Shown: positions 1 through 64,000 of the stretch, piece after piece
Layout of the letters: the number at the start of each line of letters is the position of its first letter
Numbering within the stretch: the stretch's first letter is position 1
Assembly: GCA_944380725.1 (NCBI GenBank)
Contig: CALWIK010000002.1
Span: 62,001 to 126,000, forward strand
Origin: an uncultured Clostridia bacterium
GTDB lineage: Bacteria; Bacillota; Clostridia; Oscillospirales; Acutalibacteraceae
Length of the DNA stretch: 64,000 nucleotides
Direction: 5' to 3'
Notes under the pieces: generated by a model
Seen by the model: the letters and a program-made list of their open reading frames with translations, nothing else
Told to the model about the DNA's origin: nothing
The model's database searches: none
Program-made: the position numbers and the translations under genes

Positions 1-737
1 TCGGAGATAACCCCGCTTCAAAAGTTTATGTGAATAATAAAAAGAAAGTTTGCGAAAAAATCGGCATAAAATCTTACGAATTTACGTTACCAACTAATAC
101 TACTGAATCTGAGCTTTTAAAATTAATCTATGGTTTAAATAGAAGAGAAGATATAAATGGAATCTTAGTTCAGTTGCCTCTTCCCTCTCACATAAATGAA
201 AAAAAAATTATAGAAAATATTAATCCTATAAAAGATGTTGATGCATTTAATGAGATAAATATTGGAAAAATCATGACTGGTAATTTTAACTTTTTGCCTT
301 GTACTCCTGCCGGCATTGTATATTTGCTTAAAGAATCTAACATAAAAATTGAAGGAAAACACTGTGTTATTATTGGCAGAAGTAATATCGTTGGCAAGCC
401 TTTAGCTATGCTTATGTTACACAATGATGCTACTGTTACGATTTGCCATAGCAAGACTAAAAATCTAAAAGAAATTTGTAAAACTGCTGATATTTTAATT
501 GCTGCAATTGGTAAGCCAGCATTTATTTCGTGCGATGTAATAAAACCTGGCGCTGTTGTTGTTGATGTGGGAATAAATCGCGATATAAATGGTCATATAT
601 GTGGTGATGTAGACTTTGAAAAGGTAAAAGATATTGCATCTTTTATTACTCCTGTTCCAGGCGGAGTTGGCCCTATGACAATCGCTATGCTTATGAAAAA
701 TACTATTACTGCTACTTTATTACAAAAAAACATATAA
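1..737 (+). CDS. folD: Bifunctional methylenetetrahydrofolate dehydrogenase/cyclohydrolase FolD (5' partial)
   Basis: FolD interconverts 5,10-methylene-, methenyl- and 10-formyl-tetrahydrofolate in the cytosol. The reading frame is already open at the left edge (codons from base 3 read GDNPASKVYV, the usual FolD N-terminal region), so about 35 to 40 N-terminal residues lie outside the window. The GTG at 30 is internal, not the start. Seen motifs are the active-site region with VQLPLP, PCTPAG, the dinucleotide-binding GRSNIVGKPLAMLM, and the C-terminal TPVPGGVGPMT signature. About 244 of a usual 280 residues are present and intact. The next gene fbp follows after 33 bases, which suggests co-transcription. 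Identity is secure from the motifs. Confidence 0.96.
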   Translation, partial: GDNPASKVYVNNKKKVCEKIGIKSYEFTLPTNTTESELLKLIYGLNRREDINGILVQLPLPSHINEKKIIENINPIKDVDAFNEINIGKIMTGNFNFLPCTPAGIVYLLKESNIKIEGKHCVIIGRSNIVGKPLAMLMLHNDATVTICHSKTKNLKEICKTADILIAAIGKPAFISCDVIKPGAVVVDVGINRDINGHICGDVDFEKVKDIASFITPVPGGVGPMTIAMLMKNTITATLLQKNI

Positions 738-770
738 ATTTTATTTTTTATTTTTAAAAGGAGTGTTTTT

Positions 771-2744
771 ATGGATATTTCTCAAAATGATATTGGGAGA
801 TTAAAATTATTATCCGAAAAATATTGCAATGTACAATCTGCAGCAACGGAACTTATAAACCTTCAGGCAATCACAAACCTTCCTAAGGGAACAGAGCACT
901 TTATTTCGGATTTGCATGGCGAATTTGAAACCTTTTATCATATTAGCAATAATGCTTCGGGAGCTATTAGAGAAAAAATAGATCGTTTGTTTGAGTCTGA
1001 ACTGAATGATGAAGAGCGTGCTAAACTTTCTACTCTTATATATTATCCTGTAGAAAAATTGAATGAACTGACCATAATGGAGGTTAATACTAAAGAATGG
1101 TACACTGACACAATAAATAGATTGATTAAAATTTGCCGTCTCGTTGGCTCAAAATATACTAAAAGCAAAGTCCGAAAGGCTTTACCACCCGACTTTGCTT
1201 ATATAATTGAAGAACTTTTATACAGTAGCTGCGAAATTCATAACAAGTCGTATTACTATGCCAATATCGTCGATACTATAATAGAAATTGGCCGTGCGGA
1301 CGCTGTTATTGTAGCAATTTGTAACACTATAAAAAAATTAATCGTTGATCATATGCATATTGTTGGAGATATTTTTGATCGTGGCCCTCGAGCCGATATC
1401 GTTCTTGATTCTATTTTAAAACATCATTCTATAGATATCCAGTGGGGAAATCATGATATAATTTGGATGGGCGCAGCTTGTGGCAACACAACTTGTATTG
1501 CAGTTGCGCTCTGTAATTCTATTAACTATAATAATCTGGAATTTATTGAAGAAGGTTATGGAATTAATTTGAGACCTTTGGCTGTTTTTGCTGCTAAGGT
1601 TTATAAAAATACTAACATTTCTTGTTTTAAAACTAAAAATATAAACTCCGATAGTACATGTAGTTTTATTGGCTCTGATTTAACTGCTAAAATGTTTAAA
1701 GCTATGTCTATAATACGATTTAAGCTTGAAGGGCAAACTATTAAACGTAACCCTGATTTTAATATGTCTGACCGATTGCTTTTAGATAAAATCGATTATG
1801 AAAATAACACTGTAAAAATAGGTGATGTAGATTATTTATTAAAAGATACAGACTTTCCTACTGTTGACAAGACTGAACCTTATAAGCTAACTTCAGAAGA
1901 AAATGAATTGATTTTGCAATTGCAGTCTGCTTTTTTACATAACGAAAAACTTCAGCGACATATAAAATTTTTATACACCCATGGAAACATTTATAAATGC
2001 TTTAATTCTAATTTGTTATTGCATGGATGCGTTCCTTTAAACGAAGACGGGTCTTTGATGGTTTTTAACTTTGCAGGGAAAAAACTTGCTGGAAAAAATT
2101 TTTTGGACTATGCTGAACAAGTTGTAAGGAATGCTTATTTTAATAAAAGATCAAATGAGAATCAAAAAAATTCTGACTTTTTATGGTATTTATGGTGTGG
2201 AAAATTTTCTCCACTCTTTGGCAAAGATAAAATGGCTACTTTTGAACGTCTGCTTGTAAAAGATAAATCCACTCACTACGAAACTAAAAATGCGTACTAC
2301 AAGTATACTTATGATGAAAAAACATGTAACAAAATTTTACGTTTGTTTGGACTTAATGATGGATATTCTCATATTATAAATGGGCATATCCCTGTAAAAT
2401 CGAAAGACGGCGAGCAGCCTGTGCGTGCAAATGGAAAATTAATTGTTATTGATGGTGGCTTCTGTAAGGCCTATCAAAAAACTACAGGCACAGCAGGATA
2501 TACTCTTATTTATAATTCTTATGGATTGAGGCTTTGTGCACATGAGCCTTTTGAGGGAATTTTTGCAGCTATAAATAATAATACAGACATATTTTCTACT
2601 TATGTTGTTTCTGAAAAAGTTAACCAGAGAATTACCGTTGGTCAAACCGATAAAGGAGCTGAAATTTTTGCAACTATTTTAGATCTAAAAAAATTAATAT
2701 ACGCCTATCAAACTGGTATTATTAAAGAAAAATATAGAATGTAG
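771..2744 (+). CDS. fbp: Class III (Firmicutes-type) fructose-1,6-bisphosphatase
   Basis: This 657-residue protein is a full-length class III FBPase, a gluconeogenic enzyme that hydrolyses fructose 1,6-bisphosphate to fructose 6-phosphate. It has the metallophosphatase signatures of that family: FISDLHGE near the N-terminus, GDIFDRGP with the following ADIVLDS, and QWGNHD, then a late INGHIPVKS and VIDGGFCKAYQ region. Length matches the family (about 640 to 670). The ATG is preceded by AGGAGTG at a normal distance. It stands 33 bases after folD, and the AT-rich gap to the next gene shows no clear terminator. Class III is typical of Firmicutes and unrelated to the class I enzyme of other bacteria. 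Confidence 0.96.
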   Translation: MDISQNDIGRLKLLSEKYCNVQSAATELINLQAITNLPKGTEHFISDLHGEFETFYHISNNASGAIREKIDRLFESELNDEERAKLSTLIYYPVEKLNELTIMEVNTKEWYTDTINRLIKICRLVGSKYTKSKVRKALPPDFAYIIEELLYSSCEIHNKSYYYANIVDTIIEIGRADAVIVAICNTIKKLIVDHMHIVGDIFDRGPRADIVLDSILKHHSIDIQWGNHDIIWMGAACGNTTCIAVALCNSINYNNLEFIEEGYGINLRPLAVFAAKVYKNTNISCFKTKNINSDSTCSFIGSDLTAKMFKAMSIIRFKLEGQTIKRNPDFNMSDRLLLDKIDYENNTVKIGDVDYLLKDTDFPTVDKTEPYKLTSEENELILQLQSAFLHNEKLQRHIKFLYTHGNIYKCFNSNLLLHGCVPLNEDGSLMVFNFAGKKLAGKNFLDYAEQVVRNAYFNKRSNENQKNSDFLWYLWCGKFSPLFGKDKMATFERLLVKDKSTHYETKNAYYKYTYDEKTCNKILRLFGLNDGYSHIINGHIPVKSKDGEQPVRANGKLIVIDGGFCKAYQKTTGTAGYTLIYNSYGLRLCAHEPFEGIFAAINNNTDIFSTYVVSEKVNQRITVGQTDKGAEIFATILDLKKLIYAYQTGIIKEKYRM

Positions 2745-2880
2745 TTGATAAATTTTATTTTTATTGTTGCAAATTTCTGCATTTTGTGATACCATTTATA
2801 TTACACTTATATATTTTTATTCTTACACATTCATTTTAATAACGAACTTTGCCTTAATTTATTTTTGAAAGGGCGTTAGT

Positions 2881-4188
2881 ATGATTAAGGATATCTTAAA
2901 GGAGAATGTTACTCAAGAAAAGACTGGTATATATTATTCTTATTTGCGAATTTTAAATGATGAGCTTATTCCTGCTATGGGTTGTACTGAACCTATTTCT
3001 CTTGCTTATGCTGCTGCAAAAGCTCGATGCATCTTGGGAGCCTTACCGGATAAGATCGATGTAATCGTTAGTGGTAACATAGTTAAAAATGTAAAGAGTG
3101 TGGTGGTTCCCAACACTAATGGATTAAAAGGGATAAAAGCTGCTGTGGCTGCTGGTATAATCTCTGGCAGAGAGGATAAAATTCTTGAAGTTTTAGAGGA
3201 TTTGTCTGATGAACAAAAAGATCAGATTATTCATTATATTGAAAATACTTGTATCAATGTCTCTCTTTCTGACAGTGATTTGAACTTCGATATTCTTCTA
3301 ACTTTATACAAAGATAATTCTTATTCTAAATTGAGGATTGTCGATGACCACACAAATGTTGTTTTAATTGAAAAAAATGGAGAAATTTTATATACGCCTG
3401 AAAAAATTAATTCGCATGTTATTCATAATAATGACAAATTATTACTTAACATAAATGATATTTTTAAATTTGCTAATATTGTTGAAATTAATGATGTGAA
3501 AGATGTTATTTCTAGACAGATTAATTTTAATACCGCTATTGCAGAAGAAGGCTTAAAAGGTAATTATGGTGCTAATGTTGGCAAAACTTTATTATCTTTA
3601 TACGGAAATGATGTGAAAACTCGCGCTAAGGCTAAAGCTGCTGCTGGATCGGATGCTCGTATGAATGGTTGTGAACTGCCTGTTATTATTATTTCGGGCA
3701 GTGGTAATCAGGGGTTGGCTGTGAGTGTCCCTGTTATTGAATATGCTATAGAATATAATGTTGCCAGTGATGTTTTATATCGTGCACTTGTTTTATCTAA
3801 CTTAATTGCAGTGCATCTTAAGTCTGGGATCGGCAGCCTTTCTGCTTTTTGTGGTGCTGTTTGCGCTGGTTGTGCTAGTGGTGCAGCTATTGCCTATATG
3901 CTTGGCGGTGGAGTGGAGGCAATTTCTGCTACACTTTCTAATTCTCTTGCTATTGTCTCTGGAATTGTTTGCGACGGCGCTAAGTCTTCTTGTGCAGCTA
4001 AAATTGCTGCTTCTGTTGAGGCAGGTATTTTAGGGTATCACATGTATCTTAATGAAAATAAATTTTCAAACGGAGATGGATTCCTTGGAAGTAACATTGA
4101 GGAAACAATAAATAATATTTGGAGAATTGGAAAGAATGGTATGAAACAAACCGATATGGAAATTTTAAATATTATGACGGAAAATTAA
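2881..4188 (+). CDS. L-cysteine desulfidase / serine dehydratase alpha-family protein (CyuA/YhaM type)
   Basis: The 435-residue product belongs to the UPF0597/CdsB family. Characterised members use an oxygen-sensitive 4Fe-4S cluster to break L-cysteine into pyruvate, ammonia and sulfide. Visible family marks are MGCTEPISLAYAAAKA near residue 40, the central GSGNQGLAVSVPVIEYA and a Cys-rich CGAVCAGCASGAA segment followed by a glycine-rich stretch. The three expected cluster cysteines (one early in GCTEP, two late) are all there. The ATG has GAAAGGG upstream. The family also includes L-serine dehydratase-like members, so the substrate is inferred. The gene is followed after 26 bases by an unknown secreted protein. 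Confidence 0.85.
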   Translation: MIKDILKENVTQEKTGIYYSYLRILNDELIPAMGCTEPISLAYAAAKARCILGALPDKIDVIVSGNIVKNVKSVVVPNTNGLKGIKAAVAAGIISGREDKILEVLEDLSDEQKDQIIHYIENTCINVSLSDSDLNFDILLTLYKDNSYSKLRIVDDHTNVVLIEKNGEILYTPEKINSHVIHNNDKLLLNINDIFKFANIVEINDVKDVISRQINFNTAIAEEGLKGNYGANVGKTLLSLYGNDVKTRAKAKAAAGSDARMNGCELPVIIISGSGNQGLAVSVPVIEYAIEYNVASDVLYRALVLSNLIAVHLKSGIGSLSAFCGAVCAGCASGAAIAYMLGGGVEAISATLSNSLAIVSGIVCDGAKSSCAAKIAASVEAGILGYHMYLNENKFSNGDGFLGSNIEETINNIWRIGKNGMKQTDMEILNIMTEN

Positions 4189-4214
4189 TTATCAACTTTT
4201 TGGAGCGCTTTTTA

Positions 4215-4856
4215 ATGAAAAAATTTGTGTCGCATGTCTTAATTTATTCTATTTTACTTTTTTATTTTCCTGTTAATTTTTGTTGCAGCATTGACAGTAA
4301 CAAAAATATTAGTAACAATCGTATAAAAAACGATCGTGATAATAAAAGCAAGGAAGATTCTCTATCTACTAGTTTTAATACGTGTTGCAATGCTGATAAA
4401 GAAAAGATTAATAATAAAAATTATAAATATTCTTTAAAGCCCCTCCGTTTTCGTGGCTTTAGAAACGTGCCTTCTAAAAGGCCTATTAAAAAAATTCGTG
4501 TTTTACGATTTAAAAATAATAGCCAAGCTCTTTTTAAATTGAAAAAGGATATTTTAGAAATTTCAAAAGACCAAAATTTTACTGATGCAGTTTTAAAAAA
4601 TTACAGTTTGTCACACGAAGATCCTTTATTGATTAAATGTATAAAAATGCCTTTTAGCATGATATATAATATATGCAAAAAAGTGCTTGATTGTACTGTT
4701 GGATATTTAATTGGTAGAAAAGCCTCTGATTTTATTGAAAATGTTATTATTCCCGGTATAATGTGTTTGGCACTTTACAAAAAAGTTCCTTTTATTAAAC
4801 AAAATGTTGATTGGTCGATGAGTTATTTTTTTGATGAAAATGAAAAAGAAAAATAA
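4215..4856 (+). CDS. Secreted basic protein of unknown function
   Basis: I do not recognise this 213-residue protein. I start it at the ATG at 4215 because TTGGAGCG lies just upstream. A longer reading from 4119 would run through the 3' end of the previous gene and hide the signal sequence. Residues 1 to 25 form a signal peptide ending in FCCS, which might be a lipoprotein cysteine but is not a clean lipobox. A Lys/Asn-rich, low-complexity stretch follows (to about residue 65), then an Arg/Lys-rich segment. A C-terminal part has two moderately hydrophobic stretches with cysteines. Its last 23 bases overlap queH, so the two are translated from one message. No function can be given. Confidence 0.65.
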   Translation: MKKFVSHVLIYSILLFYFPVNFCCSIDSNKNISNNRIKNDRDNKSKEDSLSTSFNTCCNADKEKINNKNYKYSLKPLRFRGFRNVPSKRPIKKIRVLRFKNNSQALFKLKKDILEISKDQNFTDAVLKNYSLSHEDPLLIKCIKMPFSMIYNICKKVLDCTVGYLIGRKASDFIENVIIPGIMCLALYKKVPFIKQNVDWSMSYFFDENEKEK

Positions 4857-5469
4857 TAATTATCAGAAAATTCTTGACGATGTTCTTGAGCAAATTAAAT
4901 TTAAACCAGAATTACCAAAATTGTTATTGCACTGCTGCTGCGCACCTTGCAGCAGTTACGTTTTTGAATATTTAGCGCATTACTTTAACATAACTGCTCT
5001 ATTTTACAACCCTAATATTTCTACTAAAGAAGAACATAACTTTAGACTAAATGAACTTAAACGTCTTATTTTAGAAATGGACTTTCAGGATAAAATTAAA
5101 TTAATAGAAGAACCTTACTGTCCACAAGATTTTAATAAGATTGCTACCGGTTTTGAGGAATGCCCTGAGGGCTCCTATAGATGTTGGAAATGTTATTATA
5201 TAAGATTGCTAAAAACTGCGCTCATCGCTAAAAAACTAAATTTTGATTATTTTGCTACGACACTTACTATTAGCCCTTATAAAAATGCTAATAAGCTTAA
5301 TGAGATCGGTAAAAATTTATCTTTGAAGTATAATGTGAGTTATTTATTTTCTGATTTTAAGAAAAAAAATGGATATAAACGTTCCATAGAACTTTCAAAA
5401 AAATATTCACTTTATAGGCAAAATTATTGTGGATGTGAATTTTCGAAAAAGTCTATTAATCATGACTAG
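4834..5469 (+). CDS. queH: Epoxyqueuosine reductase QueH
   Basis: QueH performs the last step of queuosine synthesis, reducing epoxyqueuosine to queuosine in tRNA. It is the cobalamin-independent replacement for QueG. The protein has the diagnostic N-terminal LLLHCCCAPCSSYV (cysteines about 34 to 36 and 39), the middle CPEGSYRCWKCYYIR, TTLTISPYKN and a C-terminal YCGCEFS, which together supply the metal and iron-sulfur ligands. Length (211 residues) suits the family. ATG codons at 4834 and 4840 are both possible. Either overlaps the end of the preceding gene. A hairpin terminator begins at the stop codon. Confidence 0.95.
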   Translation: MKMKKKNNNYQKILDDVLEQIKFKPELPKLLLHCCCAPCSSYVFEYLAHYFNITALFYNPNISTKEEHNFRLNELKRLILEMDFQDKIKLIEEPYCPQDFNKIATGFEECPEGSYRCWKCYYIRLLKTALIAKKLNFDYFATTLTISPYKNANKLNEIGKNLSLKYNVSYLFSDFKKKNGYKRSIELSKKYSLYRQNYCGCEFSKKSINHD

Positions 5470-5498
5470 GTTTGCATTTTATGTGACCTAGTCTTTTT
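5464..5498 (+). terminator. Rho-independent terminator after queH
   Basis: GACTAGGT (5464-5471) pairs perfectly with ACCTAGTC (5486-5493) and is followed by TTTTTAT. The stem begins inside the queH stop codon. It should end the fbp-side message before spoVAC. Confidence 0.8.
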
Positions 5499-5558
5499 AT
5501 ATATTATTTTCTGAATAAACATTATTTTATTTGCAAAAAATATAAAGAGAAAGGATGT

Positions 5559-6005
5559 GTGTGTTTATTGAAACCAACAGAAAATGAATATTCAAAAATG
5601 TCTGATGCAGCATCTCCAAAATCTCCCTTTGGCAAAAATGTATTCTGGGCTTTTATTTTTGGCGGTGCTATTTGTACTCTTGGCCAATTTTTAACGAACT
5701 TTTTTCAAAATTTTTGTAGTTTAAATTTAAAAGAATCTCGTGCTGCAGTATCTATAACTTTAGTTGGTATTGGAGCTTTGCTTACAGCTTTACGTGTTTA
5801 CGATAAAATAGCAAAACATGCCGGTGCGGGAACACTCGTTCCTATCACAGGCTTTGCGAATTCTGTTGTTGCTCCTGCAATCGAATTTAAAAGTGAAGGT
5901 CATGTTATGGGTATAGGCGCAAAAATGTTTATTATTGCAGGCCCAGTTCTAGTTTTTGGCGTTGTTGCTTCTACAATTTATGGTCTTGTTTTATTGATCC
6001 TTTAA
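5559..6005 (+). CDS. spoVAC: Stage V sporulation protein AC (spore DPA channel component)
   Basis: SpoVAC is a membrane protein of the SpoVA complex, which imports dipicolinic acid into the forespore and releases it at germination. It acts as a mechanosensitive channel in Bacillus. The 148-residue sequence has several hydrophobic helices and family stretches such as SPFGKNVFWAFIFGGAICT, HAGAGTLVPITGFANS and APAIEFKSEGHVMGIGAKMF. The start is GTG at 5559 or TTG at 5568. GAGAAAGG sits close upstream, and the ATG at 5555 is out of frame. SpoVAC usually stands next to SpoVAD and SpoVAE, but neither is adjacent here. The gene converges on spoIIE with no obvious terminator between. Confidence 0.93.
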   Translation: MCLLKPTENEYSKMSDAASPKSPFGKNVFWAFIFGGAICTLGQFLTNFFQNFCSLNLKESRAAVSITLVGIGALLTALRVYDKIAKHAGAGTLVPITGFANSVVAPAIEFKSEGHVMGIGAKMFIIAGPVLVFGVVASTIYGLVLLIL

Positions 6006-6040
6006 CTTCTTAAAAGCACTGCACGATATAACCTATTTAT

Positions 6041-8368
6041 TTAATTATCAATTATTTTTATTGTAACTACAGTTATATCATCGTCAAAATCATCTTTATT
6101 ATTATTTAAGATTTTTTTTATTGTAGAATTTGCAAAATCTTGAGGATTCTCATCTTTCCAGCTTTTAAAAAAGAGTTCTAGCCAATCGTCGCCCTTAGAT
6201 ATTGCTCCGTCAGAAATCATTAAAATTTTATCATTTGGCTCAAGTCTGCAAGTATCTTCTGCTATATTAATTTCTTTTAAAATTCCTATAGGCAACGATG
6301 ATTTTGAAAAACGGAATATTTCTTCATTTTTCTTCAATAACGTAAATGGTGCCCCTGCTTTTAGTAGTTTGGTTTTTCCACTAAATAGATCTAGAGAAAA
6401 AATATCAAGCGTAGCTAAAAATTCATCTTCAGACTTTATTTGTAAAATTGAATTTGTTATTTTTATTGCTGTTGAAAAATTTATTCCTGATTTCACTAAA
6501 TTTTCCATCACTTTGCAAGTCATAGCTCCCTCTACTGCTGCTCTGCTTCCTGTTCCCATCCCATCGCTTAATATAAATATTTTTCGGCCAAAACCATCCT
6601 CAAAGTTTGTATAATTATCTCCACAAAGCAGACCATTTTTACAAATATGTTGGGCTATTCCGATTTGTATGTTAAGACTTGGCTTTTCTGTAAAAGTGAT
6701 TCTGCACATATTTGAAATTGTGTTAGTGCATGCTAAAATAAGTGCCTTACGGCATAGTCTAGATAGCTTTCTTTTTAAATTTAATTTTTCTAACTTTTCT
6801 TTTTCTTCTTTATCAAGATCGATTTCTATTGTTAACCTTTTGTATTTATTGTATCTGCAGCATACATTAAGAGTGTTTATGCCAAAGCGATTTAATTCTA
6901 ATTTGATTTTTTTAGAGAGATCTAAATCAAATGTGTCTAAATCTTTTATTTCTGTTACTATGTCCGACATTAAGAGACCTATATCAAAAAATTGTTCCGA
7001 AACAAACTCTCTAACTTCAGATACTCTCTTTTCCGATATTTTTTTTTCTAAGAGATTTTTATACTTTTCATTAATATTATTTGTTAAATCCACAACTCTT
7101 TTACATCTTTTAGCAAAACTTGGTGGGATATCACTTTTCAATATTTTTCCTTTTCTTTTCAAGCTCTGATCAATTTTAGATAGTGATTTTGTCGTTTCTA
7201 TATTTTTTGGCCCAAAACAAAAAGTCTTAAATCCACAATTGTTGCAAACTTTATTTGTTGCTTCTAAAATTGTGTTACTTCCTGTACTTTTGCCTATTTG
7301 TGACAGCTTTTTCGAAACTAAATTTATTGATTCAGATATATTTATCATCGCATTCGATATTAAATTTAGCCTCATTGAAACACTATCTTTAAGCCCTTCA
7401 TAATTTTGATAGTTTGTTGATACGAAAAATAAATCTACAAATTGATTGCCTATATCATTATTTAAAAAAATAAAAATCAGACTTGCTGCTAAACTCTCAT
7501 AAATTCCCGATATTACTATTGTTGGATTGCCCGTCTGAATAGAAATAATTAGGTTAGAAACTAAAAACGAAAAGCAGCACGCTATTTTCCCAAAAGGAGA
7601 AGTTAACCCTGCGGTCAAACCTCCAAATGCATATGCACCCATAATGTAGCTTGGTTCTTTATAGGCTAATCCTAAAATAACACCTGCTGTTATTCCCGCT
7701 ATGCTTCCTCCAAATATGCCCATAAATTTCGAACAAAAAATTATTACTAAAATAGCTAAAACTTTGCCTAAAGATATATTTCCAAAATTTACTGATAATA
7801 AAGATAATATCACAAAGAAAACAGTGATACATATAGATATTAGATCTGATTGATTTAACTTCTTTCTTCTCTTATAAAATCTATTTATACTTTTATAAAA
7901 AAAATATGAAGCTCCTCCCGAAAATATTGCCTCCACTAGATATATGACTAATTCATCGATTTCGTTTGTAATAGATATATTTATTGCTAACCCTGTAGCA
8001 ATTGTAGTTGCAAACGCTATAATTGGTGAATATAACTTGTTTTCTTTCAATTTATGTAAATCATTCAACGTCCATCTTATAGAACATACTGCAATTGCTG
8101 TAGAAACATATCTTATGCCAACATCTATTTCAGATGGCAATATGTAGCCTAGTATTGTTCCAATTAAACTAAACAAAATGTTTTTATATGGAACCGCAGC
8201 TAAAAAAGCTGTTCCAAAAGGTGTGTATGTACCAAAAAGCGTTCCTTTTGATATAAATATTGATATAGCAAAATAGAAAATATTTTCTTTAATTATTTTT
8301 ATTTGTTCTGCTGAAACTAAATTTTTTACGTTTTTTTCTGCGGTTGTTATAAAATTTGTATCTTTCAT
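6041..8368 (-). CDS. spoIIE: Stage II sporulation protein E (SpoIIE), membrane PP2C phosphatase
   Basis: SpoIIE dephosphorylates the anti-anti-sigma factor SpoIIAA and thereby activates sigma-F in the forespore; it also acts at the polar septum. The 775-residue product has a polytopic N-terminal half (about ten hydrophobic segments up to residue ~330). A linker contains CNNCGF and similar cysteines. The C-terminal PP2C domain has ILSDGMGTGSRAAVEG, LLKAGAPFT and MISDGAISKGD followed by a late DDDITVVTIKI. Slightly shorter than the 827 residues of B. subtilis, as in many Clostridia. The gene is alone in its transcription unit. I looked for a Spo0A box in its upstream region and saw no good one. 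Confidence 0.95.
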   Translation of the reverse strand: MKDTNFITTAEKNVKNLVSAEQIKIIKENIFYFAISIFISKGTLFGTYTPFGTAFLAAVPYKNILFSLIGTILGYILPSEIDVGIRYVSTAIAVCSIRWTLNDLHKLKENKLYSPIIAFATTIATGLAINISITNEIDELVIYLVEAIFSGGASYFFYKSINRFYKRRKKLNQSDLISICITVFFVILSLLSVNFGNISLGKVLAILVIIFCSKFMGIFGGSIAGITAGVILGLAYKEPSYIMGAYAFGGLTAGLTSPFGKIACCFSFLVSNLIISIQTGNPTIVISGIYESLAASLIFIFLNNDIGNQFVDLFFVSTNYQNYEGLKDSVSMRLNLISNAMINISESINLVSKKLSQIGKSTGSNTILEATNKVCNNCGFKTFCFGPKNIETTKSLSKIDQSLKRKGKILKSDIPPSFAKRCKRVVDLTNNINEKYKNLLEKKISEKRVSEVREFVSEQFFDIGLLMSDIVTEIKDLDTFDLDLSKKIKLELNRFGINTLNVCCRYNKYKRLTIEIDLDKEEKEKLEKLNLKRKLSRLCRKALILACTNTISNMCRITFTEKPSLNIQIGIAQHICKNGLLCGDNYTNFEDGFGRKIFILSDGMGTGSRAAVEGAMTCKVMENLVKSGINFSTAIKITNSILQIKSEDEFLATLDIFSLDLFSGKTKLLKAGAPFTLLKKNEEIFRFSKSSLPIGILKEINIAEDTCRLEPNDKILMISDGAISKGDDWLELFFKSWKDENPQDFANSTIKKILNNNKDDFDDDITVVTIKIIDN

Positions 8369-8680
8369 TTATACATCACCTGAGTTTTAGACATAGTTTT
8401 ATTTTGTTTTAATACTAATAAAATTATATCTTTTCCCAACGTCAGAGCATGTCTTAACTCGCTGAATTTTTTTGGATTTTTATAGGGATCACAATCGCTA
8501 AATGTTTTAAAATGAGTTTTATTGAAAAATTAATTAATCTGATTTTATATATTAAATTAAAATATTACACGATATAGTACGGATTTAAATTTATTTTATA
8601 AAAATGTTTTTATTTATCATAAATTATTAAAATTTTTTATATTATTTAATTATAAATTTATTTAAAGGAGGAAAAATATC
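8369..8680. other. Divergent intergenic region, 312 bp
   Basis: This very AT-rich gap separates spoIIE (leftward) from the spore-type trio (rightward). On the + strand a weak sigma-A-like pair TTGAAA (8522-8527) and TATATA (8546-8551), spacing 18, would leave a leader of about 120 bases before the TTG at 8681. A GATATAGTA around 8571 loosely resembles a sporulation-sigma -10 element, but the match is poor. I see no gene, structured RNA or repeat in it. Confidence 0.35.
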
Positions 8681-9067
8681 TTGGCACAACAAGGATCTAT
8701 TGCTATAAATGTTTACACATCTAGATCACAAATTCCACTAAAAAATGCTATGATCTCTGTAACTTCAGGAAATGAAAATAATCCAACTCTATTAGGTTTT
8801 AGAACAACTGATGAATCTGGCAAAGTTGAACCAATTTATATAGACACTCCAGATTTAGAGCTGTCTTTAAGTCCATCTAACTCAAAACCTTTTACAGTGT
8901 GTAACATAAAAGTTTCTCACCCATCGTATTATACGTTGACTATTACAGACGTCCAAGTATTTGCCAACACTCAAACTTTACAAAATGTTGAATTGATTCC
9001 GCTAGAAGAAAACAGCAAACCAGAAGATAGATTTATTAATATAAATACTCCTGCACAAAATTTATAA
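8681..9067 (+). CDS. Beta-sandwich protein, carboxypeptidase regulatory-like domain
   Basis: The 128-residue protein has no signal peptide or membrane segment. It looks like one small beta-sandwich: GSIAINVYTSRSQIPLKNAM, then a TTDESGKVEPIYID turn and alternating strands, as in CarboxypepD regulatory-like or Cna-B-like folds. It starts with TTG at 8681 behind an excellent AAAGGAGG (8664-8671), with no nearer ATG. It is followed after 16 bases by the SpoIID/PG-binding gene, with which it forms an operon. In Clostridia, genes of this kind accompany peptidoglycan-binding proteins of spores, so a structural or adaptor role at the spore surface is a reasonable but unproved inference. Confidence 0.7.
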   Translation: MAQQGSIAINVYTSRSQIPLKNAMISVTSGNENNPTLLGFRTTDESGKVEPIYIDTPDLELSLSPSNSKPFTVCNIKVSHPSYYTLTITDVQVFANTQTLQNVELIPLEENSKPEDRFININTPAQNL

Positions 9068-9083
9068 AAATTAAGGTGATAAT

Positions 9084-10511
9084 GTGCCAATAACAACCCC
9101 TTATATTCCAAGTTTTATAACTGTTCATCTTGGTGCACCTAGCAGTGACGCCCAGAATGTTACTATATCTTTTCCTGATTATATAAAAAATGTGGCATCA
9201 AGTGAAATTTATCCAACATGGAACGAATCTGCTATATATGCTAACATTTACGCTCAGATATCTTTTGCATTAAACCGCATATATCTTGAACACTACCCTA
9301 GTCAAGGATATTCTTTTAATATTACAAACTCTACTGCTTATGATCAGGCTTTTACTCCTGGCAGAAATATCTTCGAAAATATTAACAAAATTGTCGATAA
9401 TATCTTCAATGATTATATTCGTAGAATCGGCTACGCTGAACCTCTTGCTGCAATATATTGTAACGGAACCACAGCCACTTGCAATGGGTTATCTCAATGG
9501 GGCAGCGAAGAACTTGCCAAACAGGGATATAGTTCTATAAATATATTAAAATATTATTATGGATATAATATCGAATTGGTTCAAGAAGCTCCTGTTATGG
9601 GAATAAGATCTTCTTACCCTGGTTACACTTTAAGACGTGGATCTTTTGGTGATTACGTTGTAATCATTCAAAGCTCTTTGAATAGAATCTCTCAGAATTA
9701 TCCTGCTATTCCTAAAATTTATCCGATAGATGGCATATTTGGAGAAAATACAGAACGTGCTGTAACTGCCTTCCAAGAAATTTTTAATCTTACTCCAGAT
9801 GGCATAGTTGGCAAAGCAACTTGGTATAAAATAGTATATTTGTATACAGCTGTAAATAAATTAGGTGAACTTGAATCTCAGGGGCAACGACTTTTTGGTA
9901 TATACCTCACATATCCAGACACTATATCCGAAGGGAATAGCGGTGAAAAAGTCTTTATACTTCAATATTTTCTTTCTGTACTCGCTCAGTTTTATGATTT
10001 TATTCCTTTTATCGAAATATCTGGATTTTTCGGTCCAGAAACTAAAAATGCAGTTATTGCTTTTCAAAGAGGCAAAAATCTTCCACAAACCGGTATTGTA
10101 GATAATGTTACTTGGAACGAAATTTATAGGGAATTTCGCGGTATTGTATCTACTGTGTTTGAAGGAAATTCCTCTCAAAAAACTTTTATTCCATTTAGCG
10201 GCACAACTTTAAGACTTGGCTCAGAAGGAGAAGAGGTTGTAACTTTGCAACAATATCTTAATAGCATTGCAAATGTATATAATGGTATATCTTCGGTGAG
10301 CGTTACTGGAAATTATGACGAATCTACTATGAATTCTGTTATGCAGTATCAACGCGAATTCGGTCTAAGGGCTACTGGTAATGTGGATAGAACCACTTGG
10401 AATAGCATCGGCAATACATACCTAAGCATTTTAAGTTCAGAAGACCCTCAGCCAACACAATATCCTGGATATGAGCTAAGTATTGATCAAGCCGACTCCA
10501 ATAATAATTAA
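9084..10511 (+). CDS. SpoIID-like segment plus three peptidoglycan-binding domains
   Basis: This 475-residue protein starts with GTG at 9084: the overlapping ATG at 9082 leads at once to a stop. An N-terminal region of about 170 residues ends in a stretch with GLSQWGSEELAKQGY and ILKYYYGYNIELV, which resembles the C-terminal part of SpoIID-type lytic transglycosylases. It is followed by three PG_binding_1 repeats (about residues 185-245, 275-340 and 375-445). Each repeat has the LRxG..G..V..LQ opening, DGxFGxxT and GxVDxxTW endings. There is no signal peptide, which fits a protein made inside the mother cell for cortex or coat. It is likely a spore wall-binding protein; enzymatic activity is uncertain because the SpoIID catalytic part is not clearly complete. 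Confidence 0.8.
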   Translation: MPITTPYIPSFITVHLGAPSSDAQNVTISFPDYIKNVASSEIYPTWNESAIYANIYAQISFALNRIYLEHYPSQGYSFNITNSTAYDQAFTPGRNIFENINKIVDNIFNDYIRRIGYAEPLAAIYCNGTTATCNGLSQWGSEELAKQGYSSINILKYYYGYNIELVQEAPVMGIRSSYPGYTLRRGSFGDYVVIIQSSLNRISQNYPAIPKIYPIDGIFGENTERAVTAFQEIFNLTPDGIVGKATWYKIVYLYTAVNKLGELESQGQRLFGIYLTYPDTISEGNSGEKVFILQYFLSVLAQFYDFIPFIEISGFFGPETKNAVIAFQRGKNLPQTGIVDNVTWNEIYREFRGIVSTVFEGNSSQKTFIPFSGTTLRLGSEGEEVVTLQQYLNSIANVYNGISSVSVTGNYDESTMNSVMQYQREFGLRATGNVDRTTWNSIGNTYLSILSSEDPQPTQYPGYELSIDQADSNNN

Positions 10512-10536
10512 AAAGAAAGAGGTTTTTTATAAATTT

Positions 10537-11067
10537 ATGAATAGAACAAATTTAAGATCTGGTGAACCAATTAGGAATTTACAGCATTTCTTAAGGCTTA
10601 TTTCTTATTATTACAACACTGTTCCCACGGTCATTCCTGATGGCAAATTTTCTTCTCAAACACAGCAGTCCGTGATGGGATTTCAAAAAACTTTTAATTT
10701 GCCCGTTACTGGTGTTGTAAACTTTGACACGTGGAAGCTCATAACATCTATATTTAACCAATTATCTAAATATGAAGAAGCTGCTTCAGTTCCTCTAATT
10801 TTTCCGGCAACTAATTTTTCTATAAAGCCAGGAGAGAGCCCTCTTTGTCTATATTTAATTCACTCTATGTTACATTCATTAAGTACTTTTTTTGATAATT
10901 TAAATGATTTTAATATAACTGGTACTCACGATGAAGCTAGCATTAATTCGGTTAAATTTTTGCAGGAACTTTTTAATTTAGAGCCCAATGGAATAATCGA
11001 TAAGAAAACTTTTAATATGGTTACTTCATTATATAATAATCACGTTGAAACAACTTTCATAAAGTAA
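10537..11067 (+). CDS. Protein with two peptidoglycan-binding domains
   Basis: The 176-residue product (from the ATG at 10537) consists of two PG_binding_1-type repeats and little else. The first has LRSGEPIRNLQHFLRLIS, PDGKFSSQTQQSVMGFQ and GVVNFDTWKLI. The second is more diverged, ending NGIIDKKTFNMV. It lies 25 bases after the larger PG-binding gene and repeats that protein's domain type, so it probably arose by duplication or splitting. The possible ribosome site AGAGG ends 15 bases before the ATG, a long spacing, and an upstream in-frame ATG at 10483 would overlap the previous gene, so the start is not certain. No signal peptide. Confidence 0.75.
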   Translation: MNRTNLRSGEPIRNLQHFLRLISYYYNTVPTVIPDGKFSSQTQQSVMGFQKTFNLPVTGVVNFDTWKLITSIFNQLSKYEEAASVPLIFPATNFSIKPGESPLCLYLIHSMLHSLSTFFDNLNDFNITGTHDEASINSVKFLQELFNLEPNGIIDKKTFNMVTSLYNNHVETTFIK

Positions 11068-11074
11068 AAAAATT

Positions 11075-11117
11075 CCCTGATAAGTTTATCTCTCTTCAAC
11101 TTATCAGGGTTTATTTT
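11075..11117. terminator. Bidirectional terminator
   Basis: CCCTGATAAGTT (11075-11086) pairs perfectly over 12 bp with AACTTATCAGGG (11098-11109). T-rich tails lie on both strands (TTTATTTTATT to the right, AATTTTTTTAC in reverse to the left). It sits between two convergent genes and can serve both. Confidence 0.88.
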
Positions 11118-11118
11118 A

Positions 11119-14100
11119 TTAGACATCTTTCTCTAATTGAGCCAGTTTTAATAAGCAATCATATTTATCTTTCGCTTGTTTTTCTGCTGTCTCAAAAATC
11201 ATTTTTGCTCTTTCTGGGGCGCTTATTTCTAAAGAACTATATCTTACTTCATTTTTTATAAATTCTTGATAATTTAATGATGGAGACTTACTGTCTAATA
11301 TAAAGGGATTTTTATTTTCTAACTTTAATTCTGGATTATACCTAAATAAATTCCAATATCCAGCTTCTACAGCTCTTTTTTCTTCTAAAGGCGCTGTACC
11401 CATTCCTGATTTTATTCCATGATTTATGCATGGCGCATAAGCAATAATCACAGAAGGGCCTTTATAACTTTCAGCTTCACAAAATGCTTTTATACATTGA
11501 TTATAATTCGCTCCCAGCGCAACTTGAGCAACATAGACATACCCATAACTCATTGAAATTGCTGCAAGATCTTTTTTCCTAGTCATTTTTCCTGCTGCAG
11601 CAAATGGAGCCACTGCCCCAAGCGGAGTAGCTTTCGATGCTTGACCTCCAGTATTTGAGTAAACCTCTGTATCAAAAACTAAGATATTTACATTTTCTCC
11701 AGAAGCTATAACATGGTCAAGACCGCCAAATCCTATGTCATAAGCCCATCCATCTCCACCAAAAATCCAAATCGACTTTTTGCTTAGATAATCTTTATTT
11801 TTCAAAATTGCATCTGCTAGTTTTTTTATCTTTTCATTATCACTTGGACAATGCATTAATTCAAAAATTAATAGATCTGTGGCAAATTTATTTTCTTTGC
11901 CATTGTTGAATGTCTTTACATAATCTTCACATGCAAATTTTAATTTTTCATCTGGGGTTAAGTTTTTTAATACATCAACATAACCCTTTAACCTCTCTCT
12001 TATTGTAATTTGAGCTAAGGCCATACCATATCCAAATTCAGCATTATCCTCAAATAAAGAATTATGCCAGGCTGGTCCTTTACCTTCGGCATTTACAGTA
12101 TACGGTACTGAAGGCGCTGAGCCTCCCCAAATTGATGAACACCCTGTTGCATTTGCAATTAACATCCTGTCGCCAAACAGCTGTGTAGCAAGTTTTGCAT
12201 AGGGGGTCTCTCCACAACCGGCGCAAGCACCAGAAAACTCTAGCAGTGGCTGCTTAAATTGGCTTCCTTTTACTGTCGATTCTTTAAATTTATCACTGAC
12301 CTCCATTTTTGCAGGTAATTTTCGTGCATAATCAAAAATTGCTTGTTCATTTTTTTGAGTTTTTATTGGTTCCATTTCAATAGCTTTTTGTCCTTTTTTG
12401 CCCGGACATACATTTACACAAGTCCCGCATCCTGTACAGTCTAACGGTGAAATAGTTATTGCAAATTTCACTCCTTGAACACCTAACATCTCTTTAAATT
12501 TCATTTCATTTGGTGCTTTTTTTAATTCTTCTTCTGTAATAGCTACAGGGCGAATAACTGCATGTGGACAAACAAACGAGCAAAAATTGCATTGTATGCA
12601 ATTTTCAGGATTCCAGCAGGGCACTTCCTCTGCAACTCCACGCTTTTCATAGGCTGAAGTTCCTACCGGAAGCGTTCCATCTGACTGACTTAAAAATGCC
12701 GAAACAGGCAACCTATTTCCTTTATATGAATTGACAGGATTTAAAATTTCATTAACATATTTTTTTATTCCATCTTTTAATTCTTTTATATTTTCTAGGG
12801 CTGAGTCTTCAACAGCATTAGCCCATTTTTCTGGAACATCGACTTTCTTAAGGTCTCTAATCCCTTGTTCAATAGCTTTATAGTTTATTTCAACAATTTT
12901 TGAACCCTTTTTGTAATAAGACTTAGCCGCAGCTTCTTTCATATATTTAATTGCTTTTTGCTCCGGAATAATATTTACAATTTTAAAAAATGCAGCCTGA
13001 AGGATTGTATTTATTTTTCTTCCAAGTCCAATCTCCTCACTAATTTTTGTTCCATTTATTATATAAAAATCAATTTTATTCTTTGCAATATATCTTTTTA
13101 CTTTTGCTGGTAGATTTGTGTTTAACTCATCTATACTCCACGGACAATTTAGTAAAAAACTGCCTCCAGGTTTCAAATCTTGTACAATGTCATAATTAGA
13201 TAAATAAGACGGATTATGGCAAGAGACAAAATCTGCTCTGCTAATATAATACGCTGATTTTATTGGCATTTTGCCAAATCTTAAATGCGAAACAGTAAGA
13301 CCTCCAGATTTTTTTGAGTCGTATGCAAAATATCCTTGTACAAATAAATCGGTGTTATCTCCAATAATTTTAATAGAATTTTTATTTGCTCCTACAGTTC
13401 CATCCGATCCAAACCCCCAAAACTTGCACGAGATCGTTTCTGAATTTGCTGTGTCTGGACTTTCAGTCACTTCTAGAGATAAATTTGTTACATCATCAAC
13501 TATTCCTATTGTAAACCTTTTTTTAGGCGTCTCTGATTGCATATTTTTAAAAACTGAAATAATGTCGCCAGGTGTCGTATCTTTAGAGCCCAACCCATAT
13601 CTGCCAGAATAAATCTGTACATTTTTTAAATTAGAACCTGAAAGGACTGTTAAAACATCTAAGTATAAAGGCTCACCAATTGACCCTGGCTCTTTTGTTC
13701 TATCTAAAACTGAAATCGCCTTTACAGTTTTCGGGAGCTCGCTTAGCAGATATTCTGCCACAAAAGGCCTATATAGTCTTACTTTTATAAGACCAACCTT
13801 GCCTCCTGCTGCATTTAAGTAGTCTACAACCTCTTCTACCGTGTTGCAAACTGAACCCATCGCTATAATAATTTTTTCTGCATCTGGCGCACCGTAATAA
13901 TTAAACGGTTTGTAGTTATAAGATGTTATTTTATTAACTTTATTCATATAATCTATAACTATTTTGGGCAACCTATTATAGAGCAAATTGCCTGCTTCTT
14001 TAACTTGAAAAAATATATCATCATTTTGTGCCGAACCTCTGAGCACAGGATGCTCTGGGCTTAGGGCTCTTTTTCTAAAATCATTCACTGCATCCCAATT

Positions 14101-14685
14101 TAGCATATTATTTAACGTCTCATAATCCCAAACTGCTATTTTTTGTATCTCATGAGAAGTTCTAAAACCATCAAAAAAATGTAAAAAAGGTATTCTGCTC
14201 TCTATGGCAGACAAATGTGCTATAGCACCAAGATCCATAACTTCTTGAGGATTATTTGCGCACAACATTGCATAACCTGTTTGTCTACATGCATAAACAT
14301 CAGAATGATCTCCAAAAATAGAAAGAGCATGAGTTGCCACAGCTCTAGCTGCAACATGTATAACACTTGGAAGGAACTCCCCTGCCATTTTATACATATT
14401 CGGTATCATAAGCAAAAGCCCTTGAGATGACGTATAAGTTGTAGCCAACGCTCCTGCAGACAATGAACCATGGATCGCCCCCGCCACTCCTGCTTCAGAT
14501 TGCATCTGAGTAACTTTTACTGGAGCTCCAAAAAGATTTTTTCTGCCTTGCACAGAATATTTATCCACCTCATCTGCCATACCAGAAGAAGGTGTAATTG
14601 GATAGATAGCTGCAACATCTGTAAATGCATAAGAAACATAAGCAGCTGCTGTATTTCCATCCATAGTTTTCATTTTTCTTAGCAC
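11119..14685 (-). CDS. nifJ: Pyruvate:ferredoxin (flavodoxin) oxidoreductase
   Basis: This single-chain enzyme of 1188 residues oxidatively decarboxylates pyruvate to acetyl-CoA, CO2 and reduced ferredoxin, the central fermentative reaction of anaerobic Clostridia. All domains are in order: N-terminal YPITPSSGMADEVD, domains II and III, and a two-cluster ferredoxin segment (CIQCNFCSFVCPH and CTGCGTCVNVCPG). The thiamine diphosphate domain has CAGCGETPYAKL, FGGDGWAYDIGFGG and EVYSNTGGQASKATP. I place the start at GTG 14685: AAGGAG (14695-14700) is nine bases upstream. The ATG at 14673 is too far from it and a longer reading has no ribosome site. The gene stands alone and ends at a strong terminator. 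Confidence 0.97.
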   Translation of the reverse strand: MLRKMKTMDGNTAAAYVSYAFTDVAAIYPITPSSGMADEVDKYSVQGRKNLFGAPVKVTQMQSEAGVAGAIHGSLSAGALATTYTSSQGLLLMIPNMYKMAGEFLPSVIHVAARAVATHALSIFGDHSDVYACRQTGYAMLCANNPQEVMDLGAIAHLSAIESRIPFLHFFDGFRTSHEIQKIAVWDYETLNNMLNWDAVNDFRKRALSPEHPVLRGSAQNDDIFFQVKEAGNLLYNRLPKIVIDYMNKVNKITSYNYKPFNYYGAPDAEKIIIAMGSVCNTVEEVVDYLNAAGGKVGLIKVRLYRPFVAEYLLSELPKTVKAISVLDRTKEPGSIGEPLYLDVLTVLSGSNLKNVQIYSGRYGLGSKDTTPGDIISVFKNMQSETPKKRFTIGIVDDVTNLSLEVTESPDTANSETISCKFWGFGSDGTVGANKNSIKIIGDNTDLFVQGYFAYDSKKSGGLTVSHLRFGKMPIKSAYYISRADFVSCHNPSYLSNYDIVQDLKPGGSFLLNCPWSIDELNTNLPAKVKRYIAKNKIDFYIINGTKISEEIGLGRKINTILQAAFFKIVNIIPEQKAIKYMKEAAAKSYYKKGSKIVEINYKAIEQGIRDLKKVDVPEKWANAVEDSALENIKELKDGIKKYVNEILNPVNSYKGNRLPVSAFLSQSDGTLPVGTSAYEKRGVAEEVPCWNPENCIQCNFCSFVCPHAVIRPVAITEEELKKAPNEMKFKEMLGVQGVKFAITISPLDCTGCGTCVNVCPGKKGQKAIEMEPIKTQKNEQAIFDYARKLPAKMEVSDKFKESTVKGSQFKQPLLEFSGACAGCGETPYAKLATQLFGDRMLIANATGCSSIWGGSAPSVPYTVNAEGKGPAWHNSLFEDNAEFGYGMALAQITIRERLKGYVDVLKNLTPDEKLKFACEDYVKTFNNGKENKFATDLLIFELMHCPSDNEKIKKLADAILKNKDYLSKKSIWIFGGDGWAYDIGFGGLDHVIASGENVNILVFDTEVYSNTGGQASKATPLGAVAPFAAAGKMTRKKDLAAISMSYGYVYVAQVALGANYNQCIKAFCEAESYKGPSVIIAYAPCINHGIKSGMGTAPLEEKRAVEAGYWNLFRYNPELKLENKNPFILDSKSPSLNYQEFIKNEVRYSSLEISAPERAKMIFETAEKQAKDKYDCLLKLAQLEKDV

Positions 14686-14825
14686 TTTTATAAACTCCTT
14701 TTTATAAGTTAACTTTTTAAACACAAAAACATTATTTATTTTAGATTTTATCATTTTTAATATAATCTGTAAAGCTAACTTAATATGTGGATTTTACGTG
14801 ATAGATTAACACAGAGGGTGAAAAT

Positions 14826-16223
14826 ATGAACTTCAGCTTTGTTTTAAATTTAAATAATTTAACAAGCAACAACTCTTATACACCAGATAATTATGGAGTT
14901 ATGGGTAATACTACTTTACAAATTATTCTCCTGTTGATTTTAATTTCTATTAATGCTTTTTTTGCAATGTCCGAAATCGCAATAATTTCTTTAAACCACA
15001 ATAAACTTAAAAAGATGGCTCAAAATGGTCACAAATTAGCATTAAAGATTTTAAATATTACAGAAAATTCAAGTAATTTTCTTGCTACTATTCAGGTTGG
15101 TGTAACTTTATCTGGTTTTTTAACTTCTGCTTCGGCTTCTACAATATTTGCTAGCAAAGTTTCAGATTTTTTATCCTCTTTTTGGCACGTCTCTAAAAGT
15201 TTTTTAGATGCTACCTCCACCGTATTGATTACAGTTATATTATCTTATCTTTCTCTTGTTTTTGGAGAGCTTGTACCAAAAAAAATTGCTATACAAAATG
15301 CAGAAAAAATTTCTTTTAAAGTTGTAGGAATAATTGCAACCGTAGAAAAAATTTTTAATCCTTTTATACGATTTTTATCTGCCTCAACTAACTTTATTTT
15401 AAAATTGTTCGGAGTTAGTCAAGAGCTTAAGAATGAAACGGTTACGGAAGAAGAAATTTTGATGATGCTCGATGTTGGAAGTGAAAAAGGAATTATTGAT
15501 AACAAAACAAAATCTACTATAGAAAATCTTTTTGATTTTGACGATAAATCTGCAAGTGAAATTATGACTCACCGTACAGAAATCGTTGCAATTGAAGATA
15601 AAAGCATTGTTTTAAATCTTGCAAAACTCGCTATTTCTTCTGGATATTCTCGTATTCCGGTTTATCACAGAGATATAGATAATATAATTGGAATCGCATA
15701 TGTAAAAGATCTTTTTAAATGTTTAGTTGATGGTTCTAATATAAATAAAATTTCTGTTGTAGAAATTATGCGTGATGTGATTTATGTTCCAGAAACTAAA
15801 AAGTGTAGCGAATTATTTCGAGAATTAACAGAATTAAAGACTCAAATAGCCATAATTGTTGATGAATACGGTGGAACTGAAGGGCTTATTACTATAGAAG
15901 ATCTTATTGAATCAATTTTGGGAAGTATTCAGGATGAATACGATAACGAGCAGAATGAAATTAATAAAATAAACGAAAATAAATTTACTGTAGATGGTAG
16001 TACTTCTATAGGAGAAGTCTCTGATTTAATTGGTTTTTCTCTACCAAAAGGAAATTACGATACGCTTTCTGGTTTAATTTTAGAACATTTAGGTCGTATT
16101 CCTACTTTAGACGAACATCCTGCTATTACTATTAAAAATGCAACGTTTACCGTTGAAGAAGTTGTTGATAGAAAAATTTCTAAAATTTCTGTTACCCTTA
16201 ATTTAAACCATAAAGAGTATTAA
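14826..16223 (+). CDS. CNNM/CorC-type membrane protein with CBS pair (hemolysin family)
   Basis: The 465-residue product has the standard build of the TlyC/CorC/YhdP family. The N-terminal CNNM (DUF21) transmembrane domain begins near residue 30 and carries ISINAFFAMSEIAIISLN and VFGELVPKKIAIQN. It is followed by EEEILMMLDVGSEKGII and two CBS motifs (IMTHRTEIVAIE; VYVPETKKCSEL with DEYGGTEGLITIEDLIE). A C-terminal CorC_HlyC domain ends the protein. Characterised relatives take part in magnesium export and resistance; true hemolysis is historical naming. GAGGGTG precedes the ATG. It is monocistronic, divergent from nifJ. Function as an Mg2+ transporter is by family, not shown here. Confidence 0.9.
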   Translation: MNFSFVLNLNNLTSNNSYTPDNYGVMGNTTLQIILLLILISINAFFAMSEIAIISLNHNKLKKMAQNGHKLALKILNITENSSNFLATIQVGVTLSGFLTSASASTIFASKVSDFLSSFWHVSKSFLDATSTVLITVILSYLSLVFGELVPKKIAIQNAEKISFKVVGIIATVEKIFNPFIRFLSASTNFILKLFGVSQELKNETVTEEEILMMLDVGSEKGIIDNKTKSTIENLFDFDDKSASEIMTHRTEIVAIEDKSIVLNLAKLAISSGYSRIPVYHRDIDNIIGIAYVKDLFKCLVDGSNINKISVVEIMRDVIYVPETKKCSELFRELTELKTQIAIIVDEYGGTEGLITIEDLIESILGSIQDEYDNEQNEINKINENKFTVDGSTSIGEVSDLIGFSLPKGNYDTLSGLILEHLGRIPTLDEHPAITIKNATFTVEEVVDRKISKISVTLNLNHKEY

Positions 16224-16233
16224 CATAAGAATC

Positions 16234-16262
16234 TTGAAACGTATTTATGAATTTGCTATAAT
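16234..16262 (+). promoter_or_regulatory. Sigma-A promoter of asnB
   Basis: TTGAAA (16234-16239), a 17-base spacer, and a consensus TATAAT (16257-16262) lie 32 bases before the asnB ATG, whose ribosome site is AAAGAGGTAA. Confidence 0.8.
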
Positions 16263-16294
16263 TAAATAGAAAAATTTTAAAAAGAGGTAACTTT

Positions 16295-18124
16295 ATGTGT
16301 GGAATTTGCGGTTTCACAGGAGAAATTTTAGATAGAGAAAAAATTTTAAAAAATATGTCAGATGTAATTATTCATAGAGGACCTAATAGTGATGGATTTT
16401 TTTCTAACAAAGATATATCTATGGGTTTTCGGCGATTAAGTATAATAGATCTTCAAAACGGAAACCAGCCAATATATAATGAGGATAAAACGCTTGTTTT
16501 AACTTTTAACGGAGAAATATATAATTATAAAAAGCTTAAAGAAGAGCTTGTGGCTGCTGGCCATGAGTTTTATACTAATACTGACTCCGAAGTTTTAATT
16601 CATGGATTTGAACAATGGCACGAAAATTTGCTCGATAAATTGCGCGGTATGTTTGCTTTTGCCATTTTTAATATAAAAGATAACTCTCTTTTTTTAGCAC
16701 GAGATTTTTTTGGAATAAAACCTTTGCATTACACAATTGTGGACAACCACCTTGTTTATGCATCTGAAATAAAAAGTATTTTGCAGTTCCCTAAAGTCGA
16801 AAAAAAATTCAATAAAAATGCTCTTGATAAATATCTTTCTTTTCAATATTCTGTTCCTCCAGAAACTTTCTTTGAAAATATCTACTGCCTTTTGCCTGGC
16901 CATTACATGTGGTTTAAAAATGGAAAATTTAAAATTACACGCTATTTTGATCCTATACTAACTCCAGACGAAAATTTAACTATTGAAGAAGCTGCAAATC
17001 AAATTGAATCAGTTTTCGAAGATTCTGTAAGGACTCACAAAATAAGTGACGTCGAGGTAGGTTGTTTTTTATCAAGCGGCGTAGATTCCAGTTACGTTTC
17101 TACCTATTTTTCGGGCCAAAAAGCTTTTACCGTTGGTTTTGGCAGCAATGAAAAATACAATGAAATTGGATTTGCTAAAAAATTTTCTCAAAAACTTAAT
17201 CTTAATCATTATAGCAAAGAGATTCTTTCTGAAGATTTTTGGAACAGCATCTCTCATGTTCAATATATAATGGATCAACCTTTAGCTGATCCTTCATGCA
17301 TTGCTTTATATTTTGTATCTAAACTTGCCAGCGAATATGTTAAGGTTGTGCTTTCTGGAGAAGGTGCAGATGAGCTTTTCGGCGGATACAACATATACCA
17401 CGAACCTGTCTCTCTTTATAAATACCAAAAAATTCCTAAATTTTTTCGTCGTGCTTTAGCTAGCATTGCAGAAGCTATTCCAATAAATTTTAAAGGAAAA
17501 AACTTTATTATACGTGGGTCCAAAGATTTGTCTGAAAGATTTATAGGTAACGCTTTTATGTTTTCAGAAAAAGAAAAGAAAAAAATTTTAAAAGAATCTA
17601 GCATCGCAACATCGCCACAGGACTTTTGTAAAAAATTTTATGAAAAAACTCAAGATTATGACGATATATCTAGAATGCAATATTTAGATATCAACCTGTG
17701 GATGGTCGGAGATATCCTCTTAAAAGCTGACAGAATGAGTATGGCAAATGCATTGGAACTTCGTGTTCCGTTTCTTGATAAAAAAGTCTTTGATGTTGCT
17801 AGAACTCTTCCAGGTAAGTTAAAAGTGAATAACAAAAATACTAAAATTGCACTCAGACAAGCTGCAGCGAAACATTTACCAAAATTTACTGCCGAAAAGA
17901 AAAAACTTGGATTTCCTGTGCCAATTAGAATTTGGCTACGTGAAGAAAAATATTATAATGTAGTTAAAAATATATTTAATTCTAACATCGCAAGTAAATT
18001 CTTTAACACTGAAGTATTAAATAGATATTTAGATCTTCACTTTTCCGGCAAAGAAGACAACAGCCGTAAGATTTGGACTATTTATATATTTTTAGTTTGG
18101 TATAACATATACTTTAATAGCTAA
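16295..18124 (+). CDS. asnB: Asparagine synthase (glutamine-hydrolysing)
   Basis: AsnB makes asparagine from aspartate, ATP and glutamine. The 609-residue protein begins MCGICGFTG, so Cys2 is the nucleophile of the class II glutamine amidotransferase domain. RGPNSDG and FNGEIYNY complete that domain. The C-terminal synthetase domain has the ATP pyrophosphatase loop LSSGVDSSY, VVLSGEGADELFGGY, and LRVPFLDKKV. Length matches the AsnB/AsnO group (about 610 to 640). It has its own sigma-A promoter and lies upstream of rnpB, from which it is separated by an independent promoter. Related enzymes amidate cell-wall precursors or peptides, but here the domain order is that of ordinary AsnB. Confidence 0.94.
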   Translation: MCGICGFTGEILDREKILKNMSDVIIHRGPNSDGFFSNKDISMGFRRLSIIDLQNGNQPIYNEDKTLVLTFNGEIYNYKKLKEELVAAGHEFYTNTDSEVLIHGFEQWHENLLDKLRGMFAFAIFNIKDNSLFLARDFFGIKPLHYTIVDNHLVYASEIKSILQFPKVEKKFNKNALDKYLSFQYSVPPETFFENIYCLLPGHYMWFKNGKFKITRYFDPILTPDENLTIEEAANQIESVFEDSVRTHKISDVEVGCFLSSGVDSSYVSTYFSGQKAFTVGFGSNEKYNEIGFAKKFSQKLNLNHYSKEILSEDFWNSISHVQYIMDQPLADPSCIALYFVSKLASEYVKVVLSGEGADELFGGYNIYHEPVSLYKYQKIPKFFRRALASIAEAIPINFKGKNFIIRGSKDLSERFIGNAFMFSEKEKKKILKESSIATSPQDFCKKFYEKTQDYDDISRMQYLDINLWMVGDILLKADRMSMANALELRVPFLDKKVFDVARTLPGKLKVNNKNTKIALRQAAAKHLPKFTAEKKKLGFPVPIRIWLREEKYYNVVKNIFNSNIASKFFNTEVLNRYLDLHFSGKEDNSRKIWTIYIFLVWYNIYFNS

Positions 18125-18161
18125 ACTTTAATTTTTTAAAATTTAGGTTTATTAATTAAAT

Positions 18162-18190
18162 TTGACACACAAAAAATTATATATTAAAAT
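18162..18190 (+). promoter_or_regulatory. Sigma-A promoter of rnpB
   Basis: TTGACA (18162-18167), a 17-base spacer, and TAAAAT (18185-18190). The predicted transcript start, about 18197-18199, coincides with the start of the P1 stem of the RNase P RNA. Confidence 0.82.
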
Positions 18191-18198
18191 TAATTCAT

Positions 18199-18541
18199 GA
18201 GCAGACTGAACGATTGCTGACTTAATTTCGAAAGAATTTGTTAGAGGAAAGTCCGAGCTCCACAGGGCAGGATAACGGCTAACAGCCGCCGGGGGCGACC
18301 CTAGGGAAAGTGCAACAGAAATATACCGCCTAATTTTTTTAGGTAAGGGTGGAACGGCGAGGCAAAAGCTCACCAGCATGTTGGAAACTTCATGGCTCTG
18401 CAAACCCTATCCGGAGCAACACCGCAACAGGATTTTTACATTGGCCCGATGAATCTTAATAAGGTGGCACTGAGCTAAAATGGTAACATTTAGCCAAGAT
18501 AGATAATTGTTCTCGACAGAACTCGGCTTATAGGTCTGGTC
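18199..18541 (+). ncRNA. rnpB: RNase P RNA, type A
   Basis: This is the catalytic RNA that trims the 5' ends of tRNA precursors. Recognised pieces in order are GAGGAAAGTCCGAGCTCCAC, the CAGGGCAGGATAACGGCTAA segment, GGGCGACCCTAGGGAAAGTG, GGTGGAACGGCGAGG, CTCTGCAAACCC, GCAACACCGCAACAGG and the terminal ACAGAACTCGGCTTATAGG. The ends are set by pairing of GAGCAGACT with AGGTCTGGTC (P1). The organisation is that of the ancestral type A RNA, not the Bacillus type B, which supports a clostridial rather than bacillar host. An open frame on the opposite strand across it is not a gene. Confidence 0.97.
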
Positions 18542-18544
18542 TTT

Positions 18545-18580
18545 AAAAAGAATCTCTATTTTTATGGGATTCTTTTTATT
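18545..18580 (+). terminator. Terminator of rnpB
   Basis: AAAAAGAATC (18545-18554) pairs with GATTCTTTTT (18568-18577), followed by ATTTTG. It begins four bases after the end of the RNase P RNA. Confidence 0.85.
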
Positions 18581-18603
18581 TTGTAAAATTATTCATAAAA
18601 ACA

Positions 18604-18632
18604 TTGACATTTTAATTATTTTTATGTATAAT
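18604..18632 (+). promoter_or_regulatory. Perfect consensus sigma-A promoter of the 66-residue peptide gene
   Basis: TTGACA (18604-18609), exactly 17 bases, TATAAT (18627-18632): the full consensus at optimum spacing. The predicted start near 18639 leaves a 50-base leader before the ATG at 18689. No operator-like palindrome is obvious in it, so strong, perhaps constitutive, transcription is expected. Confidence 0.85.
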
Positions 18633-18688
18633 TATATCAAGATGTGTGTCTTAATTCATATTTTTAACTTTAGAAAGGAATGTTTTGT

Positions 18689-18889
18689 ATGAAAAAATCA
18701 GAAAAAAGAAAAAATATTAAGAGAAATTCAAATTTAGATAATAGAAAAAATGTTAGCGACGATTCACTCGAACAAGTTTCCGGTGGCGTTTATCGTCCTG
18801 AGCTAAGATCTCTTGATTTTCATGAACATAGGCTGCCTCGTAGACCTGAGCACAGCGCCGGTATTCCTGGCCGTATAGAACCTAGATAA
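18689..18889 (+). CDS. Small peptide with double-glycine-type leader (orphan RiPP/bacteriocin precursor candidate)
   Basis: The 66-residue peptide starts at the ATG at 18689, nine bases after AAAGGA; the ATG at 18680 lies on top of the ribosome site. The first half is highly basic and Asn-rich and ends in SDDSLEQVSGG (residues 23-33), which looks like the leader end cut by C39 peptidase-ABC exporters (L..VSGG). The 33-residue remainder is rich in Pro, Arg, His and Glu, with no Cys, Ser/Thr cluster or hydrophobic segment (HEHRLPRRPEH, PGRIEP). No transporter, modification enzyme or immunity gene is next to it. It could be a secreted signal or bacteriocin processed elsewhere. I do not recognise a known family. 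The promoter and terminator make a real gene likely. Confidence 0.7.
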   Translation: MKKSEKRKNIKRNSNLDNRKNVSDDSLEQVSGGVYRPELRSLDFHEHRLPRRPEHSAGIPGRIEPR

Positions 18890-18914
18890 ATTTATATTTT
18901 TTAAGTTTAATTAT

Positions 18915-18940
18915 AAAATCCGCCATATTGGCGGATTTTT
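18915..18940. terminator. Bidirectional terminator
   Basis: AAAATCCGCC (18915-18924), loop ATATT, GGCGGATTTT (18930-18939), with T-tails in both directions. It serves the small peptide gene on + and the end of the prkC cluster on -. Confidence 0.9.
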
Positions 18941-18945
18941 GCTGT

Positions 18946-21033
18946 TTATCTCGTGTTAACTTTTGGCTTCGTCTCTGTTAAACTATATTTTGTGTTTTTT
19001 GTAGCTCTTCGATTTTCTACAATTCTATTTTTTGATTTTTCAGCATTTTTGATACTGGTATCTGATGCCGAAGTGTCATTAAAATTATATTTTTCAGTCA
19101 GATTAACCGTTTCATTATTAAAGTTAACTTCATAAACCCTATATTTTTGGTTATCTAGATTAACTATCACAGTTTTAGATTCACTAGTTCCTTTAATAAA
19201 GAAATAATAATTAGAATTATACGCTGGAATTATAGTTTTTGAATTACTTGGATCCATAACACCATTTATATAAACTTTCATACTCAATTCTCTATTTACT
19301 TCAGCCGGAAGATCTACATTAATTTTTAAAGACTTTTCTTTTGCTTCTCCAGAACTAACCGTCAAAATAACTGCAGTACCTTCACTTACTTCTACTCCTG
19401 GTAGCGGATCCGTTGATAATACTATGTCTTTTGCCTTTGAGCTATTTTCTTTAACAACATTTTCCGAAACTTTAAGGCCTTTTTCAGCTAGTTCTCTTGT
19501 GGCTTCGTTAAACGTTTTATTTATCACATCCGGCACAGCAACTTTTTTCTCTGCAGGTCCTTTGCTTACCAAAATTCTAACCATACTGTTTACAACAACT
19601 TCTGTTCCTTCCTTTGGATCTGTACCTTTTACAATTCCCTCTGCTGTTTCGTTATCTTCCACCGTTAGAACTTCATAAACTAATCCCGCTTCTTTAATTT
19701 TTGCTTTTGCAAGGTCCAGTGTAGAGCCTCTAACAACCGGGATTGACACTAAAGTTCCTGAACTATTTACTGTTAAAGTTATTTTAGAATTCTCTTTTAT
19801 TTTTTTTGCTCCAGCTTTTGGATCCTGATCTATAATTACACCTTCTGGTTTATTAGCATCGTATGCTTGCTCAATGTTCCACATAAACTTATATTTATCG
19901 TTATCAACAACGTCCGATACTTTCATTCCAATAAAATTTGGAACATCGACATCTTTATTGCCAAACCCAAACCATCCAGAGATTAACCCTAAACCCATAA
20001 CAACAAGAAAAATTATAAGTCCAATTCCAACTCCAATCAATATATTTATGGCTCTAGAACGCTTTCCTATTGAGTCTTGCTCCTCATTATAAGTATAGCC
20101 ATCCTCATATCCACCTCGAGCTTTAGTTCCTCTTATATTATTTATAGCTTCTAAATATTTGGTTGGTGCATCATCATTAAAGTATTTATATTCAAACCTA
20201 ATGCTGGGGTTTTTTCTAAATATCTCTATAGCTTCCAACATCTCACTTGCAGAAGCATATCGACACACAGGGTCTTTTTTCATTGCCTTTAATGTAATCT
20301 CTTCTAATCCTTCAGGAATGTCTGGATCAATCTCTCTTAGTTTTTTAGGTTCCGACTGCATCTGCATTATTGCCACAGACACTGCATTATCTGCATCAAA
20401 AGGCAAAATACCAGTTAACATCTCATAAAGCATAACCCCAACAGAATAAATGTCGGACTTTTCATTAGTTACTTCTCCACGTGCCTGCTCTGGAGAAATA
20501 TAGTGTACAGACCCAATCGCTTTTTCCGTCATAGTCCTAGTTTCATTTTTGCAAAACCTTGCAATTCCAAAATCGGTTACCTTAATTGTTCCATCTTTTA
20601 AAAGCATAATATTTTGTGGTTTTATATCTCTATGAACTATACCTTTTTCATGCGCATGCTCTAAAGCTTTTAAAATCTGAATTGTAAAATATACAGCATC
20701 TCGCCAATTAATTTTATGCTTTTTATCAATATATTCTTTCAGAGTTATTCCATCTATATATTCCATAACAATATACTGAATTCTATCTCCAAAGCTCACA
20801 TCATAAACCTTAACTATATTTTGTTGCGATAAAACAGCAATTGCTCTTGATTCATTTTTAAATCTTCTTATAAAATCCTTATTACCTAAAAATTCATCTT
20901 TTAAAATCTTTAGGGCAACTGTCCGGTCATCGATTATGTCGTATGCCTTATAAACTCTTGCCATACCTCCGCAGCCAATCAACTCATTTATTTCATATCG
21001 GCTATCCAGCCTTTTGCCTACATATTTATCCAT
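18946..21033 (-). CDS. prkC: PASTA-domain Ser/Thr protein kinase PrkC
   Basis: PrkC senses muropeptides or lipid II through external PASTA domains and phosphorylates translation, cell-wall and germination targets. The 695-residue protein has a Hanks-type kinase domain (residues about 10-270) with glycine loop GCGGMARVY, HRDIKPQNIM, TDFGIARF and SPEQARGE. One transmembrane segment follows near residue 335, then three PASTA repeats (about 360-560) and a basic C-terminal tail with a beta-rich region. Start chosen at the ATG 21033, six bases from GAGGTGA; a start at 21042 would lie on the ribosome site. It is the last gene of the cluster and stands next to its phosphatase PrpC, the usual pair. 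Confidence 0.95.
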   Translation of the reverse strand: MDKYVGKRLDSRYEINELIGCGGMARVYKAYDIIDDRTVALKILKDEFLGNKDFIRRFKNESRAIAVLSQQNIVKVYDVSFGDRIQYIVMEYIDGITLKEYIDKKHKINWRDAVYFTIQILKALEHAHEKGIVHRDIKPQNIMLLKDGTIKVTDFGIARFCKNETRTMTEKAIGSVHYISPEQARGEVTNEKSDIYSVGVMLYEMLTGILPFDADNAVSVAIMQMQSEPKKLREIDPDIPEGLEEITLKAMKKDPVCRYASASEMLEAIEIFRKNPSIRFEYKYFNDDAPTKYLEAINNIRGTKARGGYEDGYTYNEEQDSIGKRSRAINILIGVGIGLIIFLVVMGLGLISGWFGFGNKDVDVPNFIGMKVSDVVDNDKYKFMWNIEQAYDANKPEGVIIDQDPKAGAKKIKENSKITLTVNSSGTLVSIPVVRGSTLDLAKAKIKEAGLVYEVLTVEDNETAEGIVKGTDPKEGTEVVVNSMVRILVSKGPAEKKVAVPDVINKTFNEATRELAEKGLKVSENVVKENSSKAKDIVLSTDPLPGVEVSEGTAVILTVSSGEAKEKSLKINVDLPAEVNRELSMKVYINGVMDPSNSKTIIPAYNSNYYFFIKGTSESKTVIVNLDNQKYRVYEVNFNNETVNLTEKYNFNDTSASDTSIKNAEKSKNRIVENRRATKNTKYSLTETKPKVNTR

Positions 21034-21057
21034 AAAAATCACCTCTTTAAAAAGACT

Positions 21058-21786
21058 CTATTCGCTCAATATAACAACCGTAATATTGTCACTGCCACCA
21101 CGTTCATTTGCTATTGAAATAAATTCATCTAGCAAATCGTTATCTTTTTTGCGTTTAGAGCACTCTAAAATCTCTTCACAATCCAAATAATTGGTAAGCC
21201 CATCTGTGCAGATAATAATTTTATCCTCAAACTTTCTATTTTCCGTCGAATAATCTATGTTAACGTCCTTGCTAAGTCCAAGAGCTCGAGTAATAACATT
21301 TCTATTTGGATGATTTTCAGCTTCTTCTTGAGTAATTTCTCCCTCATCTAGCATTTCTTGTACAATAGAATGATCGCTCGTAAGTTGCTTTATTTTATCA
21401 TTGCTTAACAGGTAGGCTCTGCTATCGCCAACATGTGCCACGTGAATTTTTCCTTTAAAAACAGCTACCAAAACTACTGTTGTTCCCATACCTTTTAAAT
21501 TAGTTTCCGTTTGAGACTTTGCAAAAATCTCAGAATTTGCTTCTTCAATTGATTTTTTTAATATATTTTCTATTTCATTCTCAGTAATATTGGATAAAAA
21601 ATTTTTAGTTAAAAATTTCCGAATGTTTTTCACAGCCAAACTACTTGCGATATCTCCTCCATTAACCCCACCCATTCCATCACAAACAACTGCCCATAAT
21701 ATATTTTCATTTATCTTTTTATAATCATAGCAATCTTGGTTTGAATCTCGTTTTAGACCTATATCACTTTTAGCAAATATTTGCAT
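21058..21786 (-). CDS. prpC: PP2C-type protein phosphatase PrpC (Stp)
   Basis: The 242-residue PP2C phosphatase removes phosphates placed by PrkC. Motifs: DIGLKRDSNQD at the N-terminus, AVVCDGMGGVNGGDIAS with metal-binding aspartates, VAHVGDSRAYL, and SDNITVVIL at the end. I start it at ATG 21786, eight bases from AAGGAG. Upstream extension only runs through rlmN. It overlaps the 3' end of rlmN by 17 bases and ends 24 bases before prkC, so the three are translationally linked. Confidence 0.95.
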   Translation of the reverse strand: MQIFAKSDIGLKRDSNQDCYDYKKINENILWAVVCDGMGGVNGGDIASSLAVKNIRKFLTKNFLSNITENEIENILKKSIEEANSEIFAKSQTETNLKGMGTTVVLVAVFKGKIHVAHVGDSRAYLLSNDKIKQLTSDHSIVQEMLDEGEITQEEAENHPNRNVITRALGLSKDVNIDYSTENRKFEDKIIICTDGLTNYLDCEEILECSKRKKDNDLLDEFISIANERGGSDNITVVILSE

Positions 21787-22837
21787 AGGAATCTCCTTCT
21801 TTTTTGATATTTTTTCTAAGTTGTCCGCACGAAGCATTAATATCCGCGCCCAAAGCTCTTCTTACAGTAGTATTTATTTTATATTTAGAAAGAATTTCAA
21901 TAAATTTTTCAATATGCTTTATATTGCTTTTTTTATAGTTACATCCACAAAAATCAATGTTATTAACCGGAATTAAATTAACATGGCATAACATTCCATA
22001 AAGCTTTTTAGCTAGTTCCTGTGCACAATCCATACTATCATTAACTCCAGAAATCATCGCATATTCAAAAGATATTCGTCGATTAGTATGTTCTATGTAA
22101 AATCGGCAAGCTTTTAACAACTCTTCTATATTAAATTTTTTGTTTATAGGCATTAAGCTATTTCTGATATCATCGTTTGGTGCATGCAAAGAAACCGATA
22201 ATGTAAGCTGAAAATTTTCTTTTGCCAAATCATACATTTTATCAACTATACCACAAGTAGAAAGCGAAATATGGCGCATTCCGACATTCAAATTATCTTC
22301 TGACGAGACCAACCTTAAAAATCTAACAACATTTTCATAGTTATCCAGAGGTTCTCCCATTCCCATCAAAACTATATTTGAAATTCTTATGTTATTATCT
22401 ATCTGAATTGCCTGGATTTGACTTAACATTTCTGATGCCATTAAATTTTTCTCAAAACCGCTCCTCCCAGTTGCGCAAAATTTACAGCCCATCTTACAGC
22501 CAACTTGAGTCGAAATGCACACTGTATGGCCATAATTATACTTCATCAAAACAGATTCAATAAATTTTCCATCATTTAATTTAAATAAATATTTTTTTGT
22601 TCCATCTTTAGAATTAAATACTCGTTCTATTTGTGTATTTGCAATATAATAATTTTCACTCAAATAGTTACGCAGTTCTTTTGGTATGTTTTTCATTTGA
22701 TTAAAGCTATTTACTCCTTTAACTAGCCACAAATAAATCTGTTTTGCTCTATAAGTTTGGTATCCCTCATCTGTTAAATTTTTAGTTAATTCCGGTTTAA
22801 ACATCGATTTTATATCCGTCAAACTCAATTTTACCAC
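21770..22837 (-). CDS. rlmN: 23S rRNA/tRNA (adenine-C2) methyltransferase RlmN
   Basis: RlmN is a radical SAM enzyme that methylates A2503 of 23S rRNA and A37 of some tRNAs at C2. The 355-residue protein has GCKMGCKFCATGRSGFEKNL with the CX3CX2C cluster site, ISNIVLMGMGEPLDNYENV, SLHAPNDDIRNSLMPINKKF and the C-terminal ADINASCGQLR, whose cysteine is the methylene carrier. The second catalytic cysteine (in the ISTQVGC region) is also present. It sits 14 bases after the Zn-peptidase gene and overlaps prpC. Confidence 0.96.
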   Translation of the reverse strand: MVKLSLTDIKSMFKPELTKNLTDEGYQTYRAKQIYLWLVKGVNSFNQMKNIPKELRNYLSENYYIANTQIERVFNSKDGTKKYLFKLNDGKFIESVLMKYNYGHTVCISTQVGCKMGCKFCATGRSGFEKNLMASEMLSQIQAIQIDNNIRISNIVLMGMGEPLDNYENVVRFLRLVSSEDNLNVGMRHISLSTCGIVDKMYDLAKENFQLTLSVSLHAPNDDIRNSLMPINKKFNIEELLKACRFYIEHTNRRISFEYAMISGVNDSMDCAQELAKKLYGMLCHVNLIPVNNIDFCGCNYKKSNIKHIEKFIEILSKYKINTTVRRALGADINASCGQLRKNIKKEGDSYANIC

Positions 22838-22851
22838 GTCACCTAATTTTT

Positions 22852-23559
22852 TTAGTCTCTTCCTCGTCTATTCCCAACAATAAAAAGAAGTCTAAGTAAA
22901 GACATTATTGCTGTAAAAGTGGCAGCTAAATAAGTCATTGCTGCAGCTTGCAATACTTTTTTAGCGCTATCGAGTTCCTCTCCATAAAGCATACCGCTCT
23001 GGCTTAAAGCCTCTATAGCTCTTTTGCTCGCATCAAATTCAACGGGCAAAGTTATAAGCTGAAAAAGCACCGCTAAACTGAACAGTATTATTCCAATATT
23101 TACAATAAAATCATATTGTACAGGTAATAGCAGACCAATAAAGATCAATGGAATAGATAAGGCTGATCCTATATTCGTAACTGGAACTAAAGCCTTTCTA
23201 AATTTAATAGGTGCATAGCCTTGAGCATACTGGACTGCATGCCCTGCTTCATGTGCTGCTACTCCAACTGCTGCAACCGATGTAGAAGAAAACACAGAAT
23301 CAGAAAGTCTTATTATATTCGTTTTTGGATCAAAATGGTCTGTTAAATTTCCAGAAATACGTTCGATGTTAACATTACTTACTCCATGTTGTCTTAAAAC
23401 CTCATATGCTGCATCTGCTCCAGTAATTCTTCCAGAATTATTTACTTTTGAATACTTCTCAAAAGTATTATTTACTTTAAATTGTGCCCAAAGCGAAATT
23501 ATTAACGCAGGTATCATAAACAAAAAGTATGTGTAATCAAAAAAATAAAAACCATACAT
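22852..23559 (-). CDS. Membrane zinc metallopeptidase, YugP family
   Basis: The 235-residue product has an N-terminal transmembrane segment, VAAHEAGHAVQYAQGYAP (the HEXXH zinc site) near the middle, and two to three further transmembrane segments including YLAATFTAIMSLLRLLFIVG at the end. This is the Zn_peptidase_2 family (B. subtilis YugP), whose substrate is unknown. I start it at ATG 23559, nine bases from AGGAGA. That ribosome site overlaps the end of fmt. The gene is a usual member of this cluster in Clostridia. Confidence 0.9.
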   Translation of the reverse strand: MYGFYFFDYTYFLFMIPALIISLWAQFKVNNTFEKYSKVNNSGRITGADAAYEVLRQHGVSNVNIERISGNLTDHFDPKTNIIRLSDSVFSSTSVAAVGVAAHEAGHAVQYAQGYAPIKFRKALVPVTNIGSALSIPLIFIGLLLPVQYDFIVNIGIILFSLAVLFQLITLPVEFDASKRAIEALSQSGMLYGEELDSAKKVLQAAAMTYLAATFTAIMSLLRLLFIVGNRRGRD

Positions 23560-23572
23560 AAAAAGCACTCTC

Positions 23573-24496
23573 CTAACCTAAAATTAATCCCATATTTATC
23601 TTATTTCCTCTAGAAAAATCTTCTGAACTCATTCTTTTTTTAGATTCTAACTGTAAATTTAAAATTTCTATAGCAGAATTATTTCCACATGCCACAACAA
23701 GTGGCTTAACACTTTTTACTTCACCTGGCCTGCCGCACATAGGTTCATATACTTTTGTTTTATATATTTTTAGCAGTTTCCCGTTAATATCTGTTCTAGC
23801 AACCGGACATGGATTTAATCCTCTAACCAAGTTATTTATTTTATCTGCCGAGTCTTTCCAATTAATCTTTGCAACTGATTTATCTAGCATTGGTGCATAC
23901 GAGGCATATTTATCAATCTGCCTTTCTCTTTTCACTTCACCAGACTTAATCACATTTAAAGTTTTAATTAAGAGTTTTGAGCCCATAGTACTTAGCCTAT
24001 CAAAAAGCTCTCCAGACGTTTCATCGACTCCAATTTTCGTTTCAGATTTTAAAATTATATCTCCAGTATCAAGACCTGCATCCATGTACATGGTAGTTAC
24101 TCCAGTAATATTTTCGCCATTTATGATTGCCCATTGTATTGGCGCAGCACCCCTATATTTGGGTAATAGTGACGCATGTACATTTACACAACCAAACGGA
24201 GGTATATTTAAAATTTCTTTCGGTAATATTTTACCATAAGCAACTACAACAATCAAATCTGGATTTAATTCTAATATTAATTTAATTGTGTCTATATCTT
24301 CTAAACTTTCCGGTTGAAAAACTTTTATACCATATTTTAAGGCTAGTTCTTTTATTGGTGGCGGTGCCAACATATAATTTCTTCCTTTTTTTTTATCGGG
24401 CTGAGTAAAAACGGCTACAACTTCATCATCAGATCTTATTAAGCTCTCAAGGCATGGTACAGCAAAATCTGGTGTACCCATAAATATAACTCTCAT
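23573..24496 (-). CDS. fmt: Methionyl-tRNA formyltransferase
   Basis: Fmt formylates initiator Met-tRNA with 10-formyl-tetrahydrofolate, needed for translation start. The 307-residue protein begins MRVIFMGTPDFAVPCLESL and has VVVAYGKILP, the signature NVHASLLPKYRGAAPIQWAI, and the C-terminal domain with WKDSADKINNLVRGLNP. ATG 24496 follows AGGTGA. Deformylase (def) lies just upstream in the same operon, so the gene pair that adds and removes the formyl group is together. About 110 bases lie between the two with no feature I can support. Confidence 0.96.
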   Translation of the reverse strand: MRVIFMGTPDFAVPCLESLIRSDDEVVAVFTQPDKKKGRNYMLAPPPIKELALKYGIKVFQPESLEDIDTIKLILELNPDLIVVVAYGKILPKEILNIPPFGCVNVHASLLPKYRGAAPIQWAIINGENITGVTTMYMDAGLDTGDIILKSETKIGVDETSGELFDRLSTMGSKLLIKTLNVIKSGEVKRERQIDKYASYAPMLDKSVAKINWKDSADKINNLVRGLNPCPVARTDINGKLLKIYKTKVYEPMCGRPGEVKSVKPLVVACGNNSAIEILNLQLESKKRMSSEDFSRGNKINMGLILG

Positions 24497-24608
24497 ATTT
24501 TCACCTACCAAAATAAAACTCACTGTTCATATTTTAAGTTAATTTTTTGATTTGCCAATGCCGACACAACATATATCAGCCTTGGCGGTGGTTGATTTTT
24601 TGTTTTAA

Positions 24609-25082
24609 CTATCTATCTATTTCTGCTCTTTCCAGCATACGAACAGTGCGGCTTTTAAATAAAATTCCAGATAAATGGTCAATTTCGTGGCAAAAAGCGC
24701 GTGCAAGGAGCCCTTCACCTTCATAAAAACATTCATTTCCTAATCTATCCATTGCTTTAATTTTAACATGCATCGGTCTTTTAGTGATGCCATATTCTCC
24801 GGGGCAAGACAAACACCCTTCAACTTCCTCCTGCACTCCATCAGATTTTATAATTTCAGGATTAATTAGCTCAAGAATATTTTTATCTTTATCCACCTGA
24901 ATAACAACAACATCTTTCAAAACTCCAACTTGTGGAGCAGCTAACCCCACACCATTATTTACATTCATAGTCTCAATCATATCTTCAATAAGTTGAGCTA
25001 ACCTATCGTCAAATTTTTCAACTTTTCTGCATTTTTTAGATAAAATAGGATCTCCCTCTAAAATTATATTTCTAATAGCCAT
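24609..25082 (-). CDS. def: Peptide deformylase
   Basis: Def removes the N-formyl group from new proteins, using Fe2+ or Zn2+. The 157-residue protein has the three family motifs: GVGLAAPQVG, EGCLSCPGEYG (metal-binding Cys) and FCHEIDHLSG (HEXXH). It is short-tailed, of the type found in Clostridia. The start is ATG 25082, preceded by AAGGATGA, and a longer reading would enter the priA end. It lies 22 bases after priA. Confidence 0.96.
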   Translation of the reverse strand: MAIRNIILEGDPILSKKCRKVEKFDDRLAQLIEDMIETMNVNNGVGLAAPQVGVLKDVVVIQVDKDKNILELINPEIIKSDGVQEEVEGCLSCPGEYGITKRPMHVKIKAMDRLGNECFYEGEGLLARAFCHEIDHLSGILFKSRTVRMLERAEIDR

Positions 25083-25104
25083 AATTATCATCCTTTTAAT
25101 AATT

Positions 25105-27564
25105 TTACAAAATTGTATCCGGATCAACATCTACCAAAATGCTTATTCCAGAAAATTTTTCATACTCGTTAAACCTAAAAAATGATTCTTTAATAATTTT
25201 TTTAAAAGTTTTTTCATCTTTAAATTTTATAATCATTCTATACCTAAACTTATTTTTAACTTTAAAAATCTGTGCTGGAGTTGGGCCTAAAATCCTTACT
25301 GCAAAGTGAGAATATTCATCTCTTATAACACCTGTCAAAATTTCAAAAAAACTAATTGCTGCATTTAAAGTCTTAATTTCTTTTTCTCCCACAAAACCTA
25401 TAACACAAAGTTTAACAAAAGGAGGATAAAGTAACACTCTTCTTAGCTTTATTTCATCATTATAAAAAGAATTATAATCTTGGTCCGACGCTAACTTTAT
25501 AATCGGATTTTCTGGAGTAAATGTTTGAATAATCGCATAACCTTTTTCATTAGCTCTACCAGATCTGCCAACAACTTGAGTAATTAATGAAAATGTTCGC
25601 TCGTAACTTCTAAAATCTCCATTATACAAAGACTGGTCTGCCGATAATACTCCCACTAGTGTAACATTAGGAAAGTTTAATCCCTTAGCAACCATCTGTG
25701 TTCCAAGCATAATATCGTATTCTTTATTTGCAAAACTTTTCAATTTTTTTTCATAAGAAAATTTTTGTGTCATAGAGTCTGAATCAATGCGTAAAATTCT
25801 TGCTTTTGGAAATTTCTCTTTTAATTCTTCTTCAATCTTTTGAGTTCCTCTCCCGATGTACTTTAAATTATGCCCACGGCAATCTGGGCATTCTCTTGTA
25901 TCACTCATAGAAAAGCCACAATAATGGCACATCAATTTTTTATTAACTGCATGGTATATAAGGGCCACGCTACAATTTGGACACATTATAACACTGCCAC
26001 AGTCCCTACAAGAAACCAAAGTATTATAACCCCTTCTGTTAAGCAGCAAAATAGACTGGTTGCCATCATTCAAATTCTTCAATAAATTTTTTTCAAGCAT
26101 CTTGCTAAATGCACTAAAATTACCCTTTTCCACCTCTTTATTCATATCCACAATAGATACTTCAGGTAGTTTTAATCCAGAATGTCGATTTTTTAAGGCA
26201 CTTATATAGTATTTATTATTTTTTGCCCAAAAGTAACTTTCTACCGAAGGTGTAGCCGAAGACAGTAGCAACAAACTTTTATTATAAGCACATCTAAACT
26301 TCGCAACCTCTCTTGCATGAAATCGCGGAGTAGCTTCAGACTTATAGCTTGATTCCTGTTCTTCATCCATAACAATGAGGCCAATATTTTCAAAAGGTGC
26401 AAACACAGCTGAGCGTGTTCCTACAACTACATTTATCAGTCCTTTTTTTACGCGCCTATATTCATCCAGCCTTTCCGGCTCTGACAAGCCACTATGAAAA
26501 ACCGCAACTCTATCTAAAAATCGCTGTTTAAATATAGCTACCATCTGTGGCGTCAAAGCTATTTCTGGCACCATTACAATTACATTTTTACCTTCTGATA
26601 CAACTCTTTCTACAAGCTTCATAAAAACAGATGTCTTTCCGCTACCAGTAACTCCATAAAGAAGTGCAACTTTATATTTTTTAGAATTATATAATTCTAA
26701 AATAGAATTATAAGCGGCATTCTGCTCTTCTGTTAAATTTATATTTTTGATCTCTCCATCAAAATTTACATTTCTATATGGATTTCTATAAATATTATCT
26801 TCAAAAGACTCTACAATATTTTTTTTTACTAAGTTTTCTACAACGCAAAGGCTAACTCCAGATAAATATAGAAGTTCCTTTAAAGATATCCCATTCTTAT
26901 TCTGCAATAAAATGTCAAATACTTTTTTTTGTTTTAATGTTAACTCCCCGTCATCAACATGAAAATTTTCACTTAGTCTTATCATCTTAATTTTAGCATC
27001 AAGGATTTTTCTTTTTTTTAATTCTTTTTTTTCAATTAAACCGTTGCTTTCTAAAATTTTCAAACAAGGTAAAATTTCTTTTCCAAATTCATCTATTAAT
27101 TTTTCTTTGTTAACCCAGGAACCAGCATTTTCTAAATACATAATCAAACTTTTTAATAAAACATCGCATTTAAGGCTTAACTTTTCTTTAAAGTCCCTAC
27201 AAAGTCTAAATTTCTCATATAATTTAAAATTCATTCCCGAAGGAATCATCAACTTAATTGCATCAAAAAAAGTACAAAAATATTTTTCTTTCATAAATAT
27301 AGCAAGTTTGAGCATTTCATCATTCAAAATTGGTTTATCATCAAGCAGTGAAAAAACAGGTTTTAACTTTTCGTATTCATAAGAATAACCTGTTTCTAAA
27401 ATAATTCCTTGTCGCTTTTTGTTGCCTTTGCCAAAAGGAACTAATACTCTACACCCCAAGAACACATTATCAATAATATCCTCAGCAATAGTATAATCAT
27501 ATAATTTATCTAATTGATAAACAATATTTTCAACAGCTACTTTTACAATAAATTTTTTAGCCAT
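25105..27564 (-). CDS. priA: Primosomal protein N' (replication restart helicase PriA)
   Basis: PriA reloads the replication machinery at stalled forks. The 819-residue protein carries an N-terminal DNA-binding domain, Walker A LLYGVTGSGKTSVF, VMDEEQESSYKSE (DEEQ box), LLSSATPS, and helicase motifs IV to VI (TQMVAKGLNFPNVTLVG, VVGRSGRANEKG). A zinc-binding region has four CXXC pairs (CRDCGSVIMCPNC, CHYCGF, CPDC). Complete and of family length. It follows rpoZ after 32 bases. Confidence 0.96.
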   Translation of the reverse strand: MAKKFIVKVAVENIVYQLDKLYDYTIAEDIIDNVFLGCRVLVPFGKGNKKRQGIILETGYSYEYEKLKPVFSLLDDKPILNDEMLKLAIFMKEKYFCTFFDAIKLMIPSGMNFKLYEKFRLCRDFKEKLSLKCDVLLKSLIMYLENAGSWVNKEKLIDEFGKEILPCLKILESNGLIEKKELKKRKILDAKIKMIRLSENFHVDDGELTLKQKKVFDILLQNKNGISLKELLYLSGVSLCVVENLVKKNIVESFEDNIYRNPYRNVNFDGEIKNINLTEEQNAAYNSILELYNSKKYKVALLYGVTGSGKTSVFMKLVERVVSEGKNVIVMVPEIALTPQMVAIFKQRFLDRVAVFHSGLSEPERLDEYRRVKKGLINVVVGTRSAVFAPFENIGLIVMDEEQESSYKSEATPRFHAREVAKFRCAYNKSLLLLSSATPSVESYFWAKNNKYYISALKNRHSGLKLPEVSIVDMNKEVEKGNFSAFSKMLEKNLLKNLNDGNQSILLLNRRGYNTLVSCRDCGSVIMCPNCSVALIYHAVNKKLMCHYCGFSMSDTRECPDCRGHNLKYIGRGTQKIEEELKEKFPKARILRIDSDSMTQKFSYEKKLKSFANKEYDIMLGTQMVAKGLNFPNVTLVGVLSADQSLYNGDFRSYERTFSLITQVVGRSGRANEKGYAIIQTFTPENPIIKLASDQDYNSFYNDEIKLRRVLLYPPFVKLCVIGFVGEKEIKTLNAAISFFEILTGVIRDEYSHFAVRILGPTPAQIFKVKNKFRYRMIIKFKDEKTFKKIIKESFFRFNEYEKFSGISILVDVDPDTIL

Positions 27565-27596
27565 ATAAATAGTTCCTCAAAAATCAAAAATTACGA

Positions 27597-27800
27597 TTAT
27601 CCATTAGTCTCTGGTTCAAATAACTCATACTTATGAGCTTTGAAGTCTTTTATTGCAAGGTTAACAGGCGTTTCAATCAAAATTTCACCTTTTTTCGCCG
27701 CTTCATTTGCAATTTCTCTTGCTCGTTTCGCAATCCCAATCACAAGAGAATACCTACTTTTTCTGCCTGCCAATATATCATCTATCGGTATTTTTTTCAT
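27597..27800 (-). CDS. rpoZ: RNA polymerase omega subunit
   Basis: The 67-residue protein contains [25 protein letters not shown] followed by PVNLAIKDFKAHKY, the normal omega sequence, which helps assemble and stabilise RNA polymerase. Its start overlaps the gmk 3' end by 23 bases. The order gmk-rpoZ is conserved across bacteria. Confidence 0.94.
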   Translation of the reverse strand: MKKIPIDDILAGRKSRYSLVIGIAKRAREIANEAAKKGEILIETPVNLAIKDFKAHKYELFEPETNG

Positions 27801-28404
27801 CATTTAGCACCTCATTAACAATATTTTTCATTCTGCACGGCTTAAATTTTTCTGCATTTATAATTGAGTTTATTGCTGCAGCGCATTCATCAATATTATC
27901 ATTTACAACAATGTAATCGTATTGCAAAGAAAATTTTATTTCTTCTATTGCTCTATTTAATCGTATTTTTAGATTTTTATAAGGTTCAGAACCTCTTTTT
28001 AATAACCTATTTTTTAATTCTTGCATTGTAGGCGGTAAAATAAAAATTCTTAGTGAGTCTGGGCATTTTTCTTTTATTTGCCGTGCTCCATCAATCTCTA
28101 TTTTTAAAATCACATTCTTGCCTTCAGATCTAAGCTTTTCAACAGAGTCTTTTAATGTTCCATAATAATTTTCACAATATTTTGTGTATTCAAGCAGCTT
28201 ACCTGCTGATATGTTTTTACAAAACTCCTCCTTCGAAATAAAAAAATAATCTATTCCGTTAATCTCACTAGGTCTAGGTGCCCTAGTCGTCGCAGAAATT
28301 AACCTTGTGATACTCCCATCATTACTAATAACTCGGTCAATAACTGTGTCCTTTCCCGCCCCAGAAGGGCCTGATAAAACAATCAATAACCCTTTATTTT
28401 TCAT
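27778..28404 (-). CDS. gmk: Guanylate kinase
   Basis: Gmk phosphorylates GMP to GDP. The 208-residue protein has [15 protein letters not shown] (P-loop), [29 protein letters not shown] and the lid region RLLKRG. Note the P-loop ends GKDT where GKST is usual; Asp at that place also occurs in other clostridial and related kinases and is not by itself a sign of inactivity. Start chosen at ATG 28404; it overlaps remA by 11 bases and rpoZ by 23 bases. Confidence 0.95.
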
Positions 28405-28669
28405 ATAAATCTGGCTCCTCATCATCACTTAAATTATCATTTTTTAGTCTATTAACAAGTGTTTCTGGTTGTAAAGCCGAAAGTACAATGAGTTCGCTAT
28501 CGGTAACTATGACCGCTCTTGTTTTTCTTCCACAAGTTGCATCTATTAATTCATTTTTACTGCGAGCATCAGATATCACTCGTTTTATTGGTGCTGCGTC
28601 TGGATTAACAATAGTAACGATTCTTACTGACGAGACCATATTGCCAAAACCTACATTTATAAATTTCAT
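28394..28669 (-). CDS. remA: Extracellular matrix regulator RemA (DUF370)
   Basis: The 91-residue protein reads [18 protein letters not shown], then [20 protein letters not shown] and [20 protein letters not shown], the conserved RemA sequence. In B. subtilis RemA is a DNA-binding ring that activates matrix and osmoprotection genes; in Clostridia its role is less known. It is the first gene of the cluster, with a promoter about 110 bases upstream, and it overlaps gmk. Confidence 0.92.
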
Positions 28670-28737
28670 ATGCAAACCTCAATTTAGCCAGAAGGAAGAG
28701 TTTTGTAAATTTAGTTATAGTTATGATAAAGCCACAA

Positions 28738-28756
28738 AAACAGAACGACTCTGTTT
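28738..28756 (-). promoter_or_regulatory. Small hairpin in the remA leader
   Basis: AAACAGA (28738-28744) and TCTGTTT (28750-28756) pair around a five-base loop. On the remA message it is followed by a short T run (TTTTT then GTGG). It could be a weak attenuator or only a leader structure. Confidence 0.3.
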
Positions 28757-28779
28757 GAGAGCTCTTAATGTTTAATTTT

Positions 28780-28809
28780 ATTGTACCAATTTTTTAACAT
28801 TGTTGTCAA
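28780..28809 (-). promoter_or_regulatory. Sigma-A promoter of the remA-gmk-rpoZ cluster
   Basis: On the - strand TTGACA (28809-28804), an 18-base spacer, TACAAT (28785-28780). Transcription should begin near 28773 and give a leader of about 100 bases before remA. Confidence 0.75.
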
Positions 28810-28872
28810 CCGGAGCGAAACGACTAATTAAACAGAACCAATAATAAAATTATTTTCTGTTTTGCTGATCCA

Positions 28873-29535
28873 TTAAGATTTTTCAATTATTACATCACCA
28901 GATTTATATATGCTATTTGATTTTATAAATCCTCGAACTGAACTTAACGGATAAATAGTGCTATTTTTGCCAATAATCGTGCCTGGATTTAGAACTGTAT
29001 TGCAGCCAATTTCTGCAAAGTCTCCAACAATTGCTCCAAACTTTTTTAGTCCAGTATTAATTTTTTCTCCATTATACATTACACTAACAAGCCCTCTATC
29101 CGCTTTTACATTTGATGTAATACTTCCGGCTCCCATATGAGCTTTGTAACCTAGAACTGAATCTCCAATGTAATTATAGTGAGGCACCTGAACTCCATCG
29201 AACAAAATGGAATTCTTTATCTCTGTGGAATTACCTACTACAGCATTTTTGCCAATTACGGCATTACCTCTTATATAAGCGCAATGTCGAATTTCTGCTT
29301 TCTCGTCGATAATTAAAGGTCCATTTAAACAAGAAGTTTTACTTATCTTAGCGGATTTAGCTATCCATATATTTTCACTTATTTTTTCAAATCTTTCATG
29401 CTGCAAAGTCTTTCCAAGATTAATTATGAACCTTGATATCTCTGGGATAACATCCCAACACCAATTATTACTTAAAAATAAATCTTCCGCAATGGTATAC
29501 TCTAAACTTAAAATCTCATTTGTGTTTATTAACAT
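28873..29535 (-). CDS. Left-handed beta-helix (hexapeptide) acyl/nucleotidyl-transferase-like protein
   Basis: The 220-residue protein is mostly hexapeptide repeats (about residues 55-205): ISENIWIAKSAKISKTSCL, IRHCAYIRGNAVIGKNAVVG, YIGDSVLGYKAHMGAGSITS, NTVLNPGTIIGKNSTIYPLS. It resembles the C-terminal acetyltransferase half of GlmU and the stand-alone UDP-N-acetylglucosamine pyrophosphorylase-related proteins of Clostridia, but has no N-terminal nucleotidyltransferase domain. The YNGEKINTGLKKFGAIVGD segment carries the lysine-rich acceptor loop of GlmU. Probably an acetyltransferase for a sugar; the substrate is unknown. It is the only gene on its - strand unit, opposite the tRNA-Val promoter. 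Confidence 0.8.
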   Translation of the reverse strand: MLINTNEILSLEYTIAEDLFLSNNWCWDVIPEISRFIINLGKTLQHERFEKISENIWIAKSAKISKTSCLNGPLIIDEKAEIRHCAYIRGNAVIGKNAVVGNSTEIKNSILFDGVQVPHYNYIGDSVLGYKAHMGAGSITSNVKADRGLVSVMYNGEKINTGLKKFGAIVGDFAEIGCNTVLNPGTIIGKNSTIYPLSSVRGFIKSNSIYKSGDVIIEKS

Positions 29536-29616
29536 AATTTAAAAACTCTCCCTTTATTGTCACTGTATTCATTATATCATATCATTTAAAATTTTTACCA
29601 TTTTAAAACTTTACCG

Positions 29617-29645
29617 TTGAATTTTACGCAATTTCATAATATAAT
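29617..29645 (+). promoter_or_regulatory. Sigma-A promoter of the tRNA-Val gene
   Basis: TTGAAT (29617-29622), a 17-base spacer, TATAAT (29640-29645), 20 bases before the first tRNA base. Confidence 0.8.
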
Positions 29646-29665
29646 ATTTAATAACAATATATTCC

Positions 29666-29741
29666 GGACGTTTAGCTCAGCTGGTAGAGCATTCGCTTGA
29701 CGTGCGAAGGGTCAGCGGTTCGAGCCCGTTAACGTCCACCA
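29666..29741 (+). tRNA. tRNA-Val (anticodon GAC)
   Basis: A complete 76-base cloverleaf: acceptor GGACGTT/AACGTCC, D stem GCTC/GAGC, anticodon stem TTCGC/GCGAA with loop TTGACGT giving anticodon GAC, T stem AGCGG/CCGTT with loop TTCGAGC. The CCA end is encoded (29739-29741). It reads the valine codon GUC. It stands alone, and the accessory region (RiPP cassette, then phage operon) begins right after it. Confidence 0.96.
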
Positions 29742-29826
29742 AAAATATCAAAACAGTAATTTTCATTTAAATTAGTACGATAATGAAAATTTTATCATGC
29801 TTTTTCAAAACAATTTACCGACGAAA

Positions 29827-29860
29827 TTCGACAAAAAATATTAATAAAATTTTTTATATT
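29827..29860 (+). promoter_or_regulatory. Candidate Spo0A box and -10 in front of the RiPP precursor
   Basis: TTCGACA (29827-29833) is an exact Spo0A box (reverse of TGTCGAA). A one-mismatch copy CGACGAA lies just before it on the other orientation (29820-29826). A -10-like TATATT (29855-29860) follows at a distance that puts the box next to a poor -35, the usual layout of Spo0A-activated promoters. The predicted start would be about 45 bases before the precursor ATG. Seven-base matches occur by chance, so this is only a proposal. Confidence 0.4.
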
Positions 29861-29913
29861 TAAAGAAAAAATAAAAATCGTTAAACTTTGCAAAAGATTC
29901 GGAGGAAATAATT

Positions 29914-30117
29914 ATGAAAAAGAAAGTTTTTATGAACGAAGATGAAACTTTGGAAAATTACAAAAAATTTTTCGAAGATCCTCAAATATCTAGCGCAGAA
30001 TTTTTTGTTTGTTATGTGCCTGCTGCATCCTCTGCTGCGCCAATGGCGGCTTCTCTTATTGCATCTTGTTTGGCTCCGGCAGTTGCAGTTGTTGCTCCCG
30101 CTGCTGTGGGTGCTTAA
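29914..30117 (+). CDS. RiPP precursor peptide, Ala-rich two-cysteine core
   Basis: The 67-residue peptide has a strong CGGAGGAA ribosome site. Residues 1-29 are a charged leader (KKKVFMNEDETLENYKKFF, then EDPQISSAE). Residues 30-67 are the probable core: FFVCYVP, then a run of Ala, Val, Pro and Ser with only two cysteines (Cys33 and Cys52) and no charged residue after Glu29, ending in VGA. No double glycine. A radical SAM enzyme with an RRE-like domain and a TldD/TldE pair follow directly, so this is the natural substrate candidate. The core length and hydrophobicity recall sactipeptides such as subtilosin and thuricins, which have more cysteines. I do not recognise a described family. The leader/core boundary is inferred. 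Confidence 0.85.
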   Translation: MKKKVFMNEDETLENYKKFFEDPQISSAEFFVCYVPAASSAAPMAASLIASCLAPAVAVVAPAAVGA

Positions 30118-30132
30118 TTTTATGTTTTGTTG

Positions 30133-30151
30133 CTTATAATTTTGGTATAAG
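30133..30151 (+). promoter_or_regulatory. Hairpin between precursor and radical SAM genes
   Basis: CTTATA (30133-30138) and TATAAG (30146-30151) form a small stem without a T tail, in the 126-base gap between the two genes. It might lower read-through or protect the precursor message so that the precursor is made in excess; this is only an inference. Confidence 0.3.
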
Positions 30152-30243
30152 TAATATGTTCATTTACTTTTTTATAATTAATTGACTCTTCAATGCACTA
30201 ATTAATAACTATGTTTTTATTCCCATGTCTTTGGAGCTTAAAA

Positions 30244-31545
30244 ATGTATCCTAAGTTAAAAAAAAATTTCTTTTTAAAAATAAAACCAGATAAATTTGAG
30301 CTTTGTAATCCTAATATTTTGCCTTTTGCTAACTTAAGTATAAACGAAACTGCTTTCGATATTTTTTCGTTATGTGATGGAAACACGGATGTAGACCATA
30401 TCGTTAAAAGTTTATTATTAAAGTATAAAATTTCTCATAAAGAATTAAAAATTAAGGTTGATGATTTTTTAGCTAATGCTTTGCAAAAAGATATAACTGT
30501 ATTTGATGAAAAAGCTTCGATAATACCCTACGATTTCATAAAAGGAAGCAATAAAATTTACTATCCAGATATTATATCTTGGGAGATAACAGATTATTGT
30601 CCCCTGAACTGTCTACATTGTTATTTGGATAAAAAAAATAGTAAATTCATTGCTTTGAATGAAATAGACAAAATTTTATCAATAATACCTAAATGCGGCC
30701 TTCGCTCTATACAAATAACTGGAGGCGAACCTCTTTTGCACCCAAACTTAGGGTATATTTTGAATAAACTGTCCGATTTAAAAATTCCTGTTATTTTGCT
30801 TACAAGTGGATTTAAATATAACTTTAAAACTTTTGAAATTTTAAATATTTTTAAAAAAACAACAAACAGTTCTGTAAGAGTTAGCCTGGATGGCAACCAA
30901 AAAATACATAACGATATACGAAAAAATCCTCAAGCTTTTGAAAATACAATAGATTTTATCAAAATGTTAAACAAGCAGAATATCCCTTGCCAAGTCGCAA
31001 TAACTGCAATTAATCAAAGCCCTAGCGACATTGAAAACTTGGTTGAATTATTAAAATCTTTGGGAGTTTATTATGTAGAAATAGGCCTTTTGGTGAATGA
31101 AGGAAATGCAAGTAAAAATAAATTACCATCTCAATATAATAATAAAAAAATTTCTGAACTTCTATTTTATTTGGATAAAAAATATTCTGACGATAACTTT
31201 AAAATAAAAACTGTAGTCAAAAATAAAGATTATACCTGTGGAGCTGGGCTTCAGTTAATTCATATTACCACTAATTTAGATATTAAACCTTGTCCTGTTA
31301 TGGATTTTAAATTGGGCAACATTAATTTGAATTCTTTTGATGATATTATGAAAAAAAGCACTGAATTATTTAGCAAAATTAAAATTCCCAATAATTCAAC
31401 ATGCTGTGGGTGTGCATTTGAAGACGATTGCAATGGATGCATCGCGCAAGCTTTAAACAAGCATAAAAGACTTTTAAAAAATTGCAGTTGGTTTGAAAGT
31501 CAAAAAAATTATATTTTTAAAACTCGAGGACGTTATGTATTATAA
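30244..31545 (+). CDS. RRE-fused radical SAM/SPASM peptide maturase
   Basis: The 433-residue protein has three parts. Residues about 15-90 form a PqqD-like winged helix (LSINETAFDIFSLCDGN then VDHIVKSLL), the recognition element that binds RiPP leaders. Residues about 108-310 are the radical SAM barrel with C119, C123 and C126 (DYCPLNCLHCYLD) for the 4Fe-4S cluster, and SIQITGGEPLLHPN. The C-terminal SPASM region has Cys332, 350, 387, 388, 390, 396, 399 and 414, enough for two auxiliary clusters. Such enzymes make thioether (sactipeptide or ranthipeptide), C-C, or D-amino acid modifications. I start at ATG 30244, seven bases from TTGGAG. The ATG at 30211 has no ribosome site. It overlaps the next gene by 11 bases. 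Confidence 0.9.
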   Translation: MYPKLKKNFFLKIKPDKFELCNPNILPFANLSINETAFDIFSLCDGNTDVDHIVKSLLLKYKISHKELKIKVDDFLANALQKDITVFDEKASIIPYDFIKGSNKIYYPDIISWEITDYCPLNCLHCYLDKKNSKFIALNEIDKILSIIPKCGLRSIQITGGEPLLHPNLGYILNKLSDLKIPVILLTSGFKYNFKTFEILNIFKKTTNSSVRVSLDGNQKIHNDIRKNPQAFENTIDFIKMLNKQNIPCQVAITAINQSPSDIENLVELLKSLGVYYVEIGLLVNEGNASKNKLPSQYNNKKISELLFYLDKKYSDDNFKIKTVVKNKDYTCGAGLQLIHITTNLDIKPCPVMDFKLGNINLNSFDDIMKKSTELFSKIKIPNNSTCCGCAFEDDCNGCIAQALNKHKRLLKNCSWFESQKNYIFKTRGRYVL

Positions 31546-32710
31546 GCAGGATAATAATGATTTTATTATCAAATATACAAATGGAAAATTTAACTATGCT
31601 TTTGAAGCTTTAAGTGGCGAACAGGTTCAGTTAAAAAATGGAACCATAAAAATTAAAAGCTGTAAATCTAGTTTAATAAATAGCACAGAGCTTTTTATCT
31701 TAAATGATAATAGTATCTATAAACTTAAAATCTTTTTAGAGAACATATTTAAAAACTTTAAAAATTTAGGCATAATTTTTTCAGCATATTTAAAAATGCA
31801 CAACGAAATTATATTAATCGATAAAAAAAAAGATTATAGAGTATATGGATTTATAAAAATTATAATGAATTTGAATAATAAAAGTTTTTCAAGTGAATTT
31901 GCTGTTACACGTGATATATATCTTCTGTTTGATCAAATTTCCGCTTATATAGATTACTTTAAAAAAAACTATCAAAAAAATTTTTTATCAGATAAACCAT
32001 TTATGCTAACTAATTACCCAGTAATTTTGTCTGCACAAGCTGCAGGGTGTTTTATTCACGAGATAATTGGACACTTGCTTGAAGAAGATTTCTTTTGTTT
32101 TAATAAAAAGCTTTTTGAAAATTATGACATATCTAAAAAAATAGAAATAGTTGATGATATAACTGGTTTTGAACATCTTGTTGGTCTAAATAAATTCGAT
32201 GACAGAGGAACAAAAATAAAGCCTTTAAAATTAGTATCTGGCGGAAAAATAACTAACATTATGGCTATTGATAAAAAATCTAGCTTTGATAGTAAAATTT
32301 ATGGTTTTGCTCGATGCGAAAATTTTAAAACCATTTCTTTACCCAGAATGCGCTTTACAAAAATAAAATCGGTTGATGATTACGCTCAAAGTGATATTAT
32401 TAGCAAATATAAAAAAGCTTTATTTATATCTAAAATTAGCTCTGCTTATACCACTTTTAATTCGGATAAGTATGTTTTGTCCGGCGAAGGCTTTATAATA
32501 AAAAATGGAGAAATAAAAAATTTTGTAAGTGACCTCGTTATCAAAGGTAATGTATTAACCGATTTGAAATATTTGGATTTCATAGGTAATGATCCTCAAA
32601 TTACCGTTTCTTTTTGTGGGAAGTTAAATCAATTAGTCCGCGTAGGAGTTTTAGCTCCAACTATAAGTTTATCAAAGATTTCAATTTTGCAAGGAAGATT
32701 ACATGAATAA
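31535..32710 (+). CDS. TldD-like zinc metalloprotease of the RiPP cassette
   Basis: The 391-residue protein begins at ATG 31535, inside the end of the radical SAM gene, with GAGGA just upstream. It has the TldD signature HEIIGHLLEEDF (His175, Glu176, His180: HEXXXH), the middle YGFARCENFKTISLPRMRFT and the C-terminal FCGKLNQLVRVGV with Cys361, which corresponds to the third zinc ligand of E. coli TldD. The N-terminal part is weakly conserved. TldD acts with TldE as a pair that degrades unfolded peptides and removes leaders (microcin B17). Here it should mature the precursor. It is shorter than E. coli TldD (481) but the catalytic residues are intact. It overlaps the next gene by 8 bases. Confidence 0.88.
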   Translation: MYYKQDNNDFIIKYTNGKFNYAFEALSGEQVQLKNGTIKIKSCKSSLINSTELFILNDNSIYKLKIFLENIFKNFKNLGIIFSAYLKMHNEIILIDKKKDYRVYGFIKIIMNLNNKSFSSEFAVTRDIYLLFDQISAYIDYFKKNYQKNFLSDKPFMLTNYPVILSAQAAGCFIHEIIGHLLEEDFFCFNKKLFENYDISKKIEIVDDITGFEHLVGLNKFDDRGTKIKPLKLVSGGKITNIMAIDKKSSFDSKIYGFARCENFKTISLPRMRFTKIKSVDDYAQSDIISKYKKALFISKISSAYTTFNSDKYVLSGEGFIIKNGEIKNFVSDLVIKGNVLTDLKYLDFIGNDPQITVSFCGKLNQLVRVGVLAPTISLSKISILQGRLHE

Positions 32711-33944
32711 AATCAGCTTTATAGAAAATATTTTAGTTGAATATGGCATCTTTAATTATAAAATTATTAAAGAGAATTTTACAAAAGTTATATTTAGATT
32801 CAAATACATTCACACAAAAAAACTAGAAATTACAAATCTGACCAATATCTTTTTGAACTTTAAAGTCAATAATACCCCTATAGAATTAAAATTTTCTGAA
32901 AAGACTTCTTATAAAAGTATAAAAAAATTAATAGAAAAAACATTCTTTTTAATTAAACATAAAAATTCTATAAACCCCAAAAATAAAAGTCTTAAACGCA
33001 ATAAATCAAGCTTCAATGGTTCTAATTTTGTTCCGCCGCGCATATATATAATGAATTTCGAAAGTGATATTAATTATATATTAAAAAACTGTAAGATTAA
33101 ATTGAACGCTACTATAGAGATAAAAATCCTACAACAGCAGATAATTATAAACGGTAAGCGATTTCAGCAGCAAATTATTCATGTTGAATGTTTCTTTTAT
33201 AAAATTGATAACATACTTGAAAATTTTTTTATATCATTTTTTTCTCCATTAGAATATTCTATTTTATATCTATTGCAAAAAAAAATAAATTATAATAACA
33301 TAAATTGCTTTTATAAAAATTTGGACCTATCTAAACCAATACTATTTAAAAGTAGCGTTGTTGCAGAATTCTTTAAGCATTATATACTTGCGTTTTATGC
33401 CAACAACGTTTATTTTGAAAATAGCTTTATCAAAACTAAAGATATTAATAAGAAAATTTTTAATTTTAACTTCGATCTTGTTTCCCTTCCGTTTAATGGG
33501 ATAAAATATGATTCACAAGGCTTTAGAATAAAAAAAATTTATTTGATTAAAAAAAATTATTTAAAAAATTTAATATGTAATCAATATTTCTCTAATTTGT
33601 TAAATATTTTAAACTCTGGAAATGCCGATTTTTTAAATTGTGATTTTATTTCTCATCAACGCCTGGAAATTATTCCAAAAATGTCTATTTTAAAACCAAA
33701 TTATAATAGTCTTCCTGTTGTATACTCGTCAAAAATATCAGGGTTCGATATTAAAACAACTAAATTAATTGCAGAGATTCTGTTTTATTACAAAAAAAAA
33801 TTTTTCAAATCAAAAATTATTATAAACCTAAATTTATTGTTCGAAAAATCAATTTTTAGTCAGAGAAACTTCACAAACAACAATGTTATTTGTGGGGATA
33901 TGTTGGCAAATCTTAACTCTGATAGTTTTTATGATATAAAATAA
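32703..33944 (+). CDS. TldE (PmbA)-like partner of the TldD-like protease
   Basis: The 413-residue protein is very rich in Lys, Asn, Ile and Phe and diverged. TldE features can still be followed: SVVAEFFKHYILAFYANNVY, FENSFIKTKDINKKIFN, the LPFNGIKYDSQGFRIKK segment (normally the FDDEG turn), and LLNILNSGNADFL. No HEXXXH motif, as expected for TldE, which lacks the zinc site and completes the active cavity of TldD. Its start ATG overlaps the tldD-like stop, so the two are made together. It is the last gene of the cassette, 38 bases before a terminator. Identification by family architecture and position rather than strong motifs. Confidence 0.72.
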   Translation: MNKISFIENILVEYGIFNYKIIKENFTKVIFRFKYIHTKKLEITNLTNIFLNFKVNNTPIELKFSEKTSYKSIKKLIEKTFFLIKHKNSINPKNKSLKRNKSSFNGSNFVPPRIYIMNFESDINYILKNCKIKLNATIEIKILQQQIIINGKRFQQQIIHVECFFYKIDNILENFFISFFSPLEYSILYLLQKKINYNNINCFYKNLDLSKPILFKSSVVAEFFKHYILAFYANNVYFENSFIKTKDINKKIFNFNFDLVSLPFNGIKYDSQGFRIKKIYLIKKNYLKNLICNQYFSNLLNILNSGNADFLNCDFISHQRLEIIPKMSILKPNYNSLPVVYSSKISGFDIKTTKLIAEILFYYKKKFFKSKIIINLNLLFEKSIFSQRNFTNNNVICGDMLANLNSDSFYDIK

Positions 33945-33969
33945 ATTGGATATATTTTAAATATTTACA

Positions 33970-34003
33970 AAAATAAAAATACCCTACAATTTTGTAGGGC
34001 TTG
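33970..34003. terminator. Bidirectional terminator between RiPP cassette and phage operon
   Basis: CCCTACAA (33982-33989) pairs with TTGTAGGG (33992-33999). On the - strand the stem is followed by TATTTTTATTTTT, an excellent tail for the phage operon. On + the tail is CTTGTTTCT, weaker, for the cassette. Confidence 0.8.
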
Positions 34004-34006
34004 TTT

Positions 34007-34480
34007 CTATTTAAAAGCTATATAAAAATACTGTGCACCACTCTTATTTAAATTTATGAATCTACCATTGCTGGCTGAGGTACTTTGTGAAAGAGTAAGT
34101 GTATCTAAAAATAACGAGGCTCCAAGCGTGCCGCCACCACCATCTGCTGCAACCACTGCACTGTTGCAAATTGTATACCCGTTCGACGAATCATATTCTA
34201 CAAAGGGCGCGTTTCTTAAAAATACAAGTACACAACGTGGAAAAAAGCTAAGCGTATGGTCTTTGCTTGCCTCACCATTACCGGAAAGGACACCTATTGT
34301 AAATGGGTTTTCTAACAAAGCTTTCATTTCTTCAGTTAAATGTACTGTATCGTCATTTAAATGATTACTTATTACAGTGTCTAATATTGTATTGTCAGAT
34401 ACAAAATCTGAGCGTTTTGGTTTGTCTGTGCCTAACCAGCTATTTAATCCTAAATTGGTAGTTTTATTTTCTGTTGGCAT
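34007..34480 (-). CDS. Phage tail fibre-like protein (XkdV position)
   Basis: The 157-residue protein starts TTNLGLNSWLGTDKPKRSDF, the typical opening of short tail fibres of clostridial prophages, and continues with HLNDDTVHLTEEMK. The rest is a Gly/Ser/Thr-rich tip with GGGGTLGASLF. It is much shorter than the XkdV fibre of PBSX. It is the last gene of the - strand structural operon. The start has AGGAGGAT at the right distance. Receptor-binding role inferred from position. Confidence 0.8.
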   Translation of the reverse strand: MPTENKTTNLGLNSWLGTDKPKRSDFVSDNTILDTVISNHLNDDTVHLTEEMKALLENPFTIGVLSGNGEASKDHTLSFFPRCVLVFLRNAPFVEYDSSNGYTICNSAVVAADGGGGTLGASLFLDTLTLSQSTSASNGRFINLNKSGAQYFYIAFK

Positions 34481-34491
34481 ATTTTATCCTC

Positions 34492-35064
34492 CTATATTTT
34501 TTCATAATTGTCTATTTCGTCCCAAGTTAAATCCTCTACATCAAGTTCATCAAAAGTTTTATTTTTACTGTCAATTGTATCCCAGTTAAGATTGCTAAAA
34601 TCGAATATGCATTCAAGATGTGCTGGTAAAAACTCTTCGACCATGCTTTTTATGGCCTCTTTATCAGATGAGCTATCAGCTAGCTCAAAACAATTAATAT
34701 ATATAGTGCTTTGGCTTGGATTTTCAATTATATAGCCTGTTATCCCGCCTATCTCCATAGCTTTTTTTATACTGGTTTTGTTAAAATCATTTGGAGTAAT
34801 TGCTGTTCTATATAAAAGTATTTTTCTTCTTTCCTGGATAATTTTTTCATTTTGTTCTGTTGTAAAAATTAATTCTCTCATACTCAATCCATAGCTCTCT
34901 GCTGTTGAGATGAATCTTTCTCTTTCTATTTCAGAAAGATACGAAGATATCTCATCAAGAACCATAGCATAGGCTGAAAGTTCTGCGTTGATTAACGTAT
35001 TGTCGTTAAGATTATAAAAACCTAAAGGTCTAAGAGTTTGCTTCATAGAATTTAGCGCACTCAT
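34492..35064 (-). CDS. Phage tail protein, DUF2313 / YmfQ-XkdU family
   Basis: The 190-residue protein has LRPLGFYNLNDNTLINAELS followed by YLSEIERERFISTAESYGLS and REL, the pattern of the YmfQ/XkdU family that sits between baseplate J and the tail fibre in PBSX-like and Mu-like tails. The C-terminal half has LEVDE-like repeats (TFDELDVEDLTWDEIDNYE). Probably part of the baseplate rim that attaches the fibre. Confidence 0.85.
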   Translation of the reverse strand: MSALNSMKQTLRPLGFYNLNDNTLINAELSAYAMVLDEISSYLSEIERERFISTAESYGLSMRELIFTTEQNEKIIQERRKILLYRTAITPNDFNKTSIKKAMEIGGITGYIIENPSQSTIYINCFELADSSSDKEAIKSMVEEFLPAHLECIFDFSNLNWDTIDSKNKTFDELDVEDLTWDEIDNYEKI

Positions 35065-35074
35065 TTGGATATCA

Positions 35075-36136
35075 TCACCTTTCTGAGATCTGTACGGAAC
35101 CTTTTATTGCAAGTTGCTTTGAGGTGGTATATCTATCTGTACTAATACTTGATAAAATGTAATAATTTTCTACTCCCGGTACAGTATAAATTGCATTACC
35201 AAGAGCCGCTATAAGAAATGGTTCCCCTATTTTTAAAGTGTTAAAGTACTCTGTTATATTTGCTATACATTGTTCTTTTATCTCATCAAAGCTATATCCG
35301 GTTTTTACAGATACATCTACTCCAACTGCTATTTCTACTGTCTCTGCTTTATATACCTTAACATCTACGTTAAGTTCTCTTATTGCACTTATTTCTGTTT
35401 GTATCTCAGAAATAAGTGTATCACTTGGCACTCCACCTTTAGCCGCCACATAAATATCTACTGTACCTACTCCTCTAGCTTTGCCGACTACACTCGCTGA
35501 GTATATCCCATCATATTTTAAAACATGTGACTTATAAAATGCTGCATTTGTTCCATTAGAGATATTTTTATAGCTGTCTATCAATCGTTCTCTTAATTCT
35601 TCGTCGCTTTCTGCATCCATGCCACCAACAAACGCGGTCTCATTTATTACAGAAGTTATTCCTGCAGGTGGTGTTACCATGATTTTTACCGTGCCTATGC
35701 CTGTATTTTGTAATGCCCCACCCTCTTCTGACTCAGCTGCTACCGCTACGAAAAGAGCTCCTGCCTCTAAAATTGCGGATTCTGTCGTCTTTACTCTTAT
35801 TGTATTCATTCCACTAGTTGAGCAGATTGTTCCCAATGGAATTTCTAGATCGTAGTCGAGTGCTGAATCTCTCATAAATTTAAGTGTTCCTGTCGACTTA
35901 AGTGCTGGCTTTCTAGTTAATCCTCGTTCTAAAGCCAAATAATCTAGCTGTTGACCTTGAGCTGTTTGGGCAAACATCTGATTTTTGAGCCACTGAATAT
36001 TATTTTGTAAAGAAAATATTTCTCCTGCTAAAACTCTCATTCTTATGCCAACATCAGAATCATCATTTATATTTACTCCACTTAATTCTGTGAACTTATT
36101 TTTCATTCTTCTTAAAATATTCTCATAATTGTCCAT
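35075..36136 (-). CDS. Baseplate J/gp47-family protein (XkdT-like)
   Basis: The 353-residue protein is a baseplate wedge component of contractile tails. The N-terminal third has QLDYLALERGLTRKPAL and FMRDSALDYDLEIPLGTICS. The middle carries AFVGGMDAESDEELRERLID, the best marker of the gpJ/gp47 family, and the end has YFNTLKIGEPFLIAALGNAI. Intact and of normal length. It shares one base with the start region of the next upstream gene (36136). Confidence 0.92.
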   Translation of the reverse strand: MDNYENILRRMKNKFTELSGVNINDDSDVGIRMRVLAGEIFSLQNNIQWLKNQMFAQTAQGQQLDYLALERGLTRKPALKSTGTLKFMRDSALDYDLEIPLGTICSTSGMNTIRVKTTESAILEAGALFVAVAAESEEGGALQNTGIGTVKIMVTPPAGITSVINETAFVGGMDAESDEELRERLIDSYKNISNGTNAAFYKSHVLKYDGIYSASVVGKARGVGTVDIYVAAKGGVPSDTLISEIQTEISAIRELNVDVKVYKAETVEIAVGVDVSVKTGYSFDEIKEQCIANITEYFNTLKIGEPFLIAALGNAIYTVPGVENYYILSSISTDRYTTSKQLAIKGSVQISER

Positions 36137-36483
36137 TATATTGTTATCACCACGTCTTTCTTTGTATCGTTTATTGATAGCATCACAGTCAAATCTAGAT
36201 TTTCTCCTTCATTTGTTAGCGTAGTGTATACGTTATCAACTATTACTTCAGTAACATCTGCTAGAGCTTCTCTAATCATTGATAATGCTCGATTTTTTAT
36301 ATTTATATCTGTTGGCTTTAAAGTATAAAGACGGCTGCCAAGTGAAGTGTCATATACAAAGCTACCCTGCTTTACGGTTAAGCGTATTAGCACTCTCTGT
36401 AAAAGTTCATCATAGCCCGATAATTCTATAAGATATCCTTTTGAATCACAAATAAAATCTCCACTATTAATCGCTGTATCCAA
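36136..36483 (-). CDS. Phage baseplate wedge protein (gp25/gp46-like)
   Basis: The 115-residue protein has GSFVYDTSLGSRLYTLKP and a C-terminal beta-rich half (LDLTVMLSINDTKKDVVITI). It lies directly before gpJ, the position of GPW/gp25 or Mu gp46-like wedge proteins (XkdS position in PBSX). The stop overlaps the gpJ start. Family assignment is from pattern and order. Confidence 0.78.
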   Translation of the reverse strand: MDTAINSGDFICDSKGYLIELSGYDELLQRVLIRLTVKQGSFVYDTSLGSRLYTLKPTDINIKNRALSMIREALADVTEVIVDNVYTTLTNEGENLDLTVMLSINDTKKDVVITI

Positions 36484-36493
36484 AATATCACCT

Positions 36494-36829
36494 CTACTCT
36501 AAAACTTTGCCATTTATCAAAACTTGACCGTTGTTTTTTAATACGATACTTGCTCCTCCGTTTGAATATAGCATCAACTCTCCAGGTTCTAAATCGGATG
36601 CTTGGTTTAATACGCCTGTATAGATAAACCCTTGTTCTGTTGGCGTGACTACGGCTTTTGCACCTGTTGGCGGAACGGATATTACTCCAAAAGGTGCTGA
36701 ACCTTTTATTTCTCTATGCTCTTGGCTTGTTTGTACCGTTATTGTGTTGTCTTGCGTTGAGGTCACCTCACCTATTTGTGTGCTTTTTATTAATTTGCAT
36801 GCATTGCTTATCTGTTTTGAAAGCCACAT
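36494..36829 (-). CDS. Short baseplate spike/assembly protein (gpV/gp45-like)
   Basis: The 111-residue protein has an OB-like middle (GEVTSTQDNTITVQTS, PPTGAKAVVTP) and a C-terminal GELMLYSNGGASIVLKNNGQ segment, which reads like the beta-helical tip of gpV/gp45-type spikes. It is very short for a spike; the PBSX gene in this place (xkdR) has a small product too. Probably the needle that pierces the membrane, but its short length leaves doubt. Confidence 0.68.
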   Translation of the reverse strand: MWLSKQISNACKLIKSTQIGEVTSTQDNTITVQTSQEHREIKGSAPFGVISVPPTGAKAVVTPTEQGFIYTGVLNQASDLEPGELMLYSNGGASIVLKNNGQVLINGKVLE

Positions 36830-36832
36830 GTT

Positions 36833-37780
36833 TTATCCCTCCAATAGCGTGAATGTTGTAAATTCTCCATTCTGGTTTAAAATATAGTCTATCTCATAAA
36901 TTTGCAAATTTTTTATGCTGCCCAATGTATAATCATTTATCTCACATTTATTCCCAAGCTGTGCGTAAACCGCTCCAGGACATTTTATTATAATCTCGTT
37001 AAACTTTTCTTTTGATTCATAAATCATCTGTTCTGCTGTGCTCACGGATACCGCCTTAGATGTTTCAGTATCTTCTGACATACTTATAAACCTTCTGCGG
37101 TGAATTCCTTTGTTTATTAATTCTTGATCTTTAACTTTGTCCACATAAATAGCCGCATAAGGAGCACATACTGTAATCTCAGAGATTAATTTATAACGAT
37201 TATATCTTTGATTTATCGAGTTATAATTAATTCCATCATTCGTATTCGAAAATAATATCGATTCTAACTCGGATCTTCCTGATACATCAATAACTCCTGA
37301 TGTACTTACAAGTGGAAATGTTTTTAAGCATAACCTGCAAAATTCTTCTAGTACATCCCACTCACTCATGCCTTTTTCAACTTCAAGTGTAACATTAAAA
37401 ATAGATTTATCACCAATTATTGAAGTGAATCCATATGGTTCGACATGTCTTTTAAAAATAATATCAAGAGACGGTCGTTTATAAATTTGTGGACTAGCTT
37501 CATTATCAATTAAGTATGCTATGTTACTTCTAGATTTAATCGTTAAAAAGAAACCATTTTTACTTGCTTCAAATTGTTGCTCATCTATAATGCCAGAAAA
37601 AAAAAGTTGTTTTTCATCTGTGTAAACTGCTAGTTTTTTATATTCAGAATGTTTTTGGGAACTAAAAAAAACTGCAGTCAAACTATCTGCAGGCGCCTCT
37701 TGAGATCTATTTATTTGAACACTATAAACATCACCTAAATCTATTTCTTCATCTGATATCGTTGTTGCAAAGTATTTCAT
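36833..37780 (-). CDS. Baseplate hub protein (gpD/XkdQ-like)
   Basis: The 315-residue protein starts MKYFATTISDEEIDLGDVYS and shows the repeated beta-barrel layout of gpD/gp27 hubs: QLFFSGIIDEQQFEASKNGF, KRPSLDIIFKRHVEPYGF, and TLEVEKGMSEWDVLEEFCRL, the most characteristic stretch of XkdQ proteins. It forms the ring at the tail tip onto which the spike is fitted. The upstream gene ends in an ATGA overlap with it (37777-37780). Confidence 0.85.
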   Translation of the reverse strand: MKYFATTISDEEIDLGDVYSVQINRSQEAPADSLTAVFFSSQKHSEYKKLAVYTDEKQLFFSGIIDEQQFEASKNGFFLTIKSRSNIAYLIDNEASPQIYKRPSLDIIFKRHVEPYGFTSIIGDKSIFNVTLEVEKGMSEWDVLEEFCRLCLKTFPLVSTSGVIDVSGRSELESILFSNTNDGINYNSINQRYNRYKLISEITVCAPYAAIYVDKVKDQELINKGIHRRRFISMSEDTETSKAVSVSTAEQMIYESKEKFNEIIIKCPGAVYAQLGNKCEINDYTLGSIKNLQIYEIDYILNQNGEFTTFTLLEG

Positions 37781-38301
37781 CTTAATCGCAACCTCTCACC
37801 TACTTTTAGTTGATTCGGGTTTTTTATATTAGTATTTAGCATTAATAAGGTTTCTATTGGAATATTTAGCTCAGATGCTATGCTCCAAAGAGTATCTCCG
37901 ACCAAAACAGTATAATAATCTTCATACAAAATTGAATTAATTTCTTCTTGCGCTAAATCTTCCCAAAACTCAAAACTATAATTTAAAAATTCTGATGTGG
38001 ATGTTTCAATCAACTCCAACCCCTTAAAAATAGCCAAAAATGAAGGCATGCCTGGCAAAGTTAAATACCCGCTGCCACCCCGTTTAAATAAGAAAAATAG
38101 TTCATCGAATTGATCTATGCAATCTTCTCCAAAAAACTGACCAGATCCTGAAACCACTCTTTTTTCTCTGCCATAATCCTGAAATATACTTCCTTTAAAC
38201 GGAATTATAACTTCTTTTAATGCCCTTTGAACTGATATTTCTATATTGGAAGGATTATATGGCCAAATATAATTTTTAAATTTCATAACATTTAAATTCA
38301 T
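37777..38301 (-). CDS. LysM-containing tail protein (XkdP-like)
   Basis: The 174-residue protein has an N-terminal domain with WPYNPSNIEISVQRALKEVI, SGSGQFFGEDCIDQFDELF, and a LysM domain at residues about 128-174 (YYTVLVGDTLWSIASELNIP, LKVGERLRLR). XkdP-type proteins attach the hub to the tape measure or tube and bind peptidoglycan. ATGA overlaps couple it to the genes on both sides. Confidence 0.85.
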   Translation of the reverse strand: MNLNVMKFKNYIWPYNPSNIEISVQRALKEVIIPFKGSIFQDYGREKRVVSGSGQFFGEDCIDQFDELFFLFKRGGSGYLTLPGMPSFLAIFKGLELIETSTSEFLNYSFEFWEDLAQEEINSILYEDYYTVLVGDTLWSIASELNIPIETLLMLNTNIKNPNQLKVGERLRLR

Positions 38302-38588
38302 AATGCGGCAGCTCCTGTCTGAATATCAAAATTTCTGTTGTAGCGCCGTGCATCAAATTCCATTTTGTCATAAATTTCTTTAATGTTGCTATCTTCTTGA
38401 TTGTAATCAGCAATAATATTTTGTACTATTGTTTTTTGGCTTTTTGTATCAAAAATAGTGGATGTGTTATTGGCACTTGGCCGAACATAGTTTTGGCTAA
38501 AATTTAAAATTCTTAAGTTGTTTTTGTATTGATTTGTTTCTAATGCTAACTGCATGTATTGATTTAATATTGCGTCAAATATCTGCAT
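38298..38588 (-). CDS. Unknown 96-residue protein in the tape-measure position
   Basis: This gene fills the slot between the tail chaperone and the LysM protein, where PBSX has the tape measure xkdO (more than 1300 residues). The product is only 96 residues: NQYMQLALETNQYKNNLRI, SQNYVRPSANNTSTIFD, IVQNIIADYNQEDSNIKEIY and a terminal RRYNRNFDIQTGAAAL. It has no transmembrane segment and no long coiled coil. It is tightly coupled: its ATG shares a base with the chaperone stop (TAATG) and its stop overlaps the next start (ATGA). It could be a rump left by a clean deletion of a tape measure, or an authentic small protein. I cannot tell which. Confidence 0.75.
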   Translation of the reverse strand: MQIFDAILNQYMQLALETNQYKNNLRILNFSQNYVRPSANNTSTIFDTKSQKTIVQNIIADYNQEDSNIKEIYDKMEFDARRYNRNFDIQTGAAAL

Positions 38589-39186
38589 TAATATTCACCA
38601 CACTTTCTTTTGTATTCTTCTGGATTAAAACTTTCGTTAAAAATATACTCTTCATAAGTCTTTTCTTTATCTAGCATCATATGTGCATAACAATATAAAT
38701 AATCATTTTCTGTCATATTTTTTACAACTGGATCATTTGGCAATTTATTGAATTTTTTTAATATTTCCCAACGTGCTCTTTCAAATTTAGAATTTAATTT
38801 TTTTTTACCTGCTCCAGTTCTTTTTCGTCAAGCAAGTCAAAACCAAGATAGTCCTTGCGAAGTTCAGAATATTCTTTTACTATACAGAGCATATCTTCTG
38901 CATTTAGGCTGTTCATTAAATCTTTTGTATTGTCAAAAAGAGGCAAAGAGTTATGATCTGTTAAACACATTACGCTCAAACAGGCGTTTTCGGCAACTTT
39001 TGTTGCTTGGCTTCTTTCAAACCCATCATTTATAAGTTTTAAAATTAAAGATTTAGACATTCTTTCACAAATAAGCATATCGTAAACCGAAAGTAAATTT
39101 ACGTATGCTTTTTTATTTTGAGGCAAATTTATTGCTTTTCTAATTTTGCCTTTATAAACTTCAAACGGTTTTATTTTGGGCTTCAT
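38588..39186 (-). CDS. Tail assembly chaperone GT form made by -1 frameshift
   Basis: The 130-residue upstream frame (38794-39186) stops two codons after a run of nine A (GTAAAAAAAAATTAA on the - strand). A ribosome that slips back one base on this run enters an open frame of 70 codons. It reads KLNSKFERARWEILKKFNKL and ends NPEEYKRKCGEY at 38588, giving a product of about 199 residues. This is the usual G/GT arrangement of tail assembly chaperones, in which the extension joins tube subunits to the tape measure. The extension has no own start codon or ribosome site. Confidence 0.75.
38794..39186 (-). CDS. Tail assembly chaperone, G form (XkdN-like)
   Basis: The 130-residue zero-frame product starts at ATG 39186 behind GGAGGTTT (a longer reading from 39276 runs through the tube gene). 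It is mostly helical: NLPQNKKAYVNLLSVYDML, SKSLILKLINDGFERSQATK, LFDNTKDLMNSLNAEDMLCI, as in XkdN. It helps load tube proteins during tail assembly. It overlaps the tube gene by 4 bases, and its end carries the slippery A9 run for the longer GT form. Confidence 0.82.
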   Translation of the reverse strand: MKPKIKPFEVYKGKIRKAINLPQNKKAYVNLLSVYDMLICERMSKSLILKLINDGFERSQATKVAENACLSVMCLTDHNSLPLFDNTKDLMNSLNAEDMLCIVKEYSELRKDYLGFDLLDEKELEQVKKN

Positions 39187-39572
39187 ATAGAAACCTCCAT
39201 TCTTTTGGCCGCAATCAAAGTTACATCTTCTAAAACAGCACCATTTATTGAAGCTGTTTCGTTTATTCCAGACCATTCACAACCAGAGTAAATTATTTTT
39301 TTATCGGGTTTCACTATTACCAAATTAAAATTGTGTAAATCATAAAAATTAATTCGGCTGTTCGCGCTATTATCGCAAGCGTATACCCTAGATAACTCTA
39401 CCGTATGGTGCACTCTACCAGAAGCAGTTCCAACCGGTTCTTTTTGGCCAAATGCCTCTATATATTGGCTTTCGCAGGTAGATCTCGCTTTGTAACTTTC
39501 TACTACGGCCAATTTTTTACCGTTTACCTCTATGTATATGTCTTTGCTGGTCGGAAAGGTTATGTTTAACAT
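39183..39572 (-). CDS. Phage tail tube protein (XkdM-like)
   Basis: The 129-residue protein from ATG 39572 (GAGGAGGTG upstream) has MLNITFPTSKDIYIEVNGKK, YKARSTCESQYIEAFGQKEP, and a beta-rich remainder with YELHNF-like and CEWSGINETASING stretches, the pattern of XkdM and related tube proteins of contractile tails. It follows the sheath gene directly, as in PBSX. Confidence 0.85.
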   Translation of the reverse strand: MLNITFPTSKDIYIEVNGKKLAVVESYKARSTCESQYIEAFGQKEPVGTASGRVHHTVELSRVYACDNSANSRINFYDLHNFNLVIVKPDKKIIYSGCEWSGINETASINGAVLEDVTLIAAKRMEVSI

Positions 39573-39583
39573 AAAGCACCTCC

Positions 39584-40630
39584 TCAAACATTTATATTAG
39601 CAGTTATATGAATCTGGTTTATTCCTTGTACAACTGTAAATTCAAGTTCTACAATACAAACACTTTGATCTTCACTTGATTGATATACATTTGGTACAGA
39701 ATAAGAATCTATGATTCCAGAATCTAAAAATTCTTGCAACTTAACCGTTACCTGACTATTTATCGCATTCCTTGTTGTAACATTATTTTTAGCTGCAGAA
39801 ATATTATTTTTAAGCGCGTCTCTAATAGATTTTATAACCTCATCAATAATTAAAATTGTGTTAACTTCTTTAAATATTTTGTCCGCTACGCCGTCAGTTG
39901 TTGTTTTAGAAGTTACGGCCCTTATTATTTCTAATTGACCAGCAACTACCTCAAAAGGAATAATTCCATTTGTTATATATTCATCCACCTCATCTTCAGT
40001 AAGGGTTTTATTAAGTTTAGAAAAACCTTTTATCTCTGCACCATTAAATGATTGCGATGGATCGGTGTATTTAGAAATTACAGTTGCTAAAGATGCTGCC
40101 AATATACACCCCGATAGAGTTTTTCCTTCTGAATTTAGTGGGTTTTGCGCTACTAAAAGGATTCTTTCGTTATTAAATTGTTTTGCCCATGTACTAAGCG
40201 AATCGTTGTTTTCTGACGAAGCTAAAATTCCTAGCCTTTCTTTTTTATTCTTTGATGAATTTAAAACGCTTTGCATTAGCAATTGTTGAATAGGACTATC
40301 TAAGCTATCACAAACAACTACACTTATTCCATCACTTTCTTCTATTATCTCAAAGGCTTTTTCATAATTACTTTCAGAACTTCCTGCAGAAACTGCTAAA
40401 ATATTATTCACTCCATTTTCTATAACAGCTTTGCATAACAAATACATTGTACTACTGCTCCCAAAAATTGTTTGAGCATCTGATAGGTTTTGTATATTAT
40501 AAATCTTGTCAGTATCTGCTTCAGATTTAGCCACAATTGCCACGCTTTTGCCTATTTTGCTTGAATATAGTATTTTTGATGTATTATAATCCGAATACAC
40601 ACCTGGTCTTTGTTTTGCTAATATTGTCAA
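39584..40630 (-). CDS. Tail sheath protein (XkdK-like)
   Basis: The 348-residue protein starts TILAKQRPGVYSDYNTSKIL, then VNNILAVSAGSSESNYEKAF, the contractile tail sheath opening. The C-terminal end has IDSYSVPNVYQSSEDQSVCI and VVQGINQIHITANINV, the domain that interlocks the sheath rings. It is full length for the short (about 350-440) sheaths of this group. Presence of a sheath shows a contractile (myo-type) tail. Confidence 0.92.
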   Translation of the reverse strand: MTILAKQRPGVYSDYNTSKILYSSKIGKSVAIVAKSEADTDKIYNIQNLSDAQTIFGSSSTMYLLCKAVIENGVNNILAVSAGSSESNYEKAFEIIEESDGISVVVCDSLDSPIQQLLMQSVLNSSKNKKERLGILASSENNDSLSTWAKQFNNERILLVAQNPLNSEGKTLSGCILAASLATVISKYTDPSQSFNGAEIKGFSKLNKTLTEDEVDEYITNGIIPFEVVAGQLEIIRAVTSKTTTDGVADKIFKEVNTILIIDEVIKSIRDALKNNISAAKNNVTTRNAINSQVTVKLQEFLDSGIIDSYSVPNVYQSSEDQSVCIVELEFTVVQGINQIHITANINV

Positions 40631-40641
40631 AATATCACCCC

Positions 40642-41127
40642 TTAGCTCTTTTTCTCTATTTTAATATCACTTATATTAATCTCTTCTGTTGCGTATCCAA
40701 GATATGCACTAAGTTTTATACTACAGTTTAGTTCAAACGAAAAAACATCGGTATTATATTTTGTTTTATCGCATAAAATTTCTTCAATATTATAATTCTC
40801 TCTGTGACGCAAAAGTTCTTCATATATTTTAGAAAAGGTTTCATAACACTCTTTGCTTCCGTCTTTTCTAGGAGAAAAAATGCTCATCTCTATAATAATC
40901 TCTATTTTGTTTCCATACTGCTCTCCAGAAATATCTGTACCAAGAAACGAATTAAGTGCTCCTTCTTTTATAGAAATTTTTTCTATGCCGAGTGAAACAT
41001 AATTACTTTTTATTGGATTTGGAACTCTTTCTTCGTTGTCTAAACTAATAAACTTTATTCCAGACAATTCAGCACTTTGTGAAAGATCCAATTTAATTTT
41101 GTCAACTATTTGATTAAATGCACTCAT
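40642..41127 (-). CDS. Tail completion/terminator protein (XkdJ position)
   Basis: The 161-residue protein from ATG 41127 (TGGAGGAC upstream) has SAFNQIVDKIKLDLSQSAEL and IIIEMSIFSPRKDGSKECYE and FSKIYEELLRHR, a mixed alpha/beta layout typical of tail terminators. It lies between a head-tail connector and the sheath. The assignment rests on position and fold pattern; no decisive motif is visible. Confidence 0.65.
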   Translation of the reverse strand: MSAFNQIVDKIKLDLSQSAELSGIKFISLDNEERVPNPIKSNYVSLGIEKISIKEGALNSFLGTDISGEQYGNKIEIIIEMSIFSPRKDGSKECYETFSKIYEELLRHRENYNIEEILCDKTKYNTDVFSFELNCSIKLSAYLGYATEEINISDIKIEKKS

Positions 41128-41471
41128 AAATCTTCGTCCTCCACAAAAATTTGAACTATTGCCCATATGTATAAAATATTTTCTCCCAAATAAACCGCTT
41201 GGGCTCTTTTTACTACGTAACTTTCATCAAGCGTATCTATTTTTGTGTTAAATGGATATAAATCTAGTCTAGTATTTTTATCTCCGATATATAGATAATT
41301 TTTGCCGTTTAAGTATCCTATATCTAAGCACTTGCCTCCCATATATGTCTGATCTTTGTATCTTAAAGGCTGAATAAAAGCTTTGGTATTAATCTTACTG
41401 CCATCGCTTAAGTTTATAGTAATAGTTCTACCGAACCTATCTATAAGGCTAGAAACACATTCGCTAAACAT
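41124..41471 (-). CDS. Head-tail joining protein (XkdH/I-like)
   Basis: The 115-residue protein with SLIDRFGRTITINLSDGSKI and an all-beta remainder (KAFIQPLRYKDQTYMGG, YLYIGDKNTRLDLYPFN) fits the small beta-barrel head-closure or joining proteins of this operon type. It overlaps the next gene by 4 bases. Function inferred mainly from order. Confidence 0.65.
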   Translation of the reverse strand: MFSECVSSLIDRFGRTITINLSDGSKINTKAFIQPLRYKDQTYMGGKCLDIGYLNGKNYLYIGDKNTRLDLYPFNTKIDTLDESYVVKRAQAVYLGENILYIWAIVQIFVEDEDL

Positions 41472-41472
41472 T

Positions 41473-41838
41473 TTACTTCACCTGCCAAAAAACAAAATCT
41501 TCGTCCTTTAATAAATCGGATATTTTTGCTTTTTCACTTTGCCAGATTTCATGTGCAACATCTAGTGCTTTACTTATGTTCTCTTTTACAGTTATATCTC
41601 CAGCAGAAAAAGACTCTACAGATTCTCTCAGCGCCTTAATTTGCATATATTTATAGAGACTTAAAGCTCCAGCGGCGGCTATTAGCCGCTCACTGTGTAA
41701 AGTCAAATCTACATCTGGTAAAAGTTTTGAAATTATCATTTCTTTTGCATCACTGCAAATGTATGTAAAATTATTTGCTTCTTCTCTGCTCAAGCTAGCC
41801 AATAAAGCAAATCGTTCTATAATATTTTCTAGATCCAA
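41473..41838 (-). CDS. Head-tail connector protein (gp6-like)
   Basis: The 121-residue, all-helical protein (ENIIERFALLASLSREEAN, LLPDVDLTLHSERLIAAAGA, FSAGDITVKENISKALDVA) resembles small gp6/gp15-type adaptors that bind below the portal. It lies just after the capsid gene. Family assignment from architecture and position. Confidence 0.65.
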   Translation of the reverse strand: MDLENIIERFALLASLSREEANNFTYICSDAKEMIISKLLPDVDLTLHSERLIAAAGALSLYKYMQIKALRESVESFSAGDITVKENISKALDVAHEIWQSEKAKISDLLKDEDFVFWQVK

Positions 41839-41857
41839 AACTTATCCTCCTTCCAAA

Positions 41858-42874
41858 TTAATCAGATATTGTGTTTGGAGTATAAGTCATTTTTTTAGCT
41901 GCGTCTGCAAAAATTTTTGCAAAACCTACTGTTGCACTAATTGAGGCTCTTTCTAACTGTTTGTCAATTAATTTGTCGTAATCTACAGTTAAGTCGCCTA
42001 CTTTTACCATCTCCAAAGAGTAGTTCTTATCGAACCCAACAATAGTGTTATCTGCAACTTTATCAACACGATGCAATGTTGCACCAAGCGGTGTAACAAC
42101 TTGGGTAGCATCTTTAAAGCTTAAAAGAGTCTGTACATCTTGTAGCTCAGTTAGTGCAAGCAGATCTTGCATTGTTGCAGTATTTGCTAAAATTGTGTTC
42201 AACTCGTATCCAGATAAATTTGCCCATAGTTCAATCAAATCTGCATAAGCTATTCCACTTGTGCTAACAGGAGTAACTGCTGCTGCAGCGCTGCCGGATT
42301 CATCTCCATTTATCAAAACATCTACTGCATCTCCAAGCTGTGCATTTGCTATATCGGAACCTATTTTTCTAAGCATAACCGCAAAAAGATCTAGACGTTT
42401 GTGTTTTAAAGCCTCATAGGAAGTAGCAATAACTCTACCGCGCTTTTTCATTGACACTAGGTTCGATTTTGTTTGAATTACAGTTTCTGGTATCTCACTT
42501 GTTTCGTTTACAGAGTTGCCTGACGTACCCTCTGTTGTAGATTTTATAGTTCTATAGTCGTCATTTTCTACATTAGTTATGGTTGCAACTATTGAGGCTA
42601 ATGTGTTAGAGCTCTCCATTCCTTGCAAAACGCTCCGTTTTACAAATTCAGGAAATAGCACCGCAGAATCCGTAGTTTTAAAAAAACTCTCAATAACGTC
42701 AGAGTTTTGTCCTTTAACTCTAATATTAAATCTTTTTAGCTGGCGCTCATAAGCATCTAGCCCAGCTAAGTCTGTTCCATCATAATTTTCTGATGGATCT
42801 ATAGATTCTAATGCCTTTGTAAGTCCAAAATTATACATACCCTTTTCAAGTTTTATCGAATCATAAAAAGCCAT
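41858..42874 (-). CDS. Major capsid protein (XkdG-like, HK97 fold)
   Basis: The 338-residue protein contains an N-terminal arm (TKALESIDPSENYDGTDLA), then VKRSVLQGMESSNTLASIVA, TSEIPETVIQTKSNLVSMKK and VIATSYEALKHKRLDLFAVM, the usual pattern of HK97-type capsid proteins in PBSX-like operons. The end has VGDLTVDYDKLIDKQLERAS. It is preceded by the protease/scaffold gene. The arm may be removed during maturation. Confidence 0.88.
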   Translation of the reverse strand: MAFYDSIKLEKGMYNFGLTKALESIDPSENYDGTDLAGLDAYERQLKRFNIRVKGQNSDVIESFFKTTDSAVLFPEFVKRSVLQGMESSNTLASIVATITNVENDDYRTIKSTTEGTSGNSVNETSEIPETVIQTKSNLVSMKKRGRVIATSYEALKHKRLDLFAVMLRKIGSDIANAQLGDAVDVLINGDESGSAAAAVTPVSTSGIAYADLIELWANLSGYELNTILANTATMQDLLALTELQDVQTLLSFKDATQVVTPLGATLHRVDKVADNTIVGFDKNYSLEMVKVGDLTVDYDKLIDKQLERASISATVGFAKIFADAAKKMTYTPNTISD

Positions 42875-42893
42875 TTGTATTCCTCCATAAATT

Positions 42894-43241
42894 TTACATT
42901 TTAAAGTCTTTAATTTTTTTATTTGTTTTTTCTTTTTTTAAGCAAGTTAATTGAGGTTTAGATGGTAGTATTTCTTCTGATTTTATTTCAAAAGCTTTTT
43001 TAAAGGCTTTTAGCTCATTTAAATTCATTTTAGAAGTAACACTGTCCATAACCTCAGGGTTGAGCTCTGGCTGAGTTAATGCACAAAGTCTCATAACTTC
43101 ACGTTTTAAATCGCTATAGTACTCCTTGCTTTCATTTGCAAGACGTTCCAGCTCGTTAATGAGCTTAGATAGCTCATTAGCTTGCTCTGCTGTAATATTA
43201 ACAGCTTCGCCATTTTTTATGGATTTAATAACGTCCTTCAT
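42894..43241 (-). CDS. Nested scaffold protein, in-frame internal start within the protease gene
   Basis: At codon 213 of the protease gene an ATG (43241) is preceded by AAAGGAGGT (43259-43251) at nine bases, one of the best ribosome sites in the operon. The resulting 115-residue product would be the helical C-terminal part alone (MKDVIKSIKNGEAVNITAEQ onward). This is the arrangement of lambda C/Nu3, where a scaffold is made from inside the protease gene. The site is seen directly; its use is inferred. Confidence 0.62.
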   Translation of the reverse strand: MKDVIKSIKNGEAVNITAEQANELSKLINELERLANESKEYYSDLKREVMRLCALTQPELNPEVMDSVTSKMNLNELKAFKKAFEIKSEEILPSKPQLTCLKKEKTNKKIKDFKM

Positions 43242-43877
43242 CGATTTAGCACCTCCTTTCGGAACTGAATTGAACATTTTTATAACACCTGCATTTTTTT
43301 GTGCTGGAACCGCAACAAAAGACCATTCGTAAGCATCTAAGGGCTCACTTAAAGTAACATAACAAATAGATTCACCGTATCGCTCACCTTTTCTGTGGTC
43401 ACACGGGTCAGACTTAATATCACTACCACAAATAGAACAAGTCATATTCTTTACGGCGCATCCTACGCTTACTTCTTTTTTTATTCCAGAATCTATTTCT
43501 AAAATAAAATCATTATTTTTTTCGCATCTTGACATATAGGCTTTAGCAACTAGTCTATAATATTGCTCACCAACAGAGTTTAGCTTATTTGGCACTTTTT
43601 CAACATTGCAGTCAAAAATTCTTGCCATTTGATTTTCACTCTTTGCTTCATGATCTATAACTCCGGTTTTGCCTACAAACATTTCTGCTAGAGTTTCGAG
43701 CGCTTCTTTTGTAAATTTTTCATACTCTCTATCTATTTCGTTGTCACAGAGAACTACAGAAAAAATATAAACGTCGTCTTCGGTTAATTTTCGACGAGTA
43801 TAATTATTTATCAAGTCGAGGTTACTCTGGTTTAACTCATAATTTGAATTACTTTTTATAACATAACCATCTTTCAT
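42894..43877 (-). CDS. Head maturation protease-like protein (XkdF family) with fused scaffold
   Basis: The 327-residue protein combines an N-terminal XkdF-like domain (FSVVLCDNEIDREYEKF, MFVGKTGVIDHEAKSENQMA, MTCSICGSDIKSDPCDHRKG, LDAYEWSFVAVPAQKNAGVI) with a helical C-terminal region of about 115 residues that looks like a scaffold (ITAEQANELSKLINELERLA). The CX2C and CDH residues form a probable zinc site. In PBSX, XkdF has this place. An internal start begins the scaffold part (separate entry). It shares a base with the portal gene. Confidence 0.82.
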   Translation of the reverse strand: MKDGYVIKSNSNYELNQSNLDLINNYTRRKLTEDDVYIFSVVLCDNEIDREYEKFTKEALETLAEMFVGKTGVIDHEAKSENQMARIFDCNVEKVPNKLNSVGEQYYRLVAKAYMSRCEKNNDFILEIDSGIKKEVSVGCAVKNMTCSICGSDIKSDPCDHRKGERYGESICYVTLSEPLDAYEWSFVAVPAQKNAGVIKMFNSVPKGGAKSMKDVIKSIKNGEAVNITAEQANELSKLINELERLANESKEYYSDLKREVMRLCALTQPELNPEVMDSVTSKMNLNELKAFKKAFEIKSEEILPSKPQLTCLKKEKTNKKIKDFKM

Positions 43878-45028
43878 TAGATCTTCTCCAATCTCTTTTC
43901 AATTTCTGCAGCTCTTGCTGCCATTAGTCTTGCATTAGCTGTTTCAACCTCATCTTGCAGATTTATATTATCCCAAATAATATTAAAATCAGCATAAAGC
44001 CCATTGAATGCAAGCCATTTATTACATATCTTTTCTACAACTGGGTCTAGACACCGTCTATAAAATTCTAATTCGCTTGTTAAAATATCTGCCTGTTGCG
44101 CCGACATTTTCTCTGTGGTAGACCAAGAAAGTCCTAAAATAAATGGTGGTATCGCAAGTTTTGCAACAATTTGTTCAAGCATCTGGCGAACCGGTACTTG
44201 ACTGTCTAAAACTTGATTATCCGCACCAATTACTTTTATGCTTACATCTCCCACTGATACAAAATCGCTAACTCCTCCACAAGAACTCATAGCTCTACTC
44301 CATTCATCAGCAACCTGCATAGCGCGCTCTTTTGCATAAGCTTTTTCGCTGGCATCCGGCCCGGGCTTATATGTAACTGCAAAACGGACATTGCCTACTC
44401 TTTCCCAGTTCGCGTTAATACTATGATATATATTGAGTAAAATTCCGCTTACAAAAGGGAGCCCTTTTAAAATAGAAGTTCCATAAATTTGTCCTGGTTC
44501 TGGCTTTAGCGGCGTTACTAAAAGTAAATTCTGATATCTTAGTGGAATTATTTTCCCATTTTCATCCTCTTTGCATACTTCTAAATTTAGTGGATTTTTT
44601 CCTGTTTTCAGCTGTATATTTTTAAGAGATGCATTATAAAGTGCTGATATATTATTATTTAATGTATTTGGAATAATCTCTCCTACAGCTGTTCCATATG
44701 TTAACATCTGGTCTAAATATGTAGATATAAATGCATTTAAACCATTTTCGCAAGAATTTACTTTAACTTGAGAGATAAATTTATTCAATTGATTTTCTAT
44801 CCATTTATCTGAACAAGCAATTTTAAAGCTACCCACAAGTCTTACTGTTTTACAAATAGCTGCATCTATAATAGGCACAGCTTCCCGCAGCAATGTGTAA
44901 AGTTCATACTCGGCCTGTGTTCTTGGATTATAGTTATTTAATTCGTAAAATGGATGTTTTCTTTGTGGTGTCTGAACAGTTTGTACTGCTGAATATTCAC
45001 TTTTTTTTCTCTTTTTAAAGAAATTCAT
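43877..45028 (-). CDS. Phage portal protein (XkdE-like)
   Basis: The 383-residue portal forms the ring through which DNA enters the capsid. It has a charged N-terminus, YTLLREAVPIIDAAICKTVR, a middle FISTYLDQMLTYGTAVGEII, then GQIYGTSILKGLPFVSGILL and the ILGLSWSTTEKMSAQQADIL helix, all usual portal stretches. Full length for the group. It stands directly after the large terminase. Confidence 0.9.
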   Translation of the reverse strand: MNFFKKRKKSEYSAVQTVQTPQRKHPFYELNNYNPRTQAEYELYTLLREAVPIIDAAICKTVRLVGSFKIACSDKWIENQLNKFISQVKVNSCENGLNAFISTYLDQMLTYGTAVGEIIPNTLNNNISALYNASLKNIQLKTGKNPLNLEVCKEDENGKIIPLRYQNLLLVTPLKPEPGQIYGTSILKGLPFVSGILLNIYHSINANWERVGNVRFAVTYKPGPDASEKAYAKERAMQVADEWSRAMSSCGGVSDFVSVGDVSIKVIGADNQVLDSQVPVRQMLEQIVAKLAIPPFILGLSWSTTEKMSAQQADILTSELEFYRRCLDPVVEKICNKWLAFNGLYADFNIIWDNINLQDEVETANARLMAARAAEIEKRLEKI

Positions 45029-45046
45029 TTTATCACTCCTTTTAAA

Positions 45047-46309
45047 TTATTTTCTTTTACACGCAAAAGCGAAAAAACCATCGTTTGCCTCATCGTCCAT
45101 AAGTGTTGATACAAAATATCTAATGTCATCCATAGCATGATCATTCTCTTTAACTGGAATATCTTTATTTTGCGAGTCCTCCCACCGATACAAAGAAAAC
45201 TCGCGTATACTGTCTTTGCATGTGTTGCAAATTATTAAAGTTTTATTTTTTAACGCAGTAGAAACCTTTCTAATCCCATCAATTACATTATTTTTCGCAG
45301 GAAGCACTTTAAATCTGCCATTTTTGCGAATAAGTGTAATAAAACTTGCAGCAGAGGGATCTACGGTTATTGCGTTAATCTTTAGAGCACCAGACAAATT
45401 GCAAAGAGATTCATAATGTTCTTCATCTGTTTTCGAACAACCGGTCTTCCTAGAATCATAATAATACTCTCGGATTCTATACCAAACTCCATTAAATTTG
45501 CCCCAAAGCCCCATAGAGGTAGGATTAACAGTACCATAATCGCAAGAGATCATGTATTTTTCAAAATTCACCTCTGGAACCTCTGCAAAAGCTTCTAAGC
45601 TGCACATTTCTGGGTATACATTGCCATAAGTTGCAACCCATCTTCCCTCAATAAAACGTTCATAAAATGTGCCATTGTATAATCCTGCATAACGCTGTTT
45701 TATTTCTTCCGACAAAGAAGGGTTATCATCCATTGTAAAATGCAAGTAAAGTGCCTTTTTTTTATCTGCATTGCTTATCCATTCCTGATAAAACCAATGT
45801 TGAGGGTACTCTGGGTTGCAACTAAACCAAAATTTAGAGCCTTCAACCGAACATCGAGCCAATGCTTGTTCTACAAAAGACCTAGGCATCAGTGCTACTT
45901 CGTCAAATAATATTCCCGAGAGGGTTATTCCCTGAATGAATGCTGCACTAGCTTCATCTTTGCCCGAAAATAAGTAAAATTTGTTTTCTATTCGGCCAAA
46001 ATTTATTGTCATTAGGTTTTCAGAAATTTTAAATCTACAAGAAAATCCAATATCATTTAACGTGGGCAGTAATGGATCAACTAAATTTCTTTTTATTGAC
46101 CCAAGGGTTTTGCCACAGATTGCGAATGTGGCTAAATTAAAATTTTTCATAGCCCATGCAACAAAAGAAATTCCTATGCAGATTGTTTTGCCGCTTCTAA
46201 TGGCTCCGTCACAAATTAATGAATCATAACGGGTTAATAAACTAGGGCTATACCACCAGGTTAATACTTTTAGCTGTTTTTTAGAAAATGATTTAAATTC
46301 CAAATACAC
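45047..46309 (-). CDS. Phage terminase large subunit (PBSX family)
   Basis: The 420-residue packaging motor has an N-terminal ATPase with Walker A-like CDGAIRSGKTICIG, Walker B ILFDEVALMP, then FWFSCNPEYPQHWFY. The C-terminal nuclease has ISCDYGTVNPTSMGLWG, ITVDPSAASFI and ENDHAMDDIRYF, whose aspartates bind metal. It belongs to the PBSX-type terminases that often package by headful. All motifs are intact, so packaging may still work. Confidence 0.94.
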   Translation of the reverse strand: MYLEFKSFSKKQLKVLTWWYSPSLLTRYDSLICDGAIRSGKTICIGISFVAWAMKNFNLATFAICGKTLGSIKRNLVDPLLPTLNDIGFSCRFKISENLMTINFGRIENKFYLFSGKDEASAAFIQGITLSGILFDEVALMPRSFVEQALARCSVEGSKFWFSCNPEYPQHWFYQEWISNADKKKALYLHFTMDDNPSLSEEIKQRYAGLYNGTFYERFIEGRWVATYGNVYPEMCSLEAFAEVPEVNFEKYMISCDYGTVNPTSMGLWGKFNGVWYRIREYYYDSRKTGCSKTDEEHYESLCNLSGALKINAITVDPSAASFITLIRKNGRFKVLPAKNNVIDGIRKVSTALKNKTLIICNTCKDSIREFSLYRWEDSQNKDIPVKENDHAMDDIRYFVSTLMDDEANDGFFAFACKRK

Positions 46310-46319
46310 ATACCACCTT

Positions 46320-46820
46320 TTAGGCTTCAGAAAGCTCTGAAAGGTTTATGGACTGAATACTATTTTCTATTGCAGAGTAGAATGATTTATTTTGATTTGC
46401 ACTTAAAAAGTCTAATTGTTGTAACTTTTCTAGCGCTTTAAATCTGTCAAAAAATTTTATTTCTAACATTCCATCTCGCGGCTTTTTTATTTCGGCAACA
46501 TTAAAAAGATCCATTCTACAAATCGCATCTAACGAAATGTTGTCGGAGTAAATTAGCTTTATTGCATCAGAAATACTTCCAAAAGCCAATTTTTCATAAC
46601 CTCTGCAAGCTTTATAAAGCAAATTTTTCTTTTTTTGGTCGTAAAGTTCGTCTATTTTAGAATTAATATCATCTCTTTGCAAAAGTTTATACCCTGCCAT
46701 TTCCGGATCTAATTTATATCCAGCAAAAGCAGCTGACCTTTTTACGTCTCCAGAGTTAACATAATAGTTGCAGAATAAATACTCACGATGAGTCAATTTT
46801 TTTTTATTAAAATGCTTCAA
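46320..46820 (-). CDS. Phage terminase small subunit
   Basis: The 166-residue protein starts with TTG at 46820 behind a clear GGAGGG. The N-terminal HTH reads LTHREYLFCNYYVNSGDVKRSAAFAGYKL, here shortened in quotation to REYLFCNYYVNSGDVKRSAA. The rest is helical (KLLQRDDINSKIDELYDQKK; FFDRFKALEKLQQLDFLSAN). It recognises DNA for packaging and is the first gene of the - strand structural operon. Confidence 0.9.
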   Translation of the reverse strand: MKHFNKKKLTHREYLFCNYYVNSGDVKRSAAFAGYKLDPEMAGYKLLQRDDINSKIDELYDQKKKNLLYKACRGYEKLAFGSISDAIKLIYSDNISLDAICRMDLFNVAEIKKPRDGMLEIKFFDRFKALEKLQQLDFLSANQNKSFYSAIENSIQSINLSELSEA

Positions 46821-46846
46821 ATATTTACCCTCCTTTTTATATTTTC

Positions 46847-46919
46847 AAACAATACAAAAAAATCTAGTTTATTTGTCTTTTTGAGAAAAACAAAAATAAA
46901 AAATTTTAATGTATTGTTT
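46847..46919. repeat. Inverted repeat flanking the divergent phage/host intergenic region
   Basis: AAACAATACA (46847-46856) and its exact reverse complement TGTATTGTTT (46910-46919) lie 53 bases apart in the region between the terminase operon (leftward) and an unknown gene (rightward). They could be operators of the late operon. A sigma-A-like pair TTGTTT (46914-46919) and TATCAT (about 46938) may drive the rightward gene. Confidence 0.45.
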
Positions 46920-46979
46920 TAAATCTGTAAAATGTGATATCATTTAAAAAACTATTTAATTTTTTTAGGAGGAAATTTT

Positions 46980-47363
46980 TTGAACAAATTAATAAGACTT
47001 TTTTGCTTTTTAGTCTTGATCTCAACAGCTCTTATGAATACTTATTTTAAATATAATTATTTTTGTGATGCATACAATTTAAAAAGTCTTTCTAACCAAC
47101 AAGAAGGTACTCTTTCAGCTGAGAGCTGGAAGATGTCGTTTGACAATGATACAAAAAAGGAAAATCGTGAATTTGATTTTATTCAAAAAAATCTAGCTTC
47201 GTCCGACTTAACCGATAACGGGCACCTTTTATTGGCTACTGGCATCTTTTTAATAGCTATTTCTGTTGTGGGAACTATTTTTTTCACTTTTTGCCTATAT
47301 AAATTGTGTAAAAACACAAAAAAACGTCTAAAAAATAAATATGGGACTAGATATAAAAAATAA
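46980..47363 (+). CDS. Unknown small membrane protein
   Basis: The 127-residue protein begins with TTG at 46980, seven bases after AGGAGG. It has two hydrophobic segments: an N-terminal one (residues about 5-20, LIRLFCFLVLISTALM) and a second near 85-105 (ATGIFLIAISVVGTIFFTF), ending in a very basic tail (KNTKKRLKNKYGTRYKK). The part between is polar. I know no family. It is divergent from the phage operon and has its own strong terminator, so it may be a moron-type gene or a host gene next to the insertion. Confidence 0.62.
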   Translation: MNKLIRLFCFLVLISTALMNTYFKYNYFCDAYNLKSLSNQQEGTLSAESWKMSFDNDTKKENREFDFIQKNLASSDLTDNGHLLLATGIFLIAISVVGTIFFTFCLYKLCKNTKKRLKNKYGTRYKK

Positions 47364-47369
47364 AAAATG

Positions 47370-47396
47370 CCTCTCAGATTTTTCTGAGAGGTTCTT
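47370..47396 (+). terminator. Terminator after the small membrane protein gene
   Basis: CCTCTCAGA (47370-47378), loop TTTT, TCTGAGAGG (47383-47391), followed by TTCTTT. On the - strand the stem is followed by CATTTTTTATTTTTT, so it may also serve - strand read-through from the MFS gene. Confidence 0.85.
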
Positions 47397-47423
47397 TGCA
47401 AATAAAAATAAATACTGATTAGT

Positions 47424-48752
47424 TTAAACTTGTTGTTTGACTTTAATGTTGTGAATGTTCCATGTAAATGACAGAAAAATTATTGCTAAAACGCTACAAA
47501 TAATTAAGGTAATAAAACCTCCATCCCAGCTGAATTTATCTACAACCGCTCCAATTGCAAACTCAGCTAAAACTTGACCACCCACATATCCAAACATACC
47601 AGTAAATCCTGCTGCTGTACCTGCAGCTTTTTTGGGAACTAAATCAAGAGCACTAACCCCTATAAGCATAACCGGACCATAAATCAGTGCTCCAATGGAG
47701 GCTAGAGCACAATTTACAGCTAAAAAGCTCCTACTTTTCCAATAAATTAATGTTGCTACTGCAACTCCTATCATACAGATTATACCTATGGGTGCACGTC
47801 TACCATTAAAAACATTGTCGCTAAGCCAGCCAATTATTATAGTCCCGGGAATCGCAGCATACTCAAACAGAGCAAAAGCTATTGACGACTCATTTAAACT
47901 AAACCCGCGAGCCTCTTTTAGATATGTTGGAACCCAATTTATCACTCCATATCTTACAAGATAAATAAACACGTTTGCTATGGCTATATACCATAAAAAT
48001 TTATTGTTTAGCACATATTTGAATAATATCTCTTTGCCCGATAGTTCAGCCTCTTTATCTTTAATGTCTTTTTGAACTTCCGGGTAATCATTTTTAAATT
48101 CTTCAATTGGCGGTAGTCCAACAGATTGCGGTGTATCGCGGGCCAACAATATATAAATAAATCCTCCAAAAATTGCAATTATGGCAGGAAAATAAAAAAT
48201 TCCCTTCCAGCTATCAAATAAAGATACTCCCCAAATTGCAACTGTTGCTATTAAGCCTCCACCTAAGTTATGCGCAGTGTTCCAAAGCGCCATTTTTACC
48301 CCTCGTTCTCTATCTGAAAACCAGTGAGTCATAATTCTTCCACAAGGAGGCCAGCCCATGCCCTGAAACCAACCATTTAAAAACATCAAAATAAACATAA
48401 AAAATACATTATACGTATTTGGTATAAGTAAATTTATTATTCCGGACAAAACTAGGCCTATAGCCAAAAAATATCTTGCATTTGATCTATCTGAAATATT
48501 ACCCATAACAAATTTACTCATTCCATAAGCCAATCCTAACGCCGAGGCCACAAACCCCACCTCAGTCTTGCTAAATCCTAAATCCAACAAATAGTCCTTT
48601 GCAAATACAAAATTACTTCTAACAAAGTAATATATTAGGTAGCCAAAGTAAATACTAATAAAAACCTGTATACGATATCTTTTATAAACTGCAGCTACTA
48701 CTTCTTTAGGAAGTTTTTCTATAAACTTAGCTGGCTTTAAAAATTCTAACAT
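47424..48752 (-). CDS. MFS transporter, glycerol-3-phosphate/hexose-phosphate type (GlpT/UhpT family)
   Basis: The 442-residue protein has twelve hydrophobic segments and organophosphate:phosphate antiporter marks: RYRIQVFISIYFGYLIYYFVR near the N-terminus (quoted in part as RIQVFISIYFGYLIYYFVRS), GWFQGMGWPPCGRIMTHWF, RERGVKMALWNTAHNLGGGL and YLVRYGVINWVPTYLKEARG. These are the typical GlpT/UhpC segments. It should import glycerol 3-phosphate or a sugar phosphate in exchange for phosphate. The substrate is not certain. A hairpin covers its ribosome site (separate entry). Confidence 0.88.
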   Translation of the reverse strand: MLEFLKPAKFIEKLPKEVVAAVYKRYRIQVFISIYFGYLIYYFVRSNFVFAKDYLLDLGFSKTEVGFVASALGLAYGMSKFVMGNISDRSNARYFLAIGLVLSGIINLLIPNTYNVFFMFILMFLNGWFQGMGWPPCGRIMTHWFSDRERGVKMALWNTAHNLGGGLIATVAIWGVSLFDSWKGIFYFPAIIAIFGGFIYILLARDTPQSVGLPPIEEFKNDYPEVQKDIKDKEAELSGKEILFKYVLNNKFLWYIAIANVFIYLVRYGVINWVPTYLKEARGFSLNESSIAFALFEYAAIPGTIIIGWLSDNVFNGRRAPIGIICMIGVAVATLIYWKSRSFLAVNCALASIGALIYGPVMLIGVSALDLVPKKAAGTAAGFTGMFGYVGGQVLAEFAIGAVVDKFSWDGGFITLIICSVLAIIFLSFTWNIHNIKVKQQV

Positions 48753-48756
48753 AATA

Positions 48757-48776
48757 TTACAACCTCCATGTTGTAA
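48757..48776 (-). promoter_or_regulatory. Hairpin presenting the ribosome site of the MFS gene
   Basis: On the - strand TTACAAC, loop ATGGAG, GTTGTAA is a perfect 7 bp stem ending five bases before the start codon. The GGAGG ribosome site lies in the loop and right arm, so folding could block translation, or the palindrome could be an operator. Confidence 0.5.
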
Positions 48777-48850
48777 AAGCTAATATAAATATAGCATCAT
48801 ATGGCTCTTTTTACAATATTGTTTTTCATCTACGCCATTTAATAATCTAA

Positions 48851-48879
48851 TTGACTTTTTATGATTAAATTTATATCAT
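48851..48879 (+). promoter_or_regulatory. Sigma-A promoter of the P-type ATPase gene
   Basis: TTGACT (48851-48856), a 17-base spacer, TATCAT (48874-48879), 39 bases before the ATG, which has AAGAGGTAA. Confidence 0.68.
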
Positions 48880-48918
48880 ACTTTTGTAATATAAATCCAA
48901 AAAAGAGGTAACTATATC

Positions 48919-51576
48919 ATGAAATTTTATTTTGAAGAAATAAATAAAGTTCTAGAAAAATTCAATAGCACTCCAAATGGATTAACATCTAAAGAAGCAA
49001 CGAATCGTGTTAAAACTTATGGAAAAAATGAACTAGCAAAAGAAAAAAAAGACTCAATCATAAAAAAATTTATTAATCAGCTAGCCGATCCAATGACTTT
49101 AGTTCTCTTGGCTGCCGCCGGTGTATCTATTGGTGTTTCAATTTATTCTGGAGAATCTTTTATCGATGTTTTTATTATACTTTTTGTAGTATTTTCCAAC
49201 AGTATACTTGGAGTTTATCAAGAATTTAAAGCCGAAAAAGCTATAGATGCGCTAAAAAAGCTCTCTAAATCTACGACAAAAATTCGGCGTGATGGGGATG
49301 TAAAATCTATAAACACTAGTGAAATTGTTCCAGGAGACATAATTTTGTTCGAAAGCGGAGATGCGATTCCTGCTGATGCAAGAATTATTGTGAGTAACAG
49401 TTTAAAAATAGAAGAATCTGCTCTGACTGGAGAATCTGTGCCGATAGAAAAAACTTCTAATGTAATAAAAAAAAATAAAGACAATGGCTTGCCAATAAAT
49501 GATCAAAAAAATATGGTGTACTCTGGCAGCACCGTAGCCTACGGAAGAGGCGAGGCTGTGGTGGTAGCAACCGGAATGAATACTCAAATGGGAAGTATTG
49601 CAAAATTTATAAATAAAACAGTCGATGAAAAAACTCCACTACAAAAAAGACTTACTCACCTTGGCAAAACTTTAAGTTTTATTGTAATTGCAATCTGTAC
49701 TTTTATATTTATTTTTAGCTTAATAACACGTTCTAACTTAAACACAGAAAACATTTTGGATATTTTTATGATCTCTGTAAGCCTTGCTGTAGCTGCGATT
49801 CCTTCTGGTCTTGCAGCCGTTGTTACTATTCAGCTAGCTATTGGAGTGACAAAAATGGCTAAACATAATGCTATCATTCGTAAATTAACTGCTGTTGAAA
49901 CTCTTGGCTGCACTCAAATAATTTGCTCAGATAAAACTGGAACATTAACTCAAAATAAAATGACTGTGGTTGAAGATTTTGCTTTTGATAAAAATTTTCT
50001 TTCTAACGCTTTTGTTCTTTGCAACGACACCAAAAAAGATAAAAACGGGAATTCAATTGGAGACCCAACAGAAGTTGCCCTTTTCGATTTCGCAAAAAAA
50101 TCCATAAATTCTAAAAATCTTGAAAAAAGAATAAGTGAAATTCCTTTTGACTCCAACCGAAAAATGATGTCTACATTTCATAAATACACTAAAAAAATTA
50201 TTCAATACACAAAAGGCGCTCCAGATGTTATTTTACAAAATTGTACTCATTATATTGAAAACGGTAACATATATAAATTAAATGAAAAAATTCGCAAAGA
50301 AATTGTTTCTAAAAATAAAGATATGGCTCAGCGTGCACTTAGAGTTCTAGCTGCAGCTTGCAAATTTTATGACGACATGCCTCAAAATTTGAGTAGTGAA
50401 TTATGCGAAAGCAAGATGATATTTGTTGGTCTGGTAGGAATAATTGATCCTGTGAGGCCTGAAGCTTTAAAAGCTGTTAAAAGTTGCAAATCAGCTGGAA
50501 TTCTGCCCATTATGATAACAGGAGACCATAAAGATACCGCGGTTGCCATAGGGAAACAGCTTAATATAATAGAAGATGAATCTCAGGCAATTACTGGCGT
50601 TGAACTTGATAAAATCTCTGACAAAGAGCTAAAGAAAATAATATACAGCATCAGCGTCTATGCAAGAGTTCAGCCAAGCCATAAAGTAAGAATTGTTGAA
50701 TGTTTTAAAAATCTAGGAAAAGTTGTTGCAATGACAGGCGACGGCGTAAATGACGCTCCATCAATAAAAAGAGCAGACATAGGCATAGGAATGGGTATAG
50801 CCGGCACTGATGTGACTAAAAATGTTGCCGATATGATTTTAGCCGATGATAACTTTGCCACTATAGTATCTGCCGTTAAAGAAGGTCGCAGAATTTATGA
50901 TAACATCAAAAAAGCTGTTCAGTTCTTGTTGTCATCAAATATTAGTGAGATAATCTCCATTTTTGTAGCCACCGTACTTGGCTTTAAAATTTTTTCACCT
51001 ATTCATATTCTTTGGATAAACCTTGTCACAGATACTTTTCCTGCTCTATGTCTAGGTGTAGAGGCAGAAGAACAAAATCTAATGAATTATCCTCCCCGCT
51101 CCGAATCAGAAAGTTTATTTGCAGGCGGATTAACTTTTAACATTATATACCAAGGCTTTTTAATCTCTCTGATTACACTTTGCTCTTATTTTTGGGGAGT
51201 TATTGCCGAAACAGGAAGACTGCAAATTGTGGATAGCATTTATGGCACATCTATGGCTTTTTTTACTATGTCTATGGCAGAAACTTTTCATTCTTTTAAT
51301 GCACGTTCTTTAAAAAATTCTATATTAAAACTAAAAAGTCACAATATTTATTTAATCGTATCTATGATTTTTTCTACTTTTCTTATAAATTTCGTTATAT
51401 ATACTCCTAATTTAGCAAAGATTTTTGAATCCACTCAGATTAAATCGTTAGAATATTTTCAATGTGTAGCCCTCGCTTTTTCTATAATTCCAATCGTAGA
51501 AGTTGTAAAATCTATTCAGCGAATAACTCAAAAATACGCCTTAAACGTAAATTCTAACATAAAAAATGCCAGCTAA
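48919..51576 (+). CDS. Cation-translocating P-type ATPase, Ca2+ type (P2A)
   Basis: The 885-residue pump carries all P-type ATPase motifs: TGESVPIEKTS in the actuator domain, ICSDKTGTLTQNKM with the phosphorylated Asp, KGAPDVIL, MTGDGVNDAPSIKRADIGIG, and the M4 segment AVAAIPSGLAAVVTIQLAIG. The PSGL where PEGL is usual in Ca2+ pumps is a noticeable change of a metal-binding glutamate to serine. Ten transmembrane segments, N-terminal cation_ATPase_N domain and C-terminal membrane domain are in place. It probably exports Ca2+ or a similar cation, but the M4 change leaves the ion in doubt. Monocistronic, with its own promoter and terminator. Confidence 0.9.
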   Translation: MKFYFEEINKVLEKFNSTPNGLTSKEATNRVKTYGKNELAKEKKDSIIKKFINQLADPMTLVLLAAAGVSIGVSIYSGESFIDVFIILFVVFSNSILGVYQEFKAEKAIDALKKLSKSTTKIRRDGDVKSINTSEIVPGDIILFESGDAIPADARIIVSNSLKIEESALTGESVPIEKTSNVIKKNKDNGLPINDQKNMVYSGSTVAYGRGEAVVVATGMNTQMGSIAKFINKTVDEKTPLQKRLTHLGKTLSFIVIAICTFIFIFSLITRSNLNTENILDIFMISVSLAVAAIPSGLAAVVTIQLAIGVTKMAKHNAIIRKLTAVETLGCTQIICSDKTGTLTQNKMTVVEDFAFDKNFLSNAFVLCNDTKKDKNGNSIGDPTEVALFDFAKKSINSKNLEKRISEIPFDSNRKMMSTFHKYTKKIIQYTKGAPDVILQNCTHYIENGNIYKLNEKIRKEIVSKNKDMAQRALRVLAAACKFYDDMPQNLSSELCESKMIFVGLVGIIDPVRPEALKAVKSCKSAGILPIMITGDHKDTAVAIGKQLNIIEDESQAITGVELDKISDKELKKIIYSISVYARVQPSHKVRIVECFKNLGKVVAMTGDGVNDAPSIKRADIGIGMGIAGTDVTKNVADMILADDNFATIVSAVKEGRRIYDNIKKAVQFLLSSNISEIISIFVATVLGFKIFSPIHILWINLVTDTFPALCLGVEAEEQNLMNYPPRSESESLFAGGLTFNIIYQGFLISLITLCSYFWGVIAETGRLQIVDSIYGTSMAFFTMSMAETFHSFNARSLKNSILKLKSHNIYLIVSMIFSTFLINFVIYTPNLAKIFESTQIKSLEYFQCVALAFSIIPIVEVVKSIQRITQKYALNVNSNIKNAS

Positions 51577-51605
51577 AAATCACCTTAGCTGACATTAGTT
51601 TTTTG
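51568..51605 (+). terminator. Terminator of the P-type ATPase gene
   Basis: CAGCTAA (51570-51576) pairs with TTAGCTG (51585-51591), followed within a few bases by GTTTTTT. The stem includes the stop codon. Confidence 0.78.
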
Positions 51606-51618
51606 CATTCATTATATT

Positions 51619-52104
51619 CTAATCTTCTAAAATATGACAATTTTTAATATTATCATTTTTTTCTGAAGCTACAGAACTTATATTTCCTTTAATATTTAAA
51701 TTTTTTATCGCAGCATTTTTTCCTAAATAATCAAATAAAACTCTTTTATCTTCTTGGGCACTATTTTTTGTTTTAAAAATAATTGTGTGCCCATTCCCAT
51801 CAAAAACTCCATTAAACTTGCCTTTAATTACCGGTTCTTTGCTGTTTGATAGTACTTTATTATTTTCTTTTATACATATATCTTTTCTAAGCACAAAATA
51901 CTTTCCAGAGTAAGAAATTCCCTCATTAACGTCCTCCACCAACGCTTCTAAATCTTGAACAGAGGCAAGAACTATAGGATTTTCTGTACTATCACCAGGA
52001 GAAATGCTAGAAAAACATTTAATCCCGACCAAAGGAAAAAATAAGCTTACTATTAAAATGAAAGTAACAATAACCTTTAAAAAATTCTTTTTTACACTAA
52101 ACAT
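51619..52104 (-). CDS. Secreted protein with a beta-helix-type segment
   Basis: The 161-residue protein has a signal peptide (residues 1-30, LKVIVTFILIVSLFFPLVG). A short domain follows with PIVLASVQDLEALVEDVNEG, YFVLRKDICI, and FNGVFDGNGHTIIFKTKNSA, the GLUG or pectate-lyase-like opening of large clostridial surface proteins. Those proteins usually continue for hundreds of residues; here the chain stops at 161, after AAIKNLNIKGNISSV and a Cys-containing end, so it may be a truncated or decayed adhesin or a small independent one. Confidence 0.65.
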   Translation of the reverse strand: MFSVKKNFLKVIVTFILIVSLFFPLVGIKCFSSISPGDSTENPIVLASVQDLEALVEDVNEGISYSGKYFVLRKDICIKENNKVLSNSKEPVIKGKFNGVFDGNGHTIIFKTKNSAQEDKRVLFDYLGKNAAIKNLNIKGNISSVASEKNDNIKNCHILED

Positions 52105-52226
52105 ATAAATATATCAGACCTTTCTAAATAAATTTTGAAATTAATAAAAAAAAATCAATATAAATAATTTTAACATAAAAAAATAAAAAAAGGAAGTATT
52201 TGATGCAATATTTTATAAATTTCACA

Positions 52227-54092
52227 TTATTTAAACTGACTATTATATAAATTAGCGTAAAAACCGTTTTTATTGAGAAGATTTTTGTGATTGCCTTGCT
52301 CTACAATATTTCCATTATTCATAACAAGAATTAAATCAGCGTTTATTATTGTACTTAATCTATGTGCTATAATAAAGCTTGTCCGGTTCTGCATTAAAGT
52401 TTCCATTGCTTTTTGAATTAATACCTCTGTGCGTGTATCTACAGAACTTGTTGCTTCGTCAAATATTAAAATCTTGGGCTTAGAAATAATTGCTCTAGCA
52501 ATAGTCAACAGCTGCTTTTGTCCTACAGAAATATTATCTGCATCTTCATTTATAATCATATCGTATCCACCTGGTAATGTCTTTATAAAATGCTCAGCAT
52601 GTGCAGCCCTTGCTGCATTGTAAATCTCATCGTCAGTTGTATTTAAGTTGCCATACTTTATGTTATCTTTTATTGAAGCATTATAAAGCCAGGTATCTTG
52701 AAGCACCATTCCGAACATTGATCTCAGATCTTTTCTAGAATAATCTTTTATGTCATGGCCCGAAACTAAAATTCTTCCTCCAATAACATCGTAAAATCTC
52801 ATTAAAAGTTTTATTACCGTAGTTTTTCCTGCTCCTGTAGGGCCAACTATAGCAACTTTTTGACCTGGTTTTATATTTGCAGAAAAATCTTCTATTATTA
52901 CTTTTTCCTTGCTGTAACCAAATTTTACATGCTCAAAAGTAACCGAACCGTCTATAAAAACTTTGTCTGAATTTTTTGCCGAAGTTTTTTCAAAAGTTAT
53001 CTCAAGTGTTTCTTTTTTATCTGGAATTTCTTCTTTTTCGTCAAGAAAATTAAAGACTCTTTCGGCAGCTGCGGCTGTCTGTTGCAAGATGTTAGATATA
53101 TTTGCAATTTGGTTTAGAGGGTGAGTAAACTGTCTAACATATTGAATAAATGCTTGGATATCTCCAACAGCTAATTTATTTAATATGACCAAGTGCCCCC
53201 CAATAATACAGATTGCAACGTAACCTAAATTTGAAATAAAAAACATGACTGGCATTATCAATCCTGATAAAAATTGTGATTTCCAAGCTGACTCGTATAA
53301 AGTCTCGTTGTGTTTATCAAAAATGTCTACTGAATAATCTTCTTTATTAAACGCTTTTATTATCATATGCCCAGAATACATTTCTTCTGTGTGCCCATTT
53401 AAAAGGCCTAGATGCTTCTGTTGATTATAAAAATATTTTTGAGACTTCTTAATTATTCTAAGAATTAATGACAAAGAAATTGGAATTATTAATAAAGCAA
53501 CAACTGTTAGCTCTAAATTAATCGTAAACATCATTATTAGTATGCCAAGAACTGTAGAAATTGAAGTTAAAATTTGTGTAAGACTTTGATTTAAACTTTG
53601 ATTTAGAGTATCCACATCATTTGTTATTTTTGATAATATTTCGCCTGTACTAACTTTATCAAAATACGAGAGTGGCAGTTTGTTTAGCTTAAAAGAAATT
53701 TCTTTTCTTAACATATAAGTTGTTTTCATCGCTGTAGTCGTCATTAAAAAGCCTTGAATATATGAAAATATAGCGCTTAAAACATAAAGAAGCCCCAACA
53801 AAACTAACAGTCTAGCTATTGCGTTAAAGTCTATTCCAGCGTTGCTGCCTGATATTTTATTTATAACTCCTTCATAAATTAATGTGGTTGCGTTTCCTAG
53901 CAATTTTGGGCCAATTATTGTAAAAATTGTGGATAAAATCGCAAATAAAATCACAAAAAATAAACTTAATTTATATTTTCTCAAGTATTTCGCTAATTTT
54001 ATAAGCGTTCCTTTAAAGTCTTCTGCATTTTCGGTTACTACGCTATGCCCGTGCTGATGTCTAATCGACTTCATACCAAATTCTTTTTTCAC
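52227..54092 (-). CDS. ABC exporter half-transporter (heterodimer subunit, canonical Walker B)
   Basis: The 621-residue protein fuses six transmembrane helices (ABC type I exporter fold, residues about 30-330) to a nucleotide-binding domain with VGPTGAGKTTVIKLLMRF, the signature SVGQKQLLTIARAI, and FDEATSSVDTRTE with the catalytic Glu. It starts four bases inside the upstream gene and pairs with it as in LmrCD, BmrCD or YheIH type exporters. Substrate: drugs, lipids or peptides, unknown. The LSGGQ is ISVGQ here, a usual change in one partner of such dimers. Confidence 0.9.
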   Translation of the reverse strand: MKKEFGMKSIRHQHGHSVVTENAEDFKGTLIKLAKYLRKYKLSLFFVILFAILSTIFTIIGPKLLGNATTLIYEGVINKISGSNAGIDFNAIARLLVLLGLLYVLSAIFSYIQGFLMTTTAMKTTYMLRKEISFKLNKLPLSYFDKVSTGEILSKITNDVDTLNQSLNQSLTQILTSISTVLGILIMMFTINLELTVVALLIIPISLSLILRIIKKSQKYFYNQQKHLGLLNGHTEEMYSGHMIIKAFNKEDYSVDIFDKHNETLYESAWKSQFLSGLIMPVMFFISNLGYVAICIIGGHLVILNKLAVGDIQAFIQYVRQFTHPLNQIANISNILQQTAAAAERVFNFLDEKEEIPDKKETLEITFEKTSAKNSDKVFIDGSVTFEHVKFGYSKEKVIIEDFSANIKPGQKVAIVGPTGAGKTTVIKLLMRFYDVIGGRILVSGHDIKDYSRKDLRSMFGMVLQDTWLYNASIKDNIKYGNLNTTDDEIYNAARAAHAEHFIKTLPGGYDMIINEDADNISVGQKQLLTIARAIISKPKILIFDEATSSVDTRTEVLIQKAMETLMQNRTSFIIAHRLSTIINADLILVMNNGNIVEQGNHKNLLNKNGFYANLYNSQFK

Positions 54093-56329
54093 ACTAAACT
54101 CTCCTTTGGCAACTGGGATAATGCAATATCTCTATAAGTCTCACATATTTTAATAAGATCCTTATGGGTTCCTATTCCAACTATTTTTCCGTCATTTAGT
54201 ACTATAATCTGGTCAGCGTTTATAATTGTGTTAATTCTCTGAGCTACAACCAAAATAGTATTATTTTTTGTATGCTGGTAGAGCGCTTTTCTTAGTGCGG
54301 CATCTGTTTTTAAATCTAGCGCAGAAAAGCTATCGTCAAAAATATAAATCGGAGCATTTTTTAAAATAGCTCTTGCAATCGAAAGTCTCTGGCGTTGGCC
54401 TCCAGAAACATTGCTTCCATTTTCAGAGATTTTTCTTTTGAATCCATCATTATTGGCTTCTATAAATTCGCTTGCCTGTGCTATATCGGCAGCTAATTTC
54501 AAATCTTTTTCGCTGGCATTTGCATCACCAAATTTTAAATTAGACTCTATGTCTCCAGAAAATAGCATTCCCTTTTGCGGCACATACGCAATTATATCGT
54601 GCAAGTCTTTTTGAGAGAGATCTTTTATATTTAACCCATCAATTAAAATCTCTCCACTTGTTACATCAAAAAAGCGAGGAATCAAATTTATAAGCGTAGA
54701 TTTGCCCGATCCAGTTGGACCTATAAAAGCCGTTATTTTGCCCGGCAAAGCTACAAAATTTATATCTTCTAGCAAATTTTCTTTGGCGTCATCATACTTA
54801 AAACAAACATGTTTAAATTCTATATTTCCTTTTATTTGTGATTTTTTTATTTTATGAATATTTAAATTATCTTTTATTTCTGGTTCTGTCTCTAAAACTT
54901 CAGCCACTCTCTTTAGCGAAACTGCAGATCTTGGAAATATTATAAAAATAGCCGATATCATTAAAAACGACATTATTACCTGCATAGCATATTGCATAAA
55001 AGCAATCATATCTCCAACCTGCATCTGAGCGTTCTCTATTTTGTGGCTTCCTGTCCATATAATTAAAATCGAAACAAGATTCATCAACAGCATCATTGCC
55101 GGCATCATAAGTGCCATAACTCTGTTGGTAAAGAGTTCTGTTTGCATAAGCTTTTTATTAGCATCGTCAAATCTTTTTTCTTCAAAATTTTGCGTCCCAA
55201 AAGCTCTAATCACCATTATTCCGGTTAAATTTTCTTTGGTAACCAAGTTAAATTTATCCACAAGCCTTTGTACAACTCTAAATTTTGGAAACACAATCAC
55301 AAAAATTCCAACTATTAATATAATCAAAATCGTTGTCCCCAAAATAATTGTCCAATACATAGACGCACTCTTTTGCAAAGCCATAATAATTCCGCCAATT
55401 GCCGTTATCGGAGCATAAAATAAGATTCTTACACTCATTATAATTAAATTCTGAATTTGTGTAATGTCATTTGTAGTTCTTGTAATTAATGATGCTGTTG
55501 AAAATTTATTAAATTCATTATTAGAAAAACTTTCTACTTTTCTAAAAACATCGTGTCTTAGATTTTTTGCAGTTTTTGTAGATATCTTCGAAGCAAGATA
55601 ATTGACCACTAAGCTTGCAAAACAGCTAATTAGTGCAAATGTTAACATAATTAAACCTATTTTAAAAATATAATTATTTTGAAGCTTGTTTGTATCCATT
55701 TCTAGCTCTTTGTATATCTCTTTTATTATATATATCGATGTTTGCTCTGTTAATTCTTGATTAGAAGGAAGTTTATTTTTTCTCAACTCATCAAAAACTT
55801 CTGCAGGTGTATTTTTTATCTGCGGAACTAACTGATATATTTTTGAAAAGTCAATATTCTCGTAGCTATTTTTTAAAGAAATATTATAATTTGGAAAATA
55901 CAACTTTAAAAAATTAATCATAGTATGGCAAACCGAATTAAATTCTGAGCTAATATTATTATGTTCTTTAGTACTAAAAACATAAATATTTTCTTTTTTT
56001 AGCAGTGGATACTTTTCTACATAGTGTTCATAATCAGAAACTTTTTTGTTTGTTGTAATCAAATTATAGTTTTTATCAAAAAGTTCTTGCTCTGAATCCG
56101 ACATGAACAGCTTTAACAGATTATAAAATTTCTCACTCATAGCTCCTGGAACCGTATCTTCTATGCCGCCTTGCTGAATTCCAATATTCACAATGTTTGA
56201 CATATAGTTTGGCAAACTTAACTCACAAAAGCTCTGTACAAACAAAAAAGCAAAACAACATAATATTCCTCCAAAATAAGGCCTCATATATGCAAGCACT
56301 TTTCGCATAAAATTTTTCCTCTCAATCAC
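54089..56329 (-). CDS. ABC exporter half-transporter (heterodimer subunit, degenerate Walker B)
   Basis: The 746-residue partner has a long polar insertion (residues about 45-225) between the first and second transmembrane helices, presumably an external domain. Five further helices and an NBD with IGPTGSGKSTLINLIPRFF, VSGGQRQRLSIARAI and IYIFDDSFSALDLKTD follow. The Walker B catalytic Glu is Asp (DDSFSALD), so this subunit makes the weak ATP site of an asymmetric dimer. It lies upstream of and overlaps the other half. No peptide-processing C39 domain is present, so a link to RiPP export is not supported by domain content. Confidence 0.9.
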   Translation of the reverse strand: MIERKNFMRKVLAYMRPYFGGILCCFAFLFVQSFCELSLPNYMSNIVNIGIQQGGIEDTVPGAMSEKFYNLLKLFMSDSEQELFDKNYNLITTNKKVSDYEHYVEKYPLLKKENIYVFSTKEHNNISSEFNSVCHTMINFLKLYFPNYNISLKNSYENIDFSKIYQLVPQIKNTPAEVFDELRKNKLPSNQELTEQTSIYIIKEIYKELEMDTNKLQNNYIFKIGLIMLTFALISCFASLVVNYLASKISTKTAKNLRHDVFRKVESFSNNEFNKFSTASLITRTTNDITQIQNLIIMSVRILFYAPITAIGGIIMALQKSASMYWTIILGTTILIILIVGIFVIVFPKFRVVQRLVDKFNLVTKENLTGIMVIRAFGTQNFEEKRFDDANKKLMQTELFTNRVMALMMPAMMLLMNLVSILIIWTGSHKIENAQMQVGDMIAFMQYAMQVIMSFLMISAIFIIFPRSAVSLKRVAEVLETEPEIKDNLNIHKIKKSQIKGNIEFKHVCFKYDDAKENLLEDINFVALPGKITAFIGPTGSGKSTLINLIPRFFDVTSGEILIDGLNIKDLSQKDLHDIIAYVPQKGMLFSGDIESNLKFGDANASEKDLKLAADIAQASEFIEANNDGFKRKISENGSNVSGGQRQRLSIARAILKNAPIYIFDDSFSALDLKTDAALRKALYQHTKNNTILVVAQRINTIINADQIIVLNDGKIVGIGTHKDLIKICETYRDIALSQLPKESLV

Positions 56330-56340
56330 TAAAAAATAAA

Positions 56341-56384
56341 ATTAACAGCACTAACTACTAATATTTGCAATTAATGCTGTTAAT
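56341..56384 (-). terminator. Terminator of the TM2-protein end of the regulator operon
   Basis: ATTAACAGCA (56341-56350) is the exact partner of TGCTGTTAAT (56375-56384), with a loop of 24 bases. On the - strand it is followed by TTTATTTTTTA. It lies just after the stop of the TM2-domain gene. Confidence 0.65.
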
Positions 56385-56393
56385 ATGTTTTAT

Positions 56394-56750
56394 TTAAGCA
56401 TAAAATCCATAAATAAAATTCATTATTTTATTAAAATTATATTCCTTAGTTCTGTCCATTATCAAAATATAATCTAAAATTGCCCAAATTCCACATCCAC
56501 CACAAGTTATCAACTTTAAAAAGCCAAGAGTTATATCGTTGAGTAAAAAACGATCTATTCCAAAATACCCCAAAAAAACTGAAACAACTAGCAAAATTAG
56601 AGGATCTTTTAAGTCTAATGAATATAAAAGCGAAAAGCTTCTTTCATCTAGTCCTAAAAGCTGTTCCTTTAAAAAAAGCATTTTTTCTTGAGGAAAATAT
56701 TTTTGGTTTACTAATAAATATTGATCTACAGCATACTCGTTCATAAACAA
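56394..56750 (-). CDS. TM2-domain membrane protein
   Basis: The 118-residue protein has an N-terminal helical part (LVNQKYFPQEKMLFLKEQLL) and a C-terminal TM2 domain: LILLVVSVFLGYFGIDRFLL, then LGFLKLITCGGCGIWAILDY and ILIMD, two helices joined by the conserved GIDRF..G. TM2 proteins are common, mostly of unknown role; in bacteria several go with phage or secretion loci. It ends an operon that begins with an XRE repressor. Confidence 0.85.
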   Translation of the reverse strand: MFMNEYAVDQYLLVNQKYFPQEKMLFLKEQLLGLDERSFSLLYSLDLKDPLILLVVSVFLGYFGIDRFLLNDITLGFLKLITCGGCGIWAILDYILIMDRTKEYNFNKIMNFIYGFYA

Positions 56751-56787
56751 CTCCCTTTTCGTATCGTCTTTTTTTATAATGAAGATA

Positions 56788-57009
56788 TCAATTAAATGAA
56801 AAACATTCTATATTAATAATTTTATAATTTTTGCCGCAACTAGAATAAAAATTATCTACTGCAGAATATATTGCTGCAACAGTTCTTAAATCAATATTAT
56901 TGGTTTGAGTTTCTTTTTCAATTAATTGTTTATCACAAAAAGATCTTTTTTGTTTTGGTAACTTATTATTAAGCAATTTTTTTATAAAAATATCATTAAA
57001 AAATTTCAT
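56788..57009 (-). CDS. Hypothetical 73-residue protein
   Basis: I do not recognise this small protein (IFIKKLLNNKLPKQKRSFCD; TVAAIYSAVDNFYSSCGKNY). It has no signal or membrane segment. AGAAGG precedes its start. It lies between the ImmA-like gene and the TM2 gene on the same strand, and its codon and amino-acid use is like its neighbours, so a real gene is likely but not certain. Confidence 0.5.
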   Translation of the reverse strand: MKFFNDIFIKKLLNNKLPKQKRSFCDKQLIEKETQTNNIDLRTVAAIYSAVDNFYSSCGKNYKIINIECFSFN

Positions 57010-57070
57010 AATATAGCCTTCTTTTATAATTTATTGACATTATTGTACCATTTTAAAATTAAAAAGTAAA

Positions 57071-57433
57071 CTATTGTTCGAGCAAAAATTTTGAAAAACT
57101 ATTTGCCTCATTTTCTAAAAGAGCAATAAATTCTGGATTTTTTTCCTCATAATTTATAGCGTTAATACGACTATGAAGCAGCGCATGAGCAAGTTCGTGC
57201 GCACAAACTTTTTCTTTTTCTGCCATAGATAAGTTTTTTTTAATCAAAATAGAACTTTTTAATCTTGAATTCAAAAAAAATCCATCCACACTCTCAGGCA
57301 GATCCACAAACAATACATTTATGTTTAATTTCTTGCATAATTCAAAAGGAGAGTTCGTTCCATATTTTCCCACTAAATTACAAACTAATTGTTTTATAAT
57401 TTTCTCGCCTCCTAAACACAAAAATTTAAGCAT
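57071..57433 (-). CDS. ImmA/IrrE-type metallopeptidase
   Basis: The 120-residue protein (or shorter) has VCAHELAHALLHSR, the HEXXH zinc motif of ImmA/IrrE peptidases, preceded by FELCKKLNINVLF and followed by ENEANSFSKFLLEQ with the third ligand. ImmA cleaves phage and ICE repressors on SOS or quorum signals. It lies 11 bases after the XRE repressor, the classical pair, like xkdA next to xre in PBSX. The start is uncertain: the ATG at 57433 has only a weak site, whereas AGGAGG lies further inside, in front of an ATT codon. Confidence 0.88.
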   Translation of the reverse strand: MLKFLCLGGEKIIKQLVCNLVGKYGTNSPFELCKKLNINVLFVDLPESVDGFFLNSRLKSSILIKKNLSMAEKEKVCAHELAHALLHSRINAINYEEKNPEFIALLENEANSFSKFLLEQ

Positions 57434-57444
57434 ATACGTGCAAG

Positions 57445-57819
57445 TTACTCTTTAAAGTCTCCACTAGAAATTGCTATTGCTGTTGCTAATTTTATAGCCT
57501 GAACAATTTTTTCTTTATCCTTTTGAGTAATAGGTCTACCGTTAAACATTAAACCTTTTTGTTTTTTTAAAGTATAGGTAATTTCATCTATAAAGTCATC
57601 TACAGATTTATTGTCATCATCATTTAAAACTACATCAAACAAATAATCCATACTCACATTAAAAACTTTACAAATTTTTTTTAATATATCACTATCTGGT
57701 ATTCTTCTACCTTGCTCATACATTCCTATAGCAGAGGGCGAAACATTCAATTTACTTGCCATTTGCATCTGTGTTAGCCCATGAATTTGTCTTAATTTTT
57801 TAAGATTTTCGTTAAACAT
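57445..57819 (-). CDS. XRE-family repressor (phage CI-like, PBSX Xre-like)
   Basis: The 124-residue protein has an N-terminal HTH (LKKLRQIHGLTQMQMASKL, SPSAIGMYEQGRRIPDSD) and a C-terminal tail with RPITQKDKEKIVQAIKLATA, a usual ending of phage and ICE repressors. It starts at ATG 57819, nine bases after GGGGTG. A start at GTG 57831 is less likely. Next to it lie an ImmA-like peptidase and, divergently, a sigma-like gene. The promoter contains a palindrome for self-control. It probably represses its own and the divergent promoter. Confidence 0.9.
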   Translation of the reverse strand: MFNENLKKLRQIHGLTQMQMASKLNVSPSAIGMYEQGRRIPDSDILKKICKVFNVSMDYLFDVVLNDDDNKSVDDFIDEITYTLKKQKGLMFNGRPITQKDKEKIVQAIKLATAIAISSGDFKE

Positions 57820-57856
57820 CTGCCCAAACACCCCATTAATATTTTAAATCAAATAA

Positions 57857-57885
57857 ATTATATCACACACGTTTTGTGTATTCAA
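57857..57885 (-). promoter_or_regulatory. Promoter of the XRE gene with palindromic operator in the spacer
   Basis: On the - strand TTGAAT (57885-57880), 17 bases, TATAAT (57862-57857). The whole spacer is a palindrome ACACA, CGTTT, TGTGT (57865-57879), which would let a dimer sit between -35 and -10. Self-repression is inferred. Confidence 0.75.
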
Positions 57886-57964
57886 CTTATTTATTTTTCA
57901 TATTTTTTAGCATTACTTCCTATATTAAGTTTTAAAAAATAATAATAAAATATTTATTTTAATA

Positions 57965-58004
57965 TTGACATTTTAGTTGTTAAATGCTAATATTTATTTG
58001 TTAA
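57965..58004 (+). promoter_or_regulatory. Promoter of the sigma-like gene with two TTGTTAA repeats
   Basis: TTGACA (57965-57970), 17 bases, TAATAT (57988-57993). TTGTTAA occurs at 57977-57983 and 57998-58004, exactly 21 bases apart (two helical turns), in the spacer and at the transcript start. A regulator bound there would block the promoter. Confidence 0.65.
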
Positions 58005-58113
58005 CACCTGTATTTTTATTTTGAGCCGTATTTATTTTTTGATTAACAATGGTTTTCTTGTTGTATATTTTTGTTGTTTTATGCACGTTTCGTGTAGTAA
58101 CTTGGAGGCCGAT

Positions 58114-58320
58114 ATGAATTATAAACAGTTGTATGCTCAATATTTTTTACAATATAAAAACGTCTCAAAATATGTAAAAAATCTTAAACTTCAACTAAAG
58201 AATATTGATGAATTAAATGAACGAGAGGTTAAAAGAAGAATCTCTATACTCTACTCAATTTGTCTTGATTTGAAACATACTAGCGAATATCTAAAACTTT
58301 GTGAAAGAAGAGATATATAA
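58114..58320 (+). CDS. Small helical protein upstream of the sigma-like factor
   Basis: The 68-residue protein starts at ATG 58114 behind TTGGAGG (a longer reading from TTG 58021 has no ribosome site and begins before the promoter allows a full leader). It is helical and basic (KYVKNLKLQLKNIDELNERE; RISILYSICLDLKHTSEYLK). No family known. It shares one base with the next start (TAATG), so it is coupled to the sigma-like gene and may work with it. Confidence 0.7.
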   Translation: MNYKQLYAQYFLQYKNVSKYVKNLKLQLKNIDELNEREVKRRISILYSICLDLKHTSEYLKLCERRDI

Positions 58321-58625
58321 TGAGCACAAAATTATCTTTAAATGAATTTACTGAATCCCTTGCCGGCATGATAGAATATAGCAAAAGTCTACAAATTACA
58401 AATGAAAAAGAATATAAAAAACTGCTACGAATCTTATCTAAAATTATTTCTGGTGAACTTACATGTCGTCAACAGCAGTGTATTATAATGCGATATTACA
58501 AAAATTTAACAGTCACAGAAATTGCATATCAACTCGGTATAGGTAAATCTACTGTATCTAGACATATAAAAAAAGCCAAATTTAGACTCTATAAACTTTT
58601 AGACTATTATGTTCTTTCTAAATAA
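58320..58625 (+). CDS. Sigma-70 region 4-like transcription factor (Xpf/ArpU-like)
   Basis: The 101-residue protein has an N-terminal helical part and a C-terminal HTH with CRQQQCIIMRYYKNLTVTEI, AYQLGIGKSTVSRHIKKAKF, the region 4 pattern of small phage activators such as Xpf of PBSX and ArpU. It has no region 2, so it probably works as a -35-binding activator of late genes. Its divergent XRE neighbour and the PBSX-like structural genes 12 kb away support that role, which is inferred. Confidence 0.82.
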   Translation: MSTKLSLNEFTESLAGMIEYSKSLQITNEKEYKKLLRILSKIISGELTCRQQQCIIMRYYKNLTVTEIAYQLGIGKSTVSRHIKKAKFRLYKLLDYYVLSK

Positions 58626-58642
58626 CAAATAGAAAAAAATTT

Positions 58643-58692
58643 CCCCCTTTTGCTGTTAGAAGCTTAATAAAAAAATGGGGGGTATTTATTTT
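58643..58692 (+). terminator. Weak terminator after the sigma-like gene
   Basis: CCCCC (58643-58647) with a following TTTT can pair with AAAA and GGGGG (to 58682), followed by TATTTATTTTTT. The loop is long and the stem has a bulge. Confidence 0.45.
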
Positions 58693-59217
58693 TTATGCTA
58701 ATCTGTCTACTAAATTAGTGATTTGCTCACTTAAATAATCATAGTTATTTTCTAAACTTTCAACTCTTCTACTTAATTGTTCCATAAAAAAAAATCTAAG
58801 TAAACATAAATTAATTTCTCTTGCTATCACAGAAAAAAATTGAAAATCAGGATCTCCTAATACTAAACCAATTACAATGCCTACACATAAATATATTTTC
58901 AATTCTTTAGAAAACATGTCTCCAAATTTTTTAAAGCATTTCTGCAGAATGTTAATTTGATATTTACAAACTTTTTCGGCTTCTTCTATCTCTTTTACTT
59001 TTCTAGATAATTCATAAATTATTTCATTTAATGTTCCATTTGCTAGCCCTAAATTTTCTGCCGCTTCAAAAAGTTTTACGGCATCTGTTTTATTAGTTTC
59101 TGTGTCATAAATTTTACACTTTTCTGTTCCACTTTTCCAAATAGAAAACGCATCTGCTCTAAAAAATGGAAAAATCATAGACATTAACAACACAACCGAA
59201 ATAATTTTTTTAGTCAA
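58693..59217 (-). CDS. Unknown secreted coiled-coil protein with a membrane segment
   Basis: The 174-residue protein has a signal peptide (residues 1-23, IISVVLLMSMIFPFFRADAF), a helical region with probable coiled coil (NEIIYELSRKVKEIEEAEKV), a hydrophobic stretch about residues 108-120 (IYLCVGIVIGLVLGDP) and a last coiled coil (EQLSRRVESLENNYDYLSEQ). No family recognised. Its 3' end faces the sigma-like gene. Since phage holin-accessory proteins have similar features (xhlA), a phage origin is conceivable but not supported by any motif. Confidence 0.6.
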   Translation of the reverse strand: MTKKIISVVLLMSMIFPFFRADAFSIWKSGTEKCKIYDTETNKTDAVKLFEAAENLGLANGTLNEIIYELSRKVKEIEEAEKVCKYQINILQKCFKKFGDMFSKELKIYLCVGIVIGLVLGDPDFQFFSVIAREINLCLLRFFFMEQLSRRVESLENNYDYLSEQITNLVDRLA

Positions 59218-59290
59218 AATTTTTACACTCCTAAAAATAAATTTTAAAAACTAATCAAAAAAACTTGTAATAACCGCAATAAATTGATAA

Positions 59291-61009
59291 TTATTTTTTA
59301 TTTTTAAAACCATCTTTTAATGAGACTGATCGATTAAATACCAACTTCTCGGGTTTACTATCTATATTGTCAACACAAAAGTAACCTAACCTCATAAATT
59401 GAAAGTGGTCTGGTGCCGTTACATTTGCAAGGCTGCTTTCCACCTTACAATTAGACAAAATTTCTAAAGATTTTGGATTTATAAAATCTATAAAATTTTT
59501 AACACCGCCTTCCGGGTCAGCCACAGTAAATAGTTCATTATAAAGCCGGACTTCGGCGTCAACAGCATTTTTTGCATCCACCCAATGGATCGTACCTTTA
59601 ACTTTTCTTCCATCCGGTGTATTTCCCCCCCTAGTTTCCGGATAATATTCCGCATAGACTTCTAATATATTCCCATTCTCATCTGTTTTACAACCAGTAC
59701 ACTTAACAATATACGTCCCTTTAAGACGAACTTCATTTCCAGGAAAAAGTCTAAAATAGCCCTTAACTGGGTCTTGCATAAAGTCATCCTTTTCGATAAA
59801 CAATTTTCTCGAGAATGTAATCTCACGTTCTCCGGCGTCTGGCTTATTAGGATTATTTTCGACTTTAAATTTTTCAATCTTATCTTCAGGATAATTTGTA
59901 ATAATCAACTTTATCGGTCTTAAAACGGCCATAACCCGCTTAGCATTTTGGTTTAGGTCTTCTCTCAGGCAGTGTTCTAAAAAGCTATAATCCACAACGC
60001 TATTAACTTTTGAGACACCGATTTTATCACAAAAATTTCTTATCGAATCCGGAGTATACCCTCGTCTTCTAAGTCCCGATAAAGTAGGCATTCTCGGATC
60101 GTCCCACCCATGCACAATACCGTTTTCAACCAATGTACGTAATTTTCTTTTACTCATTATAGTATAATTTATTCCAAGGCGTGCAAACTCAATTTGTCTA
60201 GGTTTTGGGGCTACACTTATATTATTAATAACCCAATCATAAAGTGGCCGGTGATCCTCAAACTCCAAAGAGCAAAGAGAATGTGTTATTCCCTCCAGCG
60301 CATCCTCGATTGGGTGTGCATAATCATACATTGGATATATACACCACTTATCGCCAGTTCTATGGTGATGCGCATGATTTATTCTATAAATTACCGGATC
60401 TCTCATATTAAAGTTACCAGAAGCTAAGTCTATTTTTGCTCTAAGTGTCATTCTTCCATCTTCAAACTCTCCAGCGCGCATTCTTTTAAATAAGTCTAAA
60501 CTTTCTTTAATTGGTCTCTCTCTAAATGGGCTTACAGCCGGTGTTGATAGATCTCCTCTATTGGCTTTTACTTCTTCTGGAGTTAATTCGCAAACATATG
60601 CCAAACCTTTATTTATAAGTTCGCATGCAAAATTATACATATCTTCAAAATAATCCGAAGCAAAATAAAATCTATCTTTCCAATCAAAACCGAGCCATTT
60701 TATATCTTCTTTTATTGCTTCAACATATTCTTCTTCTTCTTTTGCTGGATTTGTGTCGTCCATTCTGAGGTTACACACTCCATTAAATCTTTCTGCCAGC
60801 CCAAAGTCAATGCAAATAGCTTTAGCGTGACCAATATGAAGATATCCATTAGGCTCCGGAGGAAACCTAGTATGAACTTTTTTACCTTCGCATCTTCCTC
60901 CTGGTTTAATTTCCTCTTTAATTATGTCCTTAATAAAATTATTGTTTTTTTCATTTTCTAATATAGATTCAATATTTTTTTCTTCACTCATAGCATTTAC
61001 GCAGCGCAA
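59291..61009 (-). CDS. glnS: Glutaminyl-tRNA synthetase
   Basis: The 572-residue enzyme charges tRNA-Gln directly. Class I signatures [19 protein letters not shown] (HIGH) and [10 protein letters not shown] (KMSKS variant MSKRK) are present, as are [16 protein letters not shown] and the C-terminal anticodon-binding barrels. The start is either TTG 61009 or ATG 60991 (MSEEKN); the good GGGAGG ribosome site lies about 15 bases before the first. Many Firmicutes lack GlnRS and use GatCAB; several Clostridia have it, probably by transfer. It lies 30 bases after gltX. Confidence 0.95.
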
Positions 61010-61038
61010 AATTTTTTGCAGCTATACCTCCCTTTTTA

Positions 61039-62499
61039 TTATGATAATTTTTCAAGTCCTAATTTAATTCTTCTTAAAGACTCAGCTTTACCCAATATTT
61101 CAAGAATTTCAATTGCTCCTCCAGGCGTAACAGACTTTCCCGAAATAGCAATTCTTACTGGCCACATTACGGTTCCATTTTTAAATCTCATTTTCTCAGC
61201 CAAGCTTATTAGACAATCATGTATTGAGTTATAACTCCATTCTATCAATTTAGATAAATCATTTATTGCTACATCTAATACTAGTTTTGAACTTTCTAAT
61301 GTTGTTTTACTTTTTTTATTTATAAAAATTTCTTTATCGTAATCTGGCACCTGAGAAAAGAATGCCACCATTTCTGGAATTTGATTTAATGTTACAACTC
61401 TTTTCTGCAGTATTTCCGCTAATTTATTCCAGTTTAAAGTTTTTTTAATAACAGATTTAAAATATGGCATAGCAAGTTCTACAAAGTCTTTAATTGGCAG
61501 TGCCTTAATATATTCTGAGTTAAACCAATTTAGTTTGTCATAATCAAAAACAGCCGGTGATTTACATATTCTGTCTATAGAAAAAGCCTTTACGAGTTCT
61601 TCTAAGCTAAAAATTTCTTTGTTATCTTTAGGACTCCATCCCAAAAGTGCAATATAGTTTATAATTGCCTTAGGCAAATATCCAAGATGAACAAGATCTT
61701 CAAATCCGGTTGCTCCATGTCTTTTAGAGAGTTTAGAAACTGTTCCATCTAAATTTTTTCCAACTATTAATGGCAAATGTACATATGTTGGCTTTTTCCA
61801 TCCAAAGGCTTCATATAGAAGATTATATTTAGGTGTAGACGACAAATATTCGCTGCCCCGCACAACATGAGTAATTTGCATGGCGTTGTCATCCACGACA
61901 TTTGCAAAGTTATAGGTAGGGTAGCCATCTGTTTTTATTAAAATTTGGTCTTCAATTTCGCTATTTTTAACAGTTATTGTTCCATAGACGGCATCTTCAA
62001 ACATTGTAAAGCCTTCTGTTGGAACTTTTTGTCTAATAACATATGGAGTTTTTGCGGTCAAAAGTTTTTTTACTTCTTCTGGCGGCAAATTTCTACAATG
62101 CCTATCGTAACCACCAAAAGTTTCGCCCATTTCATTTTTTTTGCTATGTAGCTTTTCAAGCCGTTCTTTTGTACAAAAACAATAATATGCTTTGCCTTCT
62201 TTTACAAGTTGTTCTGCCATTTGGTTATACAGAATTTTTCTCTCACTCTGCACATAAGGGCCATATTCTCCACCAATATCAGGACCTTCATCATATTTAA
62301 GCCCAACTGTTTTTAGTGTTTTATATATTACATCAACAGCGCCCAAAACGATCCTTTCTCTATCAGTATCCTCTATTCTTAAGATAAAATCTCCATTATT
62401 AGACTTAGCAATCAAATACTCGTACAAAGCCGTTCTCAAGTTGCCAATGTGCATAAACCCTGTGGGGCTCGGAGCATATCTTGTTCTTACTTTTAACAT
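61039..62499 (-). CDS. gltX: Glutamyl-tRNA synthetase
   Basis: The 486-residue class I synthetase has RYAPSPTGFMHIGNLRTALY (HIGH region), ILRIEDTDRER, and the KMSKS-like VSKLSKRHGATGF. The C-terminal half carries the helical anticodon-binding domain. The start is ATG 62499, eight bases after AAGG; the ATG at 62508 lies on the ribosome site. With glnS following directly, the genome must keep the two charging specificities apart; whether this GluRS also misacylates tRNA-Gln cannot be told. Confidence 0.96.
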   Translation of the reverse strand: MLKVRTRYAPSPTGFMHIGNLRTALYEYLIAKSNNGDFILRIEDTDRERIVLGAVDVIYKTLKTVGLKYDEGPDIGGEYGPYVQSERKILYNQMAEQLVKEGKAYYCFCTKERLEKLHSKKNEMGETFGGYDRHCRNLPPEEVKKLLTAKTPYVIRQKVPTEGFTMFEDAVYGTITVKNSEIEDQILIKTDGYPTYNFANVVDDNAMQITHVVRGSEYLSSTPKYNLLYEAFGWKKPTYVHLPLIVGKNLDGTVSKLSKRHGATGFEDLVHLGYLPKAIINYIALLGWSPKDNKEIFSLEELVKAFSIDRICKSPAVFDYDKLNWFNSEYIKALPIKDFVELAMPYFKSVIKKTLNWNKLAEILQKRVVTLNQIPEMVAFFSQVPDYDKEIFINKKSKTTLESSKLVLDVAINDLSKLIEWSYNSIHDCLISLAEKMRFKNGTVMWPVRIAISGKSVTPGGAIEILEILGKAESLRRIKLGLEKLS

Positions 62500-62595
62500 T
62501 ATTTTCATCCTTTATAATTTAATTTTGGCGTAATAAAATAATTATACCAAAAATTCAAATTTTATCAAAGAAAATCCAAAGCACTGCTAGAAAAT

Positions 62596-63402
62596 TTATT
62601 TCATTAAGCTTGAAATATATTCTTCTAAGCACAAATTTTTCATTTTAATTACTTGCGCTGAGTCTTCTCCAACATATCTAAAATGTGCCGGCTCAAAGGC
62701 TCTACCTGTTATTTCTTCTTTGTCTTTAGGGTAACGTAAAATAAAGCCGTAATTTGCACTATTTTCAACAAGCCAAGCATACTCTTTAGTCGCACAAAAT
62801 TCCTCTCCTACGGCGTTAAAATCTACTGCAAGGCCAGTACTATGTTCACTTCTCCCCGGTAGAGAAATCTTTTTTAACGATAAATTATATGCATCTTCTT
62901 TATTCTTATTTTGTTTTAGATTCTCTAAAAAATCTCTATCAAATAATTGTTTTTGACGCTCTTCACTTCTAAAACCAGAAGAAGCCCACAATCTTATATT
63001 ATTCTTAGCGGCCTCTTGCAGCATTTCATTTAATGAAATAAAAATTCTCTCATCCACTTCCACATCGCCATACTGCTTAAGTTTTGGGCAAAAATAAGAA
63101 GGCATTTCGTTTACATTATTAACCAAAGTCAAGTTCCAGTCACAAGATTTATTCCAGTTTGTAAAGTCTGTTCTTAATTTTTTCTTTTTTAAGCTAACTG
63201 CCTGATTAACGACATTTTCTGTTTCGCTCAAATCCATTGTATACATTTCTTCAGTTTTTACAAAAAAAGATAGCAAAACAAATACTGAAGTAAACATAAC
63301 AAATATAAACAAAAAAATAAATTTCTTTTTTATCCGTGCATTCCTATTTTTTAAATACATTTTTTTATAATAACTCAAATAATTTTTTTTATTAAACATC
63401 AA
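62596..63402 (-). CDS. D-alanyl-D-alanine carboxypeptidase, VanY family
   Basis: The 268-residue protein has a basic N-terminus, one transmembrane anchor (residues about 27-47, FIFLFIFVMFTSVFVLLSFF) and an external M15B domain: ASSGFRSEERQKQLFDRDFL, PGRSEHSTGLAVDFNAV (the SXHXXGXAXD zinc motif) and EPAHFRYVG (usually EPWHFRYVG). It trims the terminal D-Ala of peptidoglycan stem peptides. The Trp to Ala change before the zinc His is minor. The gene is not preceded by vanRS-like regulators; it is housekeeping, not resistance, on present evidence. Confidence 0.9.
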   Translation of the reverse strand: MMFNKKNYLSYYKKMYLKNRNARIKKKFIFLFIFVMFTSVFVLLSFFVKTEEMYTMDLSETENVVNQAVSLKKKKLRTDFTNWNKSCDWNLTLVNNVNEMPSYFCPKLKQYGDVEVDERIFISLNEMLQEAAKNNIRLWASSGFRSEERQKQLFDRDFLENLKQNKNKEDAYNLSLKKISLPGRSEHSTGLAVDFNAVGEEFCATKEYAWLVENSANYGFILRYPKDKEEITGRAFEPAHFRYVGEDSAQVIKMKNLCLEEYISSLMK

Positions 63403-63446
63403 AAAATAACCTCTTTATAAAATAAAAAATAAAACCAAATAAAAAT

Positions 63447-63480
63447 AAACCCTTATGTCATAATAAGACAGTTAGGGTTT
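63447..63480 (-). terminator. Terminator of the M23 peptidase gene
   Basis: AAACCC (63447-63452) and GGGTTT (63475-63480), with inner pairs TGTC and GACA, form a stem; on the - strand it is followed by ATTTTTATTT. It ends the incomplete gene on its left. Confidence 0.68.
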
Positions 63481-63543
63481 ATAATTAAACTTTCTTTATA
63501 TATTTTGCGCAAATTTTAATAAAAAATACTTGCGATTACAGCT

Positions 63544-64000
63544 TTAAACTTCTGTTTTTGGGTTATACCATTTCCCATTTCTAGAGGTTCCAAAATGCAA
63601 ATGGTTTCCAGTAGAACGCCCGGTACTTCCGACTTCGCCAATAGTCTGACCTGCCTTTACATGCTGACCTTGTACCACATAAAGTTTACTTAAATGAGCA
63701 TACATAGTCTCATATCCATTGCCATGGCTAATCTTTACGTAGTACCCCCAGCCAGATCCCCACCGGTTAGAAGCATTAACTCCTACCACCACACCGTCGG
63801 CGGCTGCTACAACTTTTGTTCCTCTCTGTGCCGGAATATCTATCCCATTGTGCCTTCTACCATCTCCCCAGCCAGAAGAGATCCTTCCATGCCCAGGAAC
63901 CGGCCAAATATATCGACCTTTTTTGTAAGCCCCTATTTGGGATCTAGATATTTTATCCTGTAAATTTCTTTTTCGTGCTTCATTTAAATTTATCTTTGCC
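63544..64000 (-). CDS. M23-family metallopeptidase (N-terminal part outside the window)
   Basis: The frame is open to the right edge (codons reading KINLNEARKRNLQDKI upstream), so the protein continues beyond the window; the ATG-like start at 63792 is internal. The visible 152 residues are the catalytic LytM domain: WPVPGHGRISSGWGDGRRHN, HNGIDIPA (HXXXD), GWGYYVKISHGNGYETMYAH, and HLHFGTSRNGKWYNP (HXH). The lysine- and arginine-rich helical part before it suggests the coiled coil of EnvC/FtsX-associated or SpoIIQ-like proteins. It cleaves peptidoglycan cross-bridges or acts as an activator. Confidence 0.92.
   Translation of the reverse strand, partial: AKINLNEARKRNLQDKISRSQIGAYKKGRYIWPVPGHGRISSGWGDGRRHNGIDIPAQRGTKVVAAADGVVVGVNASNRWGSGWGYYVKISHGNGYETMYAHLSKLYVVQGQHVKAGQTIGEVGSTGRSTGNHLHFGTSRNGKWYNPKTEV

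Follow-up and report, generated by a model that had tools for sequence, protein, structure and literature searches.

Subtilosin A of Bacillus subtilis follows the logic of a hydrophobic product, and its enzyme AlbA has an RRE-radical SAM-SPASM architecture. AlbE and AlbF, which are named in the title of a reference in PMC10885120, are the proteases of this system. In the sporulation killing factor system, whose radical SAM enzyme is SkfB, the product has a single thioether, from Cys to Met, and a single disulfide between two cysteines (PMC8172795). Escherichia coli TldD/TldE, which acts on the azole peptide microcin B17, combines a protein bearing an HExxxH and Cys metal site, in which Cys454 is the metal-ligand cysteine (PMC5810440), with a PF19289 partner that lacks the motif. 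The biphenomycin and pbs RiPP clusters also pair a radical SAM enzyme with a TldD-type protease (PMC12257519, PMC12707348). In these clusters a B12-dependent radical SAM enzyme makes a biaryl link, an MNIO is encoded as well, and the protease acts without TldE. In the literature searched, with subscription journals mostly outside its scope, no paper was found in which a TldD/TldE pair accompanies a peptide maturase of the SPASM-type radical SAM group.

Here we describe a four-gene cassette in the window (the whole 64,000-nucleotide stretch of DNA analysed) that most likely joins known parts of peptide pathways in a new way: a short Ala-rich peptide would be cross-linked by one enzyme and then trimmed by a dedicated protease pair. 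With subtilosin it shares the RRE-radical SAM-SPASM architecture and, in the proposed product, the hydrophobic logic; it differs in its two distant precursor cysteines, a longer leader, a TldD/TldE-like pair in place of AlbE/AlbF, and a unit without exporter genes. The few-cysteine pattern and a core methionine, Met44, recall the sporulation killing factor, but the protease is different and the unit carries no export or resistance genes. While the TldD/TldE-like pair has the metal site and motif-less partner of the microcin B17 system, it is encoded within the peptide cassette, is shorter and divergent, and would act on a radical SAM product rather than an azole peptide. A scan of the proteins encoded from 28873 to 35064 showed neither an MNIO nor a B12-radical SAM enzyme. 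The pAPRE01 locus of Anaerococcus prevotii also encodes an AlbA-like RRE-radical SAM enzyme (APRE_RS09345; 28% identity, 91% query coverage), and a short ORF of 41 aa upstream of it resembles a precursor. This system has five clustered cysteines and an adjoining ABC transporter gene, and the 14 annotated features listed include no TldD/TldE.

A four-gene cassette

The four genes lie in order on the + strand, to which all cassette coordinates below refer. A precursor gene of 67 aa (29914..30117) is followed by genes for an RRE-radical SAM/SPASM enzyme of 433 aa (30244..31545), a TldD-like metalloprotease of 391 aa (31535..32710), and a TldE/PmbA-like partner of 413 aa without HExxxH (32703..33944). 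An earlier note on this DNA had read the locus as a RiPP cassette made of these parts with overlapping genes and no exporter. Genes and domains support that reading, and the absence of an exporter is borne out, with an immunity gene likewise missing from the four-gene unit. Overlap is confined to the enzyme genes (31535/31545 and 32703/32710), the precursor gene being separated from the radical SAM gene by 126 nt. The latter gene is present as described, but it probably starts at ATG 30244 rather than at 30211, because the corresponding codons upstream in the sister species include two TGA and the ORF there begins at the same MYP. The TldD-like gene probably starts at ATG 31535.

A 30-nt stretch directly 5' of the precursor start (29884..29913), which includes a GGAGG ribosome-binding site, is identical in the sister species (L031). 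A candidate sigma-70 promoter was withdrawn, its spacing being 21 and the consensus scan not calling it. Downstream, a terminator-like hairpin (33982..33999), called on both strands by the consensus scan, lies between the cassette and a convergent phage-like cluster.

Conservation of the precursor core

Translation confirms a precursor of 67 residues with Cys33 and Cys52 and no Gly-Gly, and the core, previously described as charge-free, is nearly so, with Glu29 the single charged residue beyond position 27. The pattern of conservation suggests a division into a leader-like part (residues 1-27, 29914..29994) and a core-like part (residues 28-67, 29995..30114) containing 15 Ala, 6 Val, 4 Pro and both cysteines, with a G+C content of 52.5% as compared to 31.6% for the window. 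The earlier note would have been refuted by homologous loci without a precursor-like peptide; a conserved precursor was instead found, at a single independent locus. There, 37 of 40 core residues are identical (codon changes: 9 synonymous, 3 replacement), including the two cysteines, 19 residues apart, while the leader retains 11 of 25 aligned residues (27 columns, 2 gaps) with 14 replacement and 1 synonymous codon changes. The other two frames of the core each keep 30 of 40 residues, and in a neutral simulation a fraction of 0.0023 of 20,000 simulated cores reached 37 kept residues (P ~0.002). The in-frame core in the sister species, the simulation and the identical 30 nt before the start codon together indicate that precursor conservation goes beyond chance, and the core is under purifying selection.

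The core has a mean Kyte-Doolittle hydropathy of 1.55, with a best 19-residue window of 2.08, and no leader motif known for RRE binding was identified in the precursor. Both properties would fit an unrelated hydrophobic membrane peptide beside three enzymes that act on a substrate encoded elsewhere. Such an arrangement is very improbable, as both species have the ORF just ahead of the enzyme gene and small precursor-like ORFs occupy the same place in four relatives. Modification of the 67-aa precursor by the radical SAM enzyme is highly likely.

Two established classes fit the precursor poorly. Ranthipeptides, or SCIFF peptides, are defined by many cysteines with Asp/Glu acceptors, and this core has two cysteines and one acidic residue. 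RiPPs with NHLP/Nif11 or double-Gly leaders have a leader ending in Gly-Gly and a C39 peptidase exporter, and here the precursor lacks the former and the unit any exporter.

A radical SAM enzyme with AlbA as its best profile match

The radical SAM enzyme contains a PqqD-like RRE domain (30337..30492; PF05402, E 3.2e-8), a Radical_SAM domain (PF04055, E 1.6e-21), and a SPASM match that falls below its cut-off (PF13186, 18.6 of 21.5 bits). Four aligned sequences all share seven cysteines in this last region, a pattern characteristic of SPASM. The locus thus has the architecture of a sactipeptide system, namely an RRE-radical SAM/SPASM maturase with a small precursor gene 126 nt upstream. AlbA is the best NCBIfam match (residues 35-430 of the 444-aa version of the enzyme, RRE included), but at 113.1 bits against a cut-off of 850 it is nearly equalled by radical SAM enzymes of other roles (NirJ2, 110.5 bits). 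The closest solved structure is that of SkfB, a sactisynthase (6efn, E 1.1e-16), whose family model TIGR04403 scores 83.7 bits against a cut-off of 300. The enzyme thus misses the curated AlbA and SkfB cut-offs, and the same is true for every one of the 25 of 69 matching NCBIfam families listed.

Eighteen relatives of the enzyme, picked from larger match lists, were inspected for their surroundings (L088, L115-L118, L121-L125, L156-L161, L169 and L172), those of L123 and L125 being judged from annotation only. Four (L121, L122, L169 and L172) have Cys-bearing, sactipeptide-like short ORFs 45-212 nt upstream of the enzyme, and in one search L172, L121 and L122 were the top three matches to the window enzyme among 14 loci. 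The upstream ORFs of L121, L122 and L169 hold four, five and six closely spaced cysteines, respectively, and that of L172 three; clustered donor cysteines of this kind are absent from the window precursor, which has only Cys33 and Cys52. L088 and L115 have NHLP/Nif11-like precursors, L161 a different Cys-rich ORF of 45 aa upstream, and L160 an upstream ORF of 53 aa. The sactipeptide-like pattern was not noticed in the other 14 of 18, and at ten of 18 no small upstream ORF was noticed, although small ORFs could escape these lists. The remark in the earlier note that the combination matches no known product is therefore overstated, since AlbA is closest by profile and some AlbA-like relatives stand behind sactipeptide-like ORFs.

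A tree of 22 rows hand-chosen from the fetched loci gives the window enzyme no firm position. The enzyme and its sister share a long branch of their own, with L172 nearest by path after the sister, and the window enzyme falls outside a 100/100 clade of L121, L122 and L169. Two rows of this tree are fragments (L173, 192 aa; L174, 89 aa), and L169, which has one in-frame stop, is represented by its 375-aa ORF only.

These data bear on what the enzyme does. A RiPP formed by other radical SAM chemistry, such as epimerisation, a C-C or C-O cross-link, or a thioether away from the alpha carbon, with the cysteines left free or in a disulfide, is a possibility of some substance, if a doubtful one. The precursor has just two cysteines 19 residues apart, a mostly Ala/Val core might suit the formation of D-residues, and the enzyme sits on its own branch with no listed family cut-off reached. 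However, the sister species retains both cysteines, the best profile is that of the thioether-forming AlbA, and the ranthipeptide enzyme PapB is absent among the matches listed (25 of 69 families). A thioether at cysteine is slightly favoured.

A TldD/TldE-like pair within the cassette

The TldD-like protein aligns with E. coli TldD (5nj5_A, E 8.5e-15) and, like its partner, exceeds the 22-bit cut-off of PF19289 (81.8 bits; 40.1 bits for the TldE-like protein, over residues 212-308). Its HExxxH metal site (H175, E176 and H180; 32057..32074) aligns with that of E. coli TldD and is invariant in the sister species, and the third metal ligand, C361 (32615..32617), aligns with the Cys of the E. coli CGK motif. 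E183, D185 and K363 stand where the E. coli protein has Glu270, Asp272 and Lys456, residues of structural importance. The features of MEROPS family M103 are thus present, with PF19289, HExxxH and a C-terminal Cys in the TldD-like protein and a second partner lacking the motif. The TldE-like protein contains no HE pair anywhere and matches the PmbA structure 5nj5_B weakly (E 0.21). Both proteins are divergent by NCBIfam cut-offs, which are missed by the TldD-like protein (105.3 of 635 and 60.2 of 513 bits) and by the TldE-like protein (18.3 of 438 bits). An hhalign comparison of the two, with two rows per alignment, was uninformative (probability 0.2%), and both AlphaFold models made were unusable (pLDDT 29, for the TldE-like protein, and 45). 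As the genome contains no other TldD match, the TldD-like protein is probably dedicated to the cassette, and removal of the leader by the pair is likely.

A peptidase of this kind could also release a small cofactor or modified amino acid from a precursor that serves as a scaffold, as for PQQ, mycofactocin or the pearlins. The combination of RRE-radical SAM enzyme and peptidase is also found in PQQ and mycofactocin systems. A TldD/E homologue is encoded in an ammosamide pearlin cluster (PMC10885120). We consider this reading very unlikely, as conservation spans all 40 core residues rather than a short motif, and the unit, found in 2 of 398 family genomes, has no further tailoring genes.

Distribution and host lineage

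One sister species carries the whole four-gene unit at the corresponding site, and this is the single independent homologous locus found. The TldE-like gene was found in 2 of 398 family genomes, both of which also encode an ATP/ADP translocase. The published 'small genome clade' is reportedly composed of putative energy parasites with such a translocase. The host here is a genome-reduced, probably intracellular Acutalibacteraceae-type bacterium. The earlier note mentioned neither this probably intracellular lineage nor how narrowly the cassette is distributed.

Beyond its own locus, the best precursor match in an order-wide search (394 genomes, a sample that does not include the sister genome G002; E up to 0.5) had an E of 0.008 and was taken as chance. 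None was found in plasmids at E up to 1 with the BLAST low-complexity filter on, which may hide an Ala-rich peptide. The order-wide TldD search yielded 101 rows, 100 of them not own, from 91 of the 394 genomes; in flanks of ~6 kb, where the contig allowed, a radical SAM tblastn at E 0.01 was positive for none of the 17 examined among these 100. When the order was searched with an alignment of the radical SAM enzyme at E 1e-20, 57 rows resulted, and none of the 56 that were not own shares a contig with a TldD row, a comparison limited by fragmented contigs and E cut-offs.

Searches of viral_contigs with the TldD-like protein, radical SAM enzyme, precursor and TldD alignment gave no match. A TldD search of phages returned three records, none at 80% query coverage: one is a Salmonella genome contig, and two are unannotated fecal contigs with cellular-looking ORFs, whose searched stretches gave no tblastn match to a relative of the radical SAM enzyme. 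A prophage moron origin was rejected, as a third species has the phage-like cluster followed by other genes after its last gene and no cassette, and the gene adjoining the tRNA in the window sits elsewhere in that species, also without the cassette. The tRNA-Val 3' end was not found repeated in the window, apart from one 14-mer of chance quality with 2 mismatches.

The enzyme genes have a G+C content of 22-28%, compared to a mean of 32.2% for other ORFs of at least 150 aa (n=42), and dN/dS values for the three, in gene order, of 0.24, 0.19 and 0.30 (NG86) or 0.27, 0.13 and 0.49 (YN00). While the low G+C and the divergent, fast-evolving TldE-like protein might be read as a cassette decaying without present function in a reduced genome, every frame is intact in both species and dN/dS stays at 0.19-0.30 (NG86) or 0.13-0.49 (YN00), so that decay is very improbable.

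A proposed pathway

That the cassette makes a RiPP is very probable. In the proposed pathway, the radical SAM enzyme would bind the precursor leader through its RRE domain and abstract hydrogen from acceptors within the hydrophobic core of Ala, Val and Pro. Cys33 and/or Cys52 would then be joined to these acceptors as sactipeptide-like thioethers, with a change of -2 Da per link, and the TldD/TldE pair would shave the leader from the N-terminus until halted at the first cross-link, in the manner of a 'pencil sharpener'. The end product would be a hydrophobic peptide, perhaps membrane-active.

The complete proposal is put forward tentatively: the product would be a RiPP of sactipeptide-like type, with few cysteines and a longer leader, that is trimmed by a TldD/TldE pair of its own. 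It is favoured by the retention of the four-gene unit in the sister species, a core kept while the leader diverges, the best-kept core frame, the AlbA and SkfB matches, the four of 18 relatives with sactipeptide-like ORFs, and the TldD metal ligands. Against it stand the lack of clustered cysteines, the longer leader, the tree position, the NirJ2 score near that of AlbA, the 14 of 18 relatives without the pattern, the single homologous locus, and a unit with no exporter or immunity gene. A further reading, in which an obligately intracellular, ATP-importing Clostridium relative uses, inside its eukaryotic host cell, a hydrophobic TldD/TldE-trimmed peptide with unprecedented links at two lone cysteines of an Ala/Val/Pro core against the membranes of that cell or against rival symbionts, is unlikely.

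If the proposal is true, the cassette would encode a complete RiPP pathway of minimal size, with the modification deciding where TldD/TldE stops, and the 'pencil sharpener' model would become testable with a radical SAM product. The precursor and enzymes are short enough for direct expression in a laboratory strain of E. coli. Little is known of how symbionts of gut protists affect their hosts or rivals. The cassette would place a peptide natural product in a lineage thought to be energy parasites within gut protists and, should the reading of parasitism hold, would make a RiPP a tool of intracellular parasitism.

A four-gene cassette shared by two species

Four plus-strand ORFs are flanked on one side by a tRNA-Val gene (29666-29741) and on the other by a phage-like tail cluster in convergent orientation. 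The first encodes a 67-residue peptide, the putative precursor (29914-30117), and is followed in order by genes for an RRE-radical SAM/SPASM protein (30244-31545), a TldD-like protein (31535-32710) and a TldE-like protein (32703-33944). In Pfam searches the second ORF matched PqqD, Radical_SAM and SPASM, the last below cut-off, and the third and fourth both matched PF19289 above cut-off. The enzyme genes overlap one another, with a gap of 126 nt between the precursor and the radical SAM gene. The start of the latter was placed at ATG 30244 because the sister-species ORF also opens with MYP at this point and is immediately preceded by two in-frame TGA codons.

A genome_contigs search with the TldD protein returned one relative, CALWUI010000027.1, from an uncultured Clostridia bacterium; since this contig and G002:C27 are the same, the independent evidence comes from a single sister species. 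All four genes are present there in the same place, with identities of 318/426 residues for the radical SAM protein, 323/391 for TldD and 296/413 for TldE. The cassette is real and well conserved between the two species. The TldE-like protein was found in two of 398 family genomes, and TldD in two of the three genomes of the genus. G+C content is 52.5% in the precursor core, 31.6% in the window and 22-28% in the enzyme genes, a strong split within the cassette (29914-33944) that is widest against TldE (22.1%, the minimum among all genes measured) and is similar in the sister species (core 55.8%, TldE 22.9%).

Selection on the precursor

With the leader/core boundary set at the conserved AEFFVC motif, residues 28-67 are identical to those of the sister species at 37 of 40 positions, with nine synonymous and three replacement codon changes. 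Before residue 28, by comparison, only 11 residues are kept over 27 columns (two gaps), with one synonymous and 14 replacement changes. Among 20,000 random placements of the 12 observed core changes, 0.23% gave at least 37 identities; in either of the other reading frames the core region keeps 30/40. Values of dN/dS for the whole precursor are 0.35 (NG86) and 0.59 (YN00); the core alone has a dN of 0.036 and a dS of 0.319. The pattern is that of a RiPP precursor, with selection on the product and a looser leader.

The radical SAM enzyme resembles sactisynthases

The top NCBIfam match of the radical SAM enzyme is the subtilosin maturase AlbA, at 113.1 bits against a cut-off of 850, followed by NirJ2 (110.5), TIGR04053 (108.9) and, further down, SkfB (83.7), which is also the nearest solved structure (6efn, E 1.1e-16). 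Among 279 phylum genomes searched with the AlbA model, 37 match at E 1e-24, all of them below the curated cut-off, and the genome that holds the window comes second; of 14 control genomes, those of Bacillus subtilis and Thermotoga maritima match, and one of the two exceeds the cut-off. In one search covering 14 loci, the best matches to the window enzyme were L172 (28% identity), L121 (27%) and L122 (28%), and AlbA is the top-scoring model for the L121 and L122 enzymes as well.

The neighbourhoods of 18 relatives were inspected, and in four a sactipeptide-precursor-like small ORF lies directly upstream: L121 (38 aa, four Cys), L122 (41 aa, five Cys), L169 (45 aa, six Cys) and L172 (40 aa, three Cys). 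The L122 neighbourhood additionally holds a separate annotated 'putative sactipeptide bacteriocin'. The other 14 either lack this upstream pattern or carry other precursors. In a 22-row tree the window enzyme and its sister are unplaced and fall outside the supported L121-L122-L169 clade. On the sequence evidence as a whole the enzyme likely acts in the manner of a sactisynthase, while its identity as AlbA proper is unsupported.

Some of these loci merit separate mention. L169 (G921:C1, 1172-4147) is a further AlbA-like locus whose radical SAM gene carries one in-frame stop. L121 (5833-7400) lies on a fecal contig labelled 'Bacteriophage sp.' (MT836680.1), with an AlbA-like enzyme, the four-Cys ORF and an ABC-transporter-like ORF; because this contig also has ORFs resembling mobilisation genes, it is probably not a phage. 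In the third species of the genus, L088 (G001:C28, 326-3357) is a different RiPP system, in which several NHLP/Nif11-like precursors, some with a terminal GG and one very Pro/Val/Ala-rich, adjoin a radical SAM/SPASM gene. L115 (G035:C13, 4186-6197), in a family member with a genome of 1.0 Mb, pairs a 161-aa Nif11-like precursor containing Gly-Gly with an adjoining 494-aa radical SAM gene, whose match to the window enzyme takes in its RRE.

The TldD/TldE-like pair and a proposed pathway

Alignment of the TldD-like protein to E. coli TldD (5nj5_A, E 8.5e-15) places H175, E176, H180 and C361 on the metal site, formed in E. coli by His262, Glu263, His267 and Cys454, with Lys456, Glu270 and Asp272 as structural residues (PMC5810440). 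All of these are retained in the window protein and its sister. HExxxH was not found in the TldE-like protein, for which the PF19289 match is partial and the PmbA structure match weak (E 0.21). In microcin B17 maturation, TldD/E threads the leader and halts 13 residues ahead of the first modification (PMC10885120). If Cys33 takes part in the first link, the same stop would put the N-terminus of the product close to residue 20, roughly at the onset of conservation.

The RRE would hold the precursor leader while the hydrophobic core is cross-linked at cysteine, and TldD/TldE would then shave the leader up to a stop at the link, leaving a hydrophobic, possibly membrane-active peptide. Genes, motifs and conservation are the observed parts of this pathway; cross-linking and leader shaving are its most likely reading. 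Counted against it are the single independent homologue, the few cysteines and the unplaced enzyme. Also on that side, published biphenomycin clusters already combine a TldD-type protease with radical SAM RiPP genes; they use B12-radical SAM enzymes and have no TldE. The ABC exporters found lie 18 kb from the cassette (52227-56329), with best matches that are MsbA-type and under cut-offs and with no C39 match, in a scan that covered few of the ORFs upstream of 28873. By its gene content the locus is a putative sactipeptide-like cassette that encodes its own TldD/TldE pair.

Host and neighbouring phage-like genes

All three genus genomes (1.1-1.4 Mb each) encode an ATP/ADP translocase, matched by PF03219 at E about 1e-135; of ten other genomes searched, one has it. 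A 'small genome clade' of Acutalibacteraceae has been described with genomes of mostly 0.86-1.4 Mb, 30-39% G+C and an ATP/ADP translocase, its members being proposed as intracellular energy parasites (PMC10579323). The window's G+C of 31.6% is within that description, and we infer that its source organism belongs to this clade; the cassette host is a probable intracellular parasite.

The phage-like cluster (34007-46820) holds a large terminase, portal, contractile sheath and Mu Gp48-like gene by Pfam and capsid-type genes by position; no integrase was noticed in it, nor a long tape-measure ORF. Four genes tested between the two species are under purifying selection, the terminase occurs in 21 of 39 other genomes (E 1e-20; 54-89% identity in 18 of the 21), and gene order is kept in G001, the third genus species, and partly in three other genomes. 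The cluster appears to be a gene-transfer-agent-like element passed on by vertical inheritance, and GTA activity has been reported in Ruminococcaceae and Oscillospiraceae (PMC12946183). Elsewhere in the window lies a bacterial RNase P class A RNA (18198-18546, 252.8 bits). The novelty of the cassette would lie in joining known parts, a sactipeptide-like unit and a dedicated TldD/TldE pair, and the occurrence of a GTA-like element in a presumed intracellular parasite may likewise be novel.
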